Both the position numbers and the translations under genes were made by a program. 47,732 bases of DNA from Betaproteobacteria bacterium (GTDB taxonomy: Bacteria > Pseudomonadota > Gammaproteobacteria > Burkholderiales > SG8-41): assembly GCA_028292225.1 (NCBI GenBank), contig JAQGMV010000443.1, positions 1-47,732 on the forward strand, read 5' to 3'. The notes beneath the pieces are model-generated. The model was not told the DNA's origin. It did not search any database and saw only the letters and a program-made list of their open reading frames with translations. How positions within the stretch are numbered: position 1 is the first letter of the stretch; the number at the start of each line of letters is the position of its first letter. This document shows positions 1 to 47,732 of the stretch, piece after piece.

Positions 1-2054
1 GCGAGCTTGAATCGATCGACGCCGGGGGGCGCATCGCGATGGAGCACCGCAGCGCCGCGGTCGACGCGATCCCGCCAATAAACCGCGCCCGCGTCGTCGA
101 GCACGACGCGAACTTCGTTGCCGCTGCGCTCGATGCTGCGCACCGTCCAGTCGGTCTGCGTCGCCAGATCGCGTGCGGTGCGGGACCAGTCCGGATCGCG
201 CGACGGCCGCGCCTCGGCGACGGCGACCGGCTTGGGGTCGCTCAGCTTGGGTTGCGTGAGACGGGGCAGATCGGTGTGCAGCGTGACGCCGAACATCACC
301 GTGTTACCGCGCTCGAGCCCGAACGTGAGATCGATGCCTTTGGCTGCCTTGTAGACCATTCCGACGTTCACGGGGGAGCGTTGCGGCAGATTGTTCAGTT
401 GAGGCTCGTGCTGGTAATCGTTGCCGTCATACTCCAGCTTGAGCGTAAGCGGCTCCCACGGCGTGTGATATTGCACCCCCCCGAAGAGCGCCGTGCGGCC
501 GCGGAAGTAGCGCGAGAAGCTGAAGTCGCCGCCTTGGCCCGTACTGCCCGTGCGCTCGTCGAAGCGGCTGCTGAGCAGCCCGAGCGGATTGCGCAAGTCG
601 CCGCGGGCGCCGACATAGCCCCATCCGAGCCCGAGGCTCCAGTCCAGATCGCCCGTGCGCTTGCTGGCGACGAGGTATTCGCCCGCGAACAGGCCGGTCC
701 CGCCGATATCCCGAAGCCCGACGGCGATCTCGGGAACGTAAGCCGATTCCTTCCATGCCCGGAATTTGACGTCGATGCTCTTGTCCTTGTAGCTCTGAGT
801 GCCGCTGAGCTCGGCAGGGCCGTAAGCGCGGTTGCTGACGTTGGTGTAGCGGAATCCGGCTTCCATCCAGTCGAAGGGCTGGAAGATGACGTTGCCGTGG
901 CTGTAAGGCTGCACCCGGCTGTAGTGGAACGCGAGGTGACCCGCCTCGCGCATGCGTGCTGTCGGCGTCTGCAGGAGCCCGACACTGCCCCAGTCGCTCG
1001 AGCTCACCTGCGGGTCGCGCGATCTCGCAGGGCGGCTCTCGGCCGGAACGATCAGGGGCTCCGGCGCCTGAGCCGGGGCCTTGGAAGGCGCGGGCGCGAG
1101 CCCGGCCGCAAAGGGATCCGACAGCCCGAGCGACATGCCGCCGCTCAACCGGAGTCCTTCGACGGAGCTGCTCGTATCCCCCCGCGCCGCCTCCGCCGGC
1201 GCCTCCACCGTCGCGGCACCGATCGTCACGGACTCGGTGCTGTCGCGCCCCCCATCCGGTGCAGGACCTTGCGTTGCGAGAAACCGGATCAGGCGGTCCG
1301 AGAATCCCTCGGGCCACCCACTTCCTCGCGCTGGCGCCCAGATCCACGCGCCTGCCGCAGGCTCGGCCTGCTTTTCCCGGTTCCACGCGGCGATGCCGAA
1401 GCGCTGTACGCGGCCGTCGGGCTGGGCGATCCACGCCCAGTCTGCACCCGCTGCACCTCGCCCGGCGCAGGCCTGAACGTACGCCGCAGCTTCCTGTCCT
1501 GCACCGTGCATGACCGTGCACCGCGTGCCGTCGCTTTGCAGGACCGTGACGCTTCGGGGCCGCCGCGGCATGACGAGCGTATGACCGGGGCCCAGCACCG
1601 GGTCGTGTGCGGGGTTCACCTGGAGCCAGCGCCCGTCGGCATTCACCACCGGGACGCGCCCCGTGGCGGGGAGGCCGGCCAGCCAGTCCTTCAGGCGCTT
1701 CATGGCGCCGGTTTCGGCCTTGACGTCCGGCTCGCCGCCAGCGAGCGCGGTGACCAACTCGAGCTTCAGGAGCGTCTGCGGCGGCACCTCCTGGGGAACG
1801 CGCCAACTGACCCCGAGCGGGTAGTCGTCGGGTTGCGCTGTGCGCTGCAGGAGCCAATCGCTCAGTCGCCGCTGCCGTGCAGGCCTGGGTTTGGCGGTGC
1901 TGTCAGCAGTCGGCGGTGCGTCCGTACGAGCGGATTCTGCGGCGCCGGCCACCGCTGCCAACCCCGGCATGGTCAACGCCAGAGACGCGGCGGCAATCGC
2001 CACGCGCGAACCGGCTCGCCGCAAGCCGGAACGTGTCCGCCGCTTAGATTTCAA
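1..2054 (-). CDS. yjbH: GfcC-like N-terminal domain fused to a YjbH/GfcD-type outer-membrane beta-barrel protein (3' end beyond window)
   Basis: My minus-strand translation from TTG at 2054 (MKSKRRTRSGLRRAGSRVAIAAASLALTMPG...) is open to the window edge. C-terminal half reads SSDWGSVGLLQTPTARMREAGHLAFHYSRVQPYSHGNVIFQPFDWMEAGFRYTNVSNR...KDKSIDVKFRAWKESAYVPEIAVGLRDIGGTGLFAGEYLVASKR, which is YjbH-like. It is not in the ORF track because it runs off the edge; start codon uncertain. Confidence 0.85.
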   Translation of the reverse strand, partial: MKSKRRTRSGLRRAGSRVAIAAASLALTMPGLAAVAGAAESARTDAPPTADSTAKPRPARQRRLSDWLLQRTAQPDDYPLGVSWRVPQEVPPQTLLKLELVTALAGGEPDVKAETGAMKRLKDWLAGLPATGRVPVVNADGRWLQVNPAHDPVLGPGHTLVMPRRPRSVTVLQSDGTRCTVMHGAGQEAAAYVQACAGRGAAGADWAWIAQPDGRVQRFGIAAWNREKQAEPAAGAWIWAPARGSGWPEGFSDRLIRFLATQGPAPDGGRDSTESVTIGAATVEAPAEAARGDTSSSVEGLRLSGGMSLGLSDPFAAGLAPAPSKAPAQAPEPLIVPAESRPARSRDPQVSSSDWGSVGLLQTPTARMREAGHLAFHYSRVQPYSHGNVIFQPFDWMEAGFRYTNVSNRAYGPAELSGTQSYKDKSIDVKFRAWKESAYVPEIAVGLRDIGGTGLFAGEYLVASKRTGDLDWSLGLGWGYVGARGDLRNPLGLLSSRFDERTGSTGQGGDFSFSRYFRGRTALFGGVQYHTPWEPLTLKLEYDGNDYQHEPQLNNLPQRSPVNVGMVYKAAKGIDLTFGLERGNTVMFGVTLHTDLPRLTQPKLSDPKPVAVAEARPSRDPDWSRTARDLATQTDWTVRSIERSGNEVRVVLDDAGAVYWRDRVDRGAAVLHRDAPPGVDRFKL

Positions 2055-2152
2055 TCGATGAGAGGGAAGTTTTTAACGCGGCGGGCTCGACCGTGACGGC
2101 CGCCATCGCCCCGGAGTTTACCGCAACGCGCGGCGCAGTGAAGCCTCGCGGC

Positions 2153-2860
2153 TCAGCGTCGATCTACAGAGGCCTGCTGCATGGCCGCGGACCAGCGCTG
2201 CCAAGTGAAGCACAGGTCGACGGCGAGGCACTGCTCCGCATAGATGACCTGCTCCTGAGCGCCGGCCAAGTCGACGCCGTAACGCGCAACCGGGACCGGT
2301 GCGTCGCCGGCCGACGTGGCCGTTCGCTCTTCGAACCACGCAAGCGCGCCGGGATCGACGGCCCGCAGCGCGGTCCGCGAAGGCGCGGCGATCGGGCGCA
2401 CCGTGACCTCGTCGCGAACCCCGGAGCGGTAACCCGGCATCACGTCCCTGACTCTGACGAACGAGACGCCCTGTGCCGCCGCCGAGGCCGTGCGCCAGGA
2501 CGGTGCGGTGAGCGACACCTTGCGCCATTCGGTGTTCAGCCCGAGCGCGCCTACGAGGCGGCCGTCGAGCAGGCGCACGACCTCACCGAACCCGCTGTAG
2601 TACACCTCGACGGTGCCCTCGGGACCCTGCTCGGTGCTGCCGCGCCACAAGAGGCCGACGTGGCCGCCACGGGTGATTCTGATATACGCGAAACGGGCGT
2701 CGAGCGCCGCGCTGTCAGCGGCCTGGCCGCGCGGCAAGACCTGCCGTACCGAATCGACCATGGCATTCATGCCGGTCGAGCAGCCGCCGAGCACCACCAG
2801 GCCAGCCACGACTGACAGCAGGCGCCGCGAGAACGGGGCAGAAAAAAACAACGGGATCAC
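2153..2860 (-). CDS. gfcB: GfcB/YjbF-family lipoprotein
   Basis: 235 aa with lipobox VVLGGCSTG; position between a gfcA-like and a yjbH-like gene matches gfcABCD/yjbEFGH organisation. Confidence 0.75.
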   Translation of the reverse strand: MIPLFFSAPFSRRLLSVVAGLVVLGGCSTGMNAMVDSVRQVLPRGQAADSAALDARFAYIRITRGGHVGLLWRGSTEQGPEGTVEVYYSGFGEVVRLLDGRLVGALGLNTEWRKVSLTAPSWRTASAAAQGVSFVRVRDVMPGYRSGVRDEVTVRPIAAPSRTALRAVDPGALAWFEERTATSAGDAPVPVARYGVDLAGAQEQVIYAEQCLAVDLCFTWQRWSAAMQQASVDRR

Positions 2861-2868
2861 TCCATAGA

Positions 2869-2900
2869 AAAAGGGTCTCGGCTGACGCCGAGACCCTTTT
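2869..2900 (-). terminator. Perfect 14-bp stem-loop with T tract between gfcA-like and gfcB-like genes
   Basis: AAAAGGGTCTCGGC-TGAC-GCCGAGACCCTTTT; on the minus strand the stem ends in TTTTT. Confidence 0.8.
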
Positions 2901-2924
2901 CGGAAAGCTCGAATGCCGACGGGC

Positions 2925-3176
2925 TTAGTTGGTGCCGGTCGTGCCGGTCGTGCCGGTTGTGCCAGTGGTGGTGGTGTTGTTGTCCCCGCCGCCCCCTGCT
3001 ATGGCTGCGATGACGCCGATCCCGATGGCGATGCCGACTGCCCCGGTTACGCCGATACCGGCTTCAGGGGCGCCGCCTGCGGGCGTCGCGGGCGGTTCGG
3101 CCGGGTCGACCACTGCTGCGTAAGACACAGCTGAGATTGCCATCATGGCGGCTAATGCGGCGGCTGTTAATTTCAT
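2925..3176 (-). CDS. Small secreted GfcA/YjbE-like protein, Gly/Thr-rich tail
   Basis: MKLTAAALAAMMAISAVSYAAV... signal peptide, ends GGGGDNNTTTTGTTGTTGTTGTN; RBS AAGGAG upstream of ATG at 3176. Confidence 0.65.
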   Translation of the reverse strand: MKLTAAALAAMMAISAVSYAAVVDPAEPPATPAGGAPEAGIGVTGAVGIAIGIGVIAAIAGGGGDNNTTTTGTTGTTGTTGTN

Positions 3177-3237
3177 GTCTTTTTCTCCTTGAGGGCGATA
3201 TGTCAACTACATGTTAGCACATATTTTGGCGGACGCA

Positions 3238-4551
3238 TCAAGCGCGGTCGTCCTGCGACGGACGTTCTGGAAGCGCGGGACGCCCACTGCGTAAAGCTCC
3301 GGAGCAGGTGTCATGCCCACCCGTTCTCGTTACAGCAACGGCCGTAGCGGCTTTAAACTTTGCCTCGGTGTTTTCCGAATCGTGCTGAAAAGCGCGATCG
3401 TCGACCGGCGTGCGCGTATGGTGCTGCCGTCCAGCCACCGGAACCGCCGAGGCGGCGTCGAGATGAGAAATTTTGATCGCTTCGCCAATATACCCGCCGT
3501 GCTGCGTGCTGGCACGAGGCACGCCCCTTTTGTGCAATGCCGCAGCGCCTTGAACGACCGAGCGCTCGATCGCTTTGTGCACCGAAGCCTGATGCTGGAA
3601 AACCGCCCAGCGTCGGTCCACCGCCCACGCCAGCATCACGTAGACTGCTGCCACGCCCACAAGACCTGCGTATTGCGCTGCGGGGGCCCAGTCCAGCATG
3701 AGCATGGCCAGTCCCGCTGACGCGCCCATCAGAACGTATTCGCATATGGCCGTTCGCCGGTGGCTCCAGCCCGAGCGGATCAGCCGCTGGTAATAATGTT
3801 CCCGATGTGCACGCCAGAACGGCTCGCCCCCGAACATGCGGCGCAATATCGTCGCAGTGGCGTCGAGGAAAAAAGGCGCAGACACGAGAAAGGGAAACCA
3901 CACCGGCCATGTTTCGGCAGCCCAACCCCAGATGCCGAAAGCACCGGCGAAGAAACCTATGGTGATTGACCCGGCATCCCCCAGAAACACACGCGCCGGA
4001 TTGACGTTGAAAAGCAGGAAGCCGGCGGCCGCGCCCGCGATGGACGCCGCCCATAGGGCCAGAGGCGCCGCGCCCGCGTTTCCGGCCACGATGGCGTACG
4101 TGCCGAATGCAAAGACAGCCATGCCTCCGGCGAGACCGTCGGCACCGTCCATGAAATTGAACAGGTTCGTGACCCATACGATCGCGAAAACCGCGAGCGC
4201 CGCCGTCGCGAACGGAAGACCGAGAGGACCGAAGGCCAGCCATGCGGCAGCCGCTGCTGCGTGCACCGGCAGCCTGACGATGATCGGCAGGCCCAAGCGG
4301 TCGTCGGCATAGGAGACAGCGAACAGCACGACGGCAAGCGTCGGAACGATCCACTCTGAGAGCCCGAAATACAGCGAGACGCCGACCATGGCTGGCACTA
4401 CGCCCCACCCGCCTACACGGGGAATCGGCGTGGTATGCAGCGAGCGATTGTTAGGGACGTCCGTCGCGATGCGCCATGCCAGTTTCGTAAGCAGCAAAAA
4501 ACCTATGAGGGCGGCACAGACGACGACGCTGGAAAAAAAAATAGCCGCCAC
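3238..4551 (-). CDS. Glycosyltransferase family 4 / WecA-WbpL-type polyprenyl-phosphate sugar-1-phosphate transferase (probable initiating enzyme)
   Basis: Multi-pass; DVPNNRSLHTTPIPRVGG, NLFNFMDGADGLAGG, NPARVFLGDAGS, HREHYYQRL motifs. The last ~90 aa look unrelated to the family. Confidence 0.88.
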   Translation of the reverse strand: MAAIFFSSVVVCAALIGFLLLTKLAWRIATDVPNNRSLHTTPIPRVGGWGVVPAMVGVSLYFGLSEWIVPTLAVVLFAVSYADDRLGLPIIVRLPVHAAAAAAWLAFGPLGLPFATAALAVFAIVWVTNLFNFMDGADGLAGGMAVFAFGTYAIVAGNAGAAPLALWAASIAGAAAGFLLFNVNPARVFLGDAGSITIGFFAGAFGIWGWAAETWPVWFPFLVSAPFFLDATATILRRMFGGEPFWRAHREHYYQRLIRSGWSHRRTAICEYVLMGASAGLAMLMLDWAPAAQYAGLVGVAAVYVMLAWAVDRRWAVFQHQASVHKAIERSVVQGAAALHKRGVPRASTQHGGYIGEAIKISHLDAASAVPVAGRQHHTRTPVDDRAFQHDSENTEAKFKAATAVAVTRTGGHDTCSGALRSGRPALPERPSQDDRA

Positions 4552-4604
4552 TACTCCTCCATTGGAACTATCGGTGGCCGAAACGGGACTCCGAACTGGC
4601 CGCC

Positions 4605-4610
4605 ATTATA
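4605..4610 (-). promoter_or_regulatory. Possible -10 box (TATAAT) of an internal promoter upstream of the WecA/WbpL-like gene
   Basis: Minus strand GGTATATAATGG in the gap between the epimerase stop and the transferase start; no convincing -35. Confidence 0.3.
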
Positions 4611-4656
4611 TACCGACACCATGTTTTCCCTGTACATGGCACGGCTGAGGAGAAGC

Positions 4657-5613
4657 TCACCTCATGCTCGCGAACCAGCGCGCGGTCGCCTTCAGCCCCT
4701 CGTCCACAGAGAAAGGCGGAGACCAGCCGAGCACCGTGCGTATACCTGAACCGTCGATCACGAGCGAACCTGTGAGCCGATCGACTTCAGCGGCTTTCCT
4801 AGCCAGGGTCGCGCCCATCGTCAGCAACCCTGCGGGAACCGGCAACAATCGTGCGGGCACCCCCATCCCCTCTCCGAGGCGCCTGATCAGGTCCGGAGTG
4901 GAGAGCTCCATCCCATCGCTTACGAGAAAGGTGTGACCCGCGGCCGCCGGGTGGGTCGCGCACGCCACTAGCGCGCTGGCCAGATTATCGTTGTAAATCA
5001 TGCTTCGTCTGTTTTTTATGCTCCCGAGCGGCAGCGGGATGCCGCGCTGCACCCAATGCATCAGGCGAAGGAAATTACCGCCGACACCGGGTCCGTAGAC
5101 CAGCGGAGGCCGCACGATCGTCAATTCCAGAGAGCCGGCGCGCGCGATCATCCAAAGTGCCTGCTCCGCTTCCCATTTCGACAAGCCGTAAGGATCCTGC
5201 GGATCAGCGCGGTCGGCCTCGGTAAATGGCAGCTCATGGGTCGATTCGCCGTTGACCTTGATTGAGCTGACATACACGAAGCGTTTTACTCGTGCAGCGG
5301 CCGCGGCATCCGCAAGTCGCTGCGTTGCCGCCACGTTGAGCGCCCTGAACGCCGCCAGCGGGTCGGACGCGTTTTCCTTCATTACGTGAACGCGCGCGGC
5401 GAGATGGACGACGACATCGACACCCTCGAGCGCAGCAGACCAGTCGGTATCGGGCCGAAGTGTGCCGACTTCGACCGTCCGACCGGGCAAGCCGGCGGCG
5501 TGCCTTGCGTCACGTACGGCGGCGACAACTTCATGGCCGCGTCGGGCGAGCTCGGCGCACAAGGCGCGGCCGACGAAACCGTTTGCGCCGGTGACCAGTA
5601 TCTTTTCAGCCAT
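4657..5613 (-). CDS. NAD-dependent epimerase/dehydratase (WbpV/UDP-hexose 4-reductase-like SDR)
   Basis: ILVTGANGFVGRALCAEL, VVVHLAARVHVM, YVSSIKVNGE, DPYGLSKWEAE; 318 aa. Confidence 0.88.
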   Translation of the reverse strand: MAEKILVTGANGFVGRALCAELARRGHEVVAAVRDARHAAGLPGRTVEVGTLRPDTDWSAALEGVDVVVHLAARVHVMKENASDPLAAFRALNVAATQRLADAAAAARVKRFVYVSSIKVNGESTHELPFTEADRADPQDPYGLSKWEAEQALWMIARAGSLELTIVRPPLVYGPGVGGNFLRLMHWVQRGIPLPLGSIKNRRSMIYNDNLASALVACATHPAAAGHTFLVSDGMELSTPDLIRRLGEGMGVPARLLPVPAGLLTMGATLARKAAEVDRLTGSLVIDGSGIRTVLGWSPPFSVDEGLKATARWFASMR

Positions 5614-5642
5614 GCGTCAGCGGCCCGCCCGAAAACGGATCG

Positions 5643-6752
5643 TCATGCCGGCGTGCGGCTCGTGAGCAGCTGTTTAAGGCTGGTTACCACTCGCGCTGCC
5701 GTATTGCCGTCCCACAGATCCGGCGTGCGGCCTTTCCCCCAGGTGCCAGCGAGCACGCGTTCGACCGCTGCCGGCACATCCGGCGGTTTCATCAGCCGGT
5801 TCGTCCCCTCGGTGACGGTGATCGGCCTTTCGGTGTTCTCGCGCAGGGTCATGCAAGGGATGCCCAGGTAAGTCGTTTCTTCCTGGACGCCTCCGGAATC
5901 GGTGATCACTGCGGCGCACGAAAATACGAGGCTCATAAACTCGACATAGCCCACCGGCTCGATCGCCTGCAGCCCGGGTATCGCGGCGGCGCGAGGCCAC
6001 AGGCCGAAATCATCCAGACGCTTGCGCGTTCTCGGATGCACCGGAAAGACGAGCGGGAGCCGCGCGGCGCACGCCTCCAGCATCACGATGAGATTCTGCA
6101 TCTGGGACGGCTCGTCGACGTTGCTCGGACGGTGCAGCGTCACGACGCCGTAGCCGCCGGCTGCAAGGCCAAGCTCGCGCGCGAAACCGCGCTGCTCGAT
6201 TCGCGCGCGGCTCATCTCCAGAGCGTCGATCATGATGTTCCCCACGCGACACACGCGTGCCGCCGCGGCACCTTCGCGCAGAAGATTCTCGTCCGCGTCA
6301 GGCGACGGGGTCCACAGCAGGTCGGCGATCGCGTCGGTCACCAGCCGGTTGGTTTCTTCCGGCATGGTGCGGTCGCCACTTCGAAGGCCCGCCTCGAGGT
6401 GCGCGACCGGTATGTTCAGCTTCACCGCAGCCAGAGCACACGCCGCCGTAGAGTTCACGTCCCCGACGACGATAGTGCACGCGGGGCGCGAATCGAGGCA
6501 CCAGCGTTCGTAGGCAATCATGATCCGTCCGGTCTGCTCGGCATGGGTGCCGCCGCCGATGCCCAGATGCGCGTCCGGCTCGGGCAGGCCGAGATCGCGG
6601 AAGAACGCTCCTGACATGTTGTCGTCGTAATGCTGGCCCGTGTGTACCAGCCGCGGCGAAATCCCGTACTCCGCTTTCAACGCCTTGTACAGCGGCGCCA
6701 CTTTCATGAAGTTGGGCCGCGCCGCGGCGATGAGATCGACGATGTGAGTCAT
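5643..6752 (-). CDS. wecB: UDP-N-acetylglucosamine 2-epimerase (non-hydrolysing)
   Basis: RPNFMKVAPLYKAL, HTGQHYDDNMSGAFFRDLGLPEPD, VVGDVNSTAACALAA, HLEAGLRSGDRTMPEETNRLVTD, DSGGVQEETTYLGIPCMTLRENTERP. Confidence 0.93.
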   Translation of the reverse strand: MTHIVDLIAAARPNFMKVAPLYKALKAEYGISPRLVHTGQHYDDNMSGAFFRDLGLPEPDAHLGIGGGTHAEQTGRIMIAYERWCLDSRPACTIVVGDVNSTAACALAAVKLNIPVAHLEAGLRSGDRTMPEETNRLVTDAIADLLWTPSPDADENLLREGAAAARVCRVGNIMIDALEMSRARIEQRGFARELGLAAGGYGVVTLHRPSNVDEPSQMQNLIVMLEACAARLPLVFPVHPRTRKRLDDFGLWPRAAAIPGLQAIEPVGYVEFMSLVFSCAAVITDSGGVQEETTYLGIPCMTLRENTERPITVTEGTNRLMKPPDVPAAVERVLAGTWGKGRTPDLWDGNTAARVVTSLKQLLTSRTPA

Positions 6753-6755
6753 ACC

Positions 6756-7994
6756 CTAATATTCTCGATTAACTTCTTCGATGATTCCGAGCATCTTCGT
6801 TGCCAGTACGTCGCGATCGTAGTGGCCCTCGACGAATTGCCGCCCGGAGACACCTGTTGCGCGGCAGCGCTCGCGATCGTCAGCCATGGCCTGAATCGCC
6901 GCGACTAGTGCGTCGACGTTCTCGGGCGGAATCACCATTCCCGCCTGCGCGCGCTCCAGTATCGTGGCGCTCTCGCCCTGCACGCCCAGAATTATCGCGC
7001 GTCCGGTCGCCATCGCTTCGAACATCTTCGAGGGGATGACATGACGAAACAGAGGAAGATCCCGCAACAGCACGAGCGCGACGTCGCACAGCCGCCAATA
7101 GGCGGCGACGTCCGCTTTCGGAACACCTCCGACGAAGATCACGTTGTGCAGCCCGCGCCTGGCCGCCTCTGCGATCAGCTCGTCCTTTTCAGCGCCGGTA
7201 CCCACGACCACGATCCGTATGTCGTCGCGACCGCGCAAGCGCTGGGCTGCGTCGAGTAACGTAGACAAACCGTGAGCCATGCCTACGGTGCCGACATAGG
7301 CGGCCACGAATTTCCCCTGCAGCCCCCAGCGTTCGATCAGCGCCTGCGGCGCTTCCCCGGGCCGGTAGGTCTCAAGGTCTGCGCCGTTCGGCACGACTCC
7401 AATACGCTCAGCCGGTATGCCGTTGCCTTCGAGTATGGCTTTGAAGGAGTCGGTCACACTCACGATCTTCGCGGCGTGGCGGTAGATGAAGTACTCGAGC
7501 CTGCGCAACAGCTTTATCAGCGCCGACTCTCTCATCGCACCGACGGCGACGATGGAGTCCGGCCACAGATCGCGCAACTCAAAAATGAACGGACGCCGCT
7601 TCAGTCGCGACACCGCATAGCCGGCAAGCGTCTGCAAGAACTGCGGAGACGTGGCGATCACCACGTGGGGTCTTGCCAGGAATAGCGATACGACCGTTGC
7701 GGAGATCATGAAGCTCGCCTGGTCGACGGTGCGTCGGAAAAAACCGGTGTTGGCGGTGATATACGTCCACACGCGCACCACCTCGATGCCGTCGAGCACT
7801 TCGCGCTGCATCAACCTGTTTTTATATCCCTTGAATATCCTGCCTTCCGGGAAATTCGGTGCAGCAGCGACGACCGTGACTCGGTGGCCGGCCTCAACCC
7901 AGCGCCGCGCGTGCTCGAAGGTACGAGACGCACCTGCGTTCGTCTCCGGCGGAAAGTTGTCCGAGATGAAAAGAACGTGCATCGGATTTTGCAT
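6756..7994 (-). CDS. Glycosyltransferase family 4 (WbuB-like)
   Basis: MQNPMHVLFISDNFPPETNAGASRTFEHARRWVEAGHRVTVVAAAPNFPEGRIFKGYKN..., FELRDLWPDSI, GVVPNGADLE. The ORF-track start is over-extended; ATG at 7994 overlaps the upstream gene's stop. Confidence 0.88.
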   Translation of the reverse strand: MQNPMHVLFISDNFPPETNAGASRTFEHARRWVEAGHRVTVVAAAPNFPEGRIFKGYKNRLMQREVLDGIEVVRVWTYITANTGFFRRTVDQASFMISATVVSLFLARPHVVIATSPQFLQTLAGYAVSRLKRRPFIFELRDLWPDSIVAVGAMRESALIKLLRRLEYFIYRHAAKIVSVTDSFKAILEGNGIPAERIGVVPNGADLETYRPGEAPQALIERWGLQGKFVAAYVGTVGMAHGLSTLLDAAQRLRGRDDIRIVVVGTGAEKDELIAEAARRGLHNVIFVGGVPKADVAAYWRLCDVALVLLRDLPLFRHVIPSKMFEAMATGRAIILGVQGESATILERAQAGMVIPPENVDALVAAIQAMADDRERCRATGVSGRQFVEGHYDRDVLATKMLGIIEEVNREY

Positions 7995-9757
7995 CAGAGC
8001 TCGCGCAGCCTGAACACCGCGGTAAGCGGCAGCCTTCCCGTCAAAGTCCACATGAGCACCGGGCGCGGCAGCACGTGGCCGAACTCGGCCGAGTACGTTC
8101 CGGTATCGATGTGCAGCCTGGTGCAAGCGTTCACCGGTGTCAGCGCCAGCCGCAAGCCCTCGGGACCGGCGAGAGCGCACGAGCCGTCCGCTGTCTGTTC
8201 GGCCGTGACCGAAGGATGCAGCGGAATGTACCCAGTTGCGGCGTGCGTTCCCGAACCTGTCACTTCGTCGCGCCAAGTCACTTCGCGCTCGGTCAGCTCG
8301 ATGGTCCTCGTATGAACAGGACGTCCGGGCAGACGGGTGTAGCCGTCATGGCTGCAGCGCATGACGCACGACTGTGCGGTTTCTCCGCAGTGGAGCGCAA
8401 AAGGACGTGCGCGGCGGGCAACACGGAATGCATGCCACACTTCGGATGAGCTTTCGCCGTCTATGACGACAGCGTTGTGCGCCGCTGTCGAGCGCTCCCA
8501 GTCGCGCTGGGGGCCGGACGCATAACACGACGTTCCCGAGTTCGTCACGATGCGCTGTCCGTGCCACGACAGCTCGAAAGACAGAGTGTCCGCGTGCGCG
8601 TGTGCCGGCAGGTATTCGGGGCCCAGCGGCGCGGCGTCGAACCATAGCGAGATCGGGCCGCGGCGCGCGGCGACGTAACCGGTTTCGCCCAGGACCTGCA
8701 TGCCTTCATTCACCTCGGGAGGGGGCGTAATCCCGAGCCTCGCGGCGTAATCGGCTAGCGCCTGGGGCTCGGCGCTGATTTGAAACGCCGCATCGTTGAA
8801 GAACGCGATATCTCCATCCGGATGACTCATGGCTGACAGCCATCCGAGCATCGCCGGAATACGCTGAATCCACGCATCCGACACCGCCGCAGACTGCACA
8901 CTGCCGGCGAAGACTTTCGGATATGCCCTTTCGAGATTGACCAGATCGAGGACGTCTTCGAGGATAAGCGCGTGATACATCGGGCTGCGCTCGAAATGAC
9001 CGCCGTCGGCAAGAATCTGCTCGGGGAGCTCGCGCATGAGGATTGCCAACCCCATTCGCCGCCACCGGTCTGCTTCAGCGCCCTCGAAAAATACGCCGGC
9101 GAATACCAGCGCCTTCGCGTTGACGAACAGATGATTGCCGAGGAGGTGCCACTCGAGCCGGCGGGAGAGAAAGCGCGACTGCACCGCGAGGCTGTGCAGC
9201 GCGTTGGCCGTAAGCACGTTACCGGCGAGCGCCCAGCGGATCCAGTTCACGATACGGCACGAGATCGGGTACGGCTCCCAGCCGACGCCCTGTCCCGGCG
9301 GGTTCTCGCCGATCCAGCGCTCGATCAACGCGCCGTGCCATTCTCGCCGCGCCAGCGCATCCGATGCGGCCAGGTCGTCGAAATAGTGTGCGTTGTACAG
9401 CCAGAGCTTAGGGCGTTGGGGCGCATTCCAGTCGTCGGGAGCCGAAATCTCGTGCTCGACGTTCAGGAAACGAAAGCGCGTCGGGGAAAGCTGGCGCTGC
9501 GGATGCACGGCGCCGCGTGTCCACTGCTCTGAGGCCGCACGCTGCCCGGGCGCCTTCGACAGGTCGGGCGTGGGTCGCGACAGCCGGAAGCGCAGGCGCC
9601 CCCATACCTGGATCGGCCGCAGATGGCGCAGGGTGTGGAAATAAAGCAGGCCGCGGCTGAGGGGTGATCGTGCGGTCTCACCTGCGCTGCTCAGCCCCCG
9701 GTGCGTCTTCAAACCCGACACGTCTTGAGCCAGTGCTCGAGAACGAGCAAGGTCCAC
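7994..9757 (-). CDS. Heparinase II/III-like polysaccharide lyase family protein
   Basis: YNAHYFDDLAA, GVGWEPYPISCRIVNWIRW, LLGNHLFVNAKALVFAGVFF, GGHFERSPMYHALILEDVLDL, AHAHADTLSFELSWHGQRIVTNSGTSCY. Start probably a little downstream of 9757. Confidence 0.88.
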   Translation of the reverse strand: MDLARSRALAQDVSGLKTHRGLSSAGETARSPLSRGLLYFHTLRHLRPIQVWGRLRFRLSRPTPDLSKAPGQRAASEQWTRGAVHPQRQLSPTRFRFLNVEHEISAPDDWNAPQRPKLWLYNAHYFDDLAASDALARREWHGALIERWIGENPPGQGVGWEPYPISCRIVNWIRWALAGNVLTANALHSLAVQSRFLSRRLEWHLLGNHLFVNAKALVFAGVFFEGAEADRWRRMGLAILMRELPEQILADGGHFERSPMYHALILEDVLDLVNLERAYPKVFAGSVQSAAVSDAWIQRIPAMLGWLSAMSHPDGDIAFFNDAAFQISAEPQALADYAARLGITPPPEVNEGMQVLGETGYVAARRGPISLWFDAAPLGPEYLPAHAHADTLSFELSWHGQRIVTNSGTSCYASGPQRDWERSTAAHNAVVIDGESSSEVWHAFRVARRARPFALHCGETAQSCVMRCSHDGYTRLPGRPVHTRTIELTEREVTWRDEVTGSGTHAATGYIPLHPSVTAEQTADGSCALAGPEGLRLALTPVNACTRLHIDTGTYSAEFGHVLPRPVLMWTLTGRLPLTAVFRLREL

Positions 9758-11583
9758 AACTGCAGGGAGTGGTCGGCCCGGTGCGCGAAAAACTCGTCGG
9801 TCATTCTGCGCACCGCCGCCTGGGAGACATATTCATAGAGGGCGGCATTATCGCAAAACATCGAGTCCAGAAGCGGCCTATTTTTCTGCAGCCAGTGCCA
9901 CACCGGCGGATTGAAACCGCGCTTCCTGCGTGTGATTATCGATTGCGGCAGCACGTCACGGTACGCTTCTTTCAGGATATGTTTCTGCTCGCCTCGGGCA
10001 ATTTTCCAGCGGGTCGGAATGCGCGCGGCCTCCTCAATCATCGCGCGGGCGACGAAGGGGACACGAAGCTCGAAACCGTTCGCCATGCTCATGCGGTCCG
10101 CACCCTCCATCAGGTTGTACGGCAGAAAGCTGTTGAGATCCGCGTACTGCGCGCTCGCCACCGCGTCGCCGCCCGAGGCTTCGAACCAGTCGCTAATGAA
10201 AGCAGTTCTCGCGTCTTCCGGAAGCGTCTGTCCGGGCGGCACCAGTGTCGCCATCACCGCGTCTATCGGAAAGACGGACGACCAGTCCTGAAACGCCGCG
10301 CCGAGCGGCTTCCTGAGCGAGGTGAAAAAGCGTCGCAGGCGCCTGACCCTGTGGTTGCCGGCTGGCGTCTCCGGCAGCGTTCGCAGAAATGCGACGACCG
10401 CAGTGCTCAGCGGTCCCAGCCAGCCGCGCAGGCGTCCTGCCCACATCAGCGCGTTGTGGCGCGGATAGCCCGCGAAGAGCTCATCCCCCCCGTCGCCCGC
10501 GAGCGCGACCGTGACGTGCTCGCGCACCGACGCGGTGAGCAAGTGCGTGAGCGCGACGGTGGGGTTGCCGAACGGCTCGTCGAACTGTCGGGTGATAAGA
10601 TCCACGTACTGACTGATGTCGCTGCCGTTGAGGTCTGGATACAGGACGGTATGCTTGACGCCGAGCGCATCGGCGACGAGATTCGCATACGGGGACTCGT
10701 CGTATTCGGGATTGTCGCGGTACCCGATCGAAAAAGTCCTGATCGCGCCGCCGCGCGCCGCCATTTCGGCGACGATCACGCTCGAATCGATGCCGCCGCT
10801 CAGGAACGCGCCTATCGGCACGTCGGAGATCATCCGGCGCTCGACGGCCTGCCCGAATACCGTGCGCAGGGACGCTACCGCGCCGGGAAAATCGACGCCT
10901 GCCGGCTCGGACGGTCGCGGCACCGCCCACCACTGCCGCACCGAAAGCGTGTCGCCCGCCTCGTCAAAGTCGAAGCAGTGGCCGGGCGGGAGCTTCAGAT
11001 AGTCTTCGTAGATGCTGAAGGGCGCAGGCACGTACGAGTACAGTAGATACTCGTAAACCGATGCCCGCCGCACGCACGGGGCCGTGTCCGCCAGTGCGGT
11101 CAGCACTTTCAGCTCCGAACCGAAAATCAGCTTTCCCTGGGTGCGCCGGTAGAACAGCGGCTTGATGCCGACGTGATCCCTCGCGCCGAAGGCCCGGCGG
11201 CGCTCGCAGTCCCAGATGACGAATGCGAACATGCCGTCGAGCCGGTCGAGCACATCCGGCCCCCAGCGGCGATATCCCTCGAGGATGACTTCGGTATCCG
11301 AGTGCGTGGCGAAGACCGCGCCGGCGCGCTCGAGCTCGTCGCGCAACTCGAGGAAGTTGAAGATCTCACCGTTGAAGACGATGACGTGGCGCCCGTCGGC
11401 GGAGCGCATCGGCTGGTCCGCAGCAGCGGACAGATCGATGATCGCGAGCCGGTTGTGCGCGAGCAGAGCGTGCTCGTCATGCCAGATCCCGAACGCATCG
11501 GGGCCGCGGTGACGCGTGAGCTGTCCCCACGCAGTCCAATCGCGCGCCGGGCGCGGCCCGACGATACCCATGATTCCGCACAT
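9709..11583 (-). CDS. asnB: Asparagine synthase (glutamine-hydrolysing) / AsnB-WbpS-like amidotransferase
   Basis: MCGIMGIVG N-terminal Cys, RGPDAFG, FNGEIFNFLELR, SGGIDSSVIVAEMA, GDGGDELFAGYPRH. Confidence 0.93.
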   Translation of the reverse strand: MCGIMGIVGPRPARDWTAWGQLTRHRGPDAFGIWHDEHALLAHNRLAIIDLSAAADQPMRSADGRHVIVFNGEIFNFLELRDELERAGAVFATHSDTEVILEGYRRWGPDVLDRLDGMFAFVIWDCERRRAFGARDHVGIKPLFYRRTQGKLIFGSELKVLTALADTAPCVRRASVYEYLLYSYVPAPFSIYEDYLKLPPGHCFDFDEAGDTLSVRQWWAVPRPSEPAGVDFPGAVASLRTVFGQAVERRMISDVPIGAFLSGGIDSSVIVAEMAARGGAIRTFSIGYRDNPEYDESPYANLVADALGVKHTVLYPDLNGSDISQYVDLITRQFDEPFGNPTVALTHLLTASVREHVTVALAGDGGDELFAGYPRHNALMWAGRLRGWLGPLSTAVVAFLRTLPETPAGNHRVRRLRRFFTSLRKPLGAAFQDWSSVFPIDAVMATLVPPGQTLPEDARTAFISDWFEASGGDAVASAQYADLNSFLPYNLMEGADRMSMANGFELRVPFVARAMIEEAARIPTRWKIARGEQKHILKEAYRDVLPQSIITRRKRGFNPPVWHWLQKNRPLLDSMFCDNAALYEYVSQAAVRRMTDEFFAHRADHSLQLWTLLVLEHWLKTCRV

Positions 11584-11630
11584 GGGTCAGCGGCTGCTAC
11601 GCGGGGGTGATTGTCGAATTCCGGCCGCGG

Positions 11631-12410
11631 TCACTTTACGGCCGTGATCAACATGTGGAGACCATTCGCGGGAAAGAAGCGCCTGATCAGCCTTCGCGGC
11701 CACACCTTGCGCGCGAAGTTCAGGAGCAGCCCGGTGTGCCGCTGCCCCGCTGCCGAAGTGAGCAAGTCCCCGTGCGTGAGCTCGGTGGAAATCTGCACTT
11801 CCGAGAACCACGCGAACAGCCGGCGAGCTTCGTCAACCGAGTAGGCTTTCGTGCCGGGACTCTCGAGGTGCTGAGCGTAGAGGGAGGCGAGTGGCTCAAA
11901 TGGCTTCAACGCAAGAAGGCCGTAGCGTATCCATAACATTAAGCCGACGAAGCTACGCTTGTGGTAGATCATGATTCGAGCAATACCCCCCGGTTTCAGC
12001 ACCCGGTGCACCTCCGCGACCGCGGCGGCCGTGTTCGGGCTGTGGTGCAGCACGCCATACGAATATACGACGTCGAACTGCGCGTCTCCGAACGGGAGCG
12101 TTTCGGCATCACCTATTCGCAGGTCTGACGTGAGGCCGCGGCGTTCGAGCCGCGCGCGAGTGTGTTCCACCGCGTTACGGGTAAGGTCTATGCCGCTGAG
12201 ATTTGCTCCGGCCGCTGCGAACCGCTCGTGGTCGGCGCCGAGCCCCACGCCGATTTCCAGTACCCGCAGGTCTCTCGTCGCCTCGAAATCCGCGAATGAT
12301 GAGATGTACGGCTCGAGCTCGTAGCGCGTACGTGCCTGGTGGTTATAGGCGTCGTCACCCGTGAGATACAGCTCCTCACCGCAAGCGGCTCTCTCCCAGA
12401 AGTCGTGCAC
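11631..12410 (-). CDS. Class I SAM-dependent methyltransferase
   Basis: VLEIGVGLGADHERFAAAGANLSGIDLT, VVYSYGVLHHSPNTAAAVAEVHRVLKPGG. GTG at 12410 preferred over the ORF-track start at 12482, which overlaps the upstream gene. Confidence 0.88.
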   Translation of the reverse strand: MHDFWERAACGEELYLTGDDAYNHQARTRYELEPYISSFADFEATRDLRVLEIGVGLGADHERFAAAGANLSGIDLTRNAVEHTRARLERRGLTSDLRIGDAETLPFGDAQFDVVYSYGVLHHSPNTAAAVAEVHRVLKPGGIARIMIYHKRSFVGLMLWIRYGLLALKPFEPLASLYAQHLESPGTKAYSVDEARRLFAWFSEVQISTELTHGDLLTSAAGQRHTGLLLNFARKVWPRRLIRRFFPANGLHMLITAVK

Positions 12411-12420
12411 ACTTCTTTTT

Positions 12421-14280
12421 TCAGGCTGCGTGATCGATTGTTCTCGCACTCGAATCGTCCCGTTTAGCGGCGCGCCCGGCAATTCCGAGGAGGGCCATTA
12501 AGTTGTTCTTGATCTCGCCGGCGTCATGGACGATATCGTTGTTCTTCATCAGCTCTTGCCGAAAGACAGCGAACTCCCTCTCGAGCCACGCAGGCTCGTC
12601 GAGCGCACGTTCGAGGCCGTCGAGATTTCCCACCAGACCCGCGTAGTCCGCGTCCCCATAGATGAATTTTTCGGAAGCGGTAACGCCGCCAAAGTTCAGC
12701 AGCAGATAGGGCTTCGCAGAAAACAGGAGGTCGAGTACGACTCCGGATGGAAATGTGATCGCGTGAGTAAAGCTGGCGAATAGCTCCGTCTTCGACAAGT
12801 CGCCCTCGGCGACGATGCGCATGTCGCTGAACTGCCGATAACATTCTCGCGAGTCCCTGGGATGCAGCTTTATCAGAACATCGAGGTGCTTGGCGACTGC
12901 GATTTCGCGCAACGCGGCGAGCACGCGACGATTCAGATGAACGTCGTAATTGGCGAAGAAACACCAGACCCGGGGGCGGTCGGCCACCGCTACAGCCGCG
13001 GTATTGTCGACCGAATCAACGCACGCTTTGAAGGAGCCGACGTACGCGACACGGGAAGCATCGGCGCCCCACACCTCGGCGAAACGCGCTTGGTTCGTCC
13101 TGCTGTCGGTCAGAAACCAGTCGCCGAACACCGGGAATGGCAATACATGCGCGAACTGGTCGCACTGCATGACATGGACGCATTTGAGGCCGAGCTTTCT
13201 CGCAGTGAGTGCGTCGGCCAGACCATGCGGGGATTTCTGCTCAAAGGTCAGCAGCACGCGCCACGCGGGCTGCGGCATCGCAGAGACCTCCGCTTCCAGC
13301 GCTTCGGCGTAGACAACGAGGTCCGGAAGCATCACGAGGAGCTCGCGGATCGACTGCGTGATGTCGACCGCCACGCCTACGACTTCCAGAGTTTCCTTTT
13401 TCTTCGTCAATATCAGCGACGCGGCCTTCAGGTAAACACCCACCAGCCGGCGCAGTGACGGGCGCCGCAGCCGGACGGCGTGTACCGTTCCAGGCGCTGC
13501 GGCGGCAACCTGCATGCAAGCTTTCCAGTTCGCGCCTCTCGTAAAAAAGCTCTCCGCCGCCACCATGCTCGCACGCAAACCGGTCGAGCGCAGAAAAGGC
13601 GATATCACTTCACTTTGAGCCGGAGAGCGCGAGACCACCACGACGTCGGTTTCACTTTGCACTGGTGCGCCTGGCCCACGCTGCACGCGCTGCGAAGCCG
13701 GACGCAGTCCGGCGAGCGCCGCGAAAAAACGCACTGCGAACACCAGCCACACTCTCGAGAGTTCGAACCAGAGCACCGGCGATAGGCCGGTCACCCCGGA
13801 AAAGCGGTGAGTCGCATTCTTCTGCCCGCACACTTCAACGAGGTAAGGCAGGAATACGGCCTCGCGTGAATACAGCCGCACGCCCTGCAGCTCGTATTCC
13901 GACATGTAGTACGCCGAGGTCCTCCGCTGCAGGAGAAGCTTGCGCGGGAACACCACCTCGAATGCGCCTCCGCGCTCGCGCATCACAGCGATCGCCGAGT
14001 TGAGCGCGGCGATGTACCGCGCGAGAGGCATCGTCGTGCACTCGTAGTATGCGTTGGCGAATCCGGGCAGCAGCGAAAGTAAGTCGTTCTTCCGGGATGA
14101 AAGTTTCGCTGCGACCGCTTCGGTGAGTCGGCGCTGCTCGGAGGTGGAGAGCTCTGGAAAGTGAAGCCCCCCCTCTTTGCAACTGCCGGCCAGATCGCCC
14201 ACGATCAGATCGCGATCGCAAGCGACGGGCCACACCGATTCCGCGTCAGCCGCAGAAAAAATGATAAAAATCCGATTCAT
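12421..14280 (-). CDS. Unassigned large protein, possible GT-B glycosyltransferase
   Basis: MNRIFIIFSAADAESVWPVACDRDLIVGDL...; conserved block SAYYMSEYELQGVRLYSREAVFLPYL; C-terminal VLIKLHPRDSRECY and ITFPSGVVLDLLFSAKPYLLLNFGG resemble HP and (S/T)S-type nucleotide-sugar motifs of GT-B families. No named family recognised. Confidence 0.6.
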   Translation of the reverse strand: MNRIFIIFSAADAESVWPVACDRDLIVGDLAGSCKEGGLHFPELSTSEQRRLTEAVAAKLSSRKNDLLSLLPGFANAYYECTTMPLARYIAALNSAIAVMRERGGAFEVVFPRKLLLQRRTSAYYMSEYELQGVRLYSREAVFLPYLVEVCGQKNATHRFSGVTGLSPVLWFELSRVWLVFAVRFFAALAGLRPASQRVQRGPGAPVQSETDVVVVSRSPAQSEVISPFLRSTGLRASMVAAESFFTRGANWKACMQVAAAAPGTVHAVRLRRPSLRRLVGVYLKAASLILTKKKETLEVVGVAVDITQSIRELLVMLPDLVVYAEALEAEVSAMPQPAWRVLLTFEQKSPHGLADALTARKLGLKCVHVMQCDQFAHVLPFPVFGDWFLTDSRTNQARFAEVWGADASRVAYVGSFKACVDSVDNTAAVAVADRPRVWCFFANYDVHLNRRVLAALREIAVAKHLDVLIKLHPRDSRECYRQFSDMRIVAEGDLSKTELFASFTHAITFPSGVVLDLLFSAKPYLLLNFGGVTASEKFIYGDADYAGLVGNLDGLERALDEPAWLEREFAVFRQELMKNNDIVHDAGEIKNNLMALLGIAGRAAKRDDSSARTIDHAA

Positions 14281-14315
14281 GTCGCGCGTGGGTTGCCAAA
14301 GACTGCAATAGTACC

Positions 14316-15320
14316 TCAGGACGCGATTCCTGATTCCGGTGCGGCAGCGTCGGGCCACGCCTCATGAAACCTGCTCTCGTTCGTCCTTCCATCGGCGAGA
14401 AACCAATCACCGAAAACCGGAATGGGCAGTGCGTGCGCGAACTGGTCGCACTGCATGACCTGCACGCAGCTCAAGCCCAGGCGCCGCGCGATCGCCGTTC
14501 GAGTCCCGGTCGAACGTAAGAACGGCGCGAAGAATTCGGTTTGCGATTGCGCGCGCGTCACCACGATCAGGTCGACGTCTTGCAGCGACCTTGCCCCGGC
14601 GGTGGCCGCGGACGCGGCGCGCGACCTCGGCCTCCACGCCGTCAGGGCGAACGCGAAACGCAGGGCGAACACCGACCACACGCGCAGCGGGCTGAACAAC
14701 ATCACCGGCGAGATCCGCCGACGTGCGCGAGACCGATACGACGCCCGTTCCTGGTCGCAGACATCCAGCAGATATGGAAGAAAAGTTGCCTCCCTGTCAT
14801 ACAACCTTACCGAGCTGACGTGAAGCTCATACTCCGACATGTAGTAAGCAGAGCTCCGGACCGCCAGGCTCAGTTGCCGCGGGAAAACAACTTCGAACGG
14901 CTCGCCGGAGCCTTTCAAGCAGCGGATCGCCGCGCGCAGGGCACACACGTAGCGCGCGACAGGCATCACGGTGCATTCGTAAAATACGTTTGCGAAGCCT
15001 TGCAGTCCGGACAGGAACCGGTCCTGTTCGCCCGACAGACGCTGTGCTATGACGGAGCATGCGGCCGACTGCGCCGCCAGATCGAGCTCGGGAAAAAAAT
15101 AGCGGCCGGTCGCCGGCGGCGAGGCGATGTCTCCGATCACCCAATCGTCCCCGCTTATGCCGCTTGCGGCGGTGGCAATCAGGTCGCGCTCGGAAAAGAC
15201 GACGTGTATACGGCGCACGGGCGTATCGCCGACCACTGCGTTCCCGCGCGCGGGGAAGAACGGATCAATCGGGGCTGCGTGGTGCCCCTGGACACCGGCC
15301 TCAGATAAAGCGCAAGGCAT
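14316..15320 (-). pseudogene. Truncated, internally deleted tandem paralogue of the 12421-14280 gene
   Basis: Shares GFANVFYECTVMPVARYVCALRAAIRCL, FEVVFPRQL, SAYYMSEYEL, VRLYDREATFLPYLLDVC, FLRSTGTR, ARRLGLSCVQVMQCDQFAHALPIPVFGDWFLADGRTN with the neighbour, but lacks ~124 central residues and the whole HPRD-containing C-terminus. Start uncertain (possibly GTG before RRIHVVFSERD). Confidence 0.6.
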
Positions 15321-16272
15321 GGGAGCGCACTTGTCGAAAATCGTCGGTCTGAGCTATCCACGAATCAGGCTCTCGCACCGCACGAAGCTTTTTCAGCACT
15401 CGCTTTACCTTCGGCGGCACGATCGCCCTGAGTCTGCCCATCGGTCGGCGCTGCTCCAGGGTCTCGTATTCGGCGTACATGGCGAAGGCGTGCTCCCACA
15501 GCCCCTTCATCTCGCCGGCATTTGCTGCGCCCGCGTTGTAGGCAAAAGCTTCGGTGAACTCTTGGATCCACCTGGAATAGCGCTCGGGAAAATTCGCCTG
15601 GAACCGCACGAGGTCCTGCGTTTCCGGACACGGCGCGAAGGTGACAAGAGCATCCCGCGCCATGTAGAGCACATCCTGGAACATGAAATGTCTGCCGTAC
15701 CACGCGTCGGCGAACGCGAAAGAGAGCTCGTTCAGATTAAAGCTCTCCACCTGCGACGGGAAGGCGCGAAGAATCGCCAGCATGCGGTCGTTGCGTCGCA
15801 GCGAGTACATCGAATGCATGTAACTGCGCATCCACGTCGAGAGCCGCTCCGCCGGCGTGGCCGCGTCGATCGAAAAACTCTTTGCATGATCGTAGAGCCG
15901 GCCGAAACGCAGGCTGCCCCGACGGTTCTCGATCGAGATATAGCGACCCTGCGCGGACGCGCAACCCGGATCTTCCATCAGGAGGCGCGCGGCCCGAACC
16001 AACCCTCCCGGGCAAAGGTAATCGTCGTCAGGGCACAGTGTCACAATAGGGGCGCGGATTTGCTCGGCTGCGGTTTTCAGCCGCTGCGTCATCGACATCC
16101 CCGGATAATGACGGTACCAGTGCCGCCAGCGCGTGGCGTCCGGAAAGGGCTGGGCGGTGCCGTCCGCCACGACGACGTCCTGGATCCCGATGTGCTTAAG
16201 CCAGTCGAGCTGTCTCGCGAGCGTCCCGTGCCGATTGTACGTGGGAACGATAATGCCAATGTTTTCGATCAT
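15301..16272 (-). CDS. Glycosyltransferase, GT2-like (TIGR00180-type)
   Basis: MIENIGIIVPTYNRHGTLARQLDWL, VVVADGT, IVTLCPDDDYLCPGGLVRAARLL, GRYISIENR. Confidence 0.8.
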   Translation of the reverse strand: MIENIGIIVPTYNRHGTLARQLDWLKHIGIQDVVVADGTAQPFPDATRWRHWYRHYPGMSMTQRLKTAAEQIRAPIVTLCPDDDYLCPGGLVRAARLLMEDPGCASAQGRYISIENRRGSLRFGRLYDHAKSFSIDAATPAERLSTWMRSYMHSMYSLRRNDRMLAILRAFPSQVESFNLNELSFAFADAWYGRHFMFQDVLYMARDALVTFAPCPETQDLVRFQANFPERYSRWIQEFTEAFAYNAGAANAGEMKGLWEHAFAMYAEYETLEQRRPMGRLRAIVPPKVKRVLKKLRAVREPDSWIAQTDDFRQVRSHALRFI

Positions 16273-17780
16273 CTTGGCAAACTTTTTGCGGCCCTGAACA
16301 TCCAGTGCCGTAGTGATTGTCGCATCGACGGAAGGGCCAGCACTGCCGCGCCTACCAGAGCCGGCCAGACCAGCGCGAGCCACGCCACCGCGCCAGCTCT
16401 TCCGAGTTCCGGAGGCTCCAGCGCTTTCAGCAACAGCGCTGCAAGTGTGATGAACATGAGCGGGCGCAGCACATCGTCACGAAGCCAGACCCATTTCTGG
16501 GCATTGAGGTACCGACGGTGCAAAAACGCCGTCTGTAGCGAAACGTATATGACGTTCATCAGTATCCATGCGATCGCGGTTCCGATCATGCCCCCCGCTT
16601 TGGCGCCGATTATAATTGCCGGGATCACCACCAGCATGGACATCGCATTGAGCGTCACCGCGAGACGCGTCCAGCCGTATGCCGTCGCAAGCGACGCGGG
16701 AACATACATGAGCCCATTGAGCGTGTAGCCGATTGCGAGCAGGGAGGTGACGGCTGCTATCTGGGCTGCAAGCGAGGGGCTGCCTGACCACACCATCACA
16801 ACGGCATGCGAGAACAGGATCAGCAACATGGCCGCCGGAAGAACAGCAGCGGCGAGTGCCTGGCACGCCTGATGGTAGGTTCTAACGAGCGCCCCCTCGT
16901 CGTCGCCGGCGATGTCCTGGACCAGCCGCGGATACGCTGCCGTGACTATGGGACGCGCGAATATTGCGATGCCACTTGCAAGTGTCGCCGCCATCATGTA
17001 CTGACCGAAAGTCTCGAGGCTCAGCAGTTTGGACAGGACGAGCTTGTCGGTCTGCGCCATCGCGACGCCGAGCGAGTTCCCGAGGAACATGCCCGCCGCG
17101 AACCTCCAGATCGATTTGAGGCGATCAAGCCGGAACACGGTGGCGTCGCGCCCCGCGGGAAGCAGCCGCCTGAAGCGCAGCATCAGGACGACCGATTCAA
17201 CCACGGCGGTGGCGAATTGCCACTGGAAAAAAGCCCCGAGGTTTCCCCCGTAAACCGCCAGAATCAGAACGGCGCCCAGCGCCCGCACCGTCGCCATTGC
17301 CGAGGTGAACGCGTTGAGCCAGACCTGTTGCTGAAGGCCCTGAATCGCCGCTACGTACAATTGTCCCCACCAACGGGCCAGCAGCGCGAGTGCGAGCAGA
17401 CGCACGCTGTCGATCAGCATCTCGCGCGTGAGCACCACCGGATTGAGCCAGCTCGCCGCGAGCGCCGGAAGCACGAGCCACGCCACCAGCGCGAGCGCAG
17501 CCGCTATCGCACAATAAACGACTTCGACCGGAAGCATCAGTTCGCGGATACCGCTCGCAGTGTATTGCCCGGCGCTGTAGCGTGCCATTTCGCGGTTGAC
17601 CGCGGCGCAGATTCCCAGGTCGAGCAGATAGATCCAGACCTGGAGCGAGGCGAAAAAGCCGATCAGACCAATGGCCTCCATTCCGAGGTAGCTCGCATAT
17701 ACCGGCACGAAACCGATATTCATGAGCGTCGTCCACCCCTGCCCCAGGAAGTTGGCGACCACGTTCAGCTTGGTAGACAT
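16269..17780 (-). CDS. wzx: Wzx-type flippase / polysaccharide biosynthesis MATE-like protein
   Basis: 503 aa, ~12 hydrophobic segments; NVVANFLGQGWTTLMNIGFVPVYASYLGMEAIGLIGFFASLQVW, QTDKLVLSKLLSLETFGQYMMAAT. Confidence 0.85.
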   Translation of the reverse strand: MSTKLNVVANFLGQGWTTLMNIGFVPVYASYLGMEAIGLIGFFASLQVWIYLLDLGICAAVNREMARYSAGQYTASGIRELMLPVEVVYCAIAAALALVAWLVLPALAASWLNPVVLTREMLIDSVRLLALALLARWWGQLYVAAIQGLQQQVWLNAFTSAMATVRALGAVLILAVYGGNLGAFFQWQFATAVVESVVLMLRFRRLLPAGRDATVFRLDRLKSIWRFAAGMFLGNSLGVAMAQTDKLVLSKLLSLETFGQYMMAATLASGIAIFARPIVTAAYPRLVQDIAGDDEGALVRTYHQACQALAAAVLPAAMLLILFSHAVVMVWSGSPSLAAQIAAVTSLLAIGYTLNGLMYVPASLATAYGWTRLAVTLNAMSMLVVIPAIIIGAKAGGMIGTAIAWILMNVIYVSLQTAFLHRRYLNAQKWVWLRDDVLRPLMFITLAALLLKALEPPELGRAGAVAWLALVWPALVGAAVLALPSMRQSLRHWMFRAAKSLPR

Positions 17781-17976
17781 AGTGGTGCCTTGAAGAGCGG
17801 CTCGTTGGCGTGCGCGTCGCAGGGGGCGCTGCGCAGGCCGACCGAGGGACTACTGGCACCGACCATGCAATCTCTGTAGAGGCCCTACGCGGAAGCGCAA
17901 GAGGGAGCCAGCCGGCAAACCGCGAGCACCAGTGCGAGCGATTGCACGACGCCGACGATGATTCCCCCGTGCGCGC

Positions 17977-20079
17977 TCAGGCGTCACTGACACTCTGCGA
18001 GAACCGCGACAGGTCCTCCTGATTCGGAAAAAACCATGGCCCGTAAGCCCGTACGTCGACGTCCGCGAGTGGGCCGAAGCGGCAGTTAGCGTATCGCGTA
18101 CGCCTTTTCTCGAGGTAATCCTCATGCGAGACTTCCGCGAAAGTCGCCAGATTCTCCTGCTTCGGAATCCAGTAGTCCCCGATCGCCAGATAGTCGATGT
18201 CCATGAACCCGAACGATTCGATCGCATCGAGCGGCGTATCGACAATCGCCTCGCCGTTCACGTTGAAGCTGGTGTTGATCACCATGGGCAATCCGGTCTG
18301 GCGCTCGAAGGCCTTGATGATCGCGTAAAAGTCGGCATTCTGTGCCGGCGTAACCGTCTGGACCCGCGCGGTGCCGTCGACGTGTACGACCGCAGGCACC
18401 ACTTTTGCGGTGCCTGGCTTCGCCCTCGCGATCAGCAGCATGAAAGGTGTATCGATCTCGACGTCGAAATACTCGTGCACGCGCTCGCGCAGGCACGCGG
18501 GAGCGAACGGCCGGAACTCTTCGCGATGCTTGACCCGGATGTTCAGTATGTCCTTCATTTCCGGAAACGCAGGATTGGCGAGGATAGAACGGTTGCCGAG
18601 CGCACGCGGCCCGAATTCGGCACCGCCGCGATAACGCGCAACGATCTTGCCTTGGGCGAGAGCGCCCGCAATTTCGTCGGCGATCGATTGCGGCTTTGAA
18701 TACTTCACTCCGGTCGCGCTGAGCGCCTGCTGAATTTCCTGCTCGACGCCCTCATAGCCGAAGTAGCAGCTGTAGATCCTGCCGCTGTCGGTCAACTTGC
18801 GCTGGAAGAGCTGGGCCTGCGCTGCGCCGACACTGGTGCCATCGTCTGCCGACGCGGGATATACAAAAACGTCATCGCAGACACCCGACTGGCGTATCGC
18901 TTCATTCATCAGGCCGTTGAGCCCGACTCCACCGGCGATCGCCAGCTTACGGCTTCCGGTGAGCGCGACGGCCTTTTCGGCGAGCCGCACGCCGAGCCGC
19001 TCGACTGCTTTCTGAGCCGACGCGGCGAGGTCGAAGTGCGCCTGAGAGAGCGGCGTCCCGGCAGCGCGGGGCGGCAGCAGCTCCGCGAACGCCTCTGAAA
19101 ACCGAAAACGGCGATGGCCCGAGTTACGCACGTCGCCTACGACGAAGTGCTCCGTCTCGAGCAGCCGCAGGCGGCCTTGGTCGTCGACCTCCATGCTTTT
19201 TTCCAGCAGTTCGTGGAAGCGCGGCTCGCCGTACGCCGACATGCCCATGACCTTGTACTCGTCACCGTGGTCGAAGCCGAGGTACCGTGTCACCGTAAGA
19301 TAGAACGAGCCGAGACTATGAGGCCAATACGACTGTGCAACAAGATCGAGAGCGTCTGGACGCGCACGATAGACGCTCGTCGTATCCGCCTCGCCCTGGC
19401 CGTCAATCACCAGGATCGCCGCTTCGGCGTAGCCGGAACCGAAATAAGCCGAGGCGGCGTGGCACACGTGATGATTCACGAACTGCACGCTTATGCCGGG
19501 GAACAGACCGGAGATGATGTCTCCGATTGTGCGGTACTTGATCCCGGAGTTCAGGTACCACGTGGCGCGGAATGCGATTTGCCGCGCTTCATCCTGCGAC
19601 ACGCCGGCATCGTGCATGGCGGATGCGAGAAAGCGTTGCGTGGCGTTGTCGTTTTCGAATGACAGCGGTACGGCCTCGGGAAAATAATCCAGCAGGGCCT
19701 TGAAAAGGCTGTCGGCCTTGTTGTCTGCGACGATGAGGCGGACCTCGTTCTGAAACGCCTTGGTCAGGTACTCAATGGGACTGAAGTTCACGGCGACCGA
19801 CGAAATTACGAATCCCAGCTTGCGTGCCGTGGTACAGCAGCGGTGGATCGCGCCGATCGGGAAGCGGCTTTCGTGCTTGACGTTCGAAAGGCGCTCTTCT
19901 GCGACGGCGTGAAGCACGGCGCCTGTGCGCGCACATACCAGCGCGGCCGAAGTGTCGTGAGTAAGCGCACCGATGCCAAGGATCGCCTGGGCCTTGCCTG
20001 CCGTCGCGGAGAATACGTCGGGGTACTGCTCGGTCAACGGAGTGATTTGTGCTTCAAACTTTTCGGGAAATATTTTCAT
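17977..20079 (-). CDS. Carbamoyltransferase (NodU/CmcH family)
   Basis: ILGIGALTHDTSAALV, AVAEERLSNVKHESRFP, VNHHVCHAASAYFGSGYAEAAILVIDGQGE, GGVGLNGLMNEAI, YRGGAEFGPRALGNRSILA, NTSFNVNGEAIVDTP. ATG at 20079 (MKIFPEKFEA). Confidence 0.93.
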   Translation of the reverse strand: MKIFPEKFEAQITPLTEQYPDVFSATAGKAQAILGIGALTHDTSAALVCARTGAVLHAVAEERLSNVKHESRFPIGAIHRCCTTARKLGFVISSVAVNFSPIEYLTKAFQNEVRLIVADNKADSLFKALLDYFPEAVPLSFENDNATQRFLASAMHDAGVSQDEARQIAFRATWYLNSGIKYRTIGDIISGLFPGISVQFVNHHVCHAASAYFGSGYAEAAILVIDGQGEADTTSVYRARPDALDLVAQSYWPHSLGSFYLTVTRYLGFDHGDEYKVMGMSAYGEPRFHELLEKSMEVDDQGRLRLLETEHFVVGDVRNSGHRRFRFSEAFAELLPPRAAGTPLSQAHFDLAASAQKAVERLGVRLAEKAVALTGSRKLAIAGGVGLNGLMNEAIRQSGVCDDVFVYPASADDGTSVGAAQAQLFQRKLTDSGRIYSCYFGYEGVEQEIQQALSATGVKYSKPQSIADEIAGALAQGKIVARYRGGAEFGPRALGNRSILANPAFPEMKDILNIRVKHREEFRPFAPACLRERVHEYFDVEIDTPFMLLIARAKPGTAKVVPAVVHVDGTARVQTVTPAQNADFYAIIKAFERQTGLPMVINTSFNVNGEAIVDTPLDAIESFGFMDIDYLAIGDYWIPKQENLATFAEVSHEDYLEKRRTRYANCRFGPLADVDVRAYGPWFFPNQEDLSRFSQSVSDA

Positions 20080-20202
20080 GGCGTTGGTCTGGTCATTGAC
20101 GGTGCGCGGCAGCCGCGAAATCGGCCCCACATCCGTAGCAATCGTTCAAGCATCGGGAACATGCCACACGACCGAGCACGACCCGGCCACGCGACACCAC
20201 GG

Positions 20203-20225
20203 GTGCGGGCGGCGAACGCCCGCAC
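20203..20225. terminator. Hairpin in the gap between CmcI-like and carbamoyltransferase genes
   Basis: GTGCGGGCG-GCGAA-CGCCCGCAC, perfect 9-bp stem just after the CmcI-like stop at 20237; no T tract on the minus strand. Confidence 0.35.
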
Positions 20226-20236
20226 GTTTGCTGCCG

Positions 20237-20974
20237 TTAGTTCACTCGTTTCAAGTAGCCGCCGCCTAGCGCTTCAGTAATCATCCCTTTCGCCGCCCTG
20301 CTCTCGTCAACAATGAACCGAGCGTTGGTCGCAAGGAACTGACGCATCGCGGTGAGAGGATTGTCTCCCACGTCCCAAGGCCTGTCGTCGTAATAACCCT
20401 TGGGGAAATACTCGATGAACGTGTCCGGCAGCACCAGGTACGAGCCCAGCGACACCAGGTCGTTATAAAGCTCCAGTTCCTTCAGGACGTGGTCATGAGT
20501 ATGGAGTGAGTCGAGCACGACGAGGACCCGCTTCTTGCCCGCTGCTGCGGCTTTCACCTTTGCCACGACGTCCGGAGCGACCGACGACCCCTCGATCAAA
20601 TCGATGCGGCGGAACATCGGATGCGCCTCGATCGCCTCACGGTTGTGCGCCCGGATGTCGATGTCGATCCCCAGGACTCGGCCATCACCGCCGAGGAGTT
20701 CCAGCATCGACGCGGAAAATATCAGACTGCCGCCGTGGGCGACTCCGGTCTCGATGATCAGGTCCGGTTTGACCTCCCAGATGATCTCCTGCAGCACTAC
20801 GATATCGTTGGGGAACTTGATGATCGGCCGGCCAAGCCATGTGAAATTATAGGTGAACTTGTATCGATCGGCGTGGATCATCCAGTCGAGCGACTTGCGC
20901 TTGAGGTCCTCGTCCTTCGCCATCTCGTCGATGGCTTGCGCGCGCTCTTTTTGGAACTGTTCAATGGGATTCAT
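20237..20974 (-). CDS. CmcI-like methyltransferase (cephalosporin hydroxylase / rhamnosyl O-methyltransferase family)
   Basis: TYNFTWLGRPIIKFPNDIVVLQEIIWEVKPDLIIETGVAHGGSLIFSASMLEL, VLGIDIDIRAHNREAIEAHP, VLVVLDSLHTHDHVLKELELY. Confidence 0.9.
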   Translation of the reverse strand: MNPIEQFQKERAQAIDEMAKDEDLKRKSLDWMIHADRYKFTYNFTWLGRPIIKFPNDIVVLQEIIWEVKPDLIIETGVAHGGSLIFSASMLELLGGDGRVLGIDIDIRAHNREAIEAHPMFRRIDLIEGSSVAPDVVAKVKAAAAGKKRVLVVLDSLHTHDHVLKELELYNDLVSLGSYLVLPDTFIEYFPKGYYDDRPWDVGDNPLTAMRQFLATNARFIVDESRAAKGMITEALGGGYLKRVN

Positions 20975-21903
20975 TCATTTCCTCTCAAGACCGTAAATAT
21001 GTCGGCGATCTCCGCCTCCAGGCTGCTCTTGTCCTCTACGCCGAGCCCCGCTTTCTCGAGCTTCGTCGCCTCCGCAATGAGGGACTGGGACTCGGCCGGC
21101 GCATCGGAGCGCACCTGCAGCGCACACGGCTTGCCGAAGGACCGCTCGTACACGGACTGTACCAGGCGCGCGACCTCGATGATTGTCGTGCTGCCGCCGC
21201 CACCGATGGTCAGCGTCTGACCAGAAAGTTTTTTGAAGTTCTCGGCGATAGCCACGGTTCTGCTCGCCAACGCGCGCACGCTTATAAAGTCGCGGTGCTG
21301 CTGCCCGGACGACTGAAGGGTGATAGATCCCTGCTCGAAGGCTTCCTTGCAGAAACAGCTCGGGACGAGGGACCAGCGGTCAATATCCCGGTGCAGCGGC
21401 GCTCCGTAAACGTTGGTCGGCCGCAGGATCACCGACTCTACCGCGCCGTTTCGGCTGAACATGCGCACGTATTCTTCAGCGAAAAAGTGCGTAATCCCGT
21501 AGTCGTTGCGGCACAACGCGGGGTCGTCTTCGCCGACGAAGCCCTCTCCAATCCCGAATACCTGGAACGTCGAAAAATAAATGAGGCGAGGAATGTCAGC
21601 AGCACGGCAGAATTCGAGACAGTTGCGCGTCCCACGAACGTTCACGTCGAGCGCAAAATCCGCGTCGGCACAATCGATGTCGTTGGCCGCTGCCGCGTGA
21701 ATCATCAGGTCATAGCGCGGAAACGCCGGTTCGGGCCAGGGATCGCGTATGTCCCAGCGGTGAAAAGCCACGGAACGACAGATATCTTCCAGATGGTCAG
21801 GTTTCCCGCGACTGACAACACCGACTTCGTGTCCGCGTCCCAGCAGTTCCGTAACAACGTAACTACCGATGTATCCGAACCCCCCTGTGACCAGCACTTT
21901 CAT
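20971..21903 (-). CDS. NAD-dependent epimerase/reductase of the CDP-sugar cassette
   Basis: MKVLVTGGFGYIGSYVVTELLGRGHEV, LIYFSTFQVFG, YGITHFFAEEYV; overlaps the upstream gene by 4 nt. Confidence 0.87.
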   Translation of the reverse strand: MKVLVTGGFGYIGSYVVTELLGRGHEVGVVSRGKPDHLEDICRSVAFHRWDIRDPWPEPAFPRYDLMIHAAAANDIDCADADFALDVNVRGTRNCLEFCRAADIPRLIYFSTFQVFGIGEGFVGEDDPALCRNDYGITHFFAEEYVRMFSRNGAVESVILRPTNVYGAPLHRDIDRWSLVPSCFCKEAFEQGSITLQSSGQQHRDFISVRALASRTVAIAENFKKLSGQTLTIGGGGSTTIIEVARLVQSVYERSFGKPCALQVRSDAPAESQSLIAEATKLEKAGLGVEDKSSLEAEIADIFTVLRGNE

Positions 21904-22430
21904 GCGACGAAATCGGGGTACGCAGCGTCCTTATCGGACATTATGGGATCGATGATCGGCCAGTCGATGCCGAAAAATGGGTCGTTCCAGCGAATTCCGC
22001 CCTCGTCGCCGGGGCTGTAGAAATTCGAGACCTGGTAGGTCACGTGGCAATCATCCTCAAGCGTGACGAAGCCGTGAGCGAATCCCTCGGGCACATAGAG
22101 CAGGCGGTTATCGTCGCGCGCGAGCTCGATCTTCAGATGTTTGCCGAAGGTAGGCGAGCTTCGGCGCACATCGATGATCACGTCGAGGATGCGACCAGCT
22201 GTGACCCGCACCAGCTTGACCTCCGCAGCTTGGCCGCGCTGGAAATGCATGCCTCTGAGAGTGCCCTTCCTGTTGGACCTCGACACATTCGTTTGGACGA
22301 AATCCGTCTTAAATCCAGCGCTTTCGAACTCACGCGCACAGAAAGTGCGTGCGAAAGCGCCGCGGTGGTCGGAATGTGCTTCGAGCTCGATGATAAAGGC
22401 CCCTTCGAGGGGCGTAGGGCGGAATTTCAT
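21900..22430 (-). CDS. rfbC: dTDP-4-dehydrorhamnose 3,5-epimerase-like (RmlC family)
   Basis: DHRGAFARTFCAREFESAG, VQTNVSRSNRKGTLRGMHFQRG, EVKLVRVTAGRILDVIIDVR, LLYVPEGFAHGF. Confidence 0.9.
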   Translation of the reverse strand: MKFRPTPLEGAFIIELEAHSDHRGAFARTFCAREFESAGFKTDFVQTNVSRSNRKGTLRGMHFQRGQAAEVKLVRVTAGRILDVIIDVRRSSPTFGKHLKIELARDDNRLLYVPEGFAHGFVTLEDDCHVTYQVSNFYSPGDEGGIRWNDPFFGIDWPIIDPIMSDKDAAYPDFVA

Positions 22431-22542
22431 GCGCGCGCTGAGCCCGGCCGCAAGACCCGGATCGTCGCCGATACCGGCATTCCACCGTTGCGATACCGCT
22501 GAGGGAATTCAGCGCCTCTGTGCTGGCCGTGACTTGAATGCA

Positions 22543-23601
22543 TCATGCTTGAAGTAATCCGGCGTATTGGTTGATTTGTTCCCGTACGAGGGTGCCGGCG
22601 TCCCGTCCCTCATCGTACGCCGCATACCATTGTGCGGTCCACGAGAGCGCGTCCCCGAGGTTCAGGCGGGCCGCCCAACCCAGCAGCGAGCGCGCTTTCG
22701 AGCAATCTAGCTTGAGGTAGTGCGCCTCGTGCGGATGCGCAGAGGGATCTATCTCCCACCGCAGTCCACGCCGCGATGCAGCGATTTCCCGTGCTATCCA
22801 TTCGACAGGTTTGGCATCCTCGTCTCGGGGACCGAAATTCCACGCCCCCCCATAAACATTGCCTTCACGACACAATCTTTCTGCGAGCAGCAAATAGCCC
22901 GAGAGTGGATCGAGCACGTGTTGCCAGGGCCGAACGGCTTTCGGGTTACGCAGACGCAGGGGGGTTTTGGCCGCCGCAGCGCGCATCATGTCTGGTATGA
23001 GCCGATCTTTCGCCCAGTCGCCGCCGCCGATCACATTCCCTGCACGCGCGCTGGCTACCGCGATGCCTTCGGTCAGGAAAGAACTGCGGTACGCGCTCGT
23101 CACGAGCTCCGCACAGGCCTTGCTGCTTGAATAGGGATCATGCCCGCCGAGAGGCTCATCCTCGCGATAGCCCCAGACCCACTCGCGGTTCTCATAACAC
23201 TTGTCGCTGGTTACGATGACTACCGCTTTGACACCGCCGGCGTGCCGCACGGCCTCCAGCAGATTGACGGTGCCCATTACATTCGTTTCATAGGTCTCGC
23301 GCGGATGGTCGTAGGACTCCCGAACGAGCGACTGCGCAGCGAGATGAAAGACCACTTCCGGACACGATTCTGCAAGAGCGGCCCTCAGTGGCTCGAACTC
23401 GCGGACGTCCCCCGCTATCGAAGCCATGCCCTTCTCGATCCGCGCGCCCTCGAAAAGGCTGGGCGTCGTAGGCGGCGGCAGCGAATATCCCGTCATGTGC
23501 GCGCCCAAGCCCTGCAGCCAGCAGGAAAGCCAGCTGCCCTTAAAGCCGGTATGTCCGGTCACAAAGACGCGCTTCGCACGCCAAAAACCGGCGTCCGTCA
23601 C
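22543..23601 (-). CDS. rfbG: CDP-glucose 4,6-dehydratase
   Basis: [99 protein letters not shown] at 23601 overlaps the rfbF stop. Confidence 0.92.
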
Positions 23602-24365
23602 CACGCTTTCCAGGGTGCCATGCCGCTGTCCCACAGAGCTTCGAGGTGATTTTTTTCCCGCAACGTATCCATCGGTTGCCAAAAGCCGCGATGCTGGAAA
23701 GCCACGAGCTGCTTCTCCTTCGCCAACACCTCTAGCGGCGCCGCTTCCCACGGCGTTGTGTCGCCGTCGATATAGTCGATCACCTTCGGCGACAGAACGA
23801 AGAAGCCGCCGTTAATCCAGCCTCCATCGCCTTGCGGCTTTTCCAGAAAACCCCTGACGACGCCGCCGTCGAGCTCGAGCGAGCCGTAGCGACCGGGCGG
23901 CTGGACACCGGTAACAGTGGCAAGCTTCCCGTGTTGCTTGTGGAATGCCACCAGCGCTGTCATGTCGACGTCAGACAGCCCATCTCCGTACGTAAAACAG
24001 AAATCTTCACCGTCAAGAAAGTGCGCCACCCGTTTCAAGCGCCCGCCGGTCATCGTGTGCTCGCCCGTGTCGACAAGAGTCACCCGCCAAGGTTCTGCGT
24101 GATTATGGTGTACTTCCATATGGTTGTGCTTCATGTCGAAGGAGACATCCGACATATGCAGGAAGTAGTTGGCGAAGTACTCCTTGATCATGTAGCCCTT
24201 GTAACCCAGGCAGATCACGAAATCATGGATGCCGTGCGCCGAGTAAATCTTCAGGACATGCCAAAGTATCGGCTTGCCACCGATCTCGACCATCGGCTTC
24301 GGACGCACAGACGTCTCTTCACTGATACGCGTACCCAGACCACCGGCAAGTATGACGGCTTTCAT
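23598..24365 (-). CDS. rfbF: Glucose-1-phosphate cytidylyltransferase
   Basis: [91 protein letters not shown]. Confidence 0.95.
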
Positions 24366-24470
24366 TATTGCGACACCACGGGATGACAGGGGGTTATTTC
24401 AACCGCTGGGCTAGTACATGGCGCACTACGCCAGCCCGGAGGGCCGAACTATACACTTTGTTTGGAGAAA

Positions 24471-25739
24471 TTAGGAAGTTACGCGATTTTGGCCATCGGC
24501 CGACAAGCTCTCGTTGTGTGGCTCAGAACGCCCGCGACATGAGGGCTCGCGTTGCTTGTCCATGGCGAGTAATACCCAAGCCGGCGGGAACGCATGAGAA
24601 TAGCCGAAACACAAATACAGCAAGGCAAAAAACTTGTTCACGAACGGCGCGGAGCTGGCGCTGAAAAACAAATAACCGAGGAAAACGACACCGAACGCCC
24701 CGTAGGCTGTGAGAGCCCAGGCCATCCCGGAATTCGCGGCGCCGGTGGCTGACAGCGACACCAGGGCGCTGTTCACGTTCGCGGCGCCGACGCCGAGCGG
24801 ATATTCACCGAGCGCCTGTATACCGGCGGACAACGAGCGAATGCGCGCCATCATCGACCAATCCGAGCTGACGTCTCCGCCGGCGAGCAGCAAGAGTGCC
24901 TGCATACCCCTGCCGAGATTCACCGTTGGAACGCGCTCAATCAGGCTAACGATCGCATCGGCGAACGGCAACAGCAGGGATGCGACGACCAACGCCAGTG
25001 CTACGAGCAATTTCGGCCGACGCGACGCGAGGAAGAAGAGGTAGATCAGCGAGTATGCGTAGCCCGCTCCCGACTTCGATACCACGATCATGGAGAAGAT
25101 CATCGCCGCAATCGCGATGGCACGAGGCCCGCGGATCTGTCCCGCCCGGTAGAAGTATTCGGTGACGATGAGAAAAAATACGAGCAGTCCTCCGAAAAGC
25201 CCGGGCTCGGTCGCGAATGTCAGCACACCACGAAAACCGAAGGGGTCATCCATCGAAAGGTTCAGGCCGCGCACGAAAAGCTGTTGGATCGGAAGGAAAA
25301 CACCGGGAGACAGCAGCAGCAGGATCGTCCAGACGAAGTAGATGACTATGACTGCCTGAAAGAGCGGGTAATTCAGGCTGGACATCTTGTCTTTGGCGAC
25401 GACGAACACTATGACCCCTGCGGGAAGTGCAAGGTACTTCCCGACATCGAGATCAGAGATCTCACCGGAGAAAGGCGATATGAAAAGGAGCGCAAGTACA
25501 GCCGGCACGAGGACGTAAAGCTCGCTGCGTTTCAGTTTGCCGGGAAGCAACCGCTCCCACAGCAGGATCAGCAAGGCGAAGCCCACCGCGAGGGGCTGGG
25601 TGTCCGTGGCAGCCGGCAAAGGCGACGCAAAGGGAAAAAACACCGCCAGAAAGAACGCGCTGATCAGCCAGCGCGGCGCGATAAAAGAGGGCACTCGGGG
25701 GGGCTGGCCTGCATGATTAGGCATTACTTGGGTGCTCAT
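24471..25739 (-). CDS. Multi-pass membrane protein, probable Wzy O-antigen/capsule polymerase
   Basis: About 10 hydrophobic segments with a large loop; the only polymerase-like protein in a Wzx/Wzz locus. ATG at 25739 (MSTQVMPNHAG). Confidence 0.65.
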   Translation of the reverse strand: MSTQVMPNHAGQPPRVPSFIAPRWLISAFFLAVFFPFASPLPAATDTQPLAVGFALLILLWERLLPGKLKRSELYVLVPAVLALLFISPFSGEISDLDVGKYLALPAGVIVFVVAKDKMSSLNYPLFQAVIVIYFVWTILLLLSPGVFLPIQQLFVRGLNLSMDDPFGFRGVLTFATEPGLFGGLLVFFLIVTEYFYRAGQIRGPRAIAIAAMIFSMIVVSKSGAGYAYSLIYLFFLASRRPKLLVALALVVASLLLPFADAIVSLIERVPTVNLGRGMQALLLLAGGDVSSDWSMMARIRSLSAGIQALGEYPLGVGAANVNSALVSLSATGAANSGMAWALTAYGAFGVVFLGYLFFSASSAPFVNKFFALLYLCFGYSHAFPPAWVLLAMDKQREPSCRGRSEPHNESLSADGQNRVTS

Positions 25740-25890
25740 CCGGCGTGCCTCGATTCGATGTGCAACGCGCTCGTGCACCAGAGGAATAAGCTCTCGTAAC
25801 TCACGTCACAGATGTGGCACACTCCGCAGTCGAAGAAATGCCCCTGGCAGTATTTAGAAACGCAATTTTATCAATTCCGGCAGGTGTCCT

Positions 25891-26904
25891 GTGAAATCAT
25901 GTGTGATCGGGGTCGGCCGTATGGGTCGGCGTCATGTACAAGTGCTGCAGAATCTCGGGCACGATGTACAAGGAATTTTCGACCCTTCCCCTGATGCCGT
26001 TGCAACGTCGCTCAAAGAGAACGCGCTCGCGCCCGCCGCCGCATTCCGCAGGGTCGAAGACATGCTCCGCCAAGTACGGCCCGATCTCGTCGTCGTCGCA
26101 TCGACGGCCCCGAGCCACTGTGAGTACGTCTGCATGGCCGCAGCCGCGGGCGTGCGCTATGTCTTATGCGAGAAGCCGATGGCGGTGTCGCTCGCAGAGT
26201 GCGACCGGATGATCGAGGCGTGCGCGCAATCCGGCTCCATGCTCGGCGTCAACCACCAGATGCGCTTTATGGAGCAGTACACGTTCGTGAAGCAGCTTGC
26301 GGTCTCAGCCGCATTCGACGGACTGCGCAGCATTGTCCTCGCCGCCGGCAATTTCGGCCTCGCAATGAATGGATCTCACTATTTCGAGATGCTGCGCTTC
26401 ATGGCCGACGACGAAATTGCCTCGGTGTCGTCCTGGCTCGATTCGACGATAGTACCGAATCCTCGCGGACCGCAATACCAGGATCGTTCAGGCCAATTGC
26501 GAGCGGTGACTGACTCGGGCGTCAGGCTCTATATGGACGTCGGGGGTGACCAGGGCCACGGCATTCAGCTTATCTACAACTGCCGGCTGGGCCAGATCTT
26601 CGTCGACGAGATCAGCGGCTACACGCGCTTTGTCCATAGAGAAAGCGCTTATGCCGATCTGCCAACGACGCGCTATGGAATGCCTGCGGTAGAAACGATA
26701 CGCAGCATCGCCCCGACGGACGTGATCGGGCCCACCGAATCGATGTGGCGCGCGATGATCTCGGGTGAGTCCTTCCCGGACGGTGCCGCGGGACGTCACG
26801 TCGTGGCGGCGCTGGTCGCAGCTCATCTCTCCGGCGAAGCGGGAGGCAAGGCAGCGACGCTTGACGAGGCCTTGCCCCGGGACCGCGTCTTCCCCTGGGC
26901 CTGA
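25891..26904 (+). CDS. Gfo/Idh/MocA family oxidoreductase
   Basis: MKSCVIGVGRMGRRHVQVLQNLGHDVQGIFD, VVVASTAPSHCEYVCMAAAAGVRYVLCEKPMAVSLAECDRMI, GVNHQMRF. Confidence 0.9.
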   Translation: MKSCVIGVGRMGRRHVQVLQNLGHDVQGIFDPSPDAVATSLKENALAPAAAFRRVEDMLRQVRPDLVVVASTAPSHCEYVCMAAAAGVRYVLCEKPMAVSLAECDRMIEACAQSGSMLGVNHQMRFMEQYTFVKQLAVSAAFDGLRSIVLAAGNFGLAMNGSHYFEMLRFMADDEIASVSSWLDSTIVPNPRGPQYQDRSGQLRAVTDSGVRLYMDVGGDQGHGIQLIYNCRLGQIFVDEISGYTRFVHRESAYADLPTTRYGMPAVETIRSIAPTDVIGPTESMWRAMISGESFPDGAAGRHVVAALVAAHLSGEAGGKAATLDEALPRDRVFPWA

Positions 26905-26909
26905 GTCGA

Positions 26910-27878
26910 ATGGCGAAGACGATGAACGAAGAGCTCGGAGTCGCCATCATCGGCGCGGGCTACATGGCGCAGGAGCACGCTCGCGCATTCGCAGGCATGG
27001 ATGGCGTCCGGCTCTCCGCAGTTTTCAGCCGCTCGCCGGCGCGCGCAAGTGCCCTCGCGGCCGCTTACCCCGGGATGCTGGTCTGCAATTCGGTCAAGGG
27101 GCTATGGGAGCAGTCCCGAGCCGATCTCGTCGTCGTGACGGTCAACGAACTCGCGATGCTCGAGGTTGCCAAGGCGTGTTTCGCGTTCCCATGGACGGTT
27201 CTGCTCGAAAAGCCCGCGGGCTACGATCTTGAGAACGCCGGAGCCATCTTGAACGCGGCCCGGAGCGCCGGCGCACGTGCTTTCGTCGCGTTCAATCGCC
27301 GGGCGTATTCGAGCACCCGGGGCGCGCTCGACCGTCTGGCGAAGATCGACGGCCCGCGCTTCATCAGGGTCCTGGACCAGCAGGACCAGGCCGAAGCACT
27401 GAACGTGTACAAGTTCCCGGAGACGGTGGTCCGCAACTATATGTATGCCAACTCCATACACGTCATCGACTACCTGCGCGTCTTCGGCCGCGGCGAAATC
27501 ACCCGGGTGACGCCCGTGGCGGCGTGGACACCCGAGTCACCTGGCGTCGTCCTCTCCAAGGTCGAGTTCTCGAGCGGAGACATCGGTCTTTACGAAGGAA
27601 TCTGGAACGGGCCGGGTCCCTGGTCGGTCATAGTGAGCACTGCGCAGGAACGCCTCGAAATGCGGCCGCTCGAGCAACTTACCGTGCAGTTGCGGGGGGA
27701 AAGGCGTGCCATGCAGCAGCCGCTCGATCCGGCCGATACCGAGTACAAGCCCGGATTGCGATATCAAGCACTCCAGGCGATCCGTGCCGCACGCGGCGAC
27801 AACGCGAACCTTGCGACCCTCGAGGACTCGTGGTGCTCGATGAAGCTCGTCGCCGATATCTTCGGGCTCTCGAGCTGA
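26910..27878 (+). CDS. Gfo/Idh/MocA family oxidoreductase (second, tandem)
   Basis: LGVAIIGAGYMAQEHARAFAGMDGVRLSAVFSRSPARA, VLLEKPAGYDLENAGAIL, FVAFNRRAYSST. Confidence 0.88.
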   Translation: MAKTMNEELGVAIIGAGYMAQEHARAFAGMDGVRLSAVFSRSPARASALAAAYPGMLVCNSVKGLWEQSRADLVVVTVNELAMLEVAKACFAFPWTVLLEKPAGYDLENAGAILNAARSAGARAFVAFNRRAYSSTRGALDRLAKIDGPRFIRVLDQQDQAEALNVYKFPETVVRNYMYANSIHVIDYLRVFGRGEITRVTPVAAWTPESPGVVLSKVEFSSGDIGLYEGIWNGPGPWSVIVSTAQERLEMRPLEQLTVQLRGERRAMQQPLDPADTEYKPGLRYQALQAIRAARGDNANLATLEDSWCSMKLVADIFGLSS

Positions 27879-27914
27879 ATCGCAGCGTGGCTGCTGGACA
27901 GCCGCCGCGTGCGA

Positions 27915-28925
27915 TCAGCGCAGATTTAACGCCTGCTCTACCGTTCTGCCCATGGCGAAATAGCCGTTGGGACCCAAGTGCGTGTTGTTCGGATCGTACA
28001 GATCTATGGCAGAGGCTGACAGCGCCCTGAACACGGTCACCATGTCCGGAGCGTGCGCGCCTGCTGCGATGAGCCGGCTGGTGATATTCGGAGCGTTCGG
28101 CGTGCGCCGATCGCGCTCCTGCGCTATGCAGTGCTCGTAGATCGTCAGCTTGTCAGGCACCACGACGAAGACGAAGCGTTTTCCGGCCGAAAGAACTTCC
28201 TGCTGCAATCTGAGCACATTGGCGATCGTCGCCTGCACATCCGCTTCTTTCCAGCTGTTCTTTCCTTCGTCCTCCGCGTAGTACAGCATGCGGTCCTCAC
28301 GGCGGTGCGAGAACGCGCCACAGCCATGTCTGATCGCGACATTGACCACCAGGTTTCCGCGCACGGGCCGTTGCCCCCCCGCGTTCATAGTGAGGGTGTT
28401 GATCGCGGTGCGCACAAGGTAATAAGCATCAAGGCCCGGGGGCCATCGCAACGCTGTGCTGCGCGTGAGTGGGCCGGCAGGCTTGACCTCGCTCGCCTCG
28501 GGCACGTGTGGTGCACACCCCGGTGGGCCGGAAAAAGTCCGTATGAAGTTTCGCTCCACAACTTCGATGATCACGGCATCGGCCGTGGATTCCGTGGCCC
28601 AACGCACCCAGTTCTCTATGCACCCTGCGCTGCGATAGCTGAAAGACAGCACGTTCATGCCTGCTTCGGCGGCGAGTACCGACTGCCACGGACGCGAAAA
28701 AGAAAACGAGTCCCCGAGGACCAGCACCCCTGGGGCGGCGTGGGACGCCTCCTCGCGTGTCGGCGCAAGTCGCGTGCGAGGGGCGTTCCATCCGAAATCG
28801 CGCTCGGCCCACGCGCCTATGCTGGTCAGGTCGCCGTCGAGGGGCTGACAGTACACAGACAGACCTGTCAACACCGCGGCGGTCAGTGCCGCTGTCACGA
28901 AACAATGTATGAGGTAACGGGCCAT
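27915..28925 (-). CDS. SGNH/GDSL-like (AlgJ/AlgX-type) protein, partner of the adjacent MBOAT
   Basis: N-terminal TM/signal, VLVLGDSFSFSRPWQSVLAAEAG, DLYDPNNTHLGPNGYFAMG; adjacent to MBOAT. Confidence 0.75.
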   Translation of the reverse strand: MARYLIHCFVTAALTAAVLTGLSVYCQPLDGDLTSIGAWAERDFGWNAPRTRLAPTREEASHAAPGVLVLGDSFSFSRPWQSVLAAEAGMNVLSFSYRSAGCIENWVRWATESTADAVIIEVVERNFIRTFSGPPGCAPHVPEASEVKPAGPLTRSTALRWPPGLDAYYLVRTAINTLTMNAGGQRPVRGNLVVNVAIRHGCGAFSHRREDRMLYYAEDEGKNSWKEADVQATIANVLRLQQEVLSAGKRFVFVVVPDKLTIYEHCIAQERDRRTPNAPNITSRLIAAGAHAPDMVTVFRALSASAIDLYDPNNTHLGPNGYFAMGRTVEQALNLR

Positions 28926-28927
28926 GG

Positions 28928-30508
28928 CTAGAACTGGTAGTACAGAAACTCGCTCACCTTGGTGAGGCTAAAAACCGCAACAGCAAAAAGACCGCCTGTT
29001 GCGATCGCAAAGGCGAGGGTCGGTCGCCAAGCAAGGAGCGCCGCCAACCCGCGGCCGCGCACCGCAGCGCGCGGCGACGTCACGGCTTCGATCGTCGGTC
29101 TGTACCGGGCCATCATTTCGCGAACGTTAGGCATGAACCACACGATCGCGAGGCCGATCGCGATGATGGTCAATGCATTTCGTGCGCCCCGCTCCAGCAC
29201 CGGCGCGAGTGAGCCATACGTAATGTCGAGGTGCGACACCCGCGCCAGAGGCCCGAGCAAGCCTTCGAGCGACGGGGGCAGCACTATCCCATTTAGCCCG
29301 GCCATACTCGAAAGGATCGCCAGCGCCGAGGAAACGCTGTCAGCCCGAAAAAAGACCCAGGCCACCGTGACCGCGAGAAAGGTCAGCATGACCGAACCCA
29401 GAGTGCTCAGGCGCCCAGCGCCCGCCCAGCCCAGCCGGTCCTTCAGTGTCCTCCATCCCTGATTGACGATGAGATAAAAGCCTTGCAGTCCGCCCCATAT
29501 GATGAACGTCAACCCTGCACCGTGCCACAGACCGCCCAGCAGCATGGTCACCATGAGGTTGACGTGGCGCCGACCGGGACCTTTGCGATTGCCGCCAAGC
29601 GGGATGTAGAGGTAATCGCGCAGGAACGCCGACAGCGTCATATGCCAGCGGCGCCAGAAACCGATAATGCTCGAGGCCTTGTAGGGCGAATAGAAATTGG
29701 TCGGCAGGCGCACGTTAAACATAAGCGACAAACCTATCGCCATGTCCGAATACCCCGAGAAATCGAAATACAACTGCAACCCATATGCGAGGGCGCCGAT
29801 CCACGCTTCGACGAATGTCAGCAACGTGCCGTCGCGCGCGGCACTGAAGACCGGCGTTGCGTACTGCGCCAAATTGTCCGCAAGCAGCACTTTCTTTGCG
29901 AGACCCAGCGTGAAGATGGTGACCCCGACGGCCACGTGCTCGGGATCAATGCGGTACGTCGCGTCACTCTGGAACTGCGGCATCACCTGCTTGTGATGGA
30001 TCAGGGGACCGGCTATCAGGTGCGGGAAGTAGGTTACGAACAACAAGTAGTGGCTGAAGTTGTACTCGCGGGCGATGCCACGAGAGACGTCGACCAGAAA
30101 GGCGATCTGCGTAAAAGTGAAAAACGAAATCCCCAAAGGCAGGACAACCTTCAGATGCAGCACATCCGTCCCGAGCAACTGGCTAGTGGTGTCGATGAAA
30201 AAATTCGCGTACTTGAAGTAGGCGAGCAGCGCCAGGTTTGCGGCAATGGCCGCGACGAGGCCTTTTTTCGCCTGCTGCTGCAGGCCACCCGACCGCTTCA
30301 GGGCGATGTAATAGCCCGAGGCGTAGTTGAACGTGACCGAGAGCAGCAGCAAAGGCACAAAGCGGGCATCCCAGATGCCGTAGAAGACGAGGGACGCAAT
30401 CGAGAGCCACCAGCACGCGAGCGTCGGGCTCCGTCGGCCGAGCCAGAACGTGCCAGCGAATACCACCGGCAGGTACACGAAGATGAAAGAGTAGGAATTA
30501 AACAACAT
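28928..30508 (-). CDS. MBOAT family O-acyltransferase (AlgI-like)
   Basis: MLFNSYSFIFVYLPVVFAGTFWLGRR, LPLGISFFTFTQIAFLVDVSRG, LYFDFSGYSDMAIGLSLMF, FWRRWHMTLSAFLRDYLYIPLGGNRKG, MLLGGLWHGAGLTFIIWGGLQG. Confidence 0.95.
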   Translation of the reverse strand: MLFNSYSFIFVYLPVVFAGTFWLGRRSPTLACWWLSIASLVFYGIWDARFVPLLLLSVTFNYASGYYIALKRSGGLQQQAKKGLVAAIAANLALLAYFKYANFFIDTTSQLLGTDVLHLKVVLPLGISFFTFTQIAFLVDVSRGIAREYNFSHYLLFVTYFPHLIAGPLIHHKQVMPQFQSDATYRIDPEHVAVGVTIFTLGLAKKVLLADNLAQYATPVFSAARDGTLLTFVEAWIGALAYGLQLYFDFSGYSDMAIGLSLMFNVRLPTNFYSPYKASSIIGFWRRWHMTLSAFLRDYLYIPLGGNRKGPGRRHVNLMVTMLLGGLWHGAGLTFIIWGGLQGFYLIVNQGWRTLKDRLGWAGAGRLSTLGSVMLTFLAVTVAWVFFRADSVSSALAILSSMAGLNGIVLPPSLEGLLGPLARVSHLDITYGSLAPVLERGARNALTIIAIGLAIVWFMPNVREMMARYRPTIEAVTSPRAAVRGRGLAALLAWRPTLAFAIATGGLFAVAVFSLTKVSEFLYYQF

Positions 30509-30622
30509 CGCTGATTCGTGCCGTTATCGCGGGCGACGAAGCGCAACAGCCGCCGCATTTTTTCGGCGCTGGTACCCCCCCCCTCAGCTCATGCTGCACG
30601 AGTACCGCAGCCGAGGCCCACC

Positions 30623-31390
30623 TCATAGTGACCAGCCGTCGTCGACCACGATGTTCTGGCCGTCGACAAACTTTGACATATCACTTAACAGGAAGAGCAG
30701 CGTACCGCACAGATCGTCGGGGTCGAGCATTCCTTTAGACGCCGCAAACGCGTTGTAGCGCTCGAGAAATGGCTCTGGTTGCCCGTCGAGAATACCGCCC
30801 GGGCTCACGCAGTTCACCCGCACCTGCCTGCCTTTGAAATACTGCGCGAAGTAGCGCGTGAGCTGAATGACGCCGGCCTTGATCGCCGCATACTCGACCG
30901 GCATCGTCATCGGCGTATCCGCATAGATCTCGAATCGCGGTGGCATCGTCCCGTAAATCGAAGCGACGTTGACGATGTTGCCGCCGCCGTGTGCGCAGAA
31001 GTACGCAGCGAACTGCTGCGCGACGAGGAAATATCCGCCGAGGTGCACCGAGAGGTTCTCGCAGAAATCGGCGTACTCCACCGCTTCGAGCTTGCGACCG
31101 TAGTTGCGGTTGCGCGGATAGGCGCTGTTGACGACAGCGTCGATGCGCCCGTGGCGAGCCGCGAGCTGTGATATCGCGCCCGCGACCGATTCGCTGTCGG
31201 TGATGTCGATCGCGATCGAATCAACCCTGCCGCCCCCGGCACCCGCAATCTCGGCAGCCGCGCGGGCGGCGGCGCCGCCGTCGATGTCGGCGACGACCGC
31301 GATGCCGGCGTTCTGCGCGACCGCATTGCAGAAGCGGCGGCCCAGCAGCCCCGCGCCGCCGGTGACGACAATCACCTTATCGTCGAGCAT
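30623..31390 (-). CDS. ptmA: SDR-family oxidoreductase, PtmA-like
   Basis: KVIVVTGGAGLLGRRFCNAV, VNSAYPRNRNYGRKLEAVEYADFCENLSVHLGGYFLVAQQFA, YAAIKAGVIQLTRYFAQYF; position in ptm-like block. Confidence 0.78.
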   Translation of the reverse strand: MLDDKVIVVTGGAGLLGRRFCNAVAQNAGIAVVADIDGGAAARAAAEIAGAGGGRVDSIAIDITDSESVAGAISQLAARHGRIDAVVNSAYPRNRNYGRKLEAVEYADFCENLSVHLGGYFLVAQQFAAYFCAHGGGNIVNVASIYGTMPPRFEIYADTPMTMPVEYAAIKAGVIQLTRYFAQYFKGRQVRVNCVSPGGILDGQPEPFLERYNAFAASKGMLDPDDLCGTLLFLLSDMSKFVDGQNIVVDDGWSL

Positions 31391-31393
31391 CGG

Positions 31394-32587
31394 TCAATCG
31401 ACCACGTACTTCATCACCCACTGGCCATGCTCTTTCGTCCAGACGTGTGACTTGTTTCTATAGAAATCCATCACGTCCCAGAACTCCTGCTCGGTGATAT
31501 CGAGGTACTCGAGCATCCACGTAAAATATTTCTTCGGAAACTCGTGGTCGTAACGGTGGACGAGCGCCACACCTTCCTGGCGCGTGATGTGGTGCCTGCG
31601 GATGTCCTGCTGCGCGTCGCGGGAGCATCGGCCGAGCCCGAACTTCATGTACGCGAGATAGAAGTGCAGGCCGTCCATCTTGTCGTCTAGGCTTGCGTAC
31701 TTGGTGTAGGTCGATTCCGTGCGGCCTTCGTCGTTCAGGGTCATGCCAGTGTGTTTCACCGCGTAGTAAAAATTCTCCTGCGGCGTCCACTTCTCGTAAT
31801 ACGAGAACCAGTGCATCTCGAGGCCCATCTTCTGGATCACGTCGGAGGAAGGGGGCATGTACCACTGCATGCTCGGGTTCTCGGCGTCGTCCTGAGTCAG
31901 CAGGCCGCGGTCGATTCCCGCGCGTACGAGCTCCTTGAGGCCGGCGCCCTTGAAGTATTCGTGGTTCCAGTCTTCCACGGTCTCCTTCGGAGCGTTCTTG
32001 TATTTGGTGCTCCCGCCGTACTCCAGCTCACCGTTCTCGCCGTAAAAGATGAGGCTGACGCCGAACTTCTGCGCGATGTGATACGCCCACGCCTTCTGGC
32101 CGTAGGTGAACGGTTCCCAGGCGTCGCCCTTGACCTCGAAGGCGATGCGCGAGAGCTTGCGGTGCAGCGCGCCGTCGGGCTGACCAAGGATGTTGAAGAA
32201 TCCCGCATTGGTGAACGCCTGGAGGTTCTTCCAGCCGATGGGCGTCCAGTCGAACGGCGCCCACGTCACGCACAAGGGGTGCATGCCGAAGCGGTGCTTG
32301 AGCTGGTGGGCGACGAACGCGCTGTCCTTGCCGCCGCTGCCCGGAACGATAACGTCGTACGACCCGTCGGTGCGCCTGAACTTGTCGCAGAGCTCGACGA
32401 GCTCGCGGTTGCGCTCCGACCAGTCGACGCCGTGATCTTTTTCGTAGGCCCACAGGCACGCAGAACAGATGCCGTTCTCGTCGAGCACGGTGCGCGGCCG
32501 CTGGTTGGACACCACGCAGTTCTTGCAGAACTCGACTTCCTTCGGCAATGCTTCGAACTGCCTGTCGAGGGTGAAGATTTCAGCCAT
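31394..32587 (-). CDS. N-acetyl sugar amidotransferase (PseA/PtmG/WbpG family)
   Basis: CKNCVVSNQRPRTVLDENGICSACLWAYEK, DVIVPGSGGKDSAFVAHQLKHRFGMHPLCVTWAPFDWTPIGWKNLQAF, LIFYGENGELEYGG, FGLGRCSRDAQQDIR. Confidence 0.9.
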   Translation of the reverse strand: MAEIFTLDRQFEALPKEVEFCKNCVVSNQRPRTVLDENGICSACLWAYEKDHGVDWSERNRELVELCDKFRRTDGSYDVIVPGSGGKDSAFVAHQLKHRFGMHPLCVTWAPFDWTPIGWKNLQAFTNAGFFNILGQPDGALHRKLSRIAFEVKGDAWEPFTYGQKAWAYHIAQKFGVSLIFYGENGELEYGGSTKYKNAPKETVEDWNHEYFKGAGLKELVRAGIDRGLLTQDDAENPSMQWYMPPSSDVIQKMGLEMHWFSYYEKWTPQENFYYAVKHTGMTLNDEGRTESTYTKYASLDDKMDGLHFYLAYMKFGLGRCSRDAQQDIRRHHITRQEGVALVHRYDHEFPKKYFTWMLEYLDITEQEFWDVMDFYRNKSHVWTKEHGQWVMKYVVD

Positions 32588-32591
32588 GCGC

Positions 32592-33236
32592 CTACAGCTC
32601 CAGAAAGTTTTTCAACAGGTGCAGGCCGTGCGCGCCGCTGCGCTCCGGATGGAACTGGGCCCCGTGGACGTTGCCCTGCCCCACGACCGAGCTGTAGCGC
32701 TGGCCGCCGTATTCGGTATAGGCGACCGTGGCCGCTGGCGAAACTGTCTTCACGTAATACGAATGAACGAAATACATGTTCGCGCCGACCGGCACGTCGC
32801 GAAGCACCGACTCCGCCCACGGGCGCTCCGCGCGCTCGTTCTCGACCAGCGCGTTCCACGAAATCTGCGGAACCTTGCAGACCCGCTCCCCGGCCTGCTC
32901 CGACTCGAAGCGCACGACGCGCCCGGCGATGAAATCGAAGCCGCCGTGCACGCCGTCTTCTTCCGATTCGGTCATGAGGAACTGCATTCCCAGGCAGATT
33001 CCGAGTAGCGGCCTGCCGGAGGCGGCGAACTCGCGAATCGCGGGCTCAAAGGACTTTTCGCGCAGGACCTTCATGCCCGGACCGAAAGCGCCCACGCCGG
33101 GAAGGACGAGCCGCTCCGCGCGCTGCGCCTCCGCCGGGTCGCTCGTCACCACGGCGTCAGCGCCCACGACGCGCAGCGCAGTTTCCAGGTTGAACAGATT
33201 GCCCAGGCCGTAATCGATGATCGTGACGCGCTTCAT
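32592..33236 (-). CDS. hisH: HisH-type glutamine amidotransferase subunit (surface-sugar paralogue)
   Basis: MKRVTIIDYGLGNLFNLETALRVVGA, LPGVGAFGPGM, LLGICLGMQFLMTESEE, AQFHPERSGAHGLHLLKNF. ORF-track start over-extended; ATG at 33236. Confidence 0.92.
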   Translation of the reverse strand: MKRVTIIDYGLGNLFNLETALRVVGADAVVTSDPAEAQRAERLVLPGVGAFGPGMKVLREKSFEPAIREFAASGRPLLGICLGMQFLMTESEEDGVHGGFDFIAGRVVRFESEQAGERVCKVPQISWNALVENERAERPWAESVLRDVPVGANMYFVHSYYVKTVSPAATVAYTEYGGQRYSSVVGQGNVHGAQFHPERSGAHGLHLLKNFLEL

Positions 33237-34135
33237 CAGTGCACATCCCTCACGCGAACCCCGGCTGTGCTCATCTTGTTCTTTGCGTTCCCGATCGAGG
33301 ACGGCTCCACCATGATCGCTCTTTCCCCGCCGTAGCCGTGGTTCAGAAAATCTATGTTGCCGGCGTCGATCTGCTCGCCCATGCGGAGCCGGCCGCCCAC
33401 TTCCTGCATGGTTTTGCGCAGCGGCTTCGGTCGCGCATAGCAATAATGGAACAACGAGGCCGCACTGACAGCATCGGCACCGGCCGCGACCGCTTTCGCA
33501 AGGTCGTCGACGCATCCCGCGCCGCCGCACGCGATGAGCGGCACGGTCACCCGCGATGCGACGGCAGCGATCAGATCGAGGTCGTAGCCCGAGCCCATCC
33601 CTTCGTAGTTGATCGAGGTGAGCAGTATCTCCCCAACGCCGAGATCGACGACGCGCTGCGCCCACTCGATCGCGTCGACGGCAGTCGGCTCGCGGCCGTA
33701 ATCGACCCAGCAGCGGTACTTCCCATCAGAGCCGCGAAACGCCTCGATCGCGCTAACGATGCACTGCGAGCCGAACTCCCGCGCGCCGAGGCTCAGCAGC
33801 TCGGGTGATTCAATCGCCGCAGTGTTGATCGCAACCTTGTCGGCGCCCGAACGCAGGAGCGTCCGGATGTCCTCCACGCTGCGGATGCCGCCCGCGACGG
33901 TGATCGGTATGAACACTTTCTCCGCGACGCGTTTCACGACGTCCACCAGGCCGTTGCGCCGGTAGAGGCTCGCGACGGCATCCTGGTAGATCAGCTCGTC
34001 GGCGCCTTCGGCGTAGTAGATCTCCGCGAATTCCTCCGCGAGGCCGAGCACCCGGTGCCCGTCGAACTGGATTCCCTTGATGAGATTGGGCCCCTTGATG
34101 TCCAGGCGGGGTATGACTCTTACGAGGTTGATCAT
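33236..34135 (-). CDS. hisF: HisF-type cyclase subunit (surface-sugar paralogue)
   Basis: VRVIPRLDIKGPNLIKGIQFDGHRVLG, YYAEGADELIYQDAVASLY, ITVAGGIRSVEDIRTLLRSGADKVAINTAAI, GVGEILLTSINYEGMGSGYD, LIACGGAG. Confidence 0.92.
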   Translation of the reverse strand: MINLVRVIPRLDIKGPNLIKGIQFDGHRVLGLAEEFAEIYYAEGADELIYQDAVASLYRRNGLVDVVKRVAEKVFIPITVAGGIRSVEDIRTLLRSGADKVAINTAAIESPELLSLGAREFGSQCIVSAIEAFRGSDGKYRCWVDYGREPTAVDAIEWAQRVVDLGVGEILLTSINYEGMGSGYDLDLIAAVASRVTVPLIACGGAGCVDDLAKAVAAGADAVSAASLFHYCYARPKPLRKTMQEVGGRLRMGEQIDAGNIDFLNHGYGGERAIMVEPSSIGNAKNKMSTAGVRVRDVH

Positions 34136-34155
34136 GATGCCTTTCTCTTCTGACC

Positions 34156-34743
34156 TCAGGCTGCGCCGACGCGCTGCTCGCCGGCTTTTTCGCCCGCATC
34201 GGCGCCGAGGCGGCGCACAATGCGTGCAGGGCTTCCGGCTGCGACCACGCATGCCGGCACGCTGCGGGTGACCACGCTGCCCGCCCCCACGACCGAGTTC
34301 TCGCCGATAGTCACGCCGGCGAGGATGACGGCATTGGCGCCGATCCACGCGCCTTTGCGCACGAGCACGGGCGCCGAAGGTGAGTCGCCCTGGTCGATGA
34401 TAGGCACGCGCGGGTCTTCGAAACGATGGTCGTTGACGTACATGTGCACACCCGCACCGAGCAGCACGTCATCTTCGATCGTGATCCCCTCGAAAGTGTC
34501 GGCAAAAAGCATGGTCCCGGGGCGAATGACCACACGGCGGCCCAGGCTGATCTTCGAGCAGTAGACCGCATACGCGCCGGGCCTGAACTCTGCGCCTTCA
34601 CCGAAGTGGCAGAATTTACGTTCACACAGCGCCTGCATCGTCGAGCGAAAGTGCAGGCGCCAGTGAGTGTAGGGAATGTCGGGGCCGATGCGATCGGCCG
34701 CGCGCCAGAAACGGATGCGCTCTGCAAGCTCGGCGATCTTCAA
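34156..34743 (-). CDS. Left-handed beta-helix acyl/acetyltransferase
   Basis: Hexapeptide-like repeats: VVIRPGTMLFADTFEGITIEDDVLLGAGVHMYVNDH, WIGANAVILAGVTIGENSVVGAGSVVTRSVPACVVAAGSPARIV. Confidence 0.88.
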   Translation of the reverse strand: MKIAELAERIRFWRAADRIGPDIPYTHWRLHFRSTMQALCERKFCHFGEGAEFRPGAYAVYCSKISLGRRVVIRPGTMLFADTFEGITIEDDVLLGAGVHMYVNDHRFEDPRVPIIDQGDSPSAPVLVRKGAWIGANAVILAGVTIGENSVVGAGSVVTRSVPACVVAAGSPARIVRRLGADAGEKAGEQRVGAA

Positions 34744-35456
34744 CGGCGTTCTTCCGCTGCTGCGGCGTCGCGCGCCATGAGGAACTCCACGAAGCTAAAG
34801 TCGAGCTCCGAATCGATGTCGATCGAACGTTCCTCGGGCATCACGTAGAGCCGTGTACCGACATCGAAGAGGGCGTCGCGCGCGAGCAGCACCTCGCGTC
34901 GCCAAACGTAGATGGAAGCATTCATGTCGTAGCATTTGGGCGCATCCTGGCGGCGGGTGATCGCGGCAGCCAGCGGTTTGGACAGGCCGACGGTCCCGTC
35001 TTCGGCCACTTCGACGAGGTTGAAGTAAGGTGAGCGCCGAGCGGGCATCGCGGTAATGACATTCCCCGCATCGCCGTCCTCGAGCAGAGCGACCGCCGCC
35101 GCGATGTCGGAAGACGTGCGCAGCGGCGAAGTCGCGTCGAGGTCGACGATCGTTCCGAACTGAGCTCCGCGCCGCCGCTCGACGTCGAGCACGCAGTGGC
35201 GAATCGCCGGCAGCTTGGCCGCCACATCGCTCGCAAGCTCGGGCGGGCGCTCGACCATCTCGTCTGCGCCCCATTCTCGCGCCGCCTCCAGTATTTCTTC
35301 GGAGTCGCTGCTCACCGCGATCAGGTCAAACAGCCCAGAGCCGCGCGCCTGCGCGATGCTGTGCGCAATCAGCGGCCTGCCGGCGAGCATTCGGATGTTC
35401 TTGCCCTTGACGCCTTTCGAGCCGCCTCGCGCGCATATCGTGCACAGCCGTTTCAT
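34740..35456 (-). CDS. legF: Acylneuraminate cytidylyltransferase-type CMP-nonulosonate synthase (PtmB/LegF-like)
   Basis: MKRLCTICARGGSKGVKGKNIRMLAGRPLIAHSI, IVDLDATSPLRTSSDI. ORF-track start over-extended; ATG at 35456. Confidence 0.9.
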   Translation of the reverse strand: MKRLCTICARGGSKGVKGKNIRMLAGRPLIAHSIAQARGSGLFDLIAVSSDSEEILEAAREWGADEMVERPPELASDVAAKLPAIRHCVLDVERRRGAQFGTIVDLDATSPLRTSSDIAAAVALLEDGDAGNVITAMPARRSPYFNLVEVAEDGTVGLSKPLAAAITRRQDAPKCYDMNASIYVWRREVLLARDALFDVGTRLYVMPEERSIDIDSELDFSFVEFLMARDAAAAEERR

Positions 35457-36364
35457 GCTTCCACCCACTCGCGTCGCTCGCTGGCGCGCTCCGCTGCGGC
35501 GATGAGGCCCAGCGTGCCGGCCGCGTGTCCGATGTCGCACAGCGCGGCGCTGTCGCCTTCGAGCGCGGCGCGGTGCATGGCGCAGTAGGTGTGATCGCGA
35601 TCGGCGCCGAGCGCCTCCCGGCGCCCGTCGACGATCACCGCGCCGCCGACAATATCGGCCTCGATCGTATGCCCGGCGGTGTTCACAATCGCGAAGCGTT
35701 TCGTTGTGCGATCCAGGTAGTTGATCTGGAGCTGCACGATCGGGCACGCGCGAGTCTCGAACATGAGGGCGTAGACGTCGTCGCTGTCGATTTCAAGCGG
35801 GCTCAGGTGCCCGCCCCGAGCCGTCACCCGGATCCAGGCGCCGAATAGCCACGTCAGGTAGTCGAGCTCATGGCTCAGGTCCCTCAGCACCCCGCCCCCA
35901 CGCGCCGCGCTCGCGGAGTATGAGGCGCGGTAATCGGCCGAGGGCCTCCAGGCCGGAAGGTACTGTCCGGCGTACGCCTGCACCGAAATTGCCGGCGCAT
36001 CTTTTACGAGCCCGGCAAGCCGCTGCACAACCGGATGAAAGCGCAGGTTGTATCCGACGAAGGCGGCTCGAAAGGTGTTCGCAGGCAGCTCCCGCGGGCC
36101 GTCGAAGAGCGGCTTTTCTACGAGCACGACGCCGCTATAACCCAGGCGCGCCAGCCGCGACAGCGCGTCGTAGTGCCGATCGGTTGAGTTCGCGATGACG
36201 ACGTAGTCAGGATGCGCTTCCGACAGCGCGTCTTCGAGCGTCCGATGAGCCCGCGCATGATCGACCGCGCGCGAGCTGACCACCGACGTGAGGCACCCGA
36301 GTTCACCCAGAAGCCGCGCATGGCGCGCGCCGATGGAACCGAAGCCCACGACGAGCGCTTTCAC
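35453..36364 (-). CDS. Gfo/Idh/MocA oxidoreductase, PtmF-like by position
   Basis: MKALVVGFGSIGARHARLLGELG, YVVIANSTDRHYDALSRLARLGYSGVVLVEKPLFDG, GGGVLRDLSHELDYLTWLFG. Confidence 0.82.
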   Translation of the reverse strand: MKALVVGFGSIGARHARLLGELGCLTSVVSSRAVDHARAHRTLEDALSEAHPDYVVIANSTDRHYDALSRLARLGYSGVVLVEKPLFDGPRELPANTFRAAFVGYNLRFHPVVQRLAGLVKDAPAISVQAYAGQYLPAWRPSADYRASYSASAARGGGVLRDLSHELDYLTWLFGAWIRVTARGGHLSPLEIDSDDVYALMFETRACPIVQLQINYLDRTTKRFAIVNTAGHTIEADIVGGAVIVDGRREALGADRDHTYCAMHRAALEGDSAALCDIGHAAGTLGLIAAAERASERREWVEA

Positions 36365-37410
36365 GAGAAGACGGTCGCATACTCACCGTTCGCCCGGTCG
36401 TAATCCGCCAGGTGGCCGATGTCGACCCAGTATTCGCGCACCGGAAACACGGCGGTTTCGCGCTTGCGCTCGATGAGCTTGTGGAAAAGCATCGGCATGT
36501 CGAACCGGGTGTTTGCCGGGATCTCGGCTAGAGCGTCGGGCTCGAGGACGTAAATGCCGGCATTGACGAAGAAGCGGTGAACCGGTTTCTCGTCTATGCC
36601 CACGATCCGGTGTTGGTCGATTTTGACGACACCGTAAGGCACCTGGAAATCGTACTCCCGCACGCACATCGTCGCCTGAGCGGCATGGCTGAGGTGAAAA
36701 TCGAGGAGCTGACTGAAATTGACCTTGGTCAGCACATCAGCGTTCATGACGAGGATCGGCGCGGACGGACGCTCGGGCATGAGACTCAGCGCACCCGCGG
36801 TTCCCAGCCCCTGGTCCTCGTGCAGATACGTGATCTCGGCTCCCCAGCGCGAGCCGTCGCCGCAATGCGTCTTCACGACGTCGGCCATATAATTGACCGA
36901 GATATGAAAGCGCCGGAATCCGAATTCGAGAAAATTCTCGAGTATGGTTTCGAGCAGTGGCTTGTTCCCGATCTTGAGCATGGGCTTGGGGCAGTCGTTG
37001 GTCAGCGGCCGCAGGCGATTGCCCATGCCACCCGCCATGAGCACCACGTGATTTTCCCTCGCGCGCGACTGGATCATCGAGTCGAGAGTCTCGAGTGCGA
37101 CTACCCGCCTGTTCTCGTCGAGCAGCGGGATGTGCCGCAAGTGCTTGCGCTGCATCGCTGCGAGGATCACTTCGCGCCCCTCGTCGGTGCGGGCGATCGT
37201 GGGCTCGCGATTCATGATCGTCTGCACCGATTCTTCAAGGGGGATAGAACGCAGTATCGCGCGACGTACGTCGCCGTCCGTCACGGTGCCGAGCAGCCTG
37301 CCGCTTTCGTCAACCACGAGCACGATCTGCATCGCGCTCTGATCGAGTATGCGGATGGCCTCGCGGATCAAAGCGGTCGGCGGGACCAGGATTTCTTTCC
37401 AAGCAGTCAT
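36361..37410 (-). CDS. ptmE: Nucleotidyltransferase with N-terminal CBS pair (PtmE-like)
   Basis: CBS: LLGTVTDGDVRRAIL ... IPLLDENRRVVAL; NTP transferase: VLMAGGMGNRLRPLTNDCPKPMLKIGNKPLLETIL, YLHEDQGLGTAGALSLM. Confidence 0.88.
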   Translation of the reverse strand: MTAWKEILVPPTALIREAIRILDQSAMQIVLVVDESGRLLGTVTDGDVRRAILRSIPLEESVQTIMNREPTIARTDEGREVILAAMQRKHLRHIPLLDENRRVVALETLDSMIQSRARENHVVLMAGGMGNRLRPLTNDCPKPMLKIGNKPLLETILENFLEFGFRRFHISVNYMADVVKTHCGDGSRWGAEITYLHEDQGLGTAGALSLMPERPSAPILVMNADVLTKVNFSQLLDFHLSHAAQATMCVREYDFQVPYGVVKIDQHRIVGIDEKPVHRFFVNAGIYVLEPDALAEIPANTRFDMPMLFHKLIERKRETAVFPVREYWVDIGHLADYDRANGEYATVFS

Positions 37411-37413
37411 TTC

Positions 37414-38052
37414 TTATACTCCGACTTCGCGGGCGGGAACGCCCGCAACGCCCACGCCGTCGAGGACGTCGCGAACCACCACGGCGCCCGCAGCGATGAG
37501 GCAATGGCGGCCGATACGCACGCCCTGAATCACCGTCGCGCCCGTGCCCACGTGAGAGCCCTCTCCCACGCTGACATTACCCGACAGCGTAACTCCCGGC
37601 GCCACGTGTACGTGATCGCCGATCTCACAGTCGTGGTCGATCGACGCGCGCGTATTGAGGATCGAGTTGCGGCCTACGCGGCATCCGGTCTGCACGATGG
37701 CGCCTGCCATGATCTGCGCACCTTCGCACAAGACCGCATCGGCTGCGATGGTCGCCGACGGGTGTATCACTTCCGCAAAACGGTAACCGTGCTGCTTGAA
37801 TCGCTCGAACACGCCGGAACGCTGCGGGCTCACGCCGACGGTGCCGACGGCGTTTACCAGCCGCACACCGTGCGCAGGATGGTTCTGCACTTCTTCGTCC
37901 CCTCCGGTAACCGGCACGCCGCCGACTGTTTGGCCGCGCTTCGCGCAATCGTTGTCGACGACGCCCAGCACCTCGACGCCGCGCAGGCGCAGAACGTCGA
38001 GCAACACCCGCGCGTGTCCGCCCGCCCCTATGACGATCACCGGCTCGCTCAC
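37414..38052 (-). CDS. neuD: NeuD-family acetyltransferase (candidate nonulosonate N-acetyltransferase)
   Basis: PVIVIGAGGHARVLLDVLRLRGVEVLGVVDND, VIHPSATIAADAVLCEGAQIMAGAIVQTGCRVGRNSILNTRASIDHDCEIGDHVHVAPGVTLSGNV. GTG start at 38052. Confidence 0.85.
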   Translation of the reverse strand: MSEPVIVIGAGGHARVLLDVLRLRGVEVLGVVDNDCAKRGQTVGGVPVTGGDEEVQNHPAHGVRLVNAVGTVGVSPQRSGVFERFKQHGYRFAEVIHPSATIAADAVLCEGAQIMAGAIVQTGCRVGRNSILNTRASIDHDCEIGDHVHVAPGVTLSGNVSVGEGSHVGTGATVIQGVRIGRHCLIAAGAVVVRDVLDGVGVAGVPAREVGV

Positions 38053-39125
38053 GGCTCCACCTTCTCGTCGCGGCGGTAATCTCGCTGCGCCACCCGCCCC
38101 AGCCAGTCCCAGTATTCGACCGGGCTCACCCCGTCTCCGGGCCGTTTCACGGTGAGGTTCTCCGCGGTAAACACATCTCCCTTGCGGATGTCGGCGGCGG
38201 CGACCAGACTTTTTCGCGCGACCGGGATGTTCGCGAGTTCGCACGCTGCCGGAGCCTTCACCGCGGAACCCAGCGCGAGCTCGACTTGGCGCACCGCTTC
38301 GACCATCAGCGACAGCGCATCCAGGTCCAGCGACGCCTTGTGATCGGGGCCCGGCAGGCTGCGATCGAGGGTGAAATGCTTCTCCAGGACCGACGCGCCG
38401 AGGGCGATGGCTGCGATCGGAACCGCGATCCCGGGGCTGTGGTCGGAATACCCGGTAGAAAGCCCGAAGGCGTTGCGCAGGGTCGCCATGGAATTCAGGT
38501 TGATATCCGCGTAGGCGGCAGGGTATTCGGTCGTGCAATGCAGCAGCGTGACCTTGTCGCGCAACGCGTCCCGGCCCGCCGCCGAGGCGTAGGCGAGCGC
38601 GCAGTCGGCTTTCGACGGGGTGCGATCGGGCTCGGTATAGCCGAACGCGAGCACCGCCAGTGCCGTCTCCACTTCTCCGAGCACGCTCATGCCGGTCGAC
38701 AGGATGACGGGCAGCCCGGTGCGTGCGGCGCGAAGCAGCAGGGGGGCGTTTGTGAGGTCGCCCGACGAGAACTTCAGGCGCTCGACACCGAGCTCGTGCA
38801 CCAGGAAATCGAGGCTGACCGGGTCGAACGGTGTCGACAGGAAGTCGATCCCGCACACCTTGCAGCGCTCGACCAGCGCCGCGTGGTCGGCGTGCGCGAG
38901 CTCGAGCTTGCGGATCATCGCGTGCTGAGATTCGTCCTCATTGGTCGTCGCGATCTGATAGGCCGCTTTCGGCGCCGAACGGCTCACCAGCGTGTCCGCG
39001 GTAAACGTCTGGAACTTTACCGCGTCGGCCCCGGCGGCGGCGGCCGCATCAACCAGCTGCAGTGCGAGCTCAAGCGAACCGTTGTGGTTCACTCCCGCCT
39101 CGGCGATTACATATACGCGACTCAT
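38049..39125 (-). CDS. legI: N-acetylneuraminate/legionaminate synthase (NeuB/LegI family, C-terminal SAF)
   Basis: VYVIAEAGVNHNGSLELALQLVDAAAAAGADAVKFQTF, STPFDPVSLDFL, KFSSGDLTNAPLL, LHCTTEYPA, GYSDHSPGIAVPIAAIALGASVLEKHFTLD, ARKSLVAAADIRKGDVFTAENLTVKRPG. Confidence 0.94.
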   Translation of the reverse strand: MSRVYVIAEAGVNHNGSLELALQLVDAAAAAGADAVKFQTFTADTLVSRSAPKAAYQIATTNEDESQHAMIRKLELAHADHAALVERCKVCGIDFLSTPFDPVSLDFLVHELGVERLKFSSGDLTNAPLLLRAARTGLPVILSTGMSVLGEVETALAVLAFGYTEPDRTPSKADCALAYASAAGRDALRDKVTLLHCTTEYPAAYADINLNSMATLRNAFGLSTGYSDHSPGIAVPIAAIALGASVLEKHFTLDRSLPGPDHKASLDLDALSLMVEAVRQVELALGSAVKAPAACELANIPVARKSLVAAADIRKGDVFTAENLTVKRPGDGVSPVEYWDWLGRVAQRDYRRDEKVEP

Positions 39126-40285
39126 GCCAGGGCCAGGTCGTGGAAGTGCTTCTTCACGAGCTGCGATGGCTCGTCGATCTGCTTCAGAAACGCCGCAATG
39201 CGCTCGGACGAATGCCCGTCGCCGTAAGGATTGGCAACGCCCGAGCAATCCATCGACAAGGCGCGCCGTATCGCCTGCTCGATCGCGTCGGCCTGAGGCG
39301 CGCAACTCACTACCGAAGTGGCACGGACGCGGCCCTTTTGCCGATCGCCGATGTCGACCGTCGGTTTGCCGAAAGACGGCGCCTCATACAGGCCACTCGA
39401 CGAGTTTCCGACGACAGCGTCAACCATCGACATCGCGCTGAGGTAGCGCAGCTGGCCCAGCGAGGAGTACGCGCGCGCGTTCGGGGAAGCTGCTACGAAC
39501 TCCGCAATGAGTCGTGCTATGCCGTGCCCGCCGGTATCGGAATTGGGGTGTGTGAAGATGATTCCCATCTCCGGTCCGAGCGCCGAGAGCGCTCCAAGCA
39601 GCTCGCGGAACTGGTTTTCGGCTGGCTCTTCATCAAGTGTGGCCGGATGGAACGTCACGAGCAAGTTTTTGGGCCGGAACTCGAACCCGATCGCCGCCTC
39701 GAGAGCACGGCGCTCGAGCAGCTGCACGCGCTTGATGTAATCGATGCCGGGACTGCCGACGTTGACCACATAGCGCGGGTCTTCACCGAGTTGCCGCACC
39801 CGGCGCGCAGCCGATTCGTTGGTGACGAAATGGATATGCGCCATTTTCGTGATGCTGTGACGGATCGCCTCGTCGAACGCGCCTTCGGTCGAGTCTCCGC
39901 CGGCGATGTGCGCGATCGGAATCCTCGCCACCATCGCCGCCTGCGCCGCGGCGAGGATCTCGAAGCGGTCGCCGAGCACGACCAGGATCTCGGGTCGCAG
40001 GCGGTCGAAGACGCCGGCGAAGCCGATGACGCCGAGGCCCATCGATTTCGTCACCGCCGAAGGCGTGTCGCCGGCTAGGAGCATCTCGACGCGCTCGGCG
40101 ATGCTGAAGCCATCCGATTCGATCGCGCGGTAAGTCAGGCCGAACTCCGGCGCGAGGTGCATGCCGGTCGCTACGAGCTGCAAGTCCCAATCTGGGTCCG
40201 ACTGCAAAGCCTTCAGCAGCCAGTACAGCAGGCCGTAATCGGCGCGGCTGCCGGTGACTACGCAAATGTGGCGCGAACGGCTCAT
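39122..40285 (-). CDS. legG: UDP-N-acetylglucosamine 2-epimerase (hydrolysing; NeuC/LegG-like)
   Basis: ICVVTGSRADYGLLYWLLKALQSDPDWDLQLVATGMHLAPEFGLTYRAIESDGF, LGDRFEILAAAQAAMVARIPIAHIAGGDSTEGAFDEAIRHSITKMAHIHFVTNE. Confidence 0.94.
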   Translation of the reverse strand: MSRSRHICVVTGSRADYGLLYWLLKALQSDPDWDLQLVATGMHLAPEFGLTYRAIESDGFSIAERVEMLLAGDTPSAVTKSMGLGVIGFAGVFDRLRPEILVVLGDRFEILAAAQAAMVARIPIAHIAGGDSTEGAFDEAIRHSITKMAHIHFVTNESAARRVRQLGEDPRYVVNVGSPGIDYIKRVQLLERRALEAAIGFEFRPKNLLVTFHPATLDEEPAENQFRELLGALSALGPEMGIIFTHPNSDTGGHGIARLIAEFVAASPNARAYSSLGQLRYLSAMSMVDAVVGNSSSGLYEAPSFGKPTVDIGDRQKGRVRATSVVSCAPQADAIEQAIRRALSMDCSGVANPYGDGHSSERIAAFLKQIDEPSQLVKKHFHDLALA

Positions 40286-40286
40286 G

Positions 40287-41471
40287 TCAGTCGGCGAGAA
40301 AAGGACTGCTCGGAAGGTTTACGATTCGGGCGTCGAGCGCCTCGGCCTGCGCGAGGTCCATTCGGGGGCAGTCGGCGTAGACCGGGAGCCGGTGCATCAG
40401 GGTCCATACCGGCCGCGCCATAATCCCCAGCCCGTTGAGCGTTTCGAGGAGCCGGTCGCGCACGGCGACGTCGGGGCGGTCGAGGAGCAGCGCGTTCAGC
40501 CAGTAGTTGCTGCGGCAGTGCGCCGGCTCGCGCATGATAGATACGCCCGAGACGTCCTCGAACGCATCGAAATAGCGTTGCGCGAGCGCGCGTTTGGACT
40601 CGAGAAAACCGGGTAGTTGCTCGACCTGCGCGCATCCGAGCGCGGCGTTCAGGTTGGGCAGCCGGTAGTTGTATCCGACCTGGTCGTGCATGAAGGACCA
40701 GCGGTGCGCGGTGCGCGCGGTCGTGGTGATGTGTTTCGCGAGCTTCGCGAGCGCGGGGTCGTTGGTGAGTATCGCCCCGCCGCCGCCCGTCGTAATCACT
40801 TTATTGCCATTGAAGCTCAACGCGGCGACGGTGCCGAAATTTCCGGTATGGCGTCCGCGGTAGTAAGAGCCGAGCGATTCCGCGGCGTCTTCGACGAGCT
40901 GGATTTGCCAGCGCGCGCAGAGCGCGGTGATGGCGTCGAGATCCACCGGGTGGCCGAACGTGTGCATGGGAACCAGCGCGCGTATCACGGCCCCGGTGCG
41001 CAGATTGCGGCACACGCCGTCGCGCACCGCCGCTGTTTCGCGCAGGTAATGATCGAGCTTCGAGGCGTCGACCCCGAGCGTCGCGGTATCGCTGTCGACC
41101 AGGTGCGGCCTGGCGCCGGTATAGCTGACAGCGTTCGCCGTGGCGATGAAGGTAAGGGCCGGGATCAGCACTTCGTCGCCGTGCTCGACGCCCGTGAGAA
41201 GCAGGCAAGCGTGCAGCGCCGCGGTCCCGTTGACCGTCGCGACGGCGTAACCGGCGCCCGTGAACCCCTTCAGCATCTCCTCGAAGCGATCGACGTATTT
41301 CCCCGCCGACGAGACCCACTTGGTGTCGATGCACTCCTTCACGTACTGCCATTCGTTGCCACCGAAGCTCGGCTCGTGCAGCGCGACCGGCGAGCGCAGG
41401 TCGGGCAGCACGCGTTTGACCGCGTCGACGATTACGTCATGCGTAGAGCTGCGCCCGGCGGGGGTCGTCAT
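40287..41471 (-). CDS. legC: LegC-family aminotransferase (DegT/DnrJ/EryC1)
   Basis: LHEPSFGGNEWQYVKECIDTKWVSSAGKYVDRFEEML, VATVNGTAALHACLLLTGVEHGDEVLIPALTF, DAAESLGSYYRGRHTGNFGTVAALSFNGNKVITTGGGGAIL. Confidence 0.93.
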   Translation of the reverse strand: MTTPAGRSSTHDVIVDAVKRVLPDLRSPVALHEPSFGGNEWQYVKECIDTKWVSSAGKYVDRFEEMLKGFTGAGYAVATVNGTAALHACLLLTGVEHGDEVLIPALTFIATANAVSYTGARPHLVDSDTATLGVDASKLDHYLRETAAVRDGVCRNLRTGAVIRALVPMHTFGHPVDLDAITALCARWQIQLVEDAAESLGSYYRGRHTGNFGTVAALSFNGNKVITTGGGGAILTNDPALAKLAKHITTTARTAHRWSFMHDQVGYNYRLPNLNAALGCAQVEQLPGFLESKRALAQRYFDAFEDVSGVSIMREPAHCRSNYWLNALLLDRPDVAVRDRLLETLNGLGIMARPVWTLMHRLPVYADCPRMDLAQAEALDARIVNLPSSPFLAD

Positions 41472-42475
41472 ACGTTGTACCTGTCATGCTTGTACGCTTC
41501 GAGATTGCGCGCGTCGCCGAACCAGGCGATCGTCTCCGCGAGCCCGCGGCGAAACCCTTCGAGCCCCCCGTACGCGGGCTCCCACCCGGTAAGTCGCTTC
41601 GCCTTGGTCGTGTCGGCCCACAAGCGCTCGACTTCGCTTTTCTCCGGCCGCAGACGGACTTCGTCGGTGTGCACCTCGACCTTCGCCCCCATCAACCCGG
41701 CGATCGTATCGACGGTATCGCCCATCGAGATCTCGAAGCTACTGCCCACATTGACGACCTCGCCGACGGTGCTCGCGGCTTCGGCGACGGCGACAAAGCC
41801 GCGCACGGTGTCGCTGACGAAGGAAAAATCCCGGGTGGGGTGCAGCGCGCCGAGCTTTAACGACCGGCTGCCGTTGGCGATCTGGGTGATGACGGTCGGG
41901 ATGATCGCGCGGGCCGACTGCCTCGGCCCGTAGGTGTTGAACGGCCGGATCACGGCCACGGGTGTGCCAAACGAGGCGTGAAACGACATCGCGATCTGGT
42001 CTGCGCCGATCTTGCTGGCCGAATACGGGGACTGTCCCTGCAGCGGATGGTCCTCGGTGATCGGGACCGACCTAGCGGTGCCGTAGACCTCGCTCGTCGA
42101 GGTGTGGACGACTTTCTGCACGCCGAGCTCACGTGCGGCCTGCACCACGTTGAGTGTACCTTTGACGTTGGTGTCCACGTAAGTGTCAGGTGAGTGGTAC
42201 GAATACGGAATCGCGATCAGCGCCGCGAGGTGCAGCACCCAGTCGCACCCTTCCACTGCCTTGCGCACCCCATGCGGGTCCCTGATGTCGCCCGCGAAAA
42301 TCTCGAGCTCGGCGCACACGTCCGGCGGGCAGCGGTCCAGCCATCCCCAGCTGTTGAACGAGTTGTACAGCACGAAGGCCCGCACCCGATGCCCCTGCCT
42401 TACGAGATGCTCGGTCAGGTGCGAGCCGATGAAACCGTCGGCGCCGGTAACGAGTATTTTGCGAGCTGTGGCCAT
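41468..42475 (-). CDS. legB: NAD-dependent 4,6-dehydratase LegB-like
   Basis: ILVTGADGFIGSHLTEHLVRQGHRVRAFVLYNSFNSWGWLDRCP, HLAALIAIPYSYHSPDTYVDTNVKGTLNVVQAARELGVQKVVHTSTSEVYGTA. Confidence 0.94.
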   Translation of the reverse strand: MATARKILVTGADGFIGSHLTEHLVRQGHRVRAFVLYNSFNSWGWLDRCPPDVCAELEIFAGDIRDPHGVRKAVEGCDWVLHLAALIAIPYSYHSPDTYVDTNVKGTLNVVQAARELGVQKVVHTSTSEVYGTARSVPITEDHPLQGQSPYSASKIGADQIAMSFHASFGTPVAVIRPFNTYGPRQSARAIIPTVITQIANGSRSLKLGALHPTRDFSFVSDTVRGFVAVAEAASTVGEVVNVGSSFEISMGDTVDTIAGLMGAKVEVHTDEVRLRPEKSEVERLWADTTKAKRLTGWEPAYGGLEGFRRGLAETIAWFGDARNLEAYKHDRYNV

Positions 42476-42541
42476 AGTGTGGGGCTTGTTGACGTCGTTG
42501 TTTCTGGAATCAGTGCCGAAGCCGCAGTCGCGCGAGCGGCT

Positions 42542-43765
42542 TCAGACCCGGCCGGACTGCCACGTGAGGTAACGCCTGATGGCGCGCAGCTGGTCGGCTT
42601 TCATGGGATCGCTGTGCATCGAGGCGAGTCCTTCCCGGATCAGCACCGCGAGGGACATGAGGACAAAGGTCACGACGAAAGTCATCACGGCAATCAGCGC
42701 ACGCTTCGGCCTGGTCTTGCGCTCCGGAGGAAGAGCCGTGTCGAGCACCTGCACCAGCGAGCTTTCTCGGGCCTCGTCGATCTTCGCCATCTCGAATTGC
42801 TTCGCGAGGAGCTCGTAGAGCGTCTGGTAGTACCGGACGTTGCGAAGCGCACGCACGCTATCGGTGCTCCCCTGCCCGCCGGGCGCCGAGCTTCGCTCGG
42901 GCGAGCCGCCCTCCAGCTTCGTCAGCTCTCGCCGCATCACCTCGAGCTCCTGCTGCGCGCTCTGCAGTTCGGGATTGCCTTGCGCGGCGAACGCCTGCAT
43001 CGCGCCGATCTGTACCTCCTTCACGCTGATCTGCGCACGCAGCCGAGAGGTGATTTCCAGCAGCGCACGCGCCTGCCCCTCCACCTGCGCAAGGCCGCCC
43101 TTTTGCATCGCCTGCCGAGCGCTGGACTCAGCGCCGGCGAGGTTGTCCCTCGCTTCAACGAACTGACGCTCGAAGAACAACCGCCGCTGCGAAGCCTCGG
43201 TCAGCGCGAGCGTCTTGGTGAGCTTGTGCAGTTCATCGACGTAACCATTCGCGATCGCGGCTGCGCGCGCCGGATCCTCGTCTTCAACTGCGATCGTAAT
43301 GATCTGGTCAGTGGCGGTCGAGATGACCGAACGTGACGCAAGCCTGGCGCGGGTGGCAGTCTGGTCTTTTTCCGCGTAAAGCCGCTGCAGATCGAAGCGC
43401 GAGATCAACGAATCGGCGACGGTCCTGCTTGTCAGCATAGCGACGTAAAGGTCATTCGGGTTCTTGAGCCCCATGCCGCTGCCAGCGAGGCCGCTGAGAG
43501 CGCCCAGCTGCCCGAGCATCGCAGCGGCCGTCGACTGGCTCTGCTGGGGGGGCAGGATTTTGGCCGTCGCCGTGTAGATATTCGCCACCAGCAGACTAAG
43601 AAGCGCAGCGATTGCGCTGGCCCCCAATGCGGCGGCCAGTATTATCGTCTTGTGCTTCGCAACGACCACCAGCAGGCCGAGCAGGCTCACCTCGTCGTGA
43701 TTGCGCTCGACGCGCGCGCTGGGCGCGACGGCTGACGAGTCGTTTGCGATCTCGGATTCAGGCAT
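42542..43765 (-). CDS. wzz: Wzz-type chain-length determinant (no kinase domain)
   Basis: Two TM segments flank a coiled-coil region; ends RKTRPKRALIAVMTFVVTFVLMSLAVLIREGL. Start chosen at MPESEIAND (43765). Confidence 0.85.
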   Translation of the reverse strand: MPESEIANDSSAVAPSARVERNHDEVSLLGLLVVVAKHKTIILAAALGASAIAALLSLLVANIYTATAKILPPQQSQSTAAAMLGQLGALSGLAGSGMGLKNPNDLYVAMLTSRTVADSLISRFDLQRLYAEKDQTATRARLASRSVISTATDQIITIAVEDEDPARAAAIANGYVDELHKLTKTLALTEASQRRLFFERQFVEARDNLAGAESSARQAMQKGGLAQVEGQARALLEITSRLRAQISVKEVQIGAMQAFAAQGNPELQSAQQELEVMRRELTKLEGGSPERSSAPGGQGSTDSVRALRNVRYYQTLYELLAKQFEMAKIDEARESSLVQVLDTALPPERKTRPKRALIAVMTFVVTFVLMSLAVLIREGLASMHSDPMKADQLRAIRRYLTWQSGRV

Positions 43766-43773
43766 AAGGGTGG

Positions 43774-44410
43774 TCAGTGGAGAGGCAGGAGCATAATTCG
43801 GCGCTGAGCCGGACACTCGCCGCCTTCGAACGATTTATCCCAATTGTACCAATGTTTTGCGCTCAGGTACGCCCATTTAGCCAACGGTGTGCATGCGTAC
43901 CCGAGCAGGCCGCGCAGAACACGCAGCGGCAGCGGCATCCCCGATCGAACATGGACGGCGCAGTTCACGACCGCCCCTCGAGGGCTCGCATTCTCAAGCC
44001 ATCCGGCGGGCTGCCGCGGATCGGATCCGAGTTTGCGGAGGGGGAGGAAATTGTGGATGAGAGGCTCTGGGGGGACACGATAGTCAGGATCCACCGACCA
44101 GTGGCGGTCGTGTAGCCGGCATCCCTCACTTTGGGCAACAGGTGCCGGTTGTCCCCCATGGGGCGCTGCTCGCTATCAAGCAGAGTGATCGTGAGCTCGG
44201 TTACTCTGGCCGCACTCGCCTTGGCCAGAACCTTCCCCATGGTCAACGCCGGCGTGAACATGTCCGGGGCCTCGGAGAATAGGTATGCCTTCGCCACCGA
44301 CGCGGCTTGGTGGATGATCCGGTCGTTTTCCGACACGGTGAGACAACTGCGCAACAACGGCAAAGCGCACCAAGGCTTGCGGATACGCGTCAGACGGTCA
44401 GGTACCCGTC
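43774..44410 (-). pseudogene. Frame-disrupted ORF of unknown family between wza-like and wzz genes
   Basis: Two overlapping minus-strand frames: 43965-44363 (...CLTVSENDRIIHQAASVAKAYLFSEAPDMFTPALTMGKVLAKASAARVTELTITLLDSEQRPMGDNRHLLPK) and 43774-44094 (DPDYRVPPEPLIHNFLPLRKLGSDPRQPAGWLENASPRGAVVNC...); neither has a good start or RBS. Confidence 0.4.
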
Positions 44411-44441
44411 AGGATTGGCCATGGAAAACTGCGGCAAGTCA

Positions 44442-46910
44442 TCAGAGGCCCTGCAGGACTTTGAGACCGGCCACGCCCAGCGCGAACTGGTAGAAGATCT
44501 GCGACCAGTCCTTGAGCTCCCGAGTCAGGCTGAATCGGTCGAGATTCTCCGGCACGATTATCGTGTCGCCTGGATTTAACCGCTCTCCTGAGAACGTCGT
44601 GAAGAAACGACCCTGCGCACGCGCCGTCACCGAGCCGTCGGCACGAATCACGTAGATGCGGCCCGAGTCCGCGTCGCGCGTCGCGCCGCCGGCCTGGTCC
44701 ACGTAATCCGATACCCGCTTGCCGCCGTCGTGAACGAAGGTGTTCTGGTTGTACACCGATCCGACGACGCTCACTGTCGAGGGACGCGAAGGCACAAGAA
44801 ACCGATCGCCGTCGTCCAGGGGAAACTCCGGAACGTTCTGAAGCTGCGCATCGGGACGCATCTCGAACACGATTCGGCCCGTAGCCCGAATGTTGCGCAG
44901 CCGTTCCAACAAACGGCGCTGACTCTCGACCTGCGCGACCGCTCGAGGAGTATCGGCGGGGTCCACCGTCCGCTGCGCCTGTGTCGAAGCATTCCTTTCC
45001 ACTTCCTGAGCGAGCCGGTCGAGCGACTCATTCAGGCGCTTTTGCTGTTGAGTCCGGACCGATTCACGAGTCAACTCGGATCCGTAGAGGTAGGCATTCC
45101 GGGTGAAGCCGCCGACTCGTACCACGAGCTGGCGCAGTGTTTCTCCCGGCAGCAACTGATATACGCCGGGCGTGGCGACCTCCCCTTCCAGTCGCACGAA
45201 TTTGGTCTGCTTCGCAACAGGCACCTGGATGTCCATCTTGGAGAAGATGGTGATGACGTCCCCCGGCTGCAGGACGAGGTTGTTCGTCGGATCGCCTTCG
45301 AGGATGGCGTTGCCAAGATTGAACGGGATGAGTTGGGTGGTGAGATCGTTCCTGTTCAGGCGCTCGATCACCGCATAATCCCAGTTGACCTCCGGCACCT
45401 GCGGCTTGATTTCGGTTCGCAGCAGATGCGCCCGGCTGGCACGGTCCGACTGGGAATCCCCCCCCGCGGACTGCCCCTCCGTCGAGCGCCCTTGCCGGCT
45501 ATTCGCGCCCCCGCTGTCGTCGCCTTCGCGCAGGCCCGATGCCAGTTCGCCCCGCAGGCCGAAGTTCTGACGACCGGTCACGTCCGGACGCACGATGAGG
45601 TTGCGTTTGATCCAGTAGTCCGGGACGATCAGCGATTCCTTGTCCGGCACCACATCGCGCACCCGCAACCCTGCGCGCCACGGATGACGCGCCGGTACGG
45701 CCACGTTCCCTCTCACCGTCACCGTGTTGTCGAACCGCGGCGAAAGCTGCAGGACCGTCACCAGGTCGCCGTCGCGCACCGCATGCTCCATTCCCTGGCG
45801 GTCGAGGGTGAACTCTTCGACATTGCGCGATCGACGATCCACGATGCGTTCCACGCTGACCTTCTGCCCGTCCGCGGTAGTCGCAAGCCCCCCGGCGACC
45901 TCGAGCAACTGCGCCAGGTTCTTTTCGCCCTTCAGTTCGTAGATTGCCGGGTTGTTCACACTGCCTGAAACCGCCGCGAGCGACCCGATCGGGGGAATGT
46001 AAATCACGTCGCCGGGCAGCAGCGCGACATCCTTCGACTTATCGCCCCTTAGCAGCAGGTCGTACACGTCGAACTCGGTGACGAGCTTGTCGCGGCGCTT
46101 CAGTTGAATGCTGCGCAACGAGCCTTTGAGTGTCGGTCCGCCGGACGCGAAGAGCGCATTCACGAGTGTGCTGAGGGAGCTCAGGGTGTAGGTGCCGGGA
46201 CGCGACGCGTGTCCGACCACGAAAATCTGCATCGAACGCAACTGGCCCATGGTCACGTTCAGCTCGAAGTTTCGGAACACGCGGCCGATAGCATTCTTCA
46301 TCAGCGGCTGCAGGTCCTGGTAGCGAATCCCCGAGACGGGAATATTGCCGATACGGGGAATGCTGATCGCGCCATTGCGGTCGACCACTGCACGATAATC
46401 AATGTCGACTGCGCCCCACGCACGCACGACGATCTCGTCGCCGGGGCCGATCACATAATCCGATGTGACCGGAACCGCGTCGAGCGGTGCAAACGTGCTG
46501 GGCACGCGGCGGAACAGGTTGTACCCGAACATCGGAAGCTCACGACCGACGGACTGCAGCACAAAATCCTGGAACTCGTTCCGCTCACGGGATGCCGCGG
46601 ACGCATCCGTGTCCTGGGTAGCCATCCCGGGCATCGCCGTCGGCCACTGCTGCATGAAATTGCCAGGAGCGCCGCCCGGCTGCTGAGATTGCGAGCTAGT
46701 AGACGCACGGTTCGTAATCACTGGCGGGAGTGGCGACTGCTGCTGTTGCTGCAGCCCGCCGGGCACGTTGCCGCCCGTCTGCGCCTGATCGGCACCGCAC
46801 GGCTGCCCATAGGCGTTGACTCCATTGGGGCCGCAAGAAACCTGCGCGTACGCTGCATGCGCACCAAATAGTGTGAGAAAACACAGCGTCAAGCGCATGA
46901 GAGTGAGCAT
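44442..46910 (-). CDS. wza: SLBB-domain polysaccharide export protein (Wza-like)
   Basis: Signal peptide MRLTLCFLTLFGAHAAYAQ; DYVIGPGDEIVVRAWGAVDIDYRAVVDRNGAISIPRIGNIPVSGIRYQDL; repeated SLBB segments; LQPGDVITIF; LNPGDTIIVPENL. Confidence 0.92.
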   Translation of the reverse strand: MLTLMRLTLCFLTLFGAHAAYAQVSCGPNGVNAYGQPCGADQAQTGGNVPGGLQQQQQSPLPPVITNRASTSSQSQQPGGAPGNFMQQWPTAMPGMATQDTDASAASRERNEFQDFVLQSVGRELPMFGYNLFRRVPSTFAPLDAVPVTSDYVIGPGDEIVVRAWGAVDIDYRAVVDRNGAISIPRIGNIPVSGIRYQDLQPLMKNAIGRVFRNFELNVTMGQLRSMQIFVVGHASRPGTYTLSSLSTLVNALFASGGPTLKGSLRSIQLKRRDKLVTEFDVYDLLLRGDKSKDVALLPGDVIYIPPIGSLAAVSGSVNNPAIYELKGEKNLAQLLEVAGGLATTADGQKVSVERIVDRRSRNVEEFTLDRQGMEHAVRDGDLVTVLQLSPRFDNTVTVRGNVAVPARHPWRAGLRVRDVVPDKESLIVPDYWIKRNLIVRPDVTGRQNFGLRGELASGLREGDDSGGANSRQGRSTEGQSAGGDSQSDRASRAHLLRTEIKPQVPEVNWDYAVIERLNRNDLTTQLIPFNLGNAILEGDPTNNLVLQPGDVITIFSKMDIQVPVAKQTKFVRLEGEVATPGVYQLLPGETLRQLVVRVGGFTRNAYLYGSELTRESVRTQQQKRLNESLDRLAQEVERNASTQAQRTVDPADTPRAVAQVESQRRLLERLRNIRATGRIVFEMRPDAQLQNVPEFPLDDGDRFLVPSRPSTVSVVGSVYNQNTFVHDGGKRVSDYVDQAGGATRDADSGRIYVIRADGSVTARAQGRFFTTFSGERLNPGDTIIVPENLDRFSLTRELKDWSQIFYQFALGVAGLKVLQGL

Positions 46911-47037
46911 TAAAATCGTGACCCCTGTCTTACTGGATACTCTGAATGCCCGGGCTTGGGCTTAGGGCGGCAGCGCGACCTTCCTACCACAGCATGCCGC
47001 TCGAATCCGACGCGGGGCTCGTTTTTGCGGGCGCTTG

Positions 47038-47043
47038 ATTATA
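47038..47043 (-). promoter_or_regulatory. Candidate -10 box (TATAAT) upstream of the wza-like gene
   Basis: Minus strand CTGTAATATAATCAAG about 130 nt upstream of the start; no strong -35. Confidence 0.4.
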
Positions 47044-47102
47044 TTACAGCGCCTGCACCTGCGGCTTGCAGCGCAAGGTCGGCCGAAGCGCTTTTCCATG
47101 CG

Positions 47103-47732
47103 TCACGCGGCGGCCTGCTCGTGAACGGAACGCAAGCTGCCCCAGACGCATGAGCCCGCGCTCGCCGTCTGAATGTCGGCGAGTTGCTGCTGGTGCGCCG
47201 CGGCTTCATCGGGCGTCGCGTGCTGCACTCGAAGTGCGGGGCGGGCGCCGGACGCACGCGTCGCCACAGGCGCAGCGTGTACGGGCTCAACTTCGATCAC
47301 CAGGCTTTCCTGACCTCGCGTCATGGCGAGGTAGACCTCCGCCAGCAACCGCGCATCCAGCAGAGCTCCGTGTAACGTCCGGGCCGACTTGTCGATCTGG
47401 TGGCGATCGCATAACGCGTCCAGACCATTGCGCTTGCCAGGGTGAATCTCGCGTGCCAGTTTCAGGGTATCGACCACGCTAGCGCAGTACGTGCGGAGCG
47501 GTTCGCGGCCGAGGAGCTTGAGCTCGTGATCGAGAAAACCGACGTCGAAAGCCGCGTTGTGTATGACCAGCTCGACCCCGCCCACGAATTCGAGGAACTC
47601 GTTGACGATCTCGCCGAACTCCGGCTTGTCGCTCAGGAATTCCGAAGTGAGCCCGTGTATCTGCAGCGCCGCTTCGTCGCTGGCGCGCTGCGGATTGACG
47701 TATCGGTGGAAATGGTTGCCGGTGAGGCGGCG
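47103..47732 (-). CDS. dnaQ: DNA polymerase III epsilon subunit / DEDD 3'-5' exonuclease (5' end beyond window)
   Basis: VELVIHNAAFDVGFLDHELKLLGREPLRTYCASVVDTLKLAREIHPGKRNGLDALCDRHQIDKSARTLHGALLDARLLAEVYLAMT. Confidence 0.93.
   Translation of the reverse strand, partial: RRLTGNHFHRYVNPQRASDEAALQIHGLTSEFLSDKPEFGEIVNEFLEFVGGVELVIHNAAFDVGFLDHELKLLGREPLRTYCASVVDTLKLAREIHPGKRNGLDALCDRHQIDKSARTLHGALLDARLLAEVYLAMTRGQESLVIEVEPVHAAPVATRASGARPALRVQHATPDEAAAHQQQLADIQTASAGSCVWGSLRSVHEQAAA

Follow-up and report, generated by a model that had tools for sequence, protein, structure and literature searches.

An orphan protein as candidate CMP-nonulosonate transferase in a bacterial Wzx/Wzy polysaccharide cluster

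Introduction

In pathways of the legionaminic type the synthesis genes are easily recognised; the transferase which attaches the sugar often is not. This question is raised by a polysaccharide locus of a Betaproteobacteria bacterium (assembly GCA_028292225.1, contig JAQGMV010000443.1), which was analysed over its full 47,732 nucleotides, hereafter the window. Two adjacent open reading frames in its glycosyltransferase region, here called X and X', share distinctive sequence blocks. The original prediction took them for a tandem pair of proteins from a new family. On balance, we favour the view that X is the CMP-nonulosonate GT-B transferase of this Wzx/Wzy cluster, with a CMP donor bound by a KxHP motif, and that X' is a remnant, probably non-catalytic.

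The gene cluster

Read from right to left, the cluster starts with polysaccharide export and Wzz-like genes, followed by LegB, LegC, NeuC/LegG and NeuB/LegI for nonulosonate synthesis of the legionaminate type (38049..42475, minus strand). Then come a NeuD-like protein, a CBS-nucleotidyltransferase, an oxidoreductase, a CMP-sugar synthetase and an acetyltransferase. The synthetase (34740..35459, minus strand) is of the CTP_transf_3 type, scores below the PseF cut-off and is the proposed supplier of the donor. HisF/HisH-like proteins with WbuX, an SDR, an MBOAT/AlgX-like O-acetylation pair and a Wzy-like membrane protein follow, then a CDP-glucose route, an RmlC-like epimerase, CmcI-like and other methyltransferases and a NodU-like carbamoyltransferase. 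The next genes encode the Wzx flippase (16269..17780, minus strand), a TIGR04440 GT2-type glycosyltransferase (15301..16383, minus strand), X', X, a methyltransferase and AsnB. A large heparinase-like protein, a GT4, WecB, an epimerase and a WecA-like initiator complete the cluster. The labels Wzz-like, Wzy-like, HisH, SDR, oxidoreductase and heparinase-like come from reading the sequence only.

Since the window encodes NeuB, NeuC, LegB and LegC plus a CMP-sugar synthetase, a CMP-nonulosonate is expected to be made here. Besides X, the only transferases in the window are the GT4, the WecA-like initiator and the TIGR04440 GT2, the other local glycosyltransferase candidate. To our knowledge, none of these recognised transferases is in a class known for CMP-nonulosonate use (GT2, GT4). 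The window has no recognisable CMP-legionaminate transferase other than X. Whether such proteins occur with leg/neu genes was asked in the original prediction. In this window X does; as the searches gave no second X locus, this does not extend to a general rule.

Further sugar modifications are encoded nearby. The genes for the WbuX amidotransferase and for HisH-like and HisF/WbuZ-like proteins (31394..34138, minus strand), i.e., for acetamidino modification, are embedded in the nonulosonate pathway, a position pointing to an acetamidino-legionaminate as product. At 22.5-24.4 kb a CDP-sugar route consists of a glucose-1-phosphate cytidylyltransferase and a CDP-glucose 4,6-dehydratase (TIGR02623 and TIGR02622, both above cut-off). 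It stands together with the NodU-like carbamoyltransferase, the CmcI methyltransferase and the RmlC-like epimerase at 17977-24365, and these genes likely make a carbamoylated, methylated CDP-derived deoxy sugar. At 27915-30508 the MBOAT acyltransferase adjoins an AlgX-like SGNH protein, and the pair probably serves O-acetylation of a polysaccharide.

X and its decayed paralog

X is an intact protein of 619 aa encoded on the minus strand (12421..14280), with an ATG at 14280 as best start. The frame is open over its full length, packed between its neighbours and of a base composition like that of the adjoining genes; GC by codon position is 0.65, 0.45 and 0.72, i.e., of coding type. Residues 1-168 form an N-terminal domain (13777..14280, minus strand) which carries the GFANxxYECTxMP and SAYYMSEYEL blocks, is kept in X' and resembles nothing in anything searched. 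Residues 169-195 (13696..13776, minus strand) are predicted to be a hydrophobic/basic amphipathic helix, likely membrane-peripheral, ahead of the first Rossmann strand. For residues 212-600 (12481..13647, minus strand) profile similarity and motif spacing, rather than a structure model, suggest a GT-B-like region. The predicted arrangement of an N-terminal module before a GT-B-like half thus appears to apply to X, with a putative CMP-sugar motif in the C-terminal half.

X' is encoded next to it on the same strand (14316..15320), with homology to X from near 15218. The blocks described in the original prediction are present in both frames, and the paralogy is evident: BLASTP aligns about 240 N-terminal residues with 45% identity (E = 1e-58) and a second block of 45 residues with 76% identity (E = 3e-22). 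Conservation between the two is strongest around residues 372-396 of X, the QCDQFAHxLPxPVFGDWFLxDxRTN block (13093..13167, minus strand). A codon comparison gives dN 0.49, dS 1.70 and dN/dS of about 0.29, which points to purifying selection on the X/X' protein over a long time, with the caveat that dS is close to saturation. Because the divergence carries a protein-level signature, X and X' are genuine coding sequences and not chance frames in GC-rich DNA.

A pair of equals they are not. The paralogs do lie side by side, but X' is truncated by an internal deletion and a C-terminal loss, so that the tandem pair of proteins in the original prediction is not supported as stated. The residue matching X 239 is followed directly by that matching X 360; about 120 residues (~240-359 of X) are missing by an in-frame deletion with its junction near 14489. 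Everything past residue ~404 of X is gone as well, and X' ends within about 30 residues of the VFGDWFL block. Its GT-B half is reduced to a fragment in which E347, K471-P474 (the KxHP motif) and S512 are absent because they are located in the deleted or lost parts. The best reading of X' is that of a decayed former duplicate of X without the putative nucleotide-binding half, consisting of the N-domain plus a fragment. Catalysis by X' is unlikely; X' may retain a function of the N-domain only. For both loci the source is a single draft genome, and the gaps in X' may be an assembly error.

A putative cytidine-nucleotide site

The motif (K/R)xHP occurs in sialyltransferases and in retaining Kdo transferases alike, where the His touches the phosphate of CMP and the Pro packs against the cytosine (PMC12887879). 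A role of HP in binding of CMP-Neu5Ac has been described (PMC2169525). In the C-terminal half of X, K471-L-H-P474 (12859..12870, minus strand) fits this motif of CMP-sugar glycosyltransferases and is a putative cytidine-nucleotide binding site. The motif alone is weak evidence, since it appears in 5% of X shuffles. Its surroundings agree with it. E347 in TFEQK (13240..13242, minus strand) is at -126 and S512 (12745..12747, minus strand) at +39 of H473; in the TIGR04326-like protein L065 the corresponding spacings are -127 and +39. S512 is a candidate phosphate-binding Ser. E347 is a candidate conserved acidic residue and, by position, a candidate acid/base.

Bacterial sialyltransferases of GT38, GT52 and GT80 share the HP motif with X (K471-P474); their D/E-D/E-G motif does not occur in X. 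QxxxD is absent from the C-terminal half as well: the only instance, Q208-D212, lies outside the C-domain, and Q372-C-D374 is spaced differently. With both motifs missing, the sequence of X does not tell an inverting from a retaining mechanism. A reading of QCD as a QxxxD nucleophile and of YE as the general base of GT140-like enzymes was discarded, as spacing and location do not fit.

Comparison with known families

Residues 205-619 of X were compared profile against profile with family models and with 60 shuffles. The z scores were 6.1 for KpsC/KpsS (PF05159), 4.6 for TIGR04326-like proteins, 4.2 for polysialyltransferases (PF07388), 1.9 for CDP-glycerol transferases (PF04464), 0.9 for UDP-epimerases (NeuC/WecB) and 0.2 for GT4, the last two with very shallow profiles of two and one sequence. 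Much of this signal is generic to GT-B, since other GT-B proteins score too: NeuC reaches 36.8 against the TIGR04326-like profile (X 28.5) and WecB 43.9 against PF05159 (X 31.2). The similarities, weak as they are, favour CMP-sugar GT-B families over CDP-glycerol transferases for X.

PF05159 (Capsule_synth) gives the top score, with KxHP and the Ser aligned. X does not match it at the Pfam gathering score, and the similarity is a weak profile-profile one (P=0.0026, one comparison). Its members KpsC and KpsS use CMP-ulosonate donors; they differ from X in their QxxxD nucleophile motif, and X has an extra N-domain. KpsC is GT107; the founder of GT118 is KpsS1, a Pse transferase related to KpsS. 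Polysialyltransferases (PF07388, GT38) share the HP motif with X over a likeness of about 40 residues only, and X lacks their D/E-D/E-G motif. CDP-glycerol glycerophosphotransferases (PF04464) also have a GT-B-like C-domain and a cytidine donor, yet their score with X is inside the shuffle range.

The architecture of X is closest to that of TIGR04326 (O_ant_LIC13510) and its sub-threshold relatives. These proteins of about 560-640 aa resemble X in length, in surface-polysaccharide context and in module order: an N-domain, an amphipathic/basic helix, a Rossmann-type strand and a KxHP GT-B-like half. In most of them (K/R)xH(P) follows E[N/H/Q] at a distance of about 127-149 residues and precedes a Ser by 35-48 residues; X has the comparable motif, downstream Ser and upstream acidic residue. 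Differences exist. An H that is conserved behind the strand, in some proteins as QH, corresponds to QC in X, and Ser-Ser/Thr to Pro-Ser-Gly. X does not reach the curated cut-off of TIGR04326 (250 bits) and gives no match at E<=10. The N-domains score 16.4 against each other (shuffle mean 15.2, sd 2.5); an early alignment with P=0.034 did not survive a better profile and shuffles. What we propose is a shared architecture, and homology of the N-domains is not claimed. A MAFFT alignment of the C-terminal half with three TIGR04326 proteins put the TFEQK region in the wrong place and was set aside.

A search of the genome (G000) with TIGR04326 finds a single protein, on contig C74, and not X. This second, distant TIGR04326-like protein (L086:9099-10769) belongs to another polysaccharide locus with a LegC-like aminotransferase, a NeuD-like acetyltransferase, a GT2, a GT4 and a Bac_transf initiator; its gene lies close to the end of the contig. 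TIGR04326 and distant relatives lie near CMP-sugar synthetases in L083, L085, L087, L088, L089, L091 and L115. In the fetched flanks a CTP_transf_3-type synthetase was present at 7 of 9 TIGR04326-like loci (four of the sequences had gone into the HMM and three turned up independently of it), and CMP-sugar synthetases at 2 of 6 CDP-glycerol transferase and 3 of 8 PF05159 loci; all these numbers are small. In L085 (1046-8426) an aminotransferase, two MocA-type oxidoreductases, a CMP-sugar synthetase, a SIS protein and a 3-dehydroquinate-synthase-like protein precede the TIGR04326-like gene, possibly an unusual CMP-sugar pathway.

X as a sequence orphan

The original prediction could not name a family. 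A strong full-length match to a characterised one was sought in Pfam, NCBIfam and solved structures, and none emerged. In Pfam the sole hint is PF07388 at the HP motif (E = 0.048), NCBIfam has no model at E<=10, and no relative exists among solved structures. Within its own genome X' is the sole relative found. None was detected in overlapping samples of 100 genomes of relatives and 369 class, 399 phylum and 400 order genomes, nor in plasmids or viral contigs (the latter searched twice). A scan of 85,462 species genomes for YYMSEYE and [HQ]VMQCDQ yielded no confirmed relative. As these searches used sampled genomes or exact short motifs, distant relatives may have been missed. Weak tblastn/HMM matches (L008-L036, L095-L107) were spurious in those inspected: L012 is a dehydratase, L014/L016 is a GT4 tail and others are stop-bearing or antisense-looking frames. 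With too few relatives AlphaFold2 gave low confidence (pLDDT 31.1 for X with X', 38.6 for residues 335-619 alone), and Foldseek matches of the model to metallo-beta-lactamases (E>=0.048, TM 0.2) merely reflect its poor quality. The claim of a new family is unproven: close relatives are not detectable, and the only members found are X and its broken copy, too few to show a family of many members.

Discussion

The case for X as a CMP-nonulosonate GT-B transferase is weak but coherent. It draws on the motif with its spacing, on the genes around X and on a weak resemblance to the profiles of CMP-sugar GT-B families; the decay of X' is likewise an observation. What we infer beyond these observations, i.e., fold, donor, acceptor, stereochemistry and the role of the N-domain, would amount to the following. 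X would be a cytoplasmic, probably membrane-peripheral GT-B glycosyltransferase. The donor, CMP-legionaminate or an acetamidino-nonulosonate related to it, would be supplied by the genes at 31-42 kb and held at its CMP part by K471-x-H473-P474 and S512. At the inner membrane X would move the nonulosonate from CMP to the growing lipid-linked repeat unit, which Wzx would then flip. The N-domain would most likely shape the acceptor site or a partner contact.

The main rival concerns the donor. X could use the CDP-activated 6-deoxy sugar of the 22.5-24.4 kb route, with the nonulosonate transferred by the GT2 or an unrecognised protein. The window does encode that route, a cytidine-binding KxHP could suit CDP donors, and besides GT2 and GT4 X is the only unassigned transferase candidate in the cluster. 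We nevertheless regard this as unlikely: the KxHP families closest to X use CMP-ulosonates (PMC2169525, PMC12887879), and the best-known CDP-dependent relative tested, PF04464, is low (z=1.9). The same comparison bears on a role as polymer-modifying transferase, e.g., a CDP-glycerol-like phosphotransferase instead of a sugar transferase. CDP-glycerol transferases share a GT-B frame, and KxHP or RxHP is found in several of them, yet they score lowest of the cytidine families tested and X has no match to Glyphos_transf, Stealth or another phosphotransferase, so that such a role is very unlikely.

Another question is whether X belongs as an ordinary member to a glycosyltransferase family that already exists and is made to look orphan by a weak single-sequence query. 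The query was indeed only X and its broken copy, the genomes were sampled or scanned for exact motifs, and the module order fits TIGR04326. Yet no NCBIfam model appears at E = 10, N-domain scores equal those of shuffles, and the motifs shared by X and X' recur in no confirmed relative among the 85,462 species genomes; we find this reading rather doubtful. That X and X' are both decaying, non-functional genes is hardly credible. X' has clearly decayed and the loci come from one draft genome, but X is full-length, packed between its neighbours, of coding-type GC and low in dN/dS against X'.

The reading of X as the CMP-nonulosonate transferase leaves room for a bolder one. As such a transferase X is highly divergent, and it possibly founds a family. 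That it founds a new GT family, a CMP-legionaminate transferase without QxxxD and D/E-D/E-G whose N-domain of unknown fold takes part in catalysis or acceptor recognition, we advance as a tentative proposal.

If X is the transferase of this pathway, a sequence-orphan family would be added to the CMP-ulosonate transferases, and H473, P474, E347 and S512 would be the residues to mutate. Comparison with X also suggests a donor class, CMP-sugars, for TIGR04326: these uncharacterised proteins may transfer CMP-activated ulosonic acids.
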